Shown here one piece after another: positions 1 to 64,000 of a DNA stretch of 64,000 nucleotides. The DNA lies in assembly GCA_025617745.1 (NCBI GenBank), contig CM046854.1, positions 56,446,258-56,510,257 of the forward strand. Reading direction: 5' to 3'. Every line of letters begins with the position of its first letter. Position 1 is the stretch's first letter. This DNA comes from Heliocidaris erythrogramma (taxonomy: Eukaryota; Echinodermata; Echinoidea; Camarodonta; Echinometridae). The notes beneath the pieces were generated by a model that saw nothing but the letters and a program-made list of their open reading frames with translations, was not told the DNA's origin and made no database searches. Both the position numbers and the translations under genes were made by a program.

Positions 1-1105
1 GGTCCTAGCTAACAGAAAAACATTTAAGATTGTGCAGACAGTTGTTTTCTATTTTGTATTGATAAATCATAGATATTTTCCACAAATATCAGCATTTTGT
101 GGGAGCGTTTCCATAGCAACGGCCCTTTTTTACACGCCCATGACTTCAAATGACTCAGATTGTGGTTGGAATCAGTGGGGAAGCTTGAAATACATATATT
201 AGAGGCCTTACCATATATTTTATGCTGCTAAATGACCAATATACGGTATTTTCTAAATTCCAGTATTTCGCTATGTGTTACCATGGTAACAGCCCTAGCG
301 GCCACGCCCACCACCACCTTGATGTCAAACAAGCAAATTATGATAGCTGAGGGTCATAACTAATATAAAAACATTATCAAAGACTGTGCAGACACCTTTT
401 TCTTTCTATTTTGTAATGGTTAGTTATAGATTTTTTCACAAATAACAGCTTTTTGTTGGACCGTTTCCATAGCAACGGCTTTTTTTGACACGCCCATGAC
501 TTTAAATGGCTCAGATTGTGATTGCAATCTATCAGGCAGCTTGAAATACACATAATAGGATACTTACCATATATTTTATAGCTATTGAATTACAAAGATG
601 CAGTATTTTCTAAGAATCCAGTATTTTTGATGTGTTACCATAGTAACGGTCCTACAGGCCACACCCACCACCAACTGTACATGAAATAGGTAGATTATGA
701 TAGCTGAGGGTCCTAGCTAATAGAAAAACATACTTTAGGCTTGTGCATACACCTTTTTGGCTATTTCATGTTTATAAGTTTAGAAAGTTGTCAAAAATAC
801 CCGCTTTTTATGGTACCGTTTCCATAGTAACGGCCATTTTTGGACACGCCCATGACTTTAAATGGCTCTGATTATGGTTGCAATCGATTGGGCACCTTAA
901 AATACATATATTAGGATGCTTAGCAAGTATTTTTAGATTCGTGAATTGGAATTATATGACTTTTCCTAAAATTCATATTTTTCTTGATCCGTTACCATGG
1001 TAACGGCCCTGGTGGCCACACCCACCACCAACTTTATGGCAAACAAGCAGATTCTGATAGCTGAGGGTCCTAGCTAACAGAAAAACATCATTTAAAATTG
1101 TGCCT
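1..1105. repeat. Tandem repeat, about 355-bp unit, three copies plus ends
   Basis: The phrase 'agctgagggtcctagctaa' or a close variant recurs near 349, 703 and 1060 and the window opens inside it, giving a period of about 355 bp. Each unit is two diverged halves of about 178 bp: one has GTTTCCATAGCAACGG followed by 'cacgcccatgac', the other has GTTACCATGGTAAC followed by 'ccacgcccaccacc'. No coding potential. The array starts before the window, so copy number is a minimum. Confidence 0.85.
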
Positions 1106-2397
1106 AAGGGGGGGGACCTTTTCGGTTTCTGGCCCATGGACTATTTAGACTAGTCCGTTTACCCTAGTATGCCCGAACGCATTTAGACGAAGTGCTGCCC
1201 GCAATGAGGACGCGTATATTTAGACGGACGCGTGACGTTGCCCGCGGGCGGGACTGTATTATTATTGACATAAACAAAATGTTTTCTGCTACTCAAATAA
1301 ATTTCCAGCCAGATAAAGGTTACATCTCTTATACCATATAATTTCTGTAAAAATTATAATGGTTTATACAACCAAATGCTTTAAAATAATCAAGAAATAT
1401 TCCAAAGGCATTATCTTCAAAAGAATTTATGGTATTGCAAACACAATTTACCAAAGCCATGTATGTAGAATAGCCCGAGCAAAAGTCAAATTGTTGTGAA
1501 GAATTTCCAGCTACATACATGTACAAATCATAACATGAACTAGAACATTCCTGATTCCTCCTTTACTATCTTGAAGGAAGCAAGATCTAGAATGGATCCT
1601 CTGCACCCACCCTTTAAGGTTAATGCAGATTCATCCACACAAGTTTAAGGTAATCAAGGTAATATATCATTTCTCCCCTACACCAATGCAAATGTAAATA
1701 CATGTACATGTAACCAGTCACATGACATTTCTAGCATATATTTAATTCATCCTTTGGCATGGTCAATGATGTAGGTCTAGGGAGTCAGACAAAGTTGCCC
1801 CCCTCCCTTTGAATATTAATTAAGAAATATGTAGTCAGTCTTTCTGATAATTCTGGATCACCTTTGCTATACAATACAGGAATTTTGCTTTTTTTTGTTG
1901 TTGTTTATATGTGTTCAGCGGATAAGTGAACAAAAACTTGGCCGATCATCTTGCGACCCACATTCATTTTGGGTGCAATCTCCTGTTGGAGAGGTGAACC
2001 AAAAACTCCTCAAATTCATCCTTCATCAAAGCAGATCACAGTCGGATACGAGTAATATCAACGTGGTGCTGACGTATATTGGTATATATTCTTTCAAATT
2101 GACTTTGAGACTAATTTTTTAAATTGATGGGTCTATACCAAATGTAATACATTGTACATGTGTCTATTCTACATGTGCCATTTTCAAAACTTTACTTTAG
2201 GTAACATTTCTTGAATGTTAATCAAATATTTTCTTCTAAATTGGCTGCTTATAAGATAACTGAACATTACTATATACATGTAGCTCAACACTTTCATTGC
2301 GATGTAAAATGTCGGCTATCAGTTTTAAATATGAAAACTGTTGTTCAGTATAGAAATGGAATAATATGTGAAATATTTTTTATCATAGACCGGGTGC
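1106..2397. other. No gene recognised
   Basis: AT-rich sequence with a short G run near 1110 and a CpG-rich patch at about 1170-1250. The open frames are short and have no recognisable domain. 'Acatgtacatg' words occur near 1700. I see nothing that can be annotated. Confidence 0.6.
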
Positions 2398-2572
2398 CGT
2401 TCTCATCACCACCACCACCTTCGCCACCATTGTCGTCATCACCAACACCGTCGTCATCACCAACACCGTCGTCATCACCAACACCGTCGTCATCACCAAC
2501 ACCGTTGTCATCACCACCACCATCACAAGTACCGTTGCCAAGACCATCGCCATCATCGTCATCGTCATCACG
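2398..2572. repeat. TCATCACCA-rich minisatellite
   Basis: An 18-bp unit built on 'tcgtcatcaccaacaccg' is repeated about four times inside a longer (TCA/CCA/TCG)n tract. It gives low-complexity Ser/Pro or Asp/Gly frames on both strands, which is expected for a trinucleotide-type repeat and is not evidence of a gene. Confidence 0.85.
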
Positions 2573-2720
2573 GTATATTGAGATGAATATTAACAAAAAA
2601 TTAATTATTTATTTTTCAAATTAAAGGGGAATTAACCTCAAAATGTAAATGTGCTTATATTCAAAGATGTCATCTATTCCTTCTTCTTGTCCTACGTAGT
2701 TTTGCATTCAAATATACGAG

Positions 2721-2879
2721 ATTTACTACAATAAATCAATGTACCTACCTATTTGCTAGTCTTCCGACTACGCAAGCCATTCGAGTAATTAAAGTCACGA
2801 CAGTGCATATACCCCCCCTAGGATCACGCCTTCCTCTGTGCACATACGCATGACGCGCGCACACAATCCTCCTCTTTCC
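2721..2879 (+). repeat. DIRS-a left inverted terminal repeat
   Basis: It reads from 'atttactacaataaatcaa' to 'cctcctctttcc' and is the reverse complement of 8764 onward for about 150 bp with few changes. The outermost bases differ from the right end, which carries about 25 extra bases. Confidence 0.9.
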
Positions 2880-3336
2880 TTCTCGCAGCCTAAAGAGTTG
2901 CAGCTAAGTCACTATCTTGCGCAAAAATTCAGAGTTTGCTACTCTTTTAGCGCGTTTTGGGGTGACTTTTGCCAATATTTCCGTCCTAGACTTGTTTATT
3001 ATCTGTTTAGTGTCGGTTTATGTCTGTCACGTATTTATTTTGGTGATATTTGAGCTTATATTCATACCTCACTTTTCACCTCTTTCGTATAGTAGCCCAG
3101 GGCATTCGCTTTGGCGTTTTGCCGGGCGCTCAGCCCTGTAACGTTTCGTTGGTGTTTCGTGTGTGTGGCTGTTGTGTGCATATACCCTTACGAGAGTGTT
3201 CTTTTGTTCGTAGTGCGTGAATGGAATTTTCCACACATTGCGCGGGAAAATTCCATTCCGTTTCACTCTCGCTTTGTACGCCCTTTTCTTTATAATTGTT
3301 TATTGTTGACTCTTTTATATCTCCTTACAGGTGATA
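2880..3336 (+). promoter_or_regulatory. DIRS-a leader with possible 3' splice site before gag
   Basis: About 450 bp between the left inverted repeat and the first gag ATG have no conserved ORF. They end in a pyrimidine-rich tract, 'tatctccttacag', then 'gtgataATG'. DIRS-c has the same layout ('ctgtttttattgcag' then 'tggtATG'), although the surrounding sequences differ. This looks like a conserved 3' splice site six or four bases upstream of the start codon. A 5' splice site was not identified, so a leader intron is only a suggestion. Confidence 0.4.
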
Positions 3337-5629
3337 ATGAGTTCTTCGGAGGAAGAGCAATCGAGGTCTTGGTTGCCTCCGTGCTCTTCCAATTCTTCTT
3401 CCCTCCCTTCCACTACTCTCACTTATAAGGGCGTCAGCCCAGTGAGTGTGTTGGAGACCTCTGTGTTTCGCTCGCCTACCAGCGAGTCAAACACGATGGT
3501 TAGGGGAGGTAAGGGCGTCAGTCTGTCTGCTCGCTCTGGTATTTTTGTACCGGGAGCGTCGAGCAAGACAGGCTGTATAGGTAAGTTAGGTGTTCATAAG
3601 TCTTCGGACCGAACACCCGTCATTAGCAATTCTAGCTCCCTCCAACTCACGACCACCGCGTCTGCAGTTGGGGGGGCGGTAGCTAGTATTACCGGGTCCT
3701 CTCGACCCCCGACCACCGTCGGGAGCCTGGAGGGGGCATTAACTGGTAAGACCGCTAAGCGGTCAGCTAATGATGTTACTGGGTCTTGCCGACCCCCGAC
3801 CACCGTCGGGGTGCCTAGCGAGATTTCACCCAGTGTTACTGGCTTCCCCCGACATCCGACCACCGTCGGTGTGTCTGGGGGAATTACAGCCGGTAACGTA
3901 AATCCGCATCCCGCTAAGAAGACCTCCTCCTCGAGCAGGTTCTCGCAGCGGAAGACTGCTGGTTCCCGCCAGCCACTGACCAACGTCAGCCACTGACCAA
4001 CGTCAGTGCTCCGGGTGCTATTTCCAGCAGTGCTGCAATGCAGCAGCCCGTCCACTCCCCGGCAGTCAATGCGAATCGGGGCTCTGGTCGGGGAAGCACA
4101 GTCCCTAGAGTTGCGGCCGAATTACTTCTCCCCACTGGGGAGCCCGGCCCGGACAATTTCGGTAGTGAGGCTTTTATACTGCAGCCTAACACTTCCCGTG
4201 CTTCTAAACGGCCTTCTATTACGGTGGCTCACACCCCCGCTAAGAAGCCTAAAGCCAAGAAGGGTAAATCCAAGGATAAACCCAAGTCGGGTAAGAAGGC
4301 TCAGCCCTCTCTTCCCCCCGACTCTCAATCTGAGCTGCTCAGATTAATGAGACTCTTTGCTGAGCAGCATGGTTGGGATACTAATCCCCCGACGCTGCCG
4401 GCTACTGAGACGGGTTCTCCCCAGTCAGTTGTCACTGTGATGGAGGATGTTCCCGAGTCGGACCCCGGTGTTTTCCCGGTCTCCGATATTCATGAGAACC
4501 TGGGACAATTTTGTCCGAATGCGGTTTCTCGACCTACTCCTCCCGTGCCTGCGGCTCTCGGAGCCCCGCCGGGGGAGGAGTCTGTCACTGGTCCGTGGGC
4601 ATATCCACCCCCATGGGATTTTCCCCACCGGACTACTTCTCCCGAAATTGATTCTGTCTCGCAGGTTTCTACCCCGTCTGTTTCAGAATCTCAGGCCGGC
4701 TACGACCCCCAGCCTTGTCAGGCTATGGCGGCAGATGCCAAGGCCCTGTTAGAGAAGTATATGCCAGAAATTTTCCCCAAGTCCAGTCGGACAGTGATCA
4801 GCCATCGCTGTTATTCAGACAGCATGGCCCGTCTCCTGGTATTCCTCTTACAGAGGACTTCAAACAGGAGTATGGGGATAGGGAGGCACTCGCCGATGCG
4901 GGTCGGGCTACCCGACGCCCCTTTGGTAGTGCCTTCTCTTTCTATCGGGATGATACCCAGGGCTTCTTTTCAGCCAAGGGTTTATCCCAGGAAATTATGG
5001 GTATGGGACAACGTTTGAATATCAATTTCAAGTCTCAGTCCTATAGATCCGCCGAGAAACCCCTAGTGAACTTTGAAACCAAAGTCAGGTCGGGCTTAAG
5101 GCTTTCGGCGTACCTGGGTTCACTGTTACGCCTTCGGGCCAGATCAGTTGAACTGAATGTGACCGAGGGGGACTCCAATTTGTTGGATGAACTCCTGCTT
5201 TTGTTAGCTGGACTTCAGTGGTCTCAGCTCTCATCAGCGGCGATTGACATTACGCATCAACGCCGCAAGCTGGCACTCTCCACACTGGGAGTGCTAGAGA
5301 AAGACATCCCGCCTCTCTTGCGGGGTATCCCTTCCTCTCATCCCAAACTCTTTGGGGGCCAGTTTAACGAGGTCTTCCTCAAAGAGATAGAGGGTCGCAA
5401 ACAGGCAAAAGAGATGGCCAGACAATTCTTGCCCACTCAGCCTGCTCGGTCCTTTCCGAAGTCTAAGTCGGTCTCGACAGGCGCTAACCGCTCAAATCGT
5501 CGAGTGACTGTGACTATCCCTCGGGTTGAGACCCCTACCCTGAGCAACCGTGGTAGAGGCTCGGCGAGAGGAAGAGGGGGGCGTAAGACCGCCGCCAAGG
5601 GCACGGTCAGGCCCAAGTCGGCCTTTTGA
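3337..5629 (+). pseudogene. gag: DIRS-a gag-like ORF (two frameshifts)
   Basis: This is the first ORF of DIRS-a, probably a Gag-like structural protein that packages element RNA. The ATG at 3337 begins MSSSEEEQ. The N-terminal third is Ser/Thr/Pro-rich with repeated 'RPPTTVG' blocks. A lysine-rich stretch (KPKAKKGKSKDKPKSGKK) follows near 4245-4300, then a more conserved region including 'FETKVRSGLRLSAYLGSLL'. The C-terminus is Arg/Gly-rich (RGRGSARGRGGRK), plausible for nucleic-acid binding. The frame is broken twice: a 17-bp tandem duplication at about 3971-4004 and one missing T at about 4769 in a T run. DIRS-b is intact at both places. The stop at 5627-5629 overlaps the start of the RT ORF. 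Confidence 0.8.
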
Positions 5630-7583
5630 TACCTTACCCCGAGTGCTTGTGGACAGTGTAGGCGGGCGGCTCCAGAGATTCCTCCCAGTTTGGGAGGCAA
5701 TCTCCGGCGACGCCTTCGTACTATCCGTCGTGCGCGACGGCTTTTACATAGATCTGATAAAGCCGATTCCAAACGGCGCCATCAGAATCCGCCCGCCTCC
5801 AATGTCAGCCCTTTTCCAGCAGCACATCTCCTCAGAGATCGCCACGCTGCTGGGAAAGGGTGCTGTAGAAAGGGCGAGAGATCATCCTCATCTCTTGTCT
5901 CTCCCCAATTTTTGTCATTCCCAAGCGCTCGGGAAGTTTACGTATGATTCTAAACATGAAAAGAATCAACAGGTTTATACCTCCAGTGCATTTTCGCATG
6001 GAGACCTTGGCATCTATTCTGCCCTTGATCAAGCGGGACGACCTTGCGATCTCCCTCGATCTCAAAGACGCGTACTTTCACATTCCCATTCACTCTCTGT
6101 CGAGAAATTTGCTGGGATTCGCGTTCCAGGGCGAAACGTTTCGATTTCGTGCCCTGCCCTTTGGGCTGAGGCCGGCCCCTCGAGTCTTTACTCGAATAGT
6201 GTCGGCCCTGGCCGCGTTTCTACGGAATCGCGGCCTCCGATTATTCGTCTATCTAGACGATTGGCTCCTAGTTGCAAACTCAGAGTCCCTCCTGTTGGAT
6301 CAGTTATGCCTTTTACTGCGACTAACGCAAGACTTAGGCTTTCTGATAAACTGGGAAAAATCGGAATTATCTCCCACACGTACCCCGGTGTACTTGGGTG
6401 CGGAGATAGATATCCCGAATCAGCTTGCCCGCCCCAGTCGGGACAGAATTCGGACTATCACCATGACCGCACGGTCATTGCGAGTAGCCCGCAGGGTCAG
6501 AGCCAGACAATGGCTTCAATTCCTGGGCTATCTGGCCAGTCTAGTCGACGTCTTACCAGACTGCAGGCTGTTGATGAGGCCCTTTCAGAGGCACCTCCTC
6601 AAGTTTTACAGACCGGGCAAAGATTCTCTTTTGGGGTGGATTCCACTCCCAAGAGATATCAAGCTCCTTCTCGCCCCCTGGTCGAACAGTTCGTTTCTTG
6701 CCCAAGGCAAGCCTCTCTGTACACCTCTTCCATCAGCTTCTCTGACGAAAGACGCCTCCCTTCTAGGTTGGGGCGGTCATTGCCGGGGCGAGATGATTTC
6801 AGGGGACTGGTCTCACTTTGCCAGTTACCAGTTATGCCCCATATCAATGTTTTGGAAATGATGGCGGTCAGCCTGTCTCTTCATCATTTCAGGCCCGGTC
6901 TTGTTGGTCGCACTGTACTCGTTCTTACGGACAATGTCACAGTAGCTGCCTATATCAATCGCCAAGGCAGCACTCGGTCTTCCTCTCTGAACACCTTAGC
7001 TGCCCAGTTGTGGAGGTGGTGCCGGTCTATGAACATTATTCCGGTAGCCTCCTACATTCCCGGTCAGGAAAATCTGATCGCGGATTTTCTGTCGCGGGGC
7101 AAATGCCTCCCGTCAGAGTGGACTCTTCATCCGGAGGTGTTTGCTCTTCTCCAAGAGGTGTGGGGTCCTCTGGAGATCGATCTGTTCGCCTCCACCCTCA
7201 ATCACCGACTCCCGAGGTATTGCTCGCGGGTTCGGGATCAGGAGGCGTGGGCGATGGATGCCTTTTCCCTCCATTGGGGAGCTATCCGGGGGTACGCTTT
7301 TCCCCCCATTCCTCTGATCCCTCAGGTCTTGAGGAAGGTCAAGGAGGACAGGGCTTGGCTCTTGTTGATAGCTCCACATTGGCCAGCGAGACATTGGTTT
7401 CCAGACCTGCTGAGTCTCCTGGCCGGCCAGCCGTTTCCCCTTCCTCTCAGGGAGGATTTGATAATTCAACCCCTCTCGGGGATTGTTCATCAACGCCCAG
7501 CGGTCCTCCACTTGACTGCCTGGCCGTTGTTGGGGAAGACGCAAGAGACTCGGGGCTCTCCGAAAGGGCCTCCCAGTTTGTAA
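5550..7583 (+). pseudogene. pol: DIRS-a reverse transcriptase-RNase H-methyltransferase-like polyprotein
   Basis: This ORF would copy element RNA into DNA. RT motifs in order are DLKDAYFHIPIH (about 6058-6095), FRALPFGLRPAPRVF (about 6146-6190) and the catalytic YLDDWLL (about 6250-6270), then FLINWEKSEL. RNase H follows: INVLEMMAV, LVLTDNVTVAAYINRQG and ENLIADFLSR (about 6845-7095). Downstream, LPSEWTLHPEV, IDLFAS and LLLIAPHWPARHWFPDLL match the methyltransferase-like region known in DIRS ORFs. The reading frame changes at about 5893 (extra T) and again between about 6810 and 6840 (single-base indel). The true start is unclear; the open frame overlaps the gag end and the last part overlaps the recombinase ORF. 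Confidence 0.88.
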
Positions 7584-8563
7584 TGAGAAGCCGTAGAGAC
7601 TCCACTAGAGATCTCTACAACTCTCGTCTAGGGGCCTTCTTTTCTTGGTGCGAGAATCAGGGTGTCTCGCCACGTGAAGCCCCTATCGGTGTTATTGCCG
7701 ATTTTTTGATCTCCCTTTTCGATAAGGGTAGATCGATTTCAACCATACGTGGCTATCGTTCGGCTATTGCCGCCGTCCACGTTGGTTTTGCTGATGGTTC
7801 GGGAGTCTCCAACTCCCCTCTTTTGGCTAGGTTGACTCGCTCCTTCTTCTTGCAGCGTCCATCAACTCGTAGCCTGACTCCTTCTTGGAGTCTACCCAAG
7901 GTCCTTGACGTGCTTGCGAAGCCACCTTTTGAACCTTTGGGTAAAGCGTCCTTTCACCATTTAACGGTCAAGACGCTATTTTTAGTCGCTATTGCTTCGG
8001 CACAGAGGAGGAGTACTCTTCATGCTCTGTGTATAACACCGGGTCACATCCGTTGGGAAAACCATGGTGTGCGACTTATACCCAAGCCCTCCTTTATTGC
8101 CAAAAATCAGACTGCTTCCTCTGGACCAGTTGAGATTTATCTTAGACCGCTGTCGGACCATTCCTCAGTGCAGGAGCATAAGGTCTGGTGTCCGGTGAGG
8201 GCCTTGAAATGGTATTTAGATAGGACTAAGACTCTTCGTAAGAGTGATCAGCTTTTTGTCATCACTCGAGAGCCCTTTTCCGCCGCTTCCAGAGAATCCA
8301 TTTCTAGATGGATAGTCCAAGCGATCCAGGCAGCTGGGCCGGAGGCCCTATTGACTGATGGGAAGCCCCGTGCTCACGATACCAGGGGCATCAGTGCCTC
8401 TTGGGCTCTTTTCCAAGGGGTGCCCCTAGTGGACATTATGAGGGCAGCCTACTGGCGTTCCTCCACGTCCTTCACATCTTTTTACTTAAAAGATGTTCTG
8501 TCTGAAGAGTCTTTTTCTAACAAGACGTTGCAAGCTACAACGTCATCCTTGGGTTCCTGTTGA
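7103..8563 (+). CDS. DIRS-a tyrosine recombinase
   Basis: This tyrosine recombinase of the DIRS family would integrate the circular cDNA by strand exchange. The N-terminal core-binding part starts near RASQFVMRSRRDSTRDLYNS (about 7560) and includes GRSISTIRGYRSAI. In the catalytic part, AQRRSTLHAL holds the first Arg (about 8000-8030), AHDTRGISASW holds the His-x-x-Arg pair (about 8370-8405), and AYWRSS and SFYLKDV hold the late Trp and the nucleophile Tyr (about 8450-8500). No internal stop or frameshift is seen. The frame is open from about 6818, upstream of a possible ATG at 7103; the first 150 codons overlap the RT ORF in another frame, so the start is uncertain. This is the only undamaged ORF of DIRS-a. 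Confidence 0.9.
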   Translation: MPPVRVDSSSGGVCSSPRGVGSSGDRSVRLHPQSPTPEVLLAGSGSGGVGDGCLFPPLGSYPGVRFSPHSSDPSGLEEGQGGQGLALVDSSTLASETLVSRPAESPGRPAVSPSSQGGFDNSTPLGDCSSTPSGPPLDCLAVVGEDARDSGLSERASQFVMRSRRDSTRDLYNSRLGAFFSWCENQGVSPREAPIGVIADFLISLFDKGRSISTIRGYRSAIAAVHVGFADGSGVSNSPLLARLTRSFFLQRPSTRSLTPSWSLPKVLDVLAKPPFEPLGKASFHHLTVKTLFLVAIASAQRRSTLHALCITPGHIRWENHGVRLIPKPSFIAKNQTASSGPVEIYLRPLSDHSSVQEHKVWCPVRALKWYLDRTKTLRKSDQLFVITREPFSAASRESISRWIVQAIQAAGPEALLTDGKPRAHDTRGISASWALFQGVPLVDIMRAAYWRSSTSFTSFYLKDVLSEESFSNKTLQATTSSLGSC

Positions 8564-8605
8564 CCTTCCTCTTGGGACATGCCCCCCATTTGAATCTGTG
8601 CTGGT

Positions 8606-8700
8606 CTAGCAAATAGGTAGGTACATTGATTTATTGTAGTAAATCAGTAAAATCAGAATTGATTTTATTATTTGCTAGATAAATCTATGTACCTACCTAT
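8606..8700 (+). repeat. DIRS-a internal complementary region
   Basis: 8606-8645 is the reverse complement of the left terminus (2720-2759) and 8642-8700 the reverse complement of the right terminus (about 8888-8947). They meet at 'gtagtaaatcagtaaaatc'. This is the complement of the joined element ends and lies just after the recombinase stop codon, as in known DIRS elements. Confidence 0.9.
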
Positions 8701-8763
8701 GTCCCACCCTCCTACCCCACTCCTTGCCTAGCAACATGTCAAAGTTTGTCTGAGGCTGCTCGT

Positions 8764-8947
8764 AAAGAGGAGGATTGTGTGCGCGCGTCATGCGTACGTG
8801 CACAGAGGAAGGCGTGATCCTAGGGGGGTATATGCACTGTCGTGACTTTAATTACTCGAATGGCTTGCGTAGTCGGAAGACTAGCAAATAGGTAGGTACA
8901 TAGATTTATCTAGCAAATAATAAAATCAATTCTGATTTTACTGATTT
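8764..8947 (-). repeat. DIRS-a right inverted terminal repeat
   Basis: This is the reverse complement of the left repeat for about 150 bp, beginning 'aaagaggaggattgtg'. It then extends through 'ctagcaaataataaaatc' to 'ttactgattt', an extension absent from the left end but present, complemented, in the internal complementary region. Confidence 0.9.
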
Positions 8948-8950
8948 GTA

Positions 8951-9640
8951 TAAATCAAGATTTTCTCAGCAAAATTTATCGTCTGCTAGCAATACATGGG
9001 GGCTGCCATTTTCTTGATTTGTACATAAAGATATTTTTCATTCGAATGCAAAATTGTCTTTCTTCCTGATACAAAATTCCATTTGAGATTTAAAATATTT
9101 AGCAGATATATACATATATTCTAAAAACGAAAATGTGTTTTATATTTCTTTGAAAATTACTATTAACTAAATATAAATATATTTTCTCGATACTATGACG
9201 TACGCGACGGAGCAAATTAATTCAAATTTATGGATGATAAATTTTCCGCGCGTCAATAGTGATAAACTATGCATTCACCTGCTTTGAGTTTAATAATGGA
9301 CTTCAATAGTCAGAATGCGCGTTGTATAAATTATGTTCTGTTCTGCTCTGCCAGGCAAGCTCAAGAAATTGATTTCTATTTAGCAAAACCGGAGAATTTA
9401 AAAAGAAATCTATAAATTTCAAATTTTAGAATATATGTATACACCTGTTATGTATTTTCCATCGTATACAGGGATTTTTTTGTAATGAAGAGAAGCAATT
9501 TAGCTCCAGGATTAGAAATATCTTCCTGACCGGAACGGTTTCCAGTGATTAATGTACAACTCAATATCATCAAGAAAATGGCAGCCCCCATGTAAAGTGT
9601 TAGCAGATGATACCGTGTGCTAGAATGTCTTGATTTAAAC
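8951..9640. mobile_element. Fold-back (MITE-like) element next to DIRS-a
   Basis: Long imperfect inverted arms. 'catgggggctgccatttt' near 8995 recurs inverted near 9575. Outward the arms continue as 'aaatcaaga' and '(t/c)gtctgctag'-like blocks, inward as 'atacatatattctaaaa' (about 9110 and, inverted, about 9425). No ORF resembles a transposase. Its left edge lies 3-4 bp from the DIRS-a right end, so DIRS-a may have inserted into its edge. Boundaries are approximate. Confidence 0.65.
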
Positions 9641-10297
9641 AACTTTTCAGATATTTCAATTCTAGTGATACAGGCCAATGATTAAGAATATATTACATCT
9701 TTTAGCATCAGTAAATTTATATTCTTGTGTTAATTCTCCTTAAATGATGCAGACCCATTTCATTCCTTTTAATTATACACCAAGGCATATCAGCTTTGTT
9801 GCCATGGGACCACCTTGAGTAATTTGTATAGTTTGCATATAAAAATCCAATGTGTTATTCATCTGATGCAATGTAACCTGTGATTGCATTGAATGGAGGG
9901 AATTGTATTGTGTCACAGGTTTCATTACACAAGACTAACAACACTGGTAACATTGGGTGCAGCATGCACATTGTGTGTAAGTTGTCTTAGTCTGTTTCAC
10001 ATATTGCCTATACATGTGGCCATTTGGATTTAAGCAAATTATGCAAAATGCTCAGTTGCTTTTTGGGCAACAAAGCTGAAATTGTTCAGAGGCAACATAC
10101 ATGTAGTATCACAAATGAAAAAAAATAAAATGTCAAGTTGATTATTAAGGTTTTCCCAACCATGACTAACATGATCGGAAATCGCTAATGTGTTGAATAG
10201 GATAGATGTCCTAGAATAAGTCTAAATTCAAATGATAATAGGGCCTATGCCAGTCACCGATGGTCTTAACTCCCCTGGGAGTCATGTCACTGTTCAG
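9641..10297. other. No gene recognised
   Basis: AT-rich sequence without recognisable coding, RNA or transposon signals. The last 60 bp before DIRS-b contain a small palindrome, 'actcccctgggagt'. Confidence 0.55.
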
Positions 10298-12483
10298 GAG
10301 TTTTTCTTCCCTCCCTTCCACTAATCTCACTTATAAGGGCGTCAGCCCAGTGAGTGTGTTGGAGACCTCTGTGTTTCGCTCGCCTACCAGCGAGTCAAAC
10401 ACGATGGTCAGGGGAGGTAAGGGCGTCAGTCTGTCGGCTCGCTCTGGTATTTTTGTACCGGGAGCGTCGAGCAAGACAGGCTTTATAGGTAAGTTAGGTG
10501 TTCATAAGTCTTCGGACCGAACACCCGTCATTAGCAATTCTAGCTCCCTCCAACTCACGACCACCGCGTCTGCAGTTGGGGGGCGGTAGCTAGTATTACC
10601 GGGTCCTCTCGACCCCCGACCACCGTCGGGAGCCTGGAGGGGGCATTAACTGGTAAGACTGCTAAGCGGTCAGCTAATGATGTTACTGGGTCTTGTCGAC
10701 CCCCGACCACCGTTGGGGTGCCTAGCGAGATTTCACCCAGTGTTACTGGCTTCCCCCGACATCCGACCACCGTCGGTGTGTCTGGGGGAATTACAGCCGG
10801 TAACGCAAATCCGCATCCCGCTAAGAAGACCTCCTCCTCGAGCAGGTTCTCGCAGCGGAAGACTGCTGGTTCCCGCCAGCCACTGACCAACGTCAGTGCT
10901 CCGGGTGCTATTTCCAGCAGTGCTGCAATGCAGCAGCCCGTCCACCCCCCGGCAGTCAATGCGAATCGGGGCTCTGGTCGGGGAAGCACAGTCCCTAGAG
11001 TTGCGGCCGAATTGCTTCTCCCCACTGGGGAGCCCGGCCCGGACAATTTGGTTGCTTCTAAACGGCCTTCTATTACGGTGGCTCACACCCCCGCTAAGAA
11101 GCTTAAAGCCAAGAAGGGTAAATCCAAGGATAAACCCAAGTCGGGTAAGAAGGCTCAGCCCTCTCTTCCCCCGACTCTCAATCTGAGTTGCTCAGATTAA
11201 TGAGACTCTTTGCTGAGCAGCATGGTTGGGATACTAATCCCCCGACGCTGCCGGCTACTGAGACGGGTTCTCCCCAGTCAGTTGTCACTGTGATGGAGGA
11301 TGTTCCCGAGTCGGACCCCGGTGTTTTCCCGGTCTCCGATATTCATGAGAACCTGGGACAATTTTGTCCGAATGCGGTATCTCGACCTACTCCTCCCGTG
11401 CCTGCGGCTCTCGGAGCCCCGCCGGGGGAGGAGTCTGTCACTGGTCCGTGGGCATATCCACCCCCATGGGATTTTTTCCACCGGACTACTTCTCCCGAAT
11501 TTGATTCTGTCTCGCAGATTTCTACCCCGTCTGTTTCAGAATCTCAGGCCGGCTACGACCCCCAGCCTTGTCGGGCTATGGCGGCAGACGCCAAGGCCCT
11601 GTTAGAGAAGTATATGCCAGAAATTTTTCCCCAAGTCCAGTCGGACAGTGATCAGCCATCGCTGTTATTCAGACAGCATGGCCCGTCTCCTGGTATTCCT
11701 CTTACAGAGGACTTCAAACAGGAGTATGGGGATAGGGAGGCACTCGCCGATGCGGGTCGGGCTACCCGACGTCCCTTTGGTAGTGCCTTCTGTTTCTATC
11801 GGGATGATACCCAGGGCTTCTTTTCAGCCAAGGGTTTATCCCAGGAAATTATGGGTATGGGACAACGTTTGAATATCAATTTCAAGTCTCAGTCCTATAG
11901 ATCCGCCGAGAAGCCCCTAGTGAACTTTGAAACCAAAGTCAGGTCGGGCTTAAGGCTTTCGGCGTACCTGGGTTCACTGTTACGCCTTCGGGCCATTTAA
12001 GTTGAACTGAATTTGACCGAGGGGGACTCCAATTTGTTGGATGAACTCCTGCTTTTGTTAGCTGGACTTCAGTGGTCTCAGCTCTCATCAGCGGCGATTG
12101 ACATTATGCATCAACGCCGCAAGTTGGCGCTCTCCACACTGGGAGTGCTAGAGAAAGACATCCCGCCTCTCTTGCGGGGTATCCCTTCCTCTCATCCCAA
12201 ACTCTTTGGGGGCCAGTTTAACGAGGTCTTCCTCAAAGAGATAGAGGGTCGCAAACAGGCAAAGGAGATGGCCAGACAATTCTTGCCCACTCAGCCTGCT
12301 CGGTCCTTTCCGAAGTCTAAGTCGGTCTCGACAGGCGCTAACCGCTCAAATCGTCGAGTGACTGTGACTATCCCTCGGGTTGAGACCCCTACCCTGGGCA
12401 ACCGTGGTAGAGGCTCGGCGAGAGGAAGAGGGGGGCGTAAGACCGCCGCCAAGGGCCCGGTCAGGCCCAAGTCGGCCTTTTGA
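10298..12483 (+). pseudogene. gag: DIRS-b gag fragment
   Basis: Truncated at the N-terminus: it begins within the Ser/Thr-rich region, YKGVSPVSVLETSV. It lacks the 17-bp duplication and the T deletion that break DIRS-a gag. It has its own faults: a missing G near 10580 ('ggggggcgg'), a C-run deletion near 11171, and a substitution at about 11997 making an in-frame TAA in 'ctrcgggcc atttaa' context. The RG-rich C-terminus and stop match DIRS-a. The two copies broke independently, so each can be used to recognise faults in the other. Confidence 0.8.
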
Positions 12484-13213
12484 TACCTTACCCCGAGTGC
12501 TTGTGGACAGTGTAGGCGGGCGGCTCCGGAGATTCCTCCCAGTTTGGGAGGCAATCTCCGGCGACGGCTTTTACATAGATCTGATAAAGCCGATTCCAAA
12601 CGGCGCCATCAGAATCCGCCCGCCTCCAATGTCCGCCCTTTTCCAGCAGCACATCTCCTCAGAGATCGCCACGCTGCTGGGAAAGGGCGCTGTAGAAAGG
12701 GTGAGAGATCATCCTCATCTCTGTCTCTCCCCAATTTTTGTCATTCCCAAGCGCTCGGGAAGTTTACGTATGATTCTAAACATGAAAAGAATCAACAGGT
12801 TTATACCTCCAGTGCATTTTCGCATGGAGACCTTGAGATCGAGGGAGATCGCAAGGTCTCCATGCGACTAGGTATGGTTAGTCATGTACTTTCACATTCC
12901 CATTCACTCTCTGTCGAGAAATTTGCTGGGATTCGCGTTCCTGGGCGAAACGTTTCGATTTCGTGCCCTACCCTTCGGGCTGTGGCCGGCCCCTTGAGTC
13001 TTTACCTGAATAGTGTCGGCCCTGGCCGCGTTTCTACGGAATCGCGGCCTCCGATTATTCGTCTATCTAGACGATTGGCTCCTAGTTGCAAACTCAGAGT
13101 CCCTCCTGTTGGATCAGTTATGCCTTTTACTGCGACTAACGCAAGACTTAGGCTTTCTGATAAACTGGGAAAAATCGGAATTATCTCCCACACGTACCCC
13201 GGTGTACTTTGGT
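12484..13213 (+). pseudogene. DIRS-b reverse transcriptase remnant
   Basis: Contains the RT N-terminus (GAIRIRPPPMSALFQQHISS), a rearranged centre at 12836-12885 that destroys the first catalytic block, and the YLDDWLL/FLINWEKSEL block at about 13050-13190. It then joins directly to the methyltransferase-like C-terminal region through the 893-bp deletion. RNase H is absent. Not functional. Confidence 0.85.
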
Positions 13214-14486
13214 ACGCTTTTCCCCCCATTCCTCTGATCCCTCAGGTCTTGAGGAAGGTCAAGGTGGACGGGGCTGGGCTCTTGTTGATAGCCCCACTTT
13301 GGCCAGCGAGATATTGGTTTCCAGACCTGCTGAGTCTCCTGGCCGGCCAGCCGTTTCCCCTTCCTCTCAGGGAGGATTTGATAATTCAACCCCTCTCGGG
13401 GATTGTTCATCAACGCCCAGCGGTCCTCCACTTGACTGCCTGGCCGTTGTTGGGGAAGACGCCAGAAACTCGGGGCTCTCCGAGAGGGCCTCCCAGTTTG
13501 TAATGAGAAGCCGTAGAGACTCCACTAGAGATCTCTACAACTCTCATCTAGGGGCCTTCTTTTCTTGGTGCGAGAATAAGGGTGTCTCACCACGTGAAGC
13601 CCCTATTGGTGTTATTGCCAATTTTTTGATCTCCCTTTTCGATAAGGGTAGATCGATTTCAACCATACGTGGCTATCGTTCGGCTATTGCCGCCGTCCAC
13701 GTTGGTTTTGCTGATGGTTCGGGAGTCTCCAACTCCCCTCTTTTGGCTAGGTTGACTCGCTCCTTCTTCTTGCAGCGTCCATCAACTCGTAGCCTGACTC
13801 CTTCTTGGAGTCTACCCAACGTCCTTGATGTGCTTGCGAAGCCACCTTTTGAACCTTTGGGTAAAGCGTCCCTTCACCAATTAATGGTCAAGACGCTGTT
13901 TTTAGTTGCTATTGCTTCTGCACAGAGGAGGAGTACTCTTCATGCTCTGTGTATCACACCGGGTCACATCCGTTGGGAGAACCATGGTGTGCGACTTATA
14001 CCCAAGCCCTCCTTTATTGCCAAAAATCAGACTGCTTCCTCTGGACCAGTTGAGATTTTTCTTAGACCGCTGTCGGACCATTCCTCGGTGCAGGAGGATA
14101 AGGTCTGGTGTCCGGTGAGGGCCTTGAAATGGTATTTAGATAGGACTAAGACTCTTCGTAAGAGTGATCAGCTTTTTGTCATCACTCGAGAGCCCTTTTC
14201 CCCCGCTTCCAGAGAATCCATTTCTAGATGGATAGTCGAAGCGATCCAGGCAGCTGGGCCGGAGACCCTATTGAGTGATGGGAAGCCCCGTGCTCACGAT
14301 ACCAGGGGCATCAGTGCCTCTTGGCCTCTTCTCCAAGGGGTGCCCCTAGTGGACATTATGAGGGCAGCCTACTGGCGCTCCTCCACGTCCTTCACATCTT
14401 TTTATTTAAAAGATGTTCTGTCAGTTGAAGAGTCTTTTTCTAACAAGACGTTGCAAGCTGCAACGTCATCCTTGGGTTCCTGTTGA
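13210..14486 (+). CDS. DIRS-b tyrosine recombinase
   Basis: The open frame from the deletion junction to the stop at 14484-14486 retains the complete recombinase: GRSISTIRGYRSAI in the core-binding half, AQRRSTLHAL, AHDTRGISASW, AYWRSS and SFYLKDV. It differs from DIRS-a by scattered substitutions and one extra codon near the C-terminus (VLSVEES against VLSEES). Whether it is translated is doubtful, because the element lacks its left end and the original overlap context. Its intact frame beside a ruined RT may reflect relaxed decay or possible selection on the recombinase. Confidence 0.82.
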
Positions 14487-14529
14487 CCTTCCTCTTGGGA
14501 CATGCCCCCCATTTGAATCTGTGCTGGTC

Positions 14530-14617
14530 TTGCAAATAGGTAGGTACATTGATTTATTGTAGTAAATCAGTAAAATCAGAACTGATTTTATTATTTGCTA
14601 GATAAATCTATGTACCT
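14530..14617 (+). repeat. DIRS-b internal complementary region
   Basis: Matches 8606-8700, with the end shortened: after 'tatgtacct' it jumps directly to 'agcaacatg', a loss of about 37 bp between short 'cct' matches. The junction 'gtagtaaatcagtaaaatc' is kept. Confidence 0.85.
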
Positions 14618-14651
14618 AGCAACATGTCAAAGTTTGTCTGAGGCTGCTCGT

Positions 14652-14832
14652 AAAGAGGAGGATTGTGTGCGCGCGTCATGCGTACGTGCACAGAGGAAGG
14701 CGTGATCCTAGGGGGGGTATATGCACTGTCGTGACTTTAATTACTCGAATGGCTTGCGTAGTCGGAAGACTAGCAAATAGGTAGGTACATAGATTTATCT
14801 AGCAAATAATAAAATCAGTTCTGATTTTACTG
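14652..14832 (-). repeat. DIRS-b right inverted terminal repeat
   Basis: Nearly identical to 8764-8943 of DIRS-a, ending 'ctgattttactg' before unrelated flank 'ttttgattcata'. The different flanks of the two copies fix the right boundary near this position. Confidence 0.88.
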
Positions 14833-15138
14833 TTTTGATTCATAATATCTAAATTTCTATTTAATTCCCGAGTTTAAACATGAATTTATTGCCTTGGACA
14901 GAGTACATGTATTTGAAGAAGAAGACATTTAAAAAAAAATTGAAGATGCATATATATATATATATATATATATCCACTGACATGCTGATAGAATAATCCT
15001 GGCCCTAATAGTCAAGGGGAGTGACATAATAATATAGGCTACAGAAATATATTTGCATTAAACAGTCAGGTTACCTTGAAGGAACAGAAATAAAACTAAT
15101 GCTTATGTTTGCCCCATTCTGGCATTTCCTCCATACAG
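14833..15138 (+). other. Probable intron upstream of the death-domain exon
   Basis: Non-coding AT-rich sequence with an (AT)n microsatellite at about 14948-14972. It ends in a pyrimidine-rich tract and 'ccatacag', a good 3' splice site for the exon starting at 15139. No upstream exon was recognised in the window, so if the gene is real the intron probably includes DIRS-b and more. Confidence 0.5.
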
Positions 15139-15538
15139 GCATAATCTTGAAATAGAGAGGAAACTAAATGAGCTTGCCCAATATGTACCCGATGGGGAAT
15201 ATACCACATTGTGCACTGAATTGGATATTAGCTACAACGAATCCCAGCGCGTCCTGAAAGAGTGCCAGACAGACCACCGTAGAGCTATAAGGGCTTGTCT
15301 GTCTAATTGGAGGAACAGAACTGGGGGTACTCTAGATGATCTGAAGGAAAAACTCGAGAAGGCAAAGCTCCTAGGTATGGTTAGTCATTTACAAGAACAT
15401 CCAAGTTCATCATCAACCCACGAGACTGACAGCCCACGAGACCAACCGCGCAAGAGACCGGCAGCCCAAGAGCCTGATGGCCCACGAGACAGGAAATTTA
15501 AAAAAGGAAAAAAGAGTAAAGGAAAAGGGAATACATAA
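15139..15538 (+). CDS. Terminal exon of a death-domain-like protein
   Basis: After the splice site 'ccatacag' the frame is open from 15140 (HNLEIERKLNELAQYV) to TAA at 15536-15538, 132 codons. The segment ELAQYVP..LCTELDIS..SQRVLKE...RAIRACLSNWRN..GGTLDDLKEKLEKAKLLGMV resembles the C-terminal four helices of a death-fold domain: helix 2-3 hydrophobics, the 'ML..W' style Leu-Ser-Asn-Trp, and a final 'L..kL' helix. Such domains mediate homotypic binding in apoptosis and immune signalling. A charged Ser/Pro tail ends in a Lys-rich stretch (FKKGKKSKGKGN). The first half of the domain would be in an upstream exon not found here. The domain assignment is from pattern memory and moderately secure; the gene identity is unknown. 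Confidence 0.62.
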
Positions 15539-17286
15539 AATGGATGGAATGGAAATTACAGGAGCATAACATAGATGTGAATGAGAAAACCAAAAAGAAA
15601 AGAAAGGGGAAATTATCAAGAAAAAGACAAACAGAAGAGAAAAGGAGAAATACAAAGAGAAGAATGGAAGGATAAGATGAAGGAATAGGGAAGAAGGAAA
15701 GAAACAAACAAAGATGATGATAGATAAATAAAAAGACATACATGAGGAAAGAGAGAAGAGACAAGGAAAAAAGGTGGAAAAATAGATAAATTCAAAGGGA
15801 AAGATAAAAATCAAGACAGTTTTGGTCTGTTGCGTGGACTGTATCTGGTATTTGTAAGAAAATGAATATTAATACAGGGCATGGCAAATGTAGAAGTAAG
15901 GCAATATATGCAACCTATAATTTGTGCTACAAGGTCCTGGCTGGAAATGCCAAAAGGACTGGCCAAATAAGAATTAATCCTGAAGCATTTAGATAGATAA
16001 AAGAGGAGAGATCTCATGTTTATGAAACAAAATGGACTGAAGTGAATCATATTTTTATTTTGTTGGTTTTTTTTGCATTTCAATATAGATAAAAATTTGA
16101 TTGTGTCAACTGAAATCTGGTACATAGAATGAATCACGTCTCCACTTCAATTTCTTTTTTAGCCACTGAGAATTAAATCCAATACTGAAAGATCTCCAAC
16201 TTTGTTTTCCAAATAACTCTGGATGATTTAAAGGGAGACTTTGTTGAACTACAATGTACATACAGGCTCATTTCAAAATCTGAAACAGTAAAGACTAGTT
16301 TAATGAAATGTACCATATAGGATTTACTGTGGATGATTATTGGATGATAATCTTACTCCTTTTTATCTCAATTGTTTATTTATTCATAATCTAGTCTGTA
16401 GGGGCAGCGTGAATATGGCAATGTTTGTATGTATCTCACAACCCAGAATGTAGTTATATATAAATATATGGATTGTGAGAGAATCGGTTGTTAGTCTGCG
16501 TAGCTATAGTGGCTTGAGCAGCAATATATGCAATTTAATGTAATGTCATTGATTTCATTATTTCATTGATAATGTACTTTCAAGTTCTGAATATGCATAC
16601 AAATTTTTATGTATTTGATTGATAAAAAAAGAATTTGAATTCACCTATTTGCGTGGCAAGTTCAGCAGAACAATCCAAATTTAATAATTACGTTTATGCT
16701 TCTGAATACACCTGTACATATGTCCAATGCTGTTTCTTTGATCAATATGGTTTTAATATCAAGAATACCGATTTGCTTAATGTCATCTTGCCTCAACCCT
16801 AATTTAGTAAATTCTTCACTATTTTACTTCATATTTGTATAATACTTATAATAAGTATAATACAATTCATGTACCTTGGATTCTTTGGTTTCATAATCTC
16901 AGTAATTATCGTTTATCAGTACTCATTTTTCTATGTTTGATGTACATATGGTCATATCTTTCTATGTTTTTGTTTTTACCAGGAATGAGATATTAAGAAA
17001 TAATGTATATCTCTTTTTAATTTATGTATAGACATATAATATTTTGTGCCGGTGAGTGTTCGAATGTATACATTAGCTGAATACAGAACTGGACTTTGCT
17101 ATGCTAATCTAACACAGTCGTGTTTGTAATATTTTTGTACAGGATTTGTAAACAAACAGTGTCAGTTTTGTTTCTTTTCATTATGTGTGTCATGACATTG
17201 ATACATTTGTAATTTTTGTAGCCAAATCATCAACTCTAAAAATTGCACATTTTCATGAAAACTGACCAAACAGCTAACCATTAAAC
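15539..17286 (+). other. Probable 3' untranslated region and intergenic DNA
   Basis: Purine-rich (AGAA/GGAA) sequence at 15540-15800 follows the stop codon, then AT-rich DNA. The transcript end cannot be fixed from sequence. No second gene is evident. Confidence 0.45.
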
Positions 17287-17397
17287 CCCTTCCGTTGATT
17301 CTTTTAAGAAGTCCCTTAAAGCCCACTTGTTTTAGAAAACCGTCTTACTTTTTTTGTTGATGTATGTTTCATCGTCATGTAATGCTATGTGTATATA
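17287..17397 (+). pseudogene. LINE 3' end, first part (split by Tc1-like insertion)
   Basis: A short frame reads SVDSFKKSLKAHLF then stop, the usual C-terminal tail of LINE endonuclease/RT proteins (FKxxLKxxLF). A 3' UTR follows, and its remainder continues after the transposon at 18213 and ends in an (ATT)n tail. Upstream stops show that only the last few codons survive as readable sequence. Confidence 0.6.
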
Positions 17398-18212
17398 CAC
17401 TAAAGGAAAAAAGAAACTTATAAAAGTTCAAGAGATCACCAAATTAAATTCTCTGCATGGAAATGTACCAAATTTGGATATAATGTTGATTCAATGCATG
17501 GCTTTAAATGACAGTCAATAACAAAAAGTTTTCTTCAATGCCACAAAAGAAATGTGCACTGAAGCAAAGGACTCTCTAATCCCCAAGTCACAAAGACAAA
17601 CTGCAGCCTTGTACACCATATGCATGTCAATGAATGAAACAAAAGAATTTCAAAAGGGATTTGCACCCCTCGAGCAAGAGGATATTGATGTTCTGCCATG
17701 GTGCGCCCGTTCACCAGACCTTTCCCCAATTGAACATCTCTGGGAAGAGCTTGGTCGACGTGTGTCAAGGCGTGACAATCAACCCATCAATAGGGAGACG
17801 CTCATTGCAGCACTGCAAGAGGAATGGAACAATGTTCCCCAGGCTACCATCGCGAATCTGATCGGAAGCATGCGAAGACAGTGTACAGCTTGCCAGCAAG
17901 CTAGAGGTGGACATACTGGCTATTAATCTGTTTGGATATGAACTTGCAAATCCCTTTTGAAATTCTTTTGTTTCATTCATTGACATGCATATGGTGTACA
18001 AGGCTGCAGTTTGTCTTTGTGACTTGGTGATTAGAGAGTCCTTTGCTTCAGTGCACATTTCTTTTGTGGCATTGAAGAAAACTTTTTGTTATTGACTGTC
18101 ATTTAAAGCCATGCATTGAATCAACATTATATCCAAATTTGGTACATTTCCATGCAGAGAATTTAATTTGGTGATCTCTTGAACTTTTATAAGTTTCTTT
18201 TTTCCTTTAGTG
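17398..18212 (+). mobile_element. Tc1/mariner-type element with 268-bp inverted repeats
   Basis: The element starts 'cactaaaggaaaaaagaaac', ends with its reverse complement, and is flanked by TA (17396-17397 and 18213-18214), the Tc1/mariner target duplication. The arms 17398-17665 and 17945-18212 are nearly perfect inverted copies. Only the 3' end of a transposase gene lies between them. It interrupts a LINE tail. Arms this long usually arise by inverted duplication of one end, so this is a non-autonomous derivative. Confidence 0.9.
17666..17926 (+). pseudogene. Tc1-like transposase C-terminal fragment
   Basis: About 85 residues from DIDVLPWCARSPDLSPIE through HLWEELGRRV to GGHTGY and a stop. 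'W.ARSPDL.PIEHLW' is the signature around the third catalytic acidic residue (the E of DD34E) of Tc1-family transposases. The two Asp-containing blocks and the DNA-binding domain are missing, so this cannot be an active transposase. Confidence 0.88.
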
Positions 18213-18300
18213 TATTAATGAATTGTGAGCGCTTTGGGCCACTATGGGAAAAGCGCGTTATAAATGCCAGGTATTATTATTATTATTATTATTATTATTG
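18213..18300 (+). repeat. LINE/SINE 3' tail, second part, with (ATT)n
   Basis: 'gagcgctttgggccac' and 'gaaaagcgcgttataaatg' form a stem (gcgcttt/aaagcgc-like), followed by 'ccaggtattattatt'. A hairpin plus a microsatellite tail is typical of the 3' end recognised by many CR1/L2-like reverse transcriptases. It continues the fragment before 17398. Confidence 0.65.
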
Positions 18301-20905
18301 ATCCTGTGTGATGGATATTAGGTAGAGTAAATTTAGTTTTTTTGTGTTACTTATTTACATAATGTATATGTATTTTTCAGAGCAGAGTCTTTTTAAAGCC
18401 AATCCACCAAATATTCTGATATATTAATGTTGCTGGAAACATATATTTAATGTTGATATGTACACTAAATAGTTTCTCTGGAAAGTGGTTTGTGAGTTAA
18501 AAATTGCCTCTAATAATAGAGCAATTTTACAGAGTCCTGTATTTATTGGGAGCCTCCAAGTGAATGAATTTGGACAAGAGTGTTGTTTCTATGTACTGGT
18601 CATGTACATTATTTGCAATGAAAATCTATGACTTTCAAGATGTTGTGTGTTGTCTTATTACTTTCAGTGCTCCATTATTAACTCCAGTTACTCTTGGCTT
18701 TATTCTGTCAAAGATCTATAAATCTGATCTCAAAGACTTTTGAAATATCAACTTTGGCGCAATTTCAATACCTGTTATTTATACCATAGATATCATGTTA
18801 TCAAGTAATACATGTACGTCATTGTGATATGCGCGCCTTTATCATGTTTGTAGATGATGGACTAGGCTACTGAAATTGCCTTATTTTATTTTTTTTTAAA
18901 TCGCTGCGATATTGTTGACAGTGTCAGGGTTATTGTTGCTATTGGGTTTTAGGTTAGTGGGTCAGGGTTAGTAGTCCTTGGTGGGGTCCGCTCTCTATTC
19001 ATAAGAACCGCTATTCATCTAACACGCGTTATGAATAGCGGTCCTTATGAATAGTGGTCCTTATGAATGGAGGTCTTTATGAATAGCGAGGTAATTTGGC
19101 TATGGTTTGCTCGCTGTTCATACAAAACCGCAATTCATGTAGTCACGCGTTATGGATAGCATTCCTTATGACTAGCAAGGATACCCCGTGTTTGGTTCAG
19201 GGTTAGAGTTGGGATTTCTGTTATTGTAGGGTATATTGACCCATTGCTGGAGCATGTATCCTTAATTTCACTCCCCAATTTCACTCCCCAAGGCTATTCA
19301 TATTGAGCCTTGAGACCCACATTAATACAGGGCTCATACAATTGACAAATATGTGGATGATTTACTTGTGGCTCCTGTAGATGCTCCTTTGTCATCATAT
19401 CCTTTGTCATCATATCCCTGTATTTTCCTCAGTAATCTTTTGTTTGCATGTCAGAGTTCGAAGCATTTCTAGACTTTTTTGTGAAGGGGGGGGGGGGGGG
19501 GGGTCAACAAGAAGTGTAAATTATTTTGCCCACTCATTCTTTAGAAGACTATTTTTTCCATTTGAATCCCCCTCCCCCTATCAAGACAGTACTCTGATAT
19601 GAGTAGAAATCACTGATTGTTTGGTATTAATGAGGAGGGCCTATAATGTATGTTTATATGTATGAGCCTGAACAGTTATATGTACATGTATACCAACAAA
19701 TTTGCAGTTGGTACCTAGTATCTTTTAGAAACTTATTGAAATGATTGAAACGAATTTGAAATACTTGTATGTATTCTTATTATAAGCAATGTACATGTAA
19801 ATATTGAGTATAGATATTATGTGAATTTCATACTGAATAAACGGCAAATACAGTTGAAAAACTGATTTTAATCTATCTTTCTTTCACCTTGAATTTCAGA
19901 GATGTATTGGTGTACTACTGTATACACTTTTATTTTCCATTCTGCTCTTAACAATCTTGCTCTACTCAGAAACATCTGTCTCATTAGTCTTCTTTTTCCC
20001 CCCGATCTCTTTCACTTTTTCTCTCAGATTTGTTTCTCTATCTCTAGCTCTCTTTCTCTCTCCTTGTCTCTTTTTCTCTCTCTCTTTCTCCCTGTCTCTT
20101 TTCTCTGTTTCTCTTTCTCTCTCCCTGTCTCCTTTTCTCCTTTTCTCTATCTCTCTTTCTCTCTCCCTGTCTCTTTAACTCGTAGTCTCTCCTTCCCTGC
20201 CTCTCCGTCCCATTCCTCTCACCTGCTCTCACCGTCTTTCTCTCCCTGTTCCCACTGTTAATGTGGAGAGTTATGTGTGATGGAAAAAATATGAAAAATA
20301 AAACTTTTAAAAATTTACCCAGGAAATTTTGAAACTGACCACTGCACATATGCGGTAGAGAAGTTCAAATTTTGTACATTGATAAACGGTTTTCTATTCG
20401 CTCCCTTCTAAAATTGGGAGCAAAATTAACGAAAACCCTTGAGAAATATTGAGATTTCTTTTTATCCTATATTGGGGGTGCAATACTTAGCAAGAGGTAG
20501 ATGAAACATGATACTGAGCAAAGTAACAACAATTATCTCTTTATTTTTGACATTTTCAACCCTTATTAAAAAGCTTTTTTAAAAACTATATACTGGGGGT
20601 ATGAAATTACAAGATTCTGAAAGACAATCATGCGAGGAGCAAAGCGACCGAGCTTTAGAAAATTTTCACATTTTAAACCCTCAAAAACTGTATTCCTAAT
20701 GCATTTACCCTACCGATGGGGGGATAATCCTTAAGGATTGTTGGTTTTCTTTATTTTCCCTCTTTTTTTTTTCTTTCTCTCTTTTGCGTTTTTGCGCCCC
20801 CTCCAAGTGCCGCCCGGGCACATGCCCCCCTCCACCAGATACACCACTGGCTCAGAGCCAAAGTTTACACTCAAAGAGTTTGGCTAACTCGGTTTCACGT
20901 ACCTA
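18301..20905. other. No gene; simple repeats
   Basis: Contains short tandem copies of 'ttatgaatagcggtcc' at about 18995-19090, a run of about 18 G near 19485-19502 and a (TCTC/TTTC)n polypyrimidine tract at about 20000-20245. The long low-complexity frames over that tract are artefacts. No recognisable exon. Confidence 0.6.
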
Positions 20906-21094
20906 CCCTTACAAAAAATGTCCTGTGGTAATACCACAGGACTGTACCACAGCACTATACCACAGAATGTACCACAGGAACGGTCCTGTGGTAACGTCCC
21001 AATTTACCACAGGAATACCACAGGAATGGCTTAATATGTGAAACGGTTACCACAGAAGGGATTAGTATGTGGTATTAGATACCATAGAATTACC

Positions 21095-21270
21095 ACAGAC
21101 TACCACACACCAGTTACCACACAGACTACCACACACCAGTTACCACACAGATTACCACACACCAGTTACCACACAGATTACCACACACCGGTTACCACAC
21201 AGATTACCACACACCAGTTACCACACAGAATTACCACACCGGTTACCACACAGAATTACCACACAGATTA
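21095..21270. repeat. Tandem array of 'accacacaccagttaccac'-type units
   Basis: About six head-to-tail copies of a 23-24-bp unit alternating 'taccacacaccagt' and 'taccacacagatt'. Spacing is regular but no unique spacers exist, so it is a minisatellite, not a CRISPR. Confidence 0.85.
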
Positions 21271-22270
21271 CCGCCTATGATGTACATGCATATCATTAAA
21301 TATTCCTGTCATATTTTGGGTGTGTAACACAAATATCACAGCCAGCCGTTTACACACAATCATCATAGTACACTGTACATGTAAACTACCACAGGTGTAC
21401 CTGTGGTTACATGTATTCCTGTGGTATTTTGGTGTTGACAATGTGTACCACAGGAATACAACAGGACCACAAGAATACACACCACAGTCATCTACTTGCA
21501 TTACCACACAAATATATGATACAGTACCACAGGAATGCAACAGGACCACAAGAATACATAACCAAGGAGATTTAGTTAAAATCTCTTTGACATACAGTAA
21601 CACAATCATCTACTTATATTACCACACAAATACATGATAAAGTACGACAGGTGTACTGTGGTAACAGATATTCATGTAGTATTTCGGATGTTAACAATAT
21701 GTACAACAGAAATACAACATCACAAGAATACCACAACTAGCAGTTGACATTACCACACAAGTATATGGTGTGGTAATATGTATCCATGTGGTATTTTGGA
21801 TGTACCACAGGAGCACAAAAAGACCACAAGAATACAACAGCCACCAGTTGACATTATCACACAATATATGCTAAGGTACCACAGGTGTACCTATGGTAAC
21901 CCTGTGTCAGCAAATATTCCTGTGGTATTTCGGATGTTAACATGTACCACAGGAATACAAGAGCACCACAGGAATACCACAGCTAGCAGGTGACATTACC
22001 ACATGCACAAGTATATTGTGTGGCAACTTGTATTCATGTGGTATTTCGGATGTACCACATGAGTACAACAGGATCACAAGAATACCACAGCCACCAGTTG
22101 ACATTACCACACAAGTATATGGTGTGGTAATATGTATCCATGTGGTATTTTGGATGTACCACAGGAGCACAAAAAGACCACAAGAATACAACAGCCACCA
22201 GTTGACATTATCACACAATTATATGCTAAGGTACCACAGGTGTACCTGTGGTAACCCTGTGTCAGCAAAT

Positions 22271-22342
22271 CGTGTGTTGAGAGCCAGAAGGGCGTTAACT
22301 CATATGTTTTAACACAGGTTAACGCCCTACTCTCAACACACG
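22271..22342. mobile_element. 72-bp palindromic insertion with AAAT duplication
   Basis: Arms 'cgtgtgttgagag' and 'agggcgttaac' pair with 'gttaacgccct' and 'ctctcaacacacg'. AAAT flanks both sides (22267-22270 and 22343-22346). The paralogous sequence at about 21899-21924, 'gtgtcagcaaatattcctg', is the uninterrupted site. It is therefore a bona fide small insertion, a tiny MITE or hairpin element. Confidence 0.85.
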
Positions 22343-22552
22343 AAATATTCCTGTGGTATTTCGGATGTACCACATGAGTACAACAGGACCGCAAGAATAC
22401 CACAGCCACCAGTTGACATTACCACACAGGTATATGGTAAAGTACCACAGGTGTACCTGTTGACAGCTGTGGTAACATATACTCCTGTGGTATTTTGTGT
22501 GGTAACGACAAGTACCACAGAGAATACCACAGGACATTTTTGTAAGGGCCTA

Positions 22553-24463
22553 GGCACAACATGACGTATTTCCTATGTTTCATCATCCTTTAGTCCGTTG
22601 TCAATTGGTAAAAAAAGTGGGTAAGAATGCAATTTTGTGATGATTTTCGGAAACATATATTTTTGAAAACGTAATCTTATGAATAAAACTATGAGCATTA
22701 TTTCCAAATTTTAAATGAGTCTAAAGTTACTTTTCAGGCATGTTTTAAAAGTGGATTTGGAAAGATTTTATGATTTTTGCATTATTATGTCTAAATATTA
22801 TTCTTCACTACATTATAGATGTAATTCCTAACCTTAATATAGGTATACTATTGCAGATGATTTTCGAGAAGAAATCATGCAGAAAAATATATAATTCATG
22901 CAAATTATGTAGGTTTTGTTAATTTGACATTTCAAACGCCCTCTGCGATGACTACAAATCATGGTAGTCTGCTCGTTCGACAGTTATCAATGCAAGTTCG
23001 ATCGAAGGGGTAAATGACATTATTGAGCCAATGACACCGGAAGGTCGGGAAAGAGGGCATATGCCCCATCCCCTATATCTCAAGTAGCGGGGCGAGATCG
23101 ATGTTCGCCCTCCATGGACCCCTCTAACGCAAAAAACTACAACAAACGTGTAATAATTTGCAATACAACTATGTAAAACAAGGTTTATTTGCTCTAAACA
23201 TGGAAACTTTATCTTATCAAAAGATTTGATTTTCATAACATATTAAAAAGCTTATAATTAGATATCAATTCTTTTGCAGCAAAATCATTACATTTCATAA
23301 ATAAGAATTACAGAATAAGGAAGTATAAATGAGTTCAATGTAAGATTATGTATAGAGAGGAAAAGTGGTGTAAAGGTGTTACACAGTTTAATATTGGCAC
23401 GATGAAGGGGGTGGAGGGGCAGACAAAAATTCTGCGGAAAATACGGGAAATATTTTTAAAAAGCATGTAAGAGAAGAGACTGGGGAAAGTCAGAGGGACA
23501 TATACTGGTAGTTAAAAAATTAAGAAGGAAGAGTAAAAAAGAAATTGTAAAAAAGTTGGAGGGATTGGTTAGAGATAAAGATGTGGAACAATAAAAAACA
23601 GGATAAGAACTACTTTCGAAAAATAAACTCAAGGGCAATTTCAAAGGCCTATTGTACTGCCCATAGAAATCAGGTTCGTATTATGTAATACACCATTGTA
23701 ATGTTCGCACATTTTTAAAGGTGATAGACAGGGCTATTAAAATTGTCTTGAGTTTATTTTTCGAAAGCAGATTTTATCGTGTTAACAGAATAAATTTGTT
23801 AGTAATTAGAAGTGTTGATCCTTTGAGTCATTCTATTTAATGATAGCGTATATCAATACGGGAGCGTCGAAACTCTTCATTTGGTGGGCAAGCACTCGGA
23901 GGGGTTGGGGGGACCTCAAAGGGATTTTGACAAGGCATTCGAAATGCCATGTCCCCCCCCCCCCCCTCCCCATCAAACAAGCACATTTTCTTCTTCTTTC
24001 ATATATATTTCGTGAAAGCTTTCTCAGAAGCGCAAGGTTTAGAAGAGAAAAAAGAAGAAAATTATATTTTGCGTTCTTTTAACTGCAAGTATTATTCATT
24101 GTTTTGCATCATCACTCATTAGGCCTGAGACGGGTTACATGTATTTGGCAGCGGGGTAGAGCGTGTTTTAGATACACAGGTAAATTACAGCACATCAGCT
24201 ATTATTTGAATACATGATCTAACATAATCACAAAATTAGTGCTGTCGCCAAGTACAAATTATATTTGTCGACATATCGCGTCAATTCTTTTAACCGGACT
24301 GTCTACCAACTGTCGACAAAATGAAAATGGTCGGAAATTGTCATCACTCAAGTCAACATACACCCACCAGAACCCAAATGTTTTAAACGAATACTGCGGT
24401 ACAAAACTGCCGATAAGAAACACGATTACTGTATCAAAACACACTCATCAAATCAAAATAAAA
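22553..24463. other. No gene; one hairpin pair
   Basis: AT-rich. An inverted repeat of about 38 bp has arms at 23612-23650 and 23729-23768 ('tttcgaaaaataaactcaag' and its complement), with about 80 bp between. C-run near 23952. No coding signal. Confidence 0.55.
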
Positions 24464-24963
24464 NNNNNNNNNNNNNNNNNNNNNNNNNNNNNNNNNNNNN
24501 NNNNNNNNNNNNNNNNNNNNNNNNNNNNNNNNNNNNNNNNNNNNNNNNNNNNNNNNNNNNNNNNNNNNNNNNNNNNNNNNNNNNNNNNNNNNNNNNNNNN
24601 NNNNNNNNNNNNNNNNNNNNNNNNNNNNNNNNNNNNNNNNNNNNNNNNNNNNNNNNNNNNNNNNNNNNNNNNNNNNNNNNNNNNNNNNNNNNNNNNNNNN
24701 NNNNNNNNNNNNNNNNNNNNNNNNNNNNNNNNNNNNNNNNNNNNNNNNNNNNNNNNNNNNNNNNNNNNNNNNNNNNNNNNNNNNNNNNNNNNNNNNNNNN
24801 NNNNNNNNNNNNNNNNNNNNNNNNNNNNNNNNNNNNNNNNNNNNNNNNNNNNNNNNNNNNNNNNNNNNNNNNNNNNNNNNNNNNNNNNNNNNNNNNNNNN
24901 NNNNNNNNNNNNNNNNNNNNNNNNNNNNNNNNNNNNNNNNNNNNNNNNNNNNNNNNNNNNNNN
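24464..24963. other. Assembly gap, 500 N
   Basis: Exactly 500 N, a conventional placeholder for a gap of unknown size. It lies in a tandem array: by comparison with 25913 onward, the repeat unit interrupted here would have begun about 255 bp before 24964. The array may extend into the gap. Confidence 0.99.
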
Positions 24964-25872
24964 CATCCCATCTTGAACAACCCACATGCACACAGAAAAG
25001 CAGATTCCTAGCTCTTTCAGTTTTTTTTATAAAAAATCATTTGTTGTCTCTTGGACCCCCCCCCCCCTTTACGGGGGCAATAACTCGAAAACGGATAGGT
25101 AAATCTTTTTGAAATTCGACACAGTCATGAGACCTGATAAGAAGAGTTGACAGTAACAATGTGAAGTTCACAACGACATTATGACGTCATCTAGGCTTCA
25201 TTTAGTGAATTTTTGGTGAAAAAAATGCCCTTTTCGGACCTCTAACTTCAGTTTGCGTGGTGCTAGAGACTTGGGACTTGATTCAGATGATAGAGCAAAA
25301 TATTCTACACAAAAAAGGCTTGTGTAGCTTTAACGTTTTAACGGACATTTTCAGGGTGAAAATGGTTTTCAAAGATAAAAGTGCCCATTTTGCCATAGAC
25401 ACACACGTTGTAGGTATTATAGTTAAATTTACTTTCGTCAAAACGACCTTTCCTTTTCCGCTTACTTTTTGTTACCACGAAATCTCGAAAACTGTCCAGT
25501 CAATTTTCATGAAATTTCCGTCAGTCATCAGGCCCTATGAGATCAAGCTCGGGTATCTTTTTCAAGGTCCTCAGGTCATCATTGTCGTCATCCAGGCGCC
25601 ATGTTGTGAAAATCAACTCATGGTCATATCTTGGTAACGGAAAGTCATTTCTTATTCATATATGGCATGATTGAAGCTAATACTACACAATCCGTCAATT
25701 TCACAGACTTAGACGCGGGCGTACGCTTACGTTCGCGCGAGAAGTGCCCCCACAACAATCAAATATGCCCACTCCGATAACTCCTAAACAAGACGTCAAT
25801 CTTTCTCAATCTTGCCACAATCATTCCATCTTCACCAACATCATGCCACCCAAAAAGCAGATTCGTAGCTCA

Positions 25873-25912
<40 letters not shown>
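24964..25912 (+). repeat. Satellite base unit 1 (without inserted element)
   Basis: Matches 26168 onward almost base for base, then runs 'agctcaattaa' straight into a 37-T tract ending at 25912. In the next two units the same point carries a 2.09-kb insertion, so this unit preserves the pre-insertion state. The base period is about 1.2 kb. A frame of about 126 codons at 25257-25637 recurs in the other copies but has no recognisable domain. Confidence 0.88.
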
Positions 25913-25915
<3 letters not shown>

Positions 25916-27083
25916 TGTCCACTGTTATCGTGTCCATCTTTTCCTTAATAGCTCCTCCATCCTGCCATCTACAATGAAAAAAAAGGTTCAGATTTGGAGG
26001 AAATTTGGGACCAATTGACTTCCAACTTGAAGATTCTTCACATTTCCGCTCATTTTCCTCCCATTGACAAATGAAAAGCGGAAAAAACGGCAAATTCCCT
26101 CCTTATTTCAGTCAAAACCACCACTCCTAAACAAGACGGCCAATTCCTTCTGAATCTTTCCACAATCATCCCATCTTGAACAACCCACATGCACACAGAA
26201 AAGCAGATTCCTAGCTCTTTCAGTTTTTTTTATAAAAAATCATTTGTTGTCTCTTGGACCCCCCCCCCCCCCCCTTTACGGGGCAATAACTCGAAAACGG
26301 ATAGGTAAATCTTTTTGAAATTCGACACAGTCATGAGACCTGATAAGAAGAGTTGACAGTAACAATGTGAAGTTCACAACGACATTATGACGTCATCTAG
26401 GCTTCATTTAGTGAATTTTTGGTGAAAAAATGCCCTTTTCGGACCTCTAACTTCAGTTTGCGTGGTGCTAGAGACTTGGGACTTGATTCAGATGATAGAG
26501 CAAAATATTCTACACAAAAAAGGCTTGTGTAGCTTTAACGTTTTAACGGACATTTTCAGGGTGAAAATGGTTTTCAAAGATAAAAGTGCCCATTTTGCCA
26601 TAGACACACACGTTGTAGGTATTATAGTTAAATTTACTTTCGTCAAAACGACCTTTCCTTTTCCGCTTACTTTTTGTTACCACGAAATCTCGAAAACTGT
26701 CCAGTCAATTTTCATGAAATTTCCGTCAGTCATCAGGCCCTATGAGATCAAGCTCGGGTATCTTTTTCAAGGTCCTCAGGTCATCATTGTCGTCATCCAG
26801 GCGCCATGTTGTGAAAATCAACTCATGGTCATATCTTGGTAACGGAAAGTCATTTCTTATTCATATATGGCATGATTGAAGCTAATATCAATCCGGTCAA
26901 TTTCACAGACTTAAACGCGGGCGTACGCTTACGTTCGCGCGAAAGTGCCCCCACAACAATCAAATATGCCCACTCCGATAACTCCCTAAACAAGACCGTC
27001 AATCTTTCTCAATCTTGCCACAATCATTCCATCTTCACCAAACATCATGCACACCAAAAAGCAGATTCGTAGCTCAATTAATT

Positions 27084-29168
27084 AGGTGATCTGTCGTAAT
27101 CGACAGATCACCTCTTAATTTCGTCAAGATTTTTCTTCTTTATTATTATTATTATTTTTTATTTATTTTTATTTTTTCGCCCATTTTCTTGTTACCATGA
27201 TTCCTCAAAAATTTCATTCTCAATTTTCTTCAAATTTTCGTCACTTATCAGACTGGTCAATGTCAAGATGTGGCATCTCATTCAAGGTCATCAGGTTATC
27301 ATGACGTCATCAAGACGCCATTTTGTAAATTTACAAGATCGATTATATCTTCATAATCGATCATCAAAAATCAACTATATTTACATCACATAAACTTCAC
27401 ATGACGGGTCATCAGGTCATGTCCTCACAGGTCATCTAGAGGTCAGGACGTACGCGTACGCGCGCGTCAAAATTTTAAAATGCTCAAAATCACGTAGGAT
27501 CAAGTCTGCACACGTTTCAGGTCAGTTTGAGCATTTCAAAAATGTCCGTGCGTAAGCGTCCGCGCGCGCGTTTTACGCGCGCACAAATCGTAAATAACGT
27601 TAGAAACGCTGTTTTTTTTATTGATTTGCAATCCTGACACTTTTCTTCATCATTTCCATCAATTTGAATCAATTTCAATCAATAATAAGGTCGTACGGGC
27701 GCGTCAAAGTTCGAAATCCGTGCGCGCGTCTATGGCGAAAATAACGTAAAAACGTGCAAAAACATGCCTCTACAAAATTCATTGTAGCTCGTTAGATAGT
27801 CCGTTGACCCCCAAATTTTTTGTCATCATCAGGTAGGGTATGAATCATAGATTTCATTTCATGTATCATTTCATCCATATAAACATTATGACGTCATCAA
27901 AATGGCACCAGAAGTCAAAATTTCCATTTTTCATGTTTTGACGTCATCACATTTATGCAAATTTGGCTCTAGATTCGTAATTATTGGTCGTTTTTCTCCC
28001 AAATTTTGATATGTTATAGCTGCAACAATTCTCTACGAGACATCTTGCCACCATTATTCATTTTGATGACGTCATCACACTGAAATCTTCAATTAAAGAC
28101 GACATGTCAAATTTTTCCCTATTTGCGTGTTATGTCTATGGAAGATGATTTTTTTCGAATCATGAATCTACATGACATCGTTCTCTGAGCAGTATCTCAG
28201 TTATTTTTGGTCTATTTCCTTCCAGATTTTAATATGTTGTAGCTGAGACTATAAGCTTTTATTAGTAAGCCCTCCAATTTTTGATCAGATGTCGGGATCA
28301 TGCCCAATTTTCAGTACCAAATGGGATTTGAGAATCACGTTTTTCGTTTACGTGTTATCTCTATGGGAAATATTTTGGTCTATCGGTAAAGCACATGACT
28401 ACCATGGTCAAGGTACCTGGTTCGATCCCCGGGGCCGATTTTTTTTTTTTTTTTTTTTTGCTTCTTTTTACTTGTCATTTTACCATCCTCTACGACTATT
28501 ATAACATAAACAATCACAAACCAAGTAATAAAATGCCTTATTTTGCATGTTATGTCTATTGCAAAGTGCTGTGCAGTGGTTTATGTATATCCCTATGGAA
28601 AATCTGTTTCACTGACGTGTATTAAAGCTATCCTACAATATCATTAGTCCTATTAGATATCACAATTTCTCAAATTGGCTTAGTCAATTATCTTAATTAT
28701 CTTATTGTGACGTCATCTAGACGCCATTTTCTACAAATCAACTTATGGTCGTATCTTCATAACGAAATGTGATTTCTCGTTCATATTTGGCATGGTTAAC
28801 GTCACTGTCATTGCAGTCATGATCCTTACCATTATCCCCATCATTATCATCATTATCATTATCATCATTATATCATCAATCATCTTCAAAATCACCAACA
28901 CCATAATCATCATGAATATCATTATCATCACCATCATTATATTATCATCATCATCATCACCATTATCATCATCACCGTAATCTTTTTACAATGACCGTTT
29001 CACACATTTTGCTACATTCCTGTCCTCAAGAAGCATCTCCATTCATGGCATTCTTGACTTCCTATCTTCAGTTTAGCATTTCCCCATTATTATGATCATC
29101 CTGATTACAATCATGATCGTACAAAGTGAAAGACAGATCACCTAATTCGTCATGACGAATTAAACTCT

Positions 29169-29170
<2 letters not shown>
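27084..29170 (+). mobile_element. Helentron/Helitron2-like non-autonomous element, subfamily A, copy 1
   Basis: The 5' terminus is a hairpin (AGGTGATCTGTCG, short loop, complement). Near the 3' end GACAGATCACCT repeats the inverted 5' terminus, but about 40 bp inside the end. A second hairpin (AATTCGTC/GACGAATT) and terminal CTAG follow. The empty site shows insertion between T and T with no duplication. Internal order: AGGTCA/TGACGTCA-rich segment, CpG-rich segment, tRNA-like module at 28376-28459, (ATC)n microsatellite at about 28810-28980. No Rep/helicase is encoded. The family call rests on termini only. Confidence 0.68.
28376..28459 (+). ncRNA. tRNA-like Pol III module (box A, box B, T tract) in the Helentron-like element
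   Basis: TGGTCTATCGG resembles box A (28376-28386) and GGTTCGATCCC box B (28419-28429), about 32 bp apart, followed by 'ccggggccga' and about 20 T (28439-28459), which would terminate Pol III. A tRNA-like D arm and T arm are readable, but no complete acceptor stem. Equivalent modules lie at about 31663, 34566, 36650, 38574, 40504 and 42298. It is tRNA-derived, not a functional tRNA. Transcription is inferred. Confidence 0.6.
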
Positions 29171-29201
<31 letters not shown>

Positions 29202-29204
<3 letters not shown>

Positions 29205-30424
29205 TGTCGACTGTTGTCGTGTCCATCTTTTCCTTAATAGCTCCTCCATCCTGCCATCTACAATGAAAAAAAAGGTTCAGATTTGGAGGAAATTTGGGAC
29301 CAATTGACTTCCAACTTGAAGATTCTTCACATTTCCGCTCATTTTCCTCCCATTGACAAATGAAAAGCGGAAAAAACGGCAAATTCCCTCCTTATTTCAG
29401 TCAAAACCACCACTCCTAAACAAGACGGCCAATCCTTCTGAATCTTTCCACAATCATCCCATCTTGAACAACCCACATGCACACAGAAAAGCAGATTCCT
29501 AGCTCTTTCAGTTTTTTTTATAAAAAATCATTTGTTGTCTCTTGACCCCCCCCCCCCCCCTTTACGGGGGCAATAACTCGAAAACGGATAGGTAAATCTT
29601 TTTGAAATTCGACACAGTCATGAGACCTGATAAGAAGAGTTGACAGTAACAATGTGAAGTTCACAACGTCATTATGACGTCATCTAGGCTTCATTTAGTG
29701 AATTTTTGGTGAAAAAATGCCCTTTTCGGACCTCTAACTTCAGTTTGCGTGGTGCTAGAGACTTGGGACTTGATTCAGATGATAGAGCAAAATATTCTAC
29801 ACAAAAAAGGCTTGTGTAGCTTTAACGTTTTAACGGACATTTTCAGGGTGAAAATGGTTTTCAAAGATAAAAGTGCCCATTTTGCCATAGACACACACGT
29901 TGTAGGTATTATAGTTAAATTTACTTTCGTCAAAACGACCTTTCCTTTTCCGCTTACTTTTTGTTACCACGAAATCTCGAAAACTGTCCAGTCAATTTTC
30001 ATGAAATTTCCTTCAGTCATCAGGCCCTATGAGATCAAGCTCGGGTATCTTTTTCAAGGTCCTCAGGTCATCATTGTCGTCATCCAGGCGCCATGTTGTG
30101 AAAATCAACTCATGGTCATATCTTCGTAACGGAAAGTCATTTCTTATTCATATATGGCATGATTGAAGCTAATACCAATCCCGTCAATTTCACAGACTTA
30201 GACGCGGGCGTACGCTTACGTTCGCGCGAAAGTGCCCCCACAACAATCAAATATGCCCACTCCGATAACTCCTAAACAAGACCGTCAATCTTTCTCAATC
30301 TTGCCACAATCATTCCATCTTCACCAAACATCATGCACACCAAAAAGCAGATTCGTAGCTCAATTAATTAGGTGATCTGTCGTAATCGACAGATCACCTC
30401 TTAATTTCGTCAAGATTTTTCTTC

Positions 30425-30455
<31 letters not shown>

Positions 30456-32455
30456 TTATTTTTCGCCCATTTTCTTGTTACCATGATTCCTCAAAAATTT
30501 CATTCTCAATTTTCTTCAAATTTTCGTCACTTATCAGACTGGTCAATGTCAAGATGTGGCATCTCATTCAAGGTCATCAGGTTATCATGACGTCATCAAG
30601 ACGCCATTTTGTAAATTTACAAGATCGATTATATCTTCATAATCGATCATCAAAATCAACTATATTTACATCACATAAACTTCACATGACGGGTCATCAG
30701 GTCATGTCCTCACAGGTCATCTAGAGGTCAGGACGTACGCGTACGCGCGCGTCAAATTTTAAAATGCTCAAAATCACGTAGGATCAAGTCTGCACACGTT
30801 TCAGGTCAGTTTGAGCATTTCAAAAATGTCCGTGCGTAAGCGTCCGCGCGCGCGTTTTACGCGCGCACAAATCGTAAATAACGTTAGAACGCTGTTTTTT
30901 TTATTGATTTGCAATCCTGACACTTTTCTTCATCATTTCCATCAATTTGAATCAATTTCAATCAATAATAAGGTCGTACGGGCGCGTCAAAGTTCGAAAT
31001 CCGTGCGCGCGTCTATGGCGAAAATAACGTAAAAACGTGCAAAAACATGCCTCTACAAAATTCATTGTAGCTCGTTAGATAGTCCGTTGACCCCCAAATT
31101 TTTTGTCATCATCAGGTAGGGTATGAATCATAGATTTCATTTCATGTATCATTTCATCCATATAAACATTATGACGTCATCAAAATGGCACCAGAAGTCA
31201 AAATTTCCATTTTTCATGTTTTGACGTCATCACATTTATGCAAATTTGGCTCTAGATTCGTAATTATTGGTCGTTTTTCTCCCAAATTTTGATATGTTAT
31301 AGCTGCAACAATTCTCTACGAGACATCTTGCCACCATTATTCATTTTGATGACGTCATCACACTGAAATCTTCAATTAAAGACGACATGTCAAAATTTTT
31401 CCCTATTTGCGTGTTATGTCTATGGAAGATGATTTTTTTTCGAATCATGAATCTACATGACATCGTTCTCTGAGCAGTATCTCAGTTATTTTTGGTCTAT
31501 TTCCTTCCAGATTTTAATATGTTGTAGCTGAGACTATAAGCTTTTATTAGTAAGCCCTCCAATTTTTGATCAGATGTCGGGATCATGCCCAATTTTTCAG
31601 TACCAAATGGGATTTGAGAATCACGTTTTTTCGTTTACGTGTTATCTCTATGGGAAATATTTTGGTCTATCGGTAAAGCACATGACTACCATGGTCAAGG
31701 TACCTGGTTCGATCCCCGGGGCCGATTTTTTTTTTTTTTTTTTTTGCTTCTTTTTACTTGTCATTTTACCATCCTCTACGACTATTATAACATAAACAAT
31801 CACAAACCAAGTAATAAAATGCCTTATTTTGCATGTTATGTCTATTGCAAAGTGCTGTGCAGTGGTTTATGTATATCCCTATGGAAAATCTGTTTCACTG
31901 ACGTGTATTAAAGCTATCCTACAATATCATTAGTCCTATTAGATATCACAATTTCTCAAAATTGGCTTAGTCAATTATCTTAATTATCTTATTGTGACGT
32001 CATCTAGACGCCATTTTCTACAAATCAACTTATGGTCGTATCTTCATAACGAAATGTGATTTCTCGTTCATATTTGGCATGGTTAACGTCACTGTCATTG
32101 CAGTCATGATCCTTACCATTATCCCCATCATTATCATCATTATCATTATCATCATTATATCATCAATCATCTTCAAAATCACCAACACCATAATCATCAT
32201 GAATATCATTATCATCACCATCATTATATTATCATCATCATCATCACCATTATCATCATCACCGTAATCTTTTTACAATGACCGTTTCACACATTTTGCT
32301 ACATTCCTGTCCTCAAGAAGCATCTCCATTCATGGCATTCTTGACTTCCTATCTTCAGTTTAGCATTTCCCCATTATTATGATCATCCTGATTACAATCA
32401 TGATCGTACAAAGTGAAAGACAGATCACCTAATTCGTCATGACGAATTAAACTCT

Positions 32456-32488
<33 letters not shown>
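29202..32488 (+). repeat. Composite tandem unit, copy 2
   Basis: About 3.29 kb, nearly identical to 25913-29201 through base unit, insertion and T tract. Differences are a few single-base changes and homopolymer lengths. It represents a recent tandem duplication or possibly an assembly duplication. Confidence 0.9.
30370..32457 (+). mobile_element. Helentron-like element, subfamily A, copy 2
   Basis: Same termini, same insertion point and the same internal order as 27084-29170. It was copied with the composite unit and does not represent an independent insertion. Confidence 0.7.
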
Positions 32489-32491
<3 letters not shown>

Positions 32492-33199
32492 TGTCCACTG
32501 TTATCGTGTCCATCTTTTCCTTAATAGCTCCTCCATCCTGCCATCTACAATGAAAAAAAAGGTTCAGATTTGGAGGAAATTTGGGACCAATTGACTTCCA
32601 ACTTGAAGATTCTTCACATTTCCGCTCATTTTCCTCCCATTGACAAATGAAAAGCGGAAAAAACGGCAAATTCCCTCCTTATTTCAGTCAAAACCACCAC
32701 TCCTAAACAAGACGGCCAATCCTTCTGAATCTTTCCACAATCATCCCATCTTGAACAACCCACATGCACACAGAAAAGCAGATTCCTAGCTCTTTCAGTT
32801 TTTTTTATAAAAAATCATTTGTTGTCTCTTGGACCCCCCCCCCCCCTTTACGGGGGCAATAACTCGAAAACGGATAGGTAAATCTTTTTGAAATTCGACA
32901 CAGTCATGAGACCTGATAAGAAGAGTTGACAGTAACAATGTGAAGTTCACAACGACATTATGACGTCATCTAGGCTTCATTTAGTGAATTTTTGGTGAAA
33001 AAATGCCCTTTTCGGACCTCTAACTTCAGTTTGCGTGGTGCTAGAGACTTGGGACTTGATTCAGATGATAGAGCAAAATATTCTACACAAAAAAGGCTTG
33101 TGTAGCTTTAACGTTTTAACGGACATTTTCAGGGTGAAAATGGTTTTCAAAGATAAAAGTGCCCATTTTGCCATAGACACACACGTTGTAGGTATTATT
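32489..33199 (+). repeat. Base unit, third copy, truncated
   Basis: Identical start ('aagtgtccactgttatcg') but broken after 'cacgttgtaggtattatt' at 33199, where a Helentron-like 5' end begins. The rest of the base unit ('agttaaatttactttcg' onward) is not found later in the array, so it was lost. Confidence 0.88.
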
Positions 33200-33274
33200 A
33201 GGTGGTCTGTCGTAGTCGACAGACCACCTCTTAATTTCGTCAGAATTTTCTTTCTTTATTATTTATTTATTATT
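33200..33274 (+). mobile_element. Helentron-like 5' end fragment (subfamily B)
   Basis: 75 bp with the terminal hairpin AGGTGGTCTGTCG/CGACAGACCACCT and 'cttaatttcgtcagaa', cut off at a TT where the next element starts. Its continuation is not identified. Confidence 0.7.
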
Positions 33275-35367
33275 AGGTGATCTGTCGTACATCGACAGAT
33301 CACCTCTTAATTTCGTCAAGATTTTTCTTCTTTATTATTTATTTATTCTTTATTTATTTTATTTTTCGCCCCTTTTCTTGTTACCATGATTCCTCAAAAA
33401 GTTCATTCTCAATTTTCTTCAAATTTTCGTCACTTATCAGACTTGTTAATGTCAAGATGTGGCATCTTATTCAAGGTCATCAGGTTATCATGACGTCATC
33501 AAGACGCCATTTTGTAAATTTACAAGATCGATTATATCTTCATAATCGATCATCAAAAATCAACTATATTTACATCACATAAACTTCACATGACGGGTCA
33601 TCAGGTCATGTCCTCACAGGTCATCTAGAGGTCAGGACGTACGCGTACGCGCGCGTCAAAATTTTAAAATGCTCAAAATCACGTAGGATCAAGTCTGCAC
33701 ACGTTTCAGGTCAGTTTGAGCATTTCAAAAATGTCCGTGCGTAAGCGTCCGCGCGCGCGTTTACGCGCGCACAAATCGTAAATAACGTTAGAACGCTGTT
33801 TTTTTATTGATTTTGCAATCCTGACACTTTTCTTCATCATTTCCATCAATTTGAATCAATTTCAATCAATAATAAGGTCGTACGGGCGCGTCAAAGTTCG
33901 AAATCCGTGCGCGCGTCTATGGCGAAAATAACGTAAAAACGTGCAAAAACATGCCTCTACAAATTCATTGTAGCTCGTTAGATAGTCCGTTGACCCCCAA
34001 ATTTTTTGTCATCATCAGGTAGGGTATGAATCATAGATTTCATTTCATGTATCATTTCATCCATATAAACATTATGACGTCATCAAAATGGCACCAGAAG
34101 TCAAAATTTCCATTTTTCATGTTTTGACGTCATCACATTTATGCAAATTTGGCTCTAGATTCGTAATTATTGGTCGTTTTTCGCCCAGATTTTCATATGT
34201 TATAGCTGCAACAATTCTCTACTAGAGACATCTTGCCACCATTATTCATTTTGATGACGTCATCACACTGAAATCTTCAATTAAAGACGACATGTCAAAT
34301 TTTTCCCTATTTGCGTGTTATGTCTATGGAAGATGATTTTTTTTCGAATCATGAATCTACATGACATCGTTCTCTGAGCAGTATCTCAGTTATTTTTGGT
34401 CTATTTCCTTCCAGATTTTAATATGTTGTAGCTGAGACTATAAGCTTTTATTAGTAAGCCCTCCAATTTTTGATCAGATGTCGGGATCATGCCCAATTTT
34501 TCAGTACCAAATGGGATTTGAGAATCACGTTTTTCGTTTACGTGTTATCTCTATGGGAAATATTTTGGTCTATCGGTAAAGCACATGACTACCATGGTCA
34601 AGGTACCTGGTTCGATCCCCGGGGCCGATTTTTTTTTTTTTTTTTTTTTGCTTCTTTTTACTTGTCATTTTACCATCCTCTACGACTATTATAACATAAA
34701 CAATCACAAACCAAGTAATAAAATGCCTTATTTTGCATGTTATGTCTATTGCAAAGTGCTGTGCAGTGGTTTATGTATATCCCTATGGAAAATCTGTTTC
34801 ACTGACGTGTATTAAAGCTATCCTACAATATCATTAGTCCTATTAGATATCACAATTTCTCAAAATTGGCTTAGTCAATTATCTTAATTATCTTATTGTG
34901 ACGTCATCTAGACGCCATTTTCTACAAATCAACTTATGGTCGTATCTTCATAACGAAATGTGATTTCTCGTTCATATTTGGCATGGTTAACGTCACTGTC
35001 ATTGCAGTCATGATCCTTACCATTATCCCCATCATTATCATCATTATCATTATCATCATTATATCATCAATCATCTTCAAAATCACCAACACCATAATCA
35101 TCATGAATATCATTATCATCACCATCATTATATTATCATCTTCATCATCATCACCATTATCATCATCACCGTAATCTTTTTACAATGACCGTTTCACACA
35201 TTTTGCTACATTCCTGTCCTCAAGAAGCATCTCCATTCATGGCATTCTTGACTTCCTATCTTCAGTTTAGCATTTCCCCATTATTATGATCATCCTGATT
35301 ACAATCATGATCGTACAAAGTGAAAGACAGATCACCTAATTCGTCCTCATGACGAATTAAACTCTAG
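33275..35367 (+). mobile_element. Helentron-like element, subfamily A, copy 3
   Basis: Starts 'aggtgatctgtcgtacatcg' and ends 'gacgaattaaactctag'. It is close to the other A copies internally, including the tRNA-like module and the (ATC)n tract. Here it is preceded by a B-type 5' fragment instead of the base unit. Confidence 0.68.
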
Positions 35368-35369
35368 TT

Positions 35370-37230
35370 AGGTGGTCTGTCGTAGTCGACAGACCACCTC
35401 TTAATTTCGTCAGAATTTTCTTTCTTTATTATTTGTCTTTTATTTTTCCACCACTTTTTTGTGGACACAATTTCTCAAAATCAACTCGATCAATTTTCTT
35501 GAAATTTTTGTCAGTTATCAGGCCATATCAGATCAAGTGCCCCTATCTTTTTCAAGGTCATCGGGTCGTCATCATGACGTCATCAAGGCGCCATTTTGTG
35601 AAATCACATTATCAATCATATCTTCGTAACGAGTCATCAAAAATAAACCATATTTGACACACATGAACTTCAGGTCACGGTCAACATAAAATGTCATTAA
35701 AATCCGTGCGCGCATCATGACGCGCACGTACGCGCGCGTCAAAATTTAAAAATGCTCCAAATCAGTTTTTAATCAAATTAGGGTATGGTTCAGGACATTT
35801 TACGCATTTTAAAAATTTCCTGTCCGTGCGCGTCCGCGCGCGCGTTATGTGCGCGCACAGCGCGTAGAGAACGTAAAAACGCCATTTTTTCGCATGTTTC
35901 ATCTTCCTGATACTATTCTTGACAATTTCCAACTATTTACAGTCATTCTCGACCTTCCATAATGTCGTACGCGCGCATCAAACTTTCAAATTCGTGCGCA
36001 CGTCAATGGGCATTCTAATGTAAAAAGTGGTACAAACATGCCTATCTAGAATTCGCCATAGCTCCTCAGAATGCACGGAACCCCCCAATTCCTTTACATA
36101 TTCTGAAAGCCTGGGAGTTGTAGATTTGAATTCATGTAGAATTTTTGCCGATCTCATGTTCTAACGTCATCATATTTGCATATGAACTCAAAAAAGTGAT
36201 TTTGAAAAAATTATGTCATCATTTTTGTATTCTTTTGATAATATTTCAGTAATAGGTGGTCGATTTTCTTCCAAATTTTGATATGTTATAGCTGAGACAA
36301 TTCTCTACAACATGAGTGCTCATTATTATTCATTTGGATGACGTCATCACACTGAAATTTCAATTAAAGACGACATGTCAGAATTGTCCCTATTTGCGTG
36401 TTATGTCTATGGAAGATGATTTTTTTTTCGAATCATGAATCTACATGACATCGTTCTCTGAGCTGTATCTCAGTTATTTTTGGTCTATTTCCTTCCAGAT
36501 TTTAATATGTTGTAGCTGAGACTATAAGCTTTCATTAAGGTGGTCTCCAAATTTTGATCAGATGTCGGGATCATGCCCTATTTTGAACTACCAAATGGGA
36601 TTCGAGAATCCCGTTTTTCGTTTACGTGTTATCTCTATGGAAATATTTTAGTCTATCGGTGAAGCACATGACTACCATGGTCAAGGTACCTGGTTCGATC
36701 CCGGGGCCGATTTTTTTTTTTTTTTTTTTTTGCTTCTTTTTGCCTGTCATTTTACAATCCTCTTCGACTATTGTAACATAAAAAATCACTAATCATGTAA
36801 TAAACTGCCTTATTTTCCGTATTATGTCTATTAGAAAGTAGTGTGCAGTAGTTTATGTACAACCCTATGGCAAATTGTGATTTCCTGTCCTGTATTAGAG
36901 CTATGGTGTTAATCTCCCAAGTATCCTGTATCATCATCATTATTATCATCACCATCATGATCATCATCGCTACTATTATATCATCGCCATCATCATTATG
37001 TCATTATAATCATCATAATCACCGTTATCATCACCATAATCATTTTACAATGACCGATACACATTTTGCTACATTCCTGTCCTCAGGAAGCATCTCCATT
37101 CATGGCATTCTTGACATCCTGTCTTCTGTTTAGTATTTCCCCATTAATATGATCATCCTGATTACAATCATGATCGTGCCAATTTAAGGACAGACCACCT
37201 AATTCGTCTTCGTGACGAATTCAAGTCTAG
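35370..37230 (+). mobile_element. Helentron-like element, subfamily B, copy 1
   Basis: Complete: 5' hairpin AGGTGGTCTGTCG, 3' GACAGACCACCT, then hairpin and 'tcaagtctag'. It is about 1.86 kb. The same internal plan as A but clearly diverged; it lacks part of the A sequence between the CpG-rich segment and the (ATC)n tract. Box A reads 'tagtctatcgg'. Confidence 0.68.
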
Positions 37231-37232
37231 TT

Positions 37233-37289
37233 AGGTGGTCTGTCGGTGTCGACAGACCACCTCTTAATTTCGTCAGAATTTTCTTTATT
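37233..37289 (+). mobile_element. Helentron-like 5' end fragment X (subfamily B)
   Basis: 57 bp: terminal hairpin with loop 'gtgt', then 'cttaatttcgtcagaa' and 'tttctttatt', interrupted at TT by the next complete element. Its missing body is probably 42883-44663. Confidence 0.65.
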
Positions 37290-39156
37290 AGGTGGTCTGT
37301 CGTAGTCGACAGACCACCTCTTAATTTCGTCAGAATTTTCTTTATTTATTTCTTTATTATTTATTTTTATTTTTCCACCACTTTCTTGTGAACACAATAT
37401 CTCAAAATCAACTCGATCAATTTTCTTCAAATTTTTGTCAATTATCAGGCCATATCAGATCAAGTTCCCCTATCTTTTTCAAGGTCATCAGGTCATCGTG
37501 ACGTCATCAAGGCGCCATTTTGTGAAATCACATTATCAATCATATCTTCATAACGAGTCATCAAAAATGAACCATATTTGACATACATTAACTTCAGGTC
37601 ACGGGTCAACATAAAATGTCATCAAAATCCGTGCACGCATCATGACGCGCACGTACGCGCGCGTCAAAATTTAAAAATGCTCCAAATCACTTTTTAATCA
37701 AATTAGGGTATTGTTCAGGACATTTTAAGCATTTTAAAATTTCCTGTCCGTGCGCGTCCGCGCGCCCGTTATGCGCGCGCACAGCGCGTAGAGAACGTAA
37801 AAATGCCATTTTTTCGCATGTTTCATCTTCCTGATACTATTCTTGACAATTTCCAACTATTTACAGTCATTCTCGACCTTCCATAATGTCGTACGCGCAC
37901 ATCAAACTTTCAAATTCGTGCGCACGTCAATGGGAATTCTAATGTAAAAAGTGGTAAAAACATGCCTATCTAGAATTCGCCATAGCTCCTCAGAATGCAC
38001 GGAAACTCCCCAATTCCCTTACATATTCTGAAAGCCTGGGAGATGTAGATTTGAATTCATGTAGAATTTTTGCCGATCTCATGTTCTAACGTCATCATAT
38101 TTGCATATGAACTCAAAAAAATGATTTTGAAAAAATGACGTCATCATTTTTGTATTCATTTGCTAATATTTCAGTAATAGGTAATCGATTTTCTTCCAAA
38201 TTTTGATATGTTATAGCTCAGACAATTCTCTACCAGATCAGTGTCCACCATTTTTCATTTTGATGACGTCATCATACTGAAATTTTCAATTAAAGATGCC
38301 ATGTCAGAATGTTCCCTATTTGCGTGTTATGTCTATGGAAGATGATTTTTTTTCGAATCATGAATCTACATGACATCGTTCTCTGAGCAGTATCTCAGTT
38401 ATTTTTGGTCTATTTCCTTCCAGATTTTAATATGTTGTAGCTGAGACTATAAGCTTTCATTAGTAAGCCCTCCAATTTTTGATCAGATGTCGGGATCATG
38501 CCCAATTTTTCAGTACAAAATGTGATTTGAGAATCCCGTTTTCGTTTACGTGTTATCTCTATGGGAAATATTCTGGTCTATCGGTAAAGCACATGACTAC
38601 CATGGTCAAGGTACCTGGTTCGATCCCCGGGGCCGATTTTTTATTTTTTATTTTTTGCTTCTTTTTGCCTGTCATTTTACCATCCTCTTCGACTATTGTA
38701 CCATAAAAAATCACAAATCATGTAATAAACTGCCTTATTTTCCATATTATGTCCATTAGAAAGTAGTGTACAGTAGTTTGTGTACAACCCTATGGAAATT
38801 GTGATTTCCTCTCCTGTATTAGAGCTATGGGGTTAATCTCCCAAGTATCCTGTATCATCATCATTATTACCATCACCGTCATGATCATCATCGCTATTAT
38901 TATATCATCGCCATCATCATTATATCATTATAATCATCATAATCACCATTATCATCATCACCATAATCGTTTTACAATGACCGTTACACATTTTGCTACA
39001 TTCCTGTCCTCAGGAAGCATCTCCATTCATGGCATTCTTGACATCCTGTCTTCTGTTTAGTATTTCCCCATTAATATGATCATCCTGATTACAATCATGA
39101 TCGTGCAATTTAAGGACAGACCACCTAATTCGTCCTCATGACGAATTAAATTCTAG
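37290..39156 (+). mobile_element. Helentron-like element Y, subfamily B
   Basis: Complete, about 1.87 kb, with both hairpins and 3' 'aattaaattctag'. Contains AGGTCATCAGGTCA at 37482-37495 followed by TGACGTCA at about 37499. The tRNA-like module is at about 38574, with a T tract interrupted by A. Confidence 0.68.
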
Positions 39157-39164
39157 TTATTATT

Positions 39165-39221
39165 AGGTGGTCTGTCGGTATCGACAGATCACCTCTTAAT
39201 TTCGTCAGAATTTTCTTTATT
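39165..39221 (+). mobile_element. Helentron-like 5' end fragment Z (subfamily B)
   Basis: 57 bp, cut at the same internal position as fragment X. Hairpin arms here are AGGTGGTCTGTCG and CGACAGATCACCT, one G-T mismatch. The body is probably 41085-42882. Confidence 0.65.
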
Positions 39222-41084
39222 AGGTGGTCTGTCGTAGTCGACAGACCACCTCTTAATTTCGTCAGAATTTTCTTTATTTATTTCTTTATTTATTTTTATT
39301 TTTCCACCACTTTCTTGTGAACACAATATCTCAAAATCAACTCGATCAATTTTCTTCAAATTTTTGTCAATTATCAGGCCATATCAGATCAAGTTCCCCC
39401 ATCTTTTTCAAGGTCATCAGGTCATCGTGACGTCATCCAGGCGCCATTTTGTGAAATCACATTATCAATCATATCTTCATAACGAGTCATCAAAAATAAA
39501 CCATATTTGACACACATGAACTTCAGGTCAAGGGTCAACATAAAATGTCATTAAAATCCGTGCGCGCCTCATGTCGCGCACGTACGCGCGCGTCAAAATT
39601 TAAAAATGCTCCAAATCACTTTTTAATCAAATTAGGGTATGGTTCAGGACATTTTACGCATTTTAAAATTTCCTGTCCGTGCGCGTCCGCGCGCGCGTTA
39701 TGTGCGCGCACAGCGCGTAGAGAACGTAAAAACGCCATTTTTTCGCATGTTTCATCTTCCTGATACTATTCTTGACAATTTCCAACTATTTACAGTCATT
39801 CTCGACCTTCCATAATGTCGTACGCGCGCGTCAAACTTTCAAATTTGTGCGCACGTCAAAGGGCATTCTAATGCAAAAAGTGGTAAAAACATGCCCATCT
39901 AGAATTCGCCATAGCTCCTCAGAAGGGGCGGAAACCCCCCCATTTCTTTACATATTCTGAAAGCCTGTGAGTTGTAGATACGAATTCATGCAGAATTTTT
40001 GCCGATCTCATGTTCTAACGTCATCATATTTGCATATGAACTCAAAAAAGTGATTTTGAAGAAATTATGTCATCATTTTTGTATTCTTTTGATAATATTT
40101 CAGTAATAGTTGGTCAATTTTCTTCCAAATTTTGATATGTTTTAGCTGAGACAATTCTCTACAAGATCAGTAACCACAATTTTTCATTTTGATGACGTCA
40201 TCATAGTGAAAATTTCAATTAAAGATGCCATGTCAGAATGTTTCCTATTTGCGTGTTATGTCTATGGAAGATGACTTTTTTTCGAATCATGAATCTACAT
40301 GACATTGTTCTCTGAGCAGTATCTCAGTTATTATTGGTCTATTTCCTTCCAGATTTTAATATGTTGTAGCTGAGACTATAAGCTTTTATTAATAAGCCCT
40401 CAGATTTTTGATCAGATGTCGGGATCATGCCCAATTTTTCAGTACAAAATGGGATTTGAGAATCCCATTTTTCGTTTACGTGTTATCTCTATGGGAATTA
40501 TTTTGGTCTATCGGTAAAGCACATGACTACCATGGTCAAGGTACCTGGTTCGATCCCGGGGCCGATTTTTTTTTTTTTTTTTTTTTTTTTGCTTCTTTTT
40601 GCCTGTCATTTTACCATCCTCTTCGACTAGTATAACATAAAAAATCACAAATAATGTAATAAACTGCCTTATTTTCCGTATTATGTCTATTAGAAAGTAG
40701 TGTGCAGTAGTTTGTGTACAACCCTATGGAAATTGTGATTTCCTGTCCTGTATTAGATCAAAGGGGATAATCTGCCAAGTATCCTGTATCATCATCATTA
40801 TTATCGTCACCGTCATGATCATCATCGCTATTATATCATCGCCATCATATATCATTATAATCATCATAATCACCATTATCATCATCACCATAATCATTTT
40901 ACAATGACCGTTACACATTTTGCTACATTCCCGTCCTCAAGAAGCATCTCCATTCATGGCAGTCTTGACATCCTATCTTCAGTTTAGTATTTCCCCATTA
41001 TTATGATCATCCTGATTACAATGATGATCGTACAAATTGAAGGACAGACCACCTAATTCGTCCTCATGACGAATTAAATTCTAG
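39222..41084 (+). mobile_element. Helentron-like element W, subfamily B
   Basis: Complete, about 1.86 kb, both terminal hairpins present. The CpG-rich centre, tRNA-like module at about 40504 with about 26 T, and (ATC)n tract are as in Y. Confidence 0.68.
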
Positions 41085-42882
41085 TTTATTTTTATTTTTC
41101 CACCACTTTCTTGTTACCATGATTCCTCAATATCGGCCGAGTCAAATTTTATCAAAATCTCTACAGTCATGAGGACTTATAAGATCAAGGTCGGGTATCT
41201 ATTTCAAGGTCATCAGGTCATCGTGACGTCATCCAGGCGCCATTTTGTGAAATCACATTATCAATCATATCTTCATAACTAATCATCAAAAATGAACCAT
41301 ATTTGACATACATTAACTTCAGGTCAAGGGTCAACATAAAATGTCATTAAAATCCGTGCGCGCATCATGACGCGCACGTACGCGCGCGTCAAAATTTAAA
41401 AATGCTCAAAATCACTTTTTAATCAAATTAGAGTGTTGTTCAGGACATTTTAAGCATTTTAAATTTTTCTGTCCGTGCGCGTCCGTGCGCGCGTTATGTG
41501 CGCACACAGCGCGTGGAGAACGTAAAAACGCCGTTTTTTCGCATATTTTGTCTTCCTGACACTATTGTTGACAATTTCCAACTATTTACAGTCAATCTCG
41601 ACCTTCCATAATGTCGTACGCGCGCGTCAAACTTTCAAATTCGTGCGCGCGTCAATGGGCATTCTAATGTAAAAAGTGGTAAAAACATGCCTATCGAGAA
41701 TTCGCCATAGCTCCTCAGAAGGGGCGGAAACCCCCCAATTTCTTTACATATTCTGAAAGCCTGTGAGTTGTAGATATGAATTCATGTAGAATTTTTGCCG
41801 ATCTCATGTTCTAACGTCATCATATTTGCATATGAACTCAAAAAAATGATTTTGAAAAAATGACGTCATCATTTTTGTATTCATTTGCTAATATTTCAGT
41901 AATAGGTGATCGATTTTCTTCCAAATTTTGATATGTTATAGCTGAGACAATTCTCTACCAGATCAGTTTCTACCATTTTTCATTTTGATGACGTCATCAC
42001 AGTGAAATTTTCAATTAAAGATGCCATGTCAGAATGTTCCCTATTTGCGTGTTATGTCTATGGAAGATGATTTTTTTTCGAATCATGAATCTACATGACA
42101 TCGTTCTCTGAGCAGTATCTCAGTTATTTTTGGTCTATTTCCTTCCAGATTTTAATATGTTGTAGCTGAGACTATAAGCTTTTACAAGTGTGGTCTCCAA
42201 ATTTTGATCAGATGTCGGGATCATGCCCAATTTTTCAGTACAAAATGTGATTTGAGAATCCCGTTTTCGTTTACGTGTTATCTCTATGGGAAATTTTCTG
42301 GTCTATCGGTAAAGCACATGACTACCATGGTCAAGGTACCTGGTTCGATCCCCGGGGCCGATTTTTTTTTTTTTTTTTTTTGCTTCTTTTTGCCTGTCAT
42401 TTTACCATCCTCTTCGACTATTGTAACATAAAAAATCACAAATCATGTAATAAACTGCCTTATTTTCCGTATTATGTCTATTAGAAAGTAGTGTGCAGTA
42501 GTTTGTGTACAACCCTATGGAAATTGTGACTTCCTGTCCTGTATTAGAGCTATGGGGTTAATCTGCCAAGTATCCTGTATCGTCATCATTATTACCATCA
42601 CCGTCATGATGATCATCGCTATTATTATATCATCGTCATCATCATTATATCATTATAATCATCATAATCACCATTATCATCATCACCATAATCGTTTTAC
42701 AATGACCGTTACACATTTTGCTACATTCCTGTCCTCAGGAAGCATCTCCATTCATGGCATTCTTGACATCCTGTCTTCTGTTTAGTATTTCCCCATTAAT
42801 ATGATCATCCTGATTACAATCATGATCGTGCAAATTGAAGGACAGACCACCTAATTCGTCCTCATGACGAATTAAATTCTAG
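41085..42882 (+). mobile_element. Helentron-like element body, probably continuation of Z
   Basis: Begins directly after CTAG with 'tttatttttatttttccacc', a sequence normally about 60-75 bp inside a complete copy; the 5' hairpin is absent. The 3' end is complete. It fits the sequence expected after fragment Z if W inserted into Z. Confidence 0.62.
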
Positions 42883-44663
42883 TTTATTATTTATTTTTAT
42901 TTTTCCACCACTTTCTTGTTGCCATGATTCCTCAATATCGGCTGAGTCAAATTTTATCAAAATCTCTACAGTCATGAGGACATATCAGATCAAGCTCGGG
43001 TATCTATTTCAAGGTCATCAGGTCATCGTGACGTCATCCAGGCGCCATTTTGTGATATCACATTATCAATCATATCTTCATAACGAGTCATCAAAAATGA
43101 ACCATATTTGACATACATTAACTTCAGGTCAAGGGTCAACATAAAATGTCATCAAAATTTGCGCGCACATCATGACGCGCACGTACGCGCGCGTCAAAAT
43201 TTAAAAATGCTCAAAATCTCTTTTTAATCAAATTAGAGTATTGTTCAGGACATTTTAAGCATTTTAATTTTTTCTGTCCGTGCGCGCGTTATGCGCGCAC
43301 ACAGCGCGTAGAGAACGTAAAAACGCCATTTTTTCGCATATTTTGTCTTCCTGACACTATTCTTGACAATTTCCAACTATTTACAGTCAATCTCGACCTT
43401 CCATAATGTCGTACGCGCGCGTCAAACTTTCAAATTCGTGCGCACGTCAATGGGCATTCTAATGTAAAAAGTGGTAAAAACATGCCCATCTAGAATTCGC
43501 CATAGCTCCTCAGAATATACGGAAACCCCCCAATTTCTTTACATATTCTGAAAGCCTGTGAGTTGTAGATTTGAAATCATGTAGAATTTTTGCCGATCTC
43601 ATGTTCTAACGTCATCATATTTGCATATGAACTCAAAAAAAATGATTTTGAAAAAATGACGTCATCATTTTTGTATTCATTTGCTAATATTTCAGTAATA
43701 GGTGATCGATTTTCTTCCAAATTTTGATATGTTATAGCTGAGACAATTCTCTACCAGATCAGTCACCACCATTTTTCATTTGATGACGTCATCACACTGA
43801 AATTTTCAATGCAAGATGCCATGTCATAATTTTCCCTATTTGCGTGTTATGTCTATGGAAGATGATTTTTTTTCGAATCATGAATCTACATGACATCGTT
43901 CTCTGAGCAGTATCTCAGTTATTTTTGGTCTATTTCTTCCAGATTTTAATATGTTGTAGCTGAGACTAAAAGCTTTCATTAGTAAGCCCTCCAATTTTTG
44001 ATCAGATGTCGGGATCATGCCCAATATTTCAGTACAAAATGTGATTTGAGAATCCGTTTTGGTTTACGTGTTATCTCTATGGGAAATATTTTGGTCTATT
44101 GGTCAAAGCACTTGCCTCCCATTCCGGTGACCCAGGTTCGATCCCCGGTGGGTCCATAACAATTTTTTTTTTTTTGCTTCTTTTTGCCTGTCATTTTACC
44201 ATCCTCTTCGACTAGTATAACATAAAAAATCACAAATAATGTAATAAACTGCCTTATTTTCCGTATTATGTCTATTAGAAAGTATGTGCAGTAGTTTGTG
44301 TACAACCCTATGGAAATTGTCATTTCTTGTCCTGTATTAGAGCTATGGGGCTAATCTCCCAAGTATCCTGTATCATCATTATTATCATCACCGTCATGAT
44401 CATCATCGCTATTATTATATCATCGCCATCATCATTATATCATTATAATCATCATAATCATCATCACCATAATCATTTTACAATGACCGTTACACATTTT
44501 GTTACATTCCTGTACTCAAGAAGCATCTCCATTCATGGCATTCTTGACATCCTGTCTTCAGTTTAGTATTTCCCCATTATTATGATCATCCTGATTACAA
44601 TCATGATCGTACAAATTGAAAGACAGACCACCTAATTCGTCCTCATGACGAATTAAATTCTAG
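42883..44663 (+). mobile_element. Helentron-like element body, probably continuation of X
   Basis: Lacks the 5' hairpin, starts 'tttattatttatttttattt' and ends in the usual 3' hairpin and CTAG at 44663, where the array stops. Its tRNA-like module is of a different type (see 44093-44175). Confidence 0.62.
44093..44175 (+). ncRNA. Replaced tRNA-like module in the last array copy
   Basis: At the position where the other copies have 'tatcggtaaagcacatgac', this copy has 'tattggtcaaagcacttgcc', then 'ctcccattccggtgaccc', GGTTCGATCCC, 'ccggtgggtccata' and 13 T. Both flanks ('gggaaatattttggtcta' and 'gcttctttttgcctg') are unchanged. The tRNA-like core is therefore a different sequence in the same slot. 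It resembles many tRNA-derived SINE heads. Confidence 0.6.
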
Positions 44664-44930
44664 TTATACTTACATACGTATACTCAGATACTGTATATAG
44701 TTATGTTTCTATGTATTTCCGTTACCGTTCATTTGTCTATTACCCTATTCACTTAATTATGTTACCTCTCAGTGCCTTTGATTATGTTATATTTAGTTCG
44801 TATTACTTTGTATTATTTGCTTGTTTATAGCCGTGATAAAGCGCCCACGCCGAAAGCTTGGCACTAGCAACGGACATAGAGCTACGTCTCGTGTCATCAT
44901 TCGCTTTTGCACGTCTTACAATATATATAT

Positions 44931-44961
<31 letters not shown>

Positions 44962-46439
44962 TGCATGGGCCGTGGAACCAGGCCGGGGGGGGGGTGATGC
45001 TGCGGCCCTTTCACTTGAGTAGATACGTTTCATATAATTTGGTTTAATGATTATGTACAGTACATATATTTTTAGAAGAGATCACATTTTAAAGATATTG
45101 CATTGTAATGATATTTGGCCACTCACTTCGCTCGCTCGCAAATTGTTGAAAAGGGAAGTTAGTATCCGGCAAGAGGTGTCAGTCCCCACTTCCAAAAACG
45201 TTCCACTTACCGGCATTGTGGTACATGTAGTAATAATTATGATAATAATGAATTGAAACAAACTGACATAATGAGAGATGATGGAAGTATGAATATTAGG
45301 GTAATATAATATATATGTAATATATATATAGCAATGCAATAACCACAAAAACATGTAAGCTATAAGGCCTACAATAACTAACAATTAACGAAAGTAAAGA
45401 TCAGAATAATTTAAAGGAATGCTGATGGTTTTGCATGTGCCGTCTCTGAACCCTACCCCCCCCCCCCCAAAAAAAGCTTGTTCTGGACGAGTTGAATATG
45501 AAGATCTAAGTAACGTCACTGAACCGTTCTGTGAGAATTATAGAGAATAGACAATTCATTTTATTCTTCTGAAATAACATTGAGGGGATACATTGCATTA
45601 ACAAGTCAATAACCAGTCTCTCACCACTTTTGATCTATTTAATGTGTACTATGTTTTTTCTTGAAAATACGTTAGAATTCATGTTATGCCATTTTTAGTG
45701 AGTTGTGGGTATCCAACAAAGAACAGCTAAAGCAAATGGCACCTGTAAGTATCGAAATATGCTATATAGTATTCCTTTAAAATGTCCAGACAAGCTCATA
45801 ATCTGGGATATAGACAGTGAAATAAAAACAAACAGGTGTCAATATCTAGGGTGTACCGAAACTCTTGACCAGAACAAGTGGGATTTCTTAATTACATGCC
45901 CTTTTACTATCATTCTCGCGCCATTTGAACAACAAGCCTAGAACAATTATTCACAAGTAATTATTCCAGGACAAACTATTTGCCTGGCATAACTCGTGGT
46001 CGTTTTTACTAACTGACGAATCCGCGCGAATGCGCAAATACGCGCATTGGAGAAAACGGTTTCACAAACCGTCGATTTGTGTTTGAATGGGCAGTGCTTC
46101 CTTATTCCGTATTAATATAAATTATAATATACACCATTTCAAAATCAAAGTCATAAGCTTTCTTTTGATGCATATATCGATACATGAAATTATGCAACGT
46201 TATCTAAGAACACCAAAATCTATAAATTTGTTTCCCGCCAACTCACGTTTTTTCGCGCACCTTGCTCGGGTTTGTCAGTTCGCAAACACGACGACGAACT
46301 ACCCATAGGACAATGATCCATGTTGGACGTGTCCGACAATCACAATCCGGACAGCATTTACGCGGGAGTATTTTTTTTCCAAATTAATATTCAAATCGTT
46401 CTCAGTGTTGATTTTAATAAACCGACCAGTAAACTGATA
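44664..46439. other. No gene; AT microsatellites
   Basis: Single-copy-looking AT-rich DNA with (AT)n at about 44920-44960, C run near 45465 and short ORFs without recognisable domains. Confidence 0.55.
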
Positions 46440-46677
46440 GGCCCTTATTCTGATAGCCGGGTTTAACTTAACCACAGTCTAAGAGTGATAATAACACTGG
46501 TTTAAGACGTCATATTAAACCCAGGTTAAAATTTGGTATTCCGATAGCGAGGTTTAGTCTAACCTCAGTCTAAGTGTGGTAATAACTCTTTCAATATTTA
46601 GAATCGCGCAGGGGGTAGATTGAGTCTGGTTTAACTGTCGCGTAGCCAAAAATGCTAACGTTATACAGCCTGCACAT

Positions 46678-46790
46678 ACGTTTTCGTGCCAGGTCTGCGA
46701 GAATTTCGTATCGAAATACGATACGAAATTCTCGCAGAAATGTATGTAGTTTAGCGATACGAAATTCTCGCAGACCTGGCACGAAAACGT
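46678..46790. repeat. Hairpin with 36-bp perfect arms and a third internal copy
   Basis: Arms 46678-46713 and 46755-46790 ('acgttttcgtgccaggtc' onward) are perfect complements. The 41-bp loop contains a further inverted copy of 'cgatacgaaattctcgcag' (46718-46737). Probably a small fold-back transposon. Confidence 0.8.
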
Positions 46791-47810
46791 TGTTCCTGAA
46801 ATGGCCAACGCCTAAATTGTAACTTTTTTTACTGCTGCATGTTAATTACAGAGAGAGGGACTTTTAAAATTTTGTAGGGAAATTACACTCCAGTAACAAA
46901 TTTAAGAAACCGTAGATCCTAGATAATCCCATTTTTTGGTAGCAAAATTAGATTTCACCGTTACTTGTTAGACAGGAAAATCCGTCTGTTTTGAGGAGTT
47001 TTATAACATTTTTTTTTTTTCGAGGCTCTCCTCCAAGACAATGTAGAGGGATTCTATGAAGCCAGACGTAGTCTCAGCGGAACATATCCCTGAACGAAAT
47101 AGACTGAATTTTCGGTCTAGTCTAATCTAACAAATCCATCTCCCACATACTACCGTACCGGGTGTTATTGTTACTGTAGACTCTGGGTAGGCCTAGATCC
47201 TACGATAGATCTCAGATTTATGTAGACTTTAGATCTAACTGTGGGCCTAAAAAAGAAAATAAATAATGTTATGAAAGTCCTCCAAATTATCAGAAGAATT
47301 GTTCTGCCTAACAATTAATTAGGCCTAACTTTACTAGTCGAGAACTTGCCGAGATGTCACATCAAACATAATTAGTCATATATCTAGGACAGTTTTTTTC
47401 TTAACGAAGGGATTAAAATTTAAACATTCAACTTCTCCTGACCTTAGAAGGCTCAGCATAAAAAGGGCCTACCGTTTTACATCTACTCACCACTTTTTTT
47501 AGGCATTATCCGTTATAAATTCTCCATATTTAGATACCTTTTTAGATCTTGCCAATCAAATGAAAAGACGTAAAAGTTAGATGTCATGCCTGTGATTTGA
47601 CATGACATACATATCGATCAATATGCAAATTCAATAAGCACCGAAAGTGCGCCTATTTGCACTGCGCACGCAGCTCGCAGATATGCGTGCTTCAAGCAAT
47701 AATTAGTAAGCGCTACCCACAGCGCGTAGTAATCCGTTCCGGTCGCCCCGGCAATACATGTACATGTGTCACCTTGAAAAGTGGCTCATCCTGCAAATGG
47801 CAAGTAGCTA

Positions 47811-48363
47811 TTGCCTAGATTACATTTGCTACGGTCATCGTACGATGGATTAGTCTACGATTTTCCTTGCGATTTGGGGGACATCGTAGGTGGCTACGGG
47901 CTACGATTTTTATGTTTACATTATTTACGGTCATCGTGCGATTTCATGTACTGGGCATCGTAGAGGGGCCAAAGACAAAGCCGTACAGAGGCTGTACGGA
48001 GATCGTACAGAGATTGTACGGAGGTCGTAGGGAGATCGTGCGATTTCTGCACGATGCTTTTTTGCTCCCCTGTTGAAAAAAAATCGTACGCTCTCTGCAT
48101 GATCAGCGCAAGGCCTCCGCACAATGACCCTGCGCTGATCGTACGATGCCACCTACGATGTTTTTAAGGCTACGATCCTACGATTTTGAAAAATTTGTAT
48201 AACTCCGCACTAAACAAAATCGTAGAGGCTATGGAGACCGTGAATCCGTACGAAAATCGTACGATCGTCGTATGCCACCCCAGGGAGATCGTGCGATTAG
48301 AGGGATACGATCAGTTTACGGTCACCCTACGATGATCGTAGACCAAATGTAAATGGGGCATTA
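47811..48363. mobile_element. MITE rich in CGTACGATCGTA words
   Basis: Imperfect inverted ends ('ttacatttgctacggtcatc' against the complement of 'gatcgtagaccaaatgtaa') bound about 550 bp filled with TACGAT/ATCGTA words, which makes both strands mutually similar throughout. No ORF of note. Confidence 0.65.
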
Positions 48364-49043
48364 GGGTATAAAAGGCATATTTCACAACCCCCCCCCCCCC
48401 CCCCCAAGTTTGACAGCAAAGAAGAAAAAATAGGCCTACCGGTACTTAATTAAAAAGAAATTCCATCCTAGATCTAGTTGGGTTTTTTTTTTCTTTCTAG
48501 AAACACCTTCATAAATAGGGTAATTATTGTGTGTGTGTTTTTCTTTGTTCGTTTGTTGTTTTGCGGGGGATTATTTATTTTTATTGAATCAAACATTCAA
48601 AATATTTCCAAACAATAATAAAAATTATTGCATTATATAAAAAACAAACAGGAAAGGCAGCAATTACATCAAGTAACTATATGACATAGTTAAAAAGAGC
48701 ACAGGTAGCCGTTTGGGGATAGCCTAGACTCAATACATAAATTGTCGGATTGCCACAATAAATTAATGCACTAGGAATCCCTTGACAATCATCTGAGGCG
48801 AGTGGTATGAATATTCATGAGCAAATGAGCATGCGCAGTAGATTTTCCAATGGAATTAAACCAGGGCGGGGCATTTAACCCAGGGTTTAATTTTAAACGT
48901 AAGTTTAACTAAACCTGGCTATCAGAATACCAAATGGATTTAAACTACACTTAGACTGAAGGTGAGGTTTAAGTGTAGTTTAGTTAACCTAGGGTTAACT
49001 TTAGCCTGGGGTTAAATCAAACCTGCTATCAGAATGCCGGCCA

Positions 49044-49904
49044 TAATGACTAAACTAATTGGCAATAATATGTCGAGCATCATGTGTGATTATCACCATT
49101 ACATATTTTCGTAATTCGTATGTTTTTCTGCAGGGTATATACCGAAGAGCGAGAGACAGCAAAAACAGGTCATCAGCAGACCCCTAAACAATCAATTTTT
49201 CTAAATCTTGCTCGGAAATATCAGAACACCGACATTCCTACAAGCGTTTGGAAATTAATAAAGATTTGAAATTATCGTTATTTCAACGATTCTGACCTAG
49301 ACATGTAGGTTTATTCACGGATTACAATGGATCCACTAGCCACACGGTTTATAATTGTTGAAAACCCCATTTGGCCCCAGCTAACGAAAAGATTAAATGT
49401 CGGACAAATGAAATGATGAATTATAATTAATTAATTATATATCAAATAATGTGATAGTAACTCCCCGATGCTCAATGGTCCAGGCTCACCTAACCAACAA
49501 GTGATGATCATAACGATATCTTTATTACAGATTATTATCACACACCCAATGAGTGTTGATATGGGTGTGTATGATAGGTCTTTGTAGATTTCTATCTATG
49601 TATGTTTGCTTATAACACAAGGTTATGCCTACCTTTTGTCAAGAGCTTAATAGTAGTTCCACCATTAAGGAAGTTCATTATAAAAAAATCTTTGTAAAGT
49701 GTCTCAGTATAGACTTGTTAATCACTTAATTCCGAAATTCTGTTCATCGGGTTCAAATCCTTCATCTTCGCCGTTATATGATTCAGTATTATCATATTTA
49801 GTGATATACAAATGTTTATTAGTTCTCAATGCTATGATACAAATGTGCCCGATAAGGAAACCTAGTTTCAAATAATAATCATGATTCACACTCCAACACA
49901 CGTA
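49044..49904. other. No gene recognised
   Basis: AT-rich DNA, no domain or repeat structure that I recognise. Confidence 0.5.
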
Positions 49905-49992
49905 TACCGGGTGTCCCACAAAAAGCGGAACGGCGGATTTTACAGTACCTTACCTTCGAAAAGTATATAAATTTGATACAATATTTGGTACA

Positions 49993-51205
49993 ATTTACTG
50001 CAATAAATCATATATACCTACCTATTATGCCTGTAGTCTTGACTACGGGACCCCTTCGAGAATTTATCACACATGAGTCACAATATTGTGCGCACCCCCC
50101 GTAATCCTATTGTCCCCTTCGCCACTCACGTGCGTCAACACGCTACGGCCATCTTCCTCTTTCTTGCTCGCCCCCGACGAGATAGGACGTTTAGTCACAG
50201 CGCTCCTGAAATCAGGTCGTATAGTATCTTTTAGGCGCGCTTTTTCGCACATTTAAAGCACTTTTAGGTACCTATATTCGCTTAGATTATAGTACTTTGT
50301 GTTTTAGTAGTCACTCTTGCCGATTGCAAGGGATTTTTGTTTCCCTTTCTTGGCATTTATTTTTCTCTTTCACGGTCAGCCCCACGTAGATATTTCTGTG
50401 ATTGCGGGTGTTTCCGTTTGTCACCGAGCCTTTGGGTTCGGTGTTTGTTCTTACGGTTTTTTGGCTGTGAACATTCTTTTGTGCGTATCTCCCAAATAAA
50501 ATTTACCCTTATTTTACTGCATTCAGTTGAAGTATTTCTTATTTTGAAAAGTATACTTTATTGTCTGTTTTATTGCAGTGGTATGGATTCGGAAGAAGAA
50601 GCAGCTAGGTCAAGGAGACCTGCTTCTTCCGAAGAGTCGTCTAGCAAGACGACTCGGCCTTCCAGAACTCTCCCGAGTACTTCGGTACATGGGGGAGGGA
50701 GGAGGGCTAAGGGTAAGTTGCCTAGTGGTGTTTCCTTGCAGAGTTTGCCAGTCTCGTAGCTTGCGGCTTCGGGACGGGTGGCGTTAACTGAGTCGGGATC
50801 GTCAACTCCGAAGCCCGTGGTTTCGGGGTGGGTGGCGTCAGATTCTAGTGGTTTGGGTATCTAACGATTCCAATCCCCCGGTCGCTGAGACCAGAGGGGG
50901 GAGGCGGTTGTTTCCCGTACGGTAGCGTTCACTCGCTCTGATCCGTTAGGGGAGACGCGCCCCACTACTGCAGGGCAACCCACGGGCTTAGTCCATGTTG
51001 GTCTGGGTTCTCAAACCCTAGCCCCCGCAAACGCCATATGGAGGAACGAGTACTTCCTGGGCTGTCTACATTGCCAGCTAATGGGAATGCTCGAGCTAAC
51101 AATTATGGACGCTCTTCGGAGCAACAGGTGTTTTCACCTGAGTGCGTGACTACTAGTGCTCCCCTATTGCCGCTTTCTAGCGGTCCAATAGCGGGTTCAC
51201 ACGCC
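49993..51205 (+). mobile_element. DIRS-c outer copy, 5' fragment only
   Basis: Left inverted repeat (49993-50162), leader and the first part of gag (ATG at 50583), stopping at 'ttcacacgcct' where a second DIRS left end begins. Compared with the inner copy it has a stop (Ser-Val-Ser-Glu against Val-Ser-stop at about 50757) and other small indels. The matching 3' part is not present after the inner copy. Confidence 0.88.
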
Positions 51206-51375
51206 TATTTACTGCAATAAATCATATATACCTACCTATTATGCCTGTAGTCTTGACTACGGGACCCCTTCGAGAATTATCACACATGTGTCACAATATT
51301 GTGCGCACCCCCCGTAATCCTATTGTCCCCTTCGCCACTCACGCGCGTCAATACGCTACGGCCATCTTCCTCTTT
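51206..51375 (+). repeat. DIRS-c left inverted terminal repeat
   Basis: 'atttactgcaataaatcat' to 'ggccatcttcctcttt'; reverse complement of 57196-57360. The same repeat, slightly diverged, opens the outer copy at 49993-50162. Confidence 0.9.
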
Positions 51376-51796
51376 CTTGCTCGCCCCCGACGAGTTAGGA
51401 CGTATAGTCACAGCGCTCCTGAAATCAGGTCGTATAGTATCTTTTTGGTGCGCTTTTTCACATAGTTAAAGCACTTTTAGGTACCTATATTCGTTTAGAT
51501 TATAGTACTTTGTGTTTTAGTAGTCACTCTTGCCGATTGCAAGGGATTTTTTGATTCCCTTTCTTGGCATTTATTTTTCTCTTTCACGGTCAGCCCCACG
51601 TAGATATTTCCGTGTTTGCGGGTGTTTCCGTTTGTCACCGAGCCTTCGGGTTCGGCGTTTATTCTTACGGTTTTAGGCTGTGAAAATTTCTTTAGTGCGT
51701 ATCTCCCAAATAATTTTACCCTTATTTACTGCATTCAGTTGAAGTATTTCTTAATTTGAAAAAGTATACTTTATTGTCTGTTTTTATTGCAGTGGT

Positions 51797-54061
51797 ATGG
51801 ATTCGGAAGAAGAAGCAGCTAGGTCAAGGAGACCTGCTTCTTCCGAAGAGTCGTCTAGCAAGACGACTCGGCCTTCCAGAACTCCCCCGAGTACTGCGGT
51901 ACACGGGGGAGGGAGGAGGGCTAAGGGTAAGTTGCCTAGTGGTGTTTCCTTGCAGAGTTTGCCAGTCTCGGAGCTTGCGGCTTCGGGACGGGTGGCGTTA
52001 ACTGAATCGGGATTGTCAACTCCGAAGCCTGTGGTTTCGGGGTGGGTGGCGTCAGATTCTAGTGGTTTGGATATCTCGAATCCAATCCCCCGGTCGCTGA
52101 GACCAGAGGGGGGGGGGGGGGGCTGTTGTTTCCCGTACGGTAGCGTTCACTCGCTCTGATCCGTTAGGGGAGACGCGCCCCACTACTGCAGGGCAGCCCA
52201 CGGGCTTAGTCCATGTTGGTCTGGGTTCTCAAACCCTAGCCCCCGGCAAACGCCATATGGGGGAACGAGTACTTCCTGGGCTGTCTACATTGCCAGCTAA
52301 TGGGAATGCTCGAGCTAACAATTATGGACGCTCTTCGGAGCAACAGGTGTTTTCACCTGAGTGCGTGACTACTAGTGCTCCCCTATTGCTGCTTTCGAGC
52401 GGTCCAATAGCGGGTTCACACGCCTTTAGTAGTCATCGGGCACATACCGAGTCATCTCGGTCTGCCCACGCACTGGGAGCTTTTAGCTCCCAACCCAAGG
52501 CTACTGCATCTTCTTGCTTAGCCAATATGGGTGATTTGGGCGATTCTCTAGGCTTACGCCATGAGTGCTCCAATCCCTTTATGGGAAGTGAACGCCCCTC
52601 CGCGGAGGGATCGGTTTGTGTTTCCGAAGAGGCTTCGGGGACCCGAACGAATCCGATTAAGCGTTCTAAGAAAAGGGTTTCGGCTACGACTTTTGTCGAG
52701 CCAGCCAAGAAAAAGGCCAAGAAGAAGGCAAAAAGTGGCAAGGCTTTGCCGGCCTCTTGCCCGTCTGACCTGGCTAACCCAGCTAGCTCCTCTCAAGCTG
52801 ACATGTTCAGTATGATGCGGCTTTTGCTCAGAATCAGGGTTGGTCCTTTGTACCGGCTACTTCAACCCTGACTTCTGTCCCTATTCAGGGATCTCGCCTT
52901 GAGTCTAATCAGCCTTTTGTGATTGATTCCTCTTTGTCTGAGTCAGATTCGCATGTGCCTCCTATTCCCGCGGCCCTTGGGGCTCCGCCGGGCGAGGAGA
53001 CTTTTGTTGAACCATGCGGGGCTCTGCCTGCGGAGGCCTTTGTTAGTGCTCCTTTGTCTCATTCCACTCGGGTGGAACCAGATTCGGATGTGGCTTCTCA
53101 AGCTTCGGTTCCCGAATCGCTTGGGCAGGCGGAGTCTCAATCGCTTGCTCTTCGCGGGGTAGAAGCGATTGCTTTGTTGTCCAAATATCTCCCTGAATTT
53201 CAGTCAACCCGCGCGCAGGGTTCGACTTCGCGTTGGAAATTTAAGCAGCAGGATTCCTCTGAGGGTATCGCTCTTGAGGAGGTTTTCAAGCTGGAGTATG
53301 ACCGCATTGAGGCCGCGCTGTTGATTAAGCGCTCTAATGCGGTCAAGGGTAAGGCCTTTGCCTTTTGTTCTCAGGACCAAGACAGCTTTTTTAAGGCTAA
53401 GACTCTGTCTCCTGAGATTTTGGAGGTTGGTCGTCGCTTACGGGCGACTAATCCGCTTACCTCCGCCGCTTTCAAGGCGGAGGATAAGATCTGGTCTAAT
53501 ATTGAAAACCAGGTTAGGTCGGGGATGCGTTTGTCGGCGTTTCAAGGGTTTCTCTCCGACCTTAGGTCCAGGGCGGAGGAGTTGAATGTTACCGATGGTG
53601 ACAAGCTGATTATTGACGACCTGTTGCATACTCTTTTTTGTCTGCAGTGGTCGCAGCTTTCCACCGCAGCTGCTTCGGCTACGTTCCGTCGCAGGACCTC
53701 GGCTCTCTCGGCACTGGGTGTTAGAGAGTCGGGCATTGCTCAACTTCTCCGAGATGTTCCGTCTCGGGGTCCTTCGCTTTTTGGTGGTAAATTCGCTACG
53801 GTTTTTCAGAGAGAGATCGATGCGCGTAAGCAGATCTCGGATATGACTAAGCAGTTTCACACTAGCTCTAAGCCAACGCGGGCCCCTGTTCAGCGTAGAC
53901 CTGCTGGTCCCGTTTCGGGTCAACGCAGTCGCGTGTCTAGGGTCCCGCCTCCTGAGCCACAGCCAGCTCCTTCTCGTGGGAGAGGGAGTCGTGGCAGGGG
54001 CATTTCGAGAGGTACTCGTGGTAAGGCGATGGCTTCGCAGAAGGCCAAGCCTGGGTTTTGA
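51797..54061 (+). pseudogene. gag: DIRS-c gag-like ORF
   Basis: Structural-protein-like first ORF. The ATG at 51797 gives MDSEEEAARSRRP, similar in plan to DIRS-a (MSSSEEEQSR). A Lys-rich region (KKRVSATTFVEPAKKKAKKK) lies near 52670-52730. The conserved part IPAALGAPPGEE corresponds to VPAALGAPPGEE of DIRS-a, and NQVRSGMRLSAFQGFL to TKVRSGLRLSAYLGSL. The RG-rich tail (RGRGSRGRGISRGTRGK) precedes the stop at 54059-54061. Frame changes occur at the 15-G run near 52110 and a T run near 52826. An upstream pyrimidine tract and 'ttgcag' at about 51779-51792 parallel the leader splice site of DIRS-a. Confidence 0.8.
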
Positions 54062-56003
54062 TGTTTTTTCCCGAGCGCTTGTTCAACCGAATGTGGTAGG
54101 TGGCCGTCTTCACGCGTTTCTCCCCGCTTGGGAGCCATCTCCGGGGACGCGTTTGTTCTCTCCGTCGTGCGAGACGGATTCTTCATAGATCTTTGCGCTT
54201 CGCTCCCCGGAGGGGCTATAAGAATTCGGTCACCTCCCATGTCTGCCCTGTCTCGATCTCATGCTTCAAGGGAGATCGAGTCTCTTCTGGAAAAGAGGGC
54301 TATAGAAAGGGTAAGAGACAGGCCGTCTCTTTCCCTTTCTCCAATATTTATTCCCAAGCGCTCGGGAAAACTTCGTTTGATACTGAACCTAAAAGGATAA
54401 ACAAATTTATTCCTCCGGTTCATTTTCGGATGGAGACTCTTGCCTCCATTCTTCCGTTGATCAAAAGGGAAGACTACGCGGTCTCGATAGATCTCAAGGA
54501 CGCGTACTTTCACATTCCCATTCATCGCGCATCTCGCGATCTTCTGGGGTTCTCCTTCCTCTCGGAGACTTATCGTTTTCGGGCTCTTCCCTTCGGGCTG
54601 CGCCCGGCCCCTCGGGTTTTTACTCAAGTTGTAGCGGTGCTAGCGGCCTTTCTGAGGCGTCGCGGCCTGCGGTTGTTTTGTTACCTGGACGATTGGCTTC
54701 TCCTTGCGGAGTCGCGCGATCGTTTGTTGGACGAGACTCGTTTGCTCGTCTCTCTTACTCAAGACTTAGGTTTCCTAATAAATTGGGAAAAGTCAGAGTT
54801 AGTCCCCACTCGCAGCCCAGTTTTTCTGGGGGCGGTGTTAGACATAAGGAATCAGCTAGCTCGGCCCAGTCGAGACAGGATTCTCACCATTGTCTCTGCG
54901 GCTCGCAAGCTCTTGCTGGCCAGAAGAGTCTCGGCCAGACAGTGGCTTCAGTTTCTAGGTTATCTAGCCAGTCTAGTCGATGTTTTAGAGGACTGCCGGC
55001 TCCTCATGAGACCCTTTCAGAGACATCTCCTCAGGTTCTTCAAGCCGGGAAAAGACTCTCTTTTGGTCTGGATTCCAGTACCAGTAAAGATCAAGTCTCT
55101 TCTCGCTTGTTGGACGAGCGAGGTGTTTCTCGCGCAAGGCAGGTCCTTCACTGCCCCTCTCCCGTCGATATCGGTTTCGACGGACGCCTCTCGGTTGGGG
55201 TGGGAGGACACTGCAACGGCAGCACGGTTGCGGGGATTGGTCTCATCTTGGGACTCTTCCTCATATCAATGTCCTGGAGTTTATGGCAGTTCTGTTGACC
55301 TTGCTCCATTTCAGAAGTCGACTTCTCAGTCGTTCGGTTCTGATTCTCACGGACAATGTTACTGTGGCGGCATATATCAATCGGCAGGGAGGCACTCGTT
55401 CGGTTGCCCTGAATGCCCTAGCAGCTCAGCTGTGGAGGTGGTGTCGTCGCATGGCAATCACACCCGTGGCCTCTTTCATCCCTGGTCGGGAAAACCTCAT
55501 TGCGGATTTTCTGTCTCGGGCAGGTATCTTCCATCGGAATGGACGCTTCATCCGGAGGTCTTTTGCCGCATTCGCAGTCGCCTAAGTCCACTGGAAGTGG
55601 ATCTATTTGCGTCGGTGCTAAATCGCCAGCTGCCGAGGTATTGCTCCCGTGTTCGCGATCAGGAGCATGGGCTCTCGATGCTTTCTCCCTCAGCTGAGAG
55701 AACCTTCAGGGATTCGCCTTTCCTCCCTTCCAACTGATTCCGCGTGTCTTGCGGAAAATCAGGGAAGATCGGGCGCGGGTGCTTGTAATAGCTCCCTTTT
55801 GGCCCCGGAGGAATTGGTTTCCAGAACTTACGAGCCTCCTAAGGGCTCAACCGTTCGTTCTCCCGTTAAGAGCGGATCTGGTGTTGCAGCCCCTATCGGG
55901 GATTCTTCACCACAGTCCGGAGTCTCTTCATTTGACTGCTTGGCCCCTGTCAGGGAATCTGCAAGACAGTCGGGTCTCTCTGATAGAGCCGCGGACTTTT
56001 TAA
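54062..56003 (+). pseudogene. pol: DIRS-c reverse transcriptase-RNase H-methyltransferase-like polyprotein
   Basis: RT blocks are AISGDAFVLSVVRDGFFIDL, SIDLKDAYFHIPIH, FRALPFGLRPAPRVFTQ, catalytic CYLDDWLL (about 54680-54705) and FLINWEKSELVPT. RNase H is VLILTDNVTVAAYINRQG and ENLIADFLSR (about 55335-55520). The methyltransferase-like part is LPSEWTLHPEVF, VDLFAS, LPLRADLVLQPLSGILHH, ending at the stop at 56001-56003. At least five single-base frame breaks are inferred by comparison with DIRS-a (about 54126, 54393, 55203, 55235 and 55525-55590), mostly one base missing from a short homopolymer. No substitution-type stop codon was noticed in the RT core. Confidence 0.86.
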
Positions 56004-56976
56004 TGTCCAGTCGTAGGGTTTCTACTAGGGAAATTTACAATTCCCGTCTCTCGGCCTTTTTCCTTTGGTGCAAAGAGAGAAATCAAACCCCTTCTAAGGC
56101 TCCCATTGGTTCAATTGCGGATTTCTTAATCTCGTTATTTGACAAAGGGAGATCTATCTCTACTATCCGAGGCTACCGTTCGGCGATCGGGGCCATTCAT
56201 TCGGGTTTCTCAGATGGTTCGGGGATTTCCAATTCCCCGCTACTAAGCGGTTTGATTCGTTCGTTCTTTCTGAAACGACCTTCTTTTTCTAAGCTAGTGC
56301 CGTCTTGGAGTCTGCCTAAGGTCCTGGAGGCCTTGGCGAAACCTCTTTCGAACCGTTAGGTGAAGCTTCGCTTCATCATCTTACGGTTAAGACGCTCTTT
56401 TTGGTAGCTATTGCCTCTGGGCAGAGGCGCAGTACTCTTCATGCTCTCTGTCTTACTCCTGGTCATGTTCGCTGGGAGAGAAAAGGCGTTAGATTGATTC
56501 CTAGGGCTTCTTTTATTGCCAAGAATCAGACAGCTGCCTCTGGCCCTGTTGAGATTTTCTTTGTCCGCTTTCTGACTTTTCTTCGGATGCGTGAGGACAA
56601 AGTTTGGTGTCCTGTAAGGGCTCTCAAATGGTATATTGATAAGACTAAGTCTTATCGTAAGGATGATCAGTTGTTCCTGATCACTAGAGAGCCTTTTTCT
56701 CCTGCCTCTCTTGATTCCATCTCTAGGTGGATCGTTGAAGCTATTAGGGCCGCTGGCACAGAGGCTCTTTTATCCGACAGTAAGCCTCGTGCTCATGATA
56801 CTCGTAGTGTCGGCACTTCTTGGGCTTTGTTTCAAGGTGTGGCGCTTGTTGATATTTTGAAGGCTGCTTATTGGCGTTCGTCCAATTCCTTCATTTCTTG
56901 CTACCTTAGGGATGTTCCCGCAGGTGAAGCTTTGTTTACGTCAGCCACCTTGAAGGCCGCTGTGTCTTCTTTGTAG
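55649..56976 (+). pseudogene. DIRS-c tyrosine recombinase (one frameshift)
   Basis: The core-binding half has RAADFLMSSRRVSTREIYNS and GRSISTIRGYRSAIGAIHSG. After one lost base at about 56343 (in 'cctcttt', where DIRS-a encodes KPPFEPLGKAS) the catalytic half continues in another frame. It has SGQRRSTLHAL, AHDTRSVGTSW, AYWRSS and ISCYLRDV with the nucleophile Tyr, ending at TAG 56974-56976. All catalytic residues are present, so correction of one base would give a full recombinase. The N-terminal part overlaps the preceding ORF, as in DIRS-a. Confidence 0.85.
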
Positions 56977-57041
56977 TCTTTGGTGAAATCCTATTCCCTT
57001 CTGCTCGAAACATGCCTCCCGTCTTTGAGTTGGCGCTGGTC

Positions 57042-57136
57042 TGGCATAATAGGTAGGTATATATGATTTATTGCAGTAAATTTGTAAAATCAGCACTGAT
57101 TTTCTTATTTACTATATAAATCTATATACCTACCTA
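57042..57136 (+). repeat. DIRS-c internal complementary region
   Basis: Contains the complement of the left end ('ttgcagtaaat') joined to the complement of the right end ('tttgtaaaatcagcactg') at 'cagtaaatttgtaaaatc', as expected for a circle-junction template. Confidence 0.88.
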
Positions 57137-57195
57137 TGACCCTCCCTCCTTCCCCGCACCTTGCAAGCAACATGTTTCTTCTTGGGGTTGCTCGC

Positions 57196-57390
57196 AAAAG
57201 AGGAAGATGGCCGTAGCGTGTTGACGCGCGTGAGTGGCGAAGGGGACAATAGGATTACGGGGGGTGCGCACAATATTGTGACTCATGTGTGATAAATTCT
57301 CGAAGGGGTCCCGTAGTCAAGACTACAGGCATAATAGGTAGGTATATAGATTTATATAGTAAATAAGAAAATCAGTGCTGATTTTACAAA
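57196..57390 (-). repeat. DIRS-c right inverted terminal repeat
   Basis: Reverse complement of the left repeat, with the usual extension 'aagaaaatcagtgctg' to 'attttacaaat'. Flank 'atttggtaatac' belongs to the interrupted MITE. Confidence 0.88.
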
Positions 57391-57728
57391 TATTTGGTAA
57401 TACATCTTCTTCCAAAGAGAATGAAATCGAGATCATTGAGTTTGGTTAAGTAATTTTGATTATATGGCCTTCCATTATGGTATCTACGATGTTCGTAGAA
57501 ACACAAAAAAAGGCGGATGTGACATGTACATGCCCTATGGAAGGCGATTCTCGCCACAATTCTACTCATCTATCGCAAAAAATCAAAATTTCTTAACCGA
57601 ATTCAATGATTTTGGCATCAGTCTATTTGGTAGAAAATGCTTTGCCCAATGATGTAAAATAATTGTATACTTTTTGAAGGCAAAGTACTGAAAACCCGCC
57701 GTTCCGCTTTCTGGGGGGACACCCGGTA

Positions 57729-58429
57729 TACTAGATGATAAGGTACAGAACTTGCACCCTCTACATGTCCATGCCTTCCCCTCCCCATTCTGCTTTTAAA
57801 ACGAGACAAATTGGCGCAAAGCAATGTGCATAAAACACTTTGTATAATGGTAAGTAAATCAATGAGCCTTGACAAATTATTTTAAATATCATTATGGTTA
57901 CTGGAAAAGTATTTGCCAAAGCCTTACCCTTCTTCCCGCCCCTTTCCCTCCAAAGTTTAACTTTTCCTACAATTTTTGTAAAAGGAGGCAATTTATGCCA
58001 TCCGTGAAATAACATGGGAACTGTATTAAAGTTGATGGGCAGGATTTATACTCTAAAATATGAAGATGCTTGGTGGTGGGGTGTAGAACTTGCGCTACTT
58101 TTTTTCATTTAAGTATCGCAAAATATTTTGCCACGAAAGGTCCTTTTATTAAAACCTAGGTGATCTTTTGAGACTTGTTTTCTGTTTTGAGTTAAAAGTG
58201 GTTTAACACACTATCTCTTGCTACCACTGTTTATCATACTTTTAAAAATTGTCTTACTTAAGCTTTGCTTTTCACCTATATATTTATATATATATATTTG
58301 TCAAAAAATGGCAATGAGGGCAATCACTTTTAGTCCGATTAGAACAGACTCGAAACCTCTTTTCCAAAGCCTATGAATACTAGATTTCTTACTTAACTTT
58401 TTAACTCAACTTTTTTATAAGGAATTATG
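57729..58429. other. No gene recognised
   Basis: AT-rich sequence including a short (TA)n tract near 58282; no support for a gene. Confidence 0.5.
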
Positions 58430-58760
58430 TATGACCTGGTGGAAGGTATATTACCAGACTCATTAGTAGATTATTGTCAGATCATACAGCACAGATATGC
58501 AACCGGAGGGAAAGAAAATGGGTTATTCTGTGTACCAAAATGTAAGACAAGGCAAGGACAGTTAAGCATTTCGTTTGTTGGAACATAGCTGTGGAATAGT
58601 CTTCCAATTGAAATCAGATTTACATCTTCAGCCTTTAGTAGACAACTTTCAAGCAACATTCAATGTAATTCATGTTGTGAGTTTAAAACTCAGCTTTTAT
58701 ATGTCCTCCATTCATCACATACATTTCTTTGGTGATCTGTATAGCTTAGGACCAAGCTTT
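58430..58760 (+). pseudogene. LINE ORF2 C-terminal remnant
   Basis: The frame at 58490 reads HRYATGGKENGLFCVPKCKT, then GQLSISFVGT, an in-frame TAG, then LWNSLPIEIRFTSSAFSRQL and CEFKTQLLYVL. 'K..S/F....G..LWNSLP.EIR.....F...L' is the characteristic C-terminus of non-LTR retrotransposon RT proteins (Jockey/CR1/L2-like). The stop codon and lack of upstream RT core show an old, 5'-truncated copy. Confidence 0.72.
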
Positions 58761-59589
58761 AATGTATCTTTATCTATTCATGTTCTTTACTACTTGTAAT
58801 CTGTAATACTGCATTTGCTATACATGTTTTCCATTTTTACTCTACTGTATACTTCATACAAGTAATTAGTGAATCTTCATTGTATAAAAACAGATTATTT
58901 TTTAATAAAACATTACTTTTGTGATTATAATTAGAAAAAGACAATTATTTTCTCTCCGCAAGAAATGTAAACTATTAAAACATTGTATTGTATAAAAACG
59001 GGTTTGTCCTTTGATATTTGTGAATACCAAATGAAATTGAAATGTTGATATCAAGAAAAATAACAAAGCATACATCTTGCCAAAAGAATGTATGACATTT
59101 AGTTAAGTGTAATTATGTGCTCGATTATTCATTGATCTACAAACATGCTACACTCTTAGAAAAAATGGTGCTTATGGGGTACTCATTAGCTCCAAACTGG
59201 TGCCGGATTGAAAAGGTGTCTACCAGTTCCATGTACGCATGTAGCTAACTCAGTGCAGCTAGCATGCATACTGAAAGCTAGTTCTCGACGTTTGTTTTAT
59301 CATCTTGAGACTTGAGAGTTTTTCTCCTTCAGACAAGCAGCGGCAGCTGTCTAGTCAGATTGACCAAACATAATGCCAGCGCCGGGACAGGGGCACAGTG
59401 TGATATCCACAACTGACTGTAAGTGTAAGATTTGACAGATTTGTAAGATTTTATTGACTCTATCGACTGGAGTGTTAGGTATAATCCCGGGTATAACTGT
59501 ATAATGGGGTGACCTACACTGCGTACTTTACTGTACGCTGAGCTCCTTGGCTGATCAATTTGGTAGTGGTACTGCCTCCGCAGCTGTAT
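58761..59589. other. No gene recognised
   Basis: No supported feature. A minus-strand frame of 211 codons (59329-59964) runs partly through here and into the fold-back element at 59590; it has no recognisable domain and I do not call it as a gene. Confidence 0.45.
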
Positions 59590-60017
59590 GGGGAGCCCTA
59601 GGTCTGCGCGCCTAGCCAGGATTGGCTTCGTGAATAGGCCTTCTACATCACGAAGCCAGGCGTTCTTACCCAGCAATCTAATTGCGCACGGGTTAGCAGA
59701 ACTGGAAAATGCCCTGAAATAACACTTTTCTGATAACTCAGCGACCGACAGCTCCTTCACCACAGCGTTTCCTCCTAGGAAAACGTTTAGAATTAGAATG
59801 TCTTTTTGATCGTACGTATTTTTACCAAAAAATCCAAAAAAGATCATAAGAAATTTGCGAGAACTCTCCAGTGTCTGTGTATCCATGCCTCCTCTTGTCA
59901 TGCAGATATGGCATGATAATGGATTGTTGTAATGGATGTAGAAGGCGACAAGGCGTATAGCCAATTTTTTTTTTTTTTACATTCACGAAGCCAATCCTGG
60001 CTATGCGCACCTAAGGT
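59590..60017. mobile_element. Fold-back element with 'agccaggattggcttcgtga' arms
   Basis: 'cctagccaggattggcttcg' near 59614 recurs inverted near 59986 ('gaagccaatcctggctat'), with flanking 'ccctaggt' and 'acctaagg' also complementary. An extra partial arm 'catcacgaagccaggcg' occurs at about 59647. About 420 bp, no transposase recognised. Confidence 0.65.
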
Positions 60018-60311
60018 TTTAACGGGAAAAATGAACAAGAATTTCTTTAATATTCCTCTAAAGATTTATTTTATTTTATTCCTGATATTCTAAAGAGTAA
60101 GTTTGAAAAAAATTGCATCAAAATTAGAGCAAGAACAATGCCATTTTCACAAGAAACGGTGGCCTTGTCATTTCAAGTAATTCAACATTGAAATTTGAAT
60201 ATAAACAATCATGCATGGTTCCCAATTCCATGTCTGCGTACTTATTCATTTACACGCAGTTCGGGAGTTTTGACGTGAAAAACAACATTTTGAGGCTTGT
60301 GAATAAAATGT

Positions 60312-60622
60312 CTGGTTTGCATGGCTCGCAGTATGTGAGAAATGATTATAATTCATTTAGACATGTTACTTGTTAGATCTTGGTTTTGTTGATAATGATA
60401 TGTGCCTCCGGCTCCACTCACAGTTGGATCCCATGAACGGCTCCGTAGGCCAGTACTAGTACCAGATTGATAAGCCAAGGAGCTCATATAGGTAGGATCC
60501 ATACCGTGTGTGGAGGCAGATAATGAGATATCACCCCCCCCCCCCCACAAAAAAAAAAAAAAAAAATAGATCTAAAATAAATATCGCCATTTCTCACATA
60601 CTGTGAGTCATGCAAACCATCC
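60312..60622. mobile_element. Small inverted-repeat element
   Basis: 'tggtttgcatggctcgcagt' (about 60314) with 'atgtgagaaatg' recurs inverted at about 60588-60622 ('catttctcacatactgtg'). The arms are about 33 bp with few mismatches. The interior includes a C13/A run that may mark an assembly weak point. Confidence 0.55.
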
Positions 60623-60709
60623 TCAGAGTCAGAGTTTGCTAAAGGGGTTACCTTCCACTCCAGGATCAACTAAGATTGTAGAAATTGATTGACTAAAAAA
60701 AAAAAAAAC

Positions 60710-60892
60710 TGGCAGGTGTGATCAGGTTTTTTTCTTACTTGCACATGTAAGTTGTATATATATAGCGAAAGAAATGGATTATGAAATGGCCGTAGCTAGA
60801 AGCTACGGCCATTTCATAGTCCATTTCTTTCGCTGTATTCCATTCCACAACTATGAGTGACTGCCAGTGTTTTGCTCTTCGGAAATTTCTTC

Positions 60893-60926
<34 letters not shown>

Positions 60927-61013
60927 GGACTACCCATGCAAGTTAAGGTTTGTGTAGTCCCATATATACAAGTTACACATGCCAGGTATAAACAAACCTG
61001 ATCACACCTGCCG
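60710..61013. mobile_element. TIR element containing a near-perfect hairpin
   Basis: The ends 'ggcaggtgtgatcaggtttt' and the complement of 'aaacctgatcacacctgcc' extend inward with matching 'ttgcacatgtaagttgtat'-like blocks. Inside are a hairpin at 60764-60834, an (AT)n tract at about 60894-60925 and a second small hairpin (gggactac/gtagtccc, about 60926-60961). No ORF. Confidence 0.75.
60764..60834. repeat. 71-bp hairpin with about 34-bp arms
   Basis: 'agcgaaagaaatgga' and 'tatgaaatggccgtagct' pair with 'agctacggccatttcata' and 'tccatttctttcgct', with a loop of only a few bases and one mismatch. Probably a nested insertion in the surrounding element. Confidence 0.8.
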
Positions 61014-62150
61014 ATTTCTGTTTTCTTAGCAGTTCAAAATCTTGATTTATATAGGATTTATTTGTGACAGTTCTTATCAATGAGAATGAGTTATCCTTAT
61101 CACTATACCTATGTTGGGTGTCCGGAAAGTTGGTTGGTTATCCGAACAGATAGTTTCCAACTACTGGTAGATCTGATCTGTAATTTTAAAAATTTTGCAT
61201 TCAATATTCGGGAAATCGCAATGTATGTTGGGCATAAGCATGAATAAATATTTTATCTTGGTTAGTGCTATTCCATGCATATTATTTTTGGAGAAATCCA
61301 ATGGCAAACTTCAGTTATATGGACCCACCCCTTCATACTTTAATACTTTCCTGGATAAGTCGATAATACAATAGGCCAGGGAGGTGTGGCTGTTCACAGG
61401 TACATGTATATGATTCAGTAGACATCTACAAACTCTTATTTTCAGTCTTTCATTCAGATCCATATACTCGCCTAAGAAAACGGTTTGATATATTTGACTA
61501 GTCATTCTATTTTGCTTACAGATGCATGACATCTCTTATTTGATGATGGAGCAGACAGTCATGCCAGAATAGATCTACACTCACCTACAGGTAAATATCC
61601 TCTTTCGTCACCTTGCATGTTTACTTGAGAGATATGCAATTATTGAACAGGAATGAAACAAAGAAATTTTGTATTTTGGAGTAGTAGGGTCTACATGTAA
61701 AAAATAAAGAAATGAAGTATAATAAAAATAAAATTAAGCTGGTTTATTGCCACTCGGGTCTATTCCATTAGTTTTTGTCATGCAAGAGCTTGACTAACAG
61801 GGGCGTTGCTAGAACATTTTGAATGGGGGAGGGTTGTGACCCCCAAATTTGCCAACAAATTTTTAGGATGCGATACCCATTTTTGCCAACAAAACTGCTG
61901 CACCCTAATCCCTCTCCCCGACAAAAAAATAAAAGAAAATCGCAGACATAGATCTTGATCAGACAGGCCCATTTCGTAAGGAGGGGACTGACGCCTTTTG
62001 CCTAAATATCAGCTTTTCAATTTCTAAATATTTGCCAGAGAGCGAAACGAGTCAAACAACATTTTTTGGAACTTTTTTTTAGGTGCAAATTACTGAAGTT
62101 AACTAACATAAGTTATATAATTATCCTGGAACCTTTCTTTTTCAATATGT
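61014..62150. other. No gene recognised
   Basis: AT-rich DNA without supported features. Confidence 0.5.
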
Positions 62151-62152
62151 GG

Positions 62153-62938
62153 ATATGGGTCTGTTCACAAAGTTGGGCACCTTTTGAGGCATTTTTTCTT
62201 TAATCCCCCGTAATTCGATGAAAAGTCTAGTTAGAATTTTCTTACTTGGCCATTCTATCTCTGGTGAAAATAAAAAGCATCTGAGAATCATAAACATGTT
62301 GTTCCACAATGTATTTTGGAAATAATTATGAAAAACCAGCTTGTGGATGTAACCGGACATTGTGTCCGTGTTACATCCGCAAAGTCTTATTTTGAGACAT
62401 AACGGCACATCCATAATGCTCTTGATGACTTTGGGCTCTCTGTTTAATTCAATGCAACAACAACTGCAATGAGAGTATACTGACTTCAAGAGTTATTGAT
62501 GAAAGTTGCAGATATTCTTTGGTGTCCCGTTCATCCACAACTTGTGACATTTGATTGGAAACCGTTACACCCACAACATTCATGATAAACTCAGGGAAGA
62601 TATTTATTCTTTTGTTAAGTTTTGCTTCATTAAGTCAGCACCATAACACAATGTACCCATTAATAGGATTTAGCTTTGTAAGGTATCATGCATGTAGATA
62701 TGCTGGTAATCTAAAAAAAGGTGGTTGTGGATGTAACATGGGACACCAGTATGTTTTTGTCAATATTTTGAAAATGCCTCTCAAAACAATTTGTCTTGTG
62801 TTCTTCAAAAGCTTCCTGGAGGCACCAAGTACATTCATATAAAACAACTTAATGGTGTAAGTCATAGTGTTAAAACTACAATGTTTTTACGATAAAATGT
62901 CAAGTTTTGGTGCCTCAACTTTGTGAACAGACCCATAT
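62153..62938. mobile_element. TIR element, non-autonomous
   Basis: 'atatgggtctgttcacaaag' with 'ttgggcacc' (left) matches the complement of 'ggtgcctcaactttgtga' and 'acagacccatata' (right). Interior has a hairpin around 'ggatgtaaccggac' and 'gtccgtgttacatcc' at about 62347-62380 and a related 'tgtggatgtaac' near 62725. About 785 bp, no transposase. Confidence 0.65.
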
Positions 62939-64000
62939 ATACTAGCACCTCGCTGCCCGAATGTGACTATCTGAACTTTGACAATCCCAGGGGGCAGCTG
63001 TAGCCTATTGCAGAAGGGAAGGGAAGGGACGCCATTTGCCCAAAGATTAACATCTCAATGTTTTTGCGAGCGACTTGAGCGAGCGAGCAAAAAGATTTGA
63101 CCTGTTTTTCCTTCTTTCTCTTCCCTTCATTTCCTTCTTTTTAGTTTTTATTTTCCTTTCCCTTCCTTTCTTTTTTACCCTATATTTCCTCTTCCCTCAC
63201 TCTCCCCCCCCCCCCCCCCTTTTTTTTGTTGCCAACAGAGGTGGCGCATTTGCCGCTAGCGACGCCCCGGTTGACAAATTTATGATATTTATATCTGCAT
63301 TCCTATAGATTTTGTAAATTTGTCTTGATGAATGAAAGAAATATTTGTGGATGAAGGATGGATTTACTTTACATTTTATATTCTTATGATGAATAATTTA
63401 TGGAATTCTGTAGTACAGATATAGAGATTTTTGTCAGTATAAGTATTTTTTTGTAGGCAGTTGTTAGTTCCTGTCTAATTGTGACCCGACGCCTCAAAAC
63501 CTACAATAAGTCGCCAAAATTATTATTTTTGTTTTATACATTTTCTGAAAGTAGAGATTCTCAGCTTTCCAATGGTATATCACTTGCCTAGTTTACTCAG
63601 TGATAACACTTTTAAATATCACATTTAGAATCAGTATGTAACCAGCAATCAATAACTCCTATTCAGAGAAAATGGGCATTTAAGTTCGGAACAAAAGAGT
63701 GCTAAACCTTCGCTCTCTGTGTGCGCCCAAGTAAAACTGGGTATTCAAATAGCCATAGCAACCGGTATGAAGGGATTATTAGATTAGGCTGAATTTTGGC
63801 ACGCTGCTCCAGGAGGACCTATTCATTACTCACTCCAAAAATCAATTTAATACCTTTAGAGGTAAAGTAGTAATTTGGCATTGAATGAAAGTATTACAAA
63901 AGCTCTCCAAACATTCATTAGCTGGACAGGTGAAAAAAAAGGAGTCATTTTAAAATGCCCAAAAAACATATTTCTGAGTCGAATTACGACTCACAAACTT
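62939..64000. other. No gene; homopolymer runs
   Basis: A pyrimidine-rich region with about 16 C then T near 63205-63228. The remainder is AT-rich without recognisable coding or RNA features. Confidence 0.5.

Follow-up and report, generated by a model that had tools for sequence, protein, structure and literature searches.

Empty and filled satellite units side by side around a non-autonomous Helentron of the sea urchin Heliocidaris erythrogramma

How did one satellite array come to contain, next to each other, a unit without an insert and two units with the same insert, and what kind of element is this insert? The question was raised by a stretch of 64,000 nucleotides from Heliocidaris erythrogramma (assembly GCA_025617745.1, contig CM046854.1, positions 56,446,258 to 56,510,257), which we call the window and by whose positions we number below. 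At 24964-33199, satellite units of 1.2 kb follow each other head to tail on the plus strand. Unit 1 (24964-25912), the left part of which is lost in an adjoining assembly gap of 500 N (24464-24963), is empty: it reads AGCTCAATTAA (AATTAA), then 35 T (25878-25912), then AAGTGTC at 25913, and this empty site lies 0.9 kb within continuous sequence. In unit 2, the part left of the insertion (25913-27083) ends with ...CAATTAATT and is followed by the insert AGGTGATC...CTAG at 27084-29170 (2,087 bp; copy E2), by 31 T (29171-29201) and by AAGTGTCG at 29202. Unit 3 (left part, 29202-30369) carries an insert at the identical place, AGGTGATC...CTAG at 30370-32457 (2,088 bp; copy E3), again followed by 31 T and by AAGTGTC at 32489; this T tract and a partial unit 4, which is cut at satellite position 713 (GGTATTAT), occupy 32458-33199. 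The paired empty and filled units are confirmed as a real observation. An earlier reading of the letters alone (the sequence-only reading) had described a unit 1 that runs straight into the T tract, a 2.09 kb insert ending with CTAG before that tract in units 2 and 3, and no target duplication, and direct reading bore all of this out: no duplication is visible at the paired sites, and the alignment of units 1-3 that it had proposed gave matching host flanks with few changes.

The T tract was unbroken across the site in 38 of the 40 scored candidates (396 in all), unit 1 among them, and the two interrupted ones were the window's own filled units; the query was the empty unit, which biases this ratio to empty copies, and filled copies elsewhere are maybe under-counted. 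These unbroken copies lead us to regard the empty form of the satellite unit as the ancestral one.

The insert is a non-autonomous Helentron (HINE), a member not previously described of a known class, because its ends and hairpins match the HINE anatomy in the consulted part of the published description (PMC4067079). As described there, HINEs enter T-rich DNA without target duplication and with a variable number of flanking T, and they have subterminal inverted repeats of 12-15 bp, of which the 5' copy lies 2-4 nt inside the end and is palindromic or has an adjacent inverted copy (PMC4067079). E2 measures 2,087 bp as AGG..CTAG and probably spans 27082-29170 with two 5' T included. Its 5' hairpin (27084-27113) has a perfect 13-bp stem (-14.7 kcal/mol, z -8.4), the first 12 nt of which, AGGTGATCTGTC, form the 5' subterminal repeat, 2 nt from the element end if TT is counted as element. 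The 3' subterminal repeat GACAGATCACCT (29132-29143), an exact inverted copy of these 12 bp, begins 39 nt before the 3' end and stops 27 nt before it, in agreement with the approximate 38-60 bp of HINEs. The 3' palindrome AATTCGTCATGACGAATT (29144-29161) stands 9 nt before the end, within the HINE range of 8-35 bp; its folding gave z -2.8 and -3.2, and 4 and 2 of 200 shuffles folded equally well. The element closes with CTAG (29167-29170), which agrees with the CTRR of canonical Helitrons, and the canonical 5' TC is absent: E2 and E3 begin with (TT)AGGTG, as do the further ends inspected, which were collected with a motif that itself begins AGGTG. A T/ATT-rich microsatellite lies at 27130-27177, where a nested HINE sits in other copies, and neither E2 nor E3 has an ORF of at least 200 aa, so at this length both are non-coding like other HINEs.

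HINEs and their paralogous empty sites are already in print, and with the HINE / DINE-1-like elements of that source (Thomas et al. 2014, PMC4067079, as far as consulted) the urchin family shares the subterminal inverted repeats, the 5' inverted repeat, the 3' palindrome, the microsatellite, the T-rich target without TSD, at least two T per end and the paralogous empty sites. It differs from them in its length of about 2.0-2.1 kb, in its frequent head-to-tail arrays and in a probable partner whose ORF is antisense to the ends. Searches of the element for tRNA genes gave none with ARAGORN and no tRNA at E 0.1 with Rfam, and the only Rfam hit, MIR841, reached 30.5 bits where the gathering score is 200 and was dismissed as a chance match. 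At 28376-28459, and at the matching place in the window's other HINE copies, the HINE bodies carry a segment like a tRNA-type Pol III promoter, with the B-box-like GGTTCGATCCC, and a T run after it. A different tRNA-like sequence occurs at 44092-44170, in the last HINE copy of the window.

The exact insertion point turned out to be less sharp than the sequence-only reading had it, which placed the insertion between T and T and both ends to the base. Pure T tracts in the fetched satellite loci contain 26 to 33 T (overlapping loci counted repeatedly) against 35 in unit 1, so several T in the tract can be assigned to either side, and the tract hides the element ends. The comparison at satellite position 713 shows more than AGG...CTAG: internal, empty units read GGTATTATAGTTAAATT, and units beside HINEs read GGTATTATT, AGGTG...CTAG and TAGTTAAATT, which leaves two T beyond the unchanged AGG...CTAG insertion. 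These two T probably belong to the element, either as TTAGGTG...CTAG between A and T or as one T at each end of an element that entered between T and A; alternatively, the T's were gained on insertion. As to the insertion between A and T of canonical Helitrons, the 713 site agrees with A^T no better than with T^A. These readings also fit the insertion site of E2 and E3, where TTAGGTG...CTAG between A/T and T...T between T/A do equally well in place of the claimed T and T. It had also been claimed that cut-and-paste superfamilies with TSD are excluded; the part that stands is that they do not fit, but the extra T's are indistinguishable from a duplication of T or TT. The 713 edges may not be independent events, and a joined-flank search for the paralogous empty site of one HINE insertion at C1:56.07 Mb gave none.

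The recurrence of the element is no product of chance. The exact 32-nt 3' end has 548 copies in the 1.06 Gb genome and 0 in the reversed control, and it is followed by TT in 534 of the 548, which fits the HINE habit of a T-rich target with at least two T on each side and no target duplication, the 14 3' ends without TT being exceptions. A survey of the window and the fetched loci saw TT after 39 of 40 3' ends and before 30 of 30 5' ends; it left out flanks below 60 nt, its strict end motifs miss diverged ends, and copies of the same array are not independent in it. The HINE family looks young, because five copies at other loci (31 others aligned) show 0 substitutions relative to E2 along 1,650 bp. 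E2 and E3 themselves differ at 7 of the 2,083 positions aligned, have 9 gap columns besides, and show 0 substitutions in the last 1,650 bp.

For the origin of the three units, we regard it as very probable that a HINE inserted into one satellite unit and that the filled unit was then duplicated in tandem. By analogy with the mechanism of the family, a trans-acting Rep/helicase/endonuclease would copy the HINE as a single strand that starts at the 5' hairpin and stops at the 3' hairpin-CTAG, and this copy would be joined into T-rich DNA without target duplication; we infer the same rolling-circle chemistry for E2 and E3. One HINE copy would have landed in the T tract of a single 1.2 kb unit; the resulting filled unit of 3.29 kb would then have been duplicated in tandem, presumably by unequal exchange, to give one empty and two filled units.

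The sequence-only reading treated the two filled sites as separate observations, and independent insertions of E2 and E3 into the same T tract would be conceivable, since T tracts are favoured as targets and E2 is as close to five copies elsewhere (0 substitutions) as to E3. But the E2 and E3 junctions are identical, and a 3-bp deletion is common to these two alone (0 of 31 other aligned copies), although the ATC-rich stretch around it is of a kind in which changes of length can arise repeatedly. Because of this private deletion, E2 and E3 most likely descend from one insertion whose filled unit was later duplicated, and two independent insertions appear improbable. Still less credible is that the empty site is secondary and arose when the element was precisely excised from unit 1. 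The empty and filled units are neighbours, as excision would have it, but 38 of the 40 copies scored with the empty unit as query, in arrays on several chromosomes, are unbroken, and because such tracts are common in other arrays, excision was rejected as the origin of the empty site. Excision is also not expected of copying rolling-circle elements. An assembly artefact, in which the array or unit 1 would be a collapsed or mis-joined repeat, is suggested by the 500-N gap beside unit 1 and by the near identity of the units, and the number of satellite units in the assembly could indeed be wrong; however, the sequence is continuous across the junctions and other arrays show empty tracts too, which makes an artefact very unlikely as the source of the pairing. 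Insertion into one unit followed by duplication of the filled unit thus stays the preferred account.

The Rep profile PF14214 had 103 matches, many of them in open frames of 3,000-4,200 aa. A HINE 5' end lies at C2:22817, and the adjoining 1.53 kb is 94% HINE; a HINE 3' end with the same 3' terminus lies at C2:51110, where the last 0.65 kb is 90% identical to a HINE subfamily. Within C2:22817-51110, the opposite strand encodes PIF1 and Exo_endo_phos and then Rep PF14214 at 35263, and the HINE end is 8.8 kb from the ORF. Rep, PIF1 and Exo_endo_phos together are given as the signature of Helentrons (PMC4067079, part consulted). This stretch of about 28 kb is the probable autonomous partner, with continuity across C2:34300-48999 presumed, and it would be the element that moves the HINE. 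Two sister loci, C2:320768 and C1:42521323, share a 1.9 kb 3' end with C2:51110; of the three comparisons, all made at this end, two gave 99.8% and the third, into which some flank entered, gave 99.2%. The left and right HINE parts at C2:22817-51110 contain a 161-bp direct repeat, 94% alike, and the HINE could have derived from the larger C2 element by deletion between these repeats. Provided that the partner is right, the endonuclease PF03372 in its ORF does not agree with Helitron2, which has a single Rep/helicase ORF and no endonuclease.

A second Helentron, at C21:9718000-9737599, has an open frame of 4,187 aa with Rep, PIF1 and Exo_endo_phos in the 1,361 aa scanned, and its coding part is 86% identical to that of the C2 one over 2.8 kb. 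As a candidate for the partner itself, it showed no HINE-type ends from 1.1 kb upstream to 5.9 kb downstream of this ORF, a reach below the 8.8 kb seen at C2. An ORF antisense to the element ends has been reported for FoHeli4 and FoHeli5 (PMC5148889), and the consulted part of this source on FoHeli of Fusarium oxysporum shows further features shared with the urchin family: self-insertion, a single 3' terminus that goes with several 5' termini, a transposase ORF that is reversed in some groups, and a TNAT^A preference, which fits the 713 site TTAT^A (PMC5148889). In contrast, the sequences and 3' ends differ, and comparable long arrays are without mention in that part of the source (PMC5148889).

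To the right of the satellite, at 33200-44663 on the plus strand, the window contains a head-to-tail HINE array with seven 5' hairpins (33200, 33275, 35370, 37233, 37290, 39165, 39222) and six 3' ends (35367, 37230, 39156, 41084, 42882, 44663), in which stacked 5' hairpins occur together with bodies without hairpin. Among 100 listed 3' ends of the 548, neighbours no more than 12 kb apart formed 62 pairs, every one of them on the same strand and 0 on opposite strands. When 40 3' ends were examined, the sequence beyond was the microsatellite and body of another copy in 14 cases, another 5' end at once in 11, a microsatellite and then another 5' end in 4, and other sequence in 11. Helitron self-insertion (PMC5148889) and tandem Helitrons ascribed to bypassed termination (PMC4067079) are both in print, in the parts consulted. 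The array of the window is likely to reflect self-insertion and tandem copying, both. A strict balance, in which each 5' hairpin has its 3' end, was discarded as a general rule, with 7:6 in the window, an unbalanced array at C1:42.48 Mb and 1:2 in a dimer at C1:74619796-74623918, which has one 5' hairpin and two 3' ends and misses the second hairpin. This dimer, the two unbalanced arrays and the published bypass of termination would suit rolling-circle read-through or unequal exchange as the only source of this and other arrays, with no nested self-insertion. But a complete nest at C1:47430250-47434523 has all four ends in the order hairpin, hairpin, CTAG, CTAG, and its inner HINE lies wholly in the microsatellite of the outer one, from which it differs by 24 mismatches (98.4% alike); moreover, 15 of 30 5' ends lie inside the 5' stub of another copy, besides the 14 3' ends that run into another microsatellite and body. 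Read-through or exchange alone is therefore doubtful, and the combination with self-insertion is preferred.

The HINEs also mark where satellite arrays stop. Each of the 20 outer satellite edges that were seen, which belong to 11 arrays, is a HINE end at satellite position 713. They were identified with fixed motifs at 713, which would miss edges at other positions, and by motif-free BLAST of all 20 satellite loci (identity at least 93%). The BLAST recovered 18 of these edges, each at 713 and next to a HINE end, and showed no outer edge at another position; the remaining two are the window's right edge (33199), which was read directly, and one edge of locus L051, which was found with the motif only. 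Besides 33199, the 713 edges come from loci L034-L042, L044, L049, L051 and L052, and six loci of the array at C14:0.13 Mb showed no edge. Since the HINEs at the edges belong to differing subfamilies, the idea of one ancestral HINE insertion at position 713 is weakened; the common position may reflect a hotspot, later exchange of neighbours, or whole satellite units inserted between tandem HINEs. In L051, a satellite unit is interrupted by 249 bp with inverted-looking ends (2052-2300). The satellite itself resembles the 5' part of a HINE, with 77% identity along about 200 bp.

As a tentative idea, to which we give rather low credence, HINEs could build and disperse the satellite, by strand-directed self-insertion into the microsatellite and then rolling-circle copying past an unused terminator. 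Self-insertion of an element into its own T/ATT-rich microsatellite would give head-to-tail nests, because the T-rich strand would accept the element in one orientation only. Copying from the 5' end of one HINE to the 3' end of its neighbour would carry the satellite between them, like a composite transposon, which would explain HINE ends at one satellite position despite differing subfamilies. Dispersal of satellites by HINEs is already in print for Cg_HINE of the Pacific oyster, which in the consulted part of that source shares with the urchin family a satellite dispersed along with HINEs, oligo-T sites and no TSD (PMC7492417). The oyster repeats, however, are 140-180 bp and lie inside one HINE, whereas the urchin units are 1.2 kb, lie between two HINE ends and are opened at the same position at 20 edges (PMC7492417). 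A literature search of titles, which does not prove absence, found none on satellites opened at one position between HINEs.

The kind of event at this locus is ordinary and its before-and-after view is clear; the architecture of the arrays is the interesting part. The origin and spread of dispersed satellite arrays are unsettled. One chromosome-scale assembly combines a Helentron family that looks young and has hundreds of copies, its probable autonomous partner, junctions of both the nested and the tandem kind, and satellite edges at one position. Because these occur together in one assembly, the models for tandem Helitron arrays (terminator bypass, self-insertion, unequal exchange) could be separated by counting complete junctions. 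Elsewhere in the window, further tandem repeats with periods of 357, 26 and 104 bp occur at 1-1103 and 21094-22225, and sequence repeated about 6-7 kb apart suggests two similar stretches with open frames at about 4000-14500. Inverted repeats based on GCGAGAATTTCGTATCG lie at 46697-46790, and an open frame with a reverse transcriptase domain (RVT_1) at 54100-55737.
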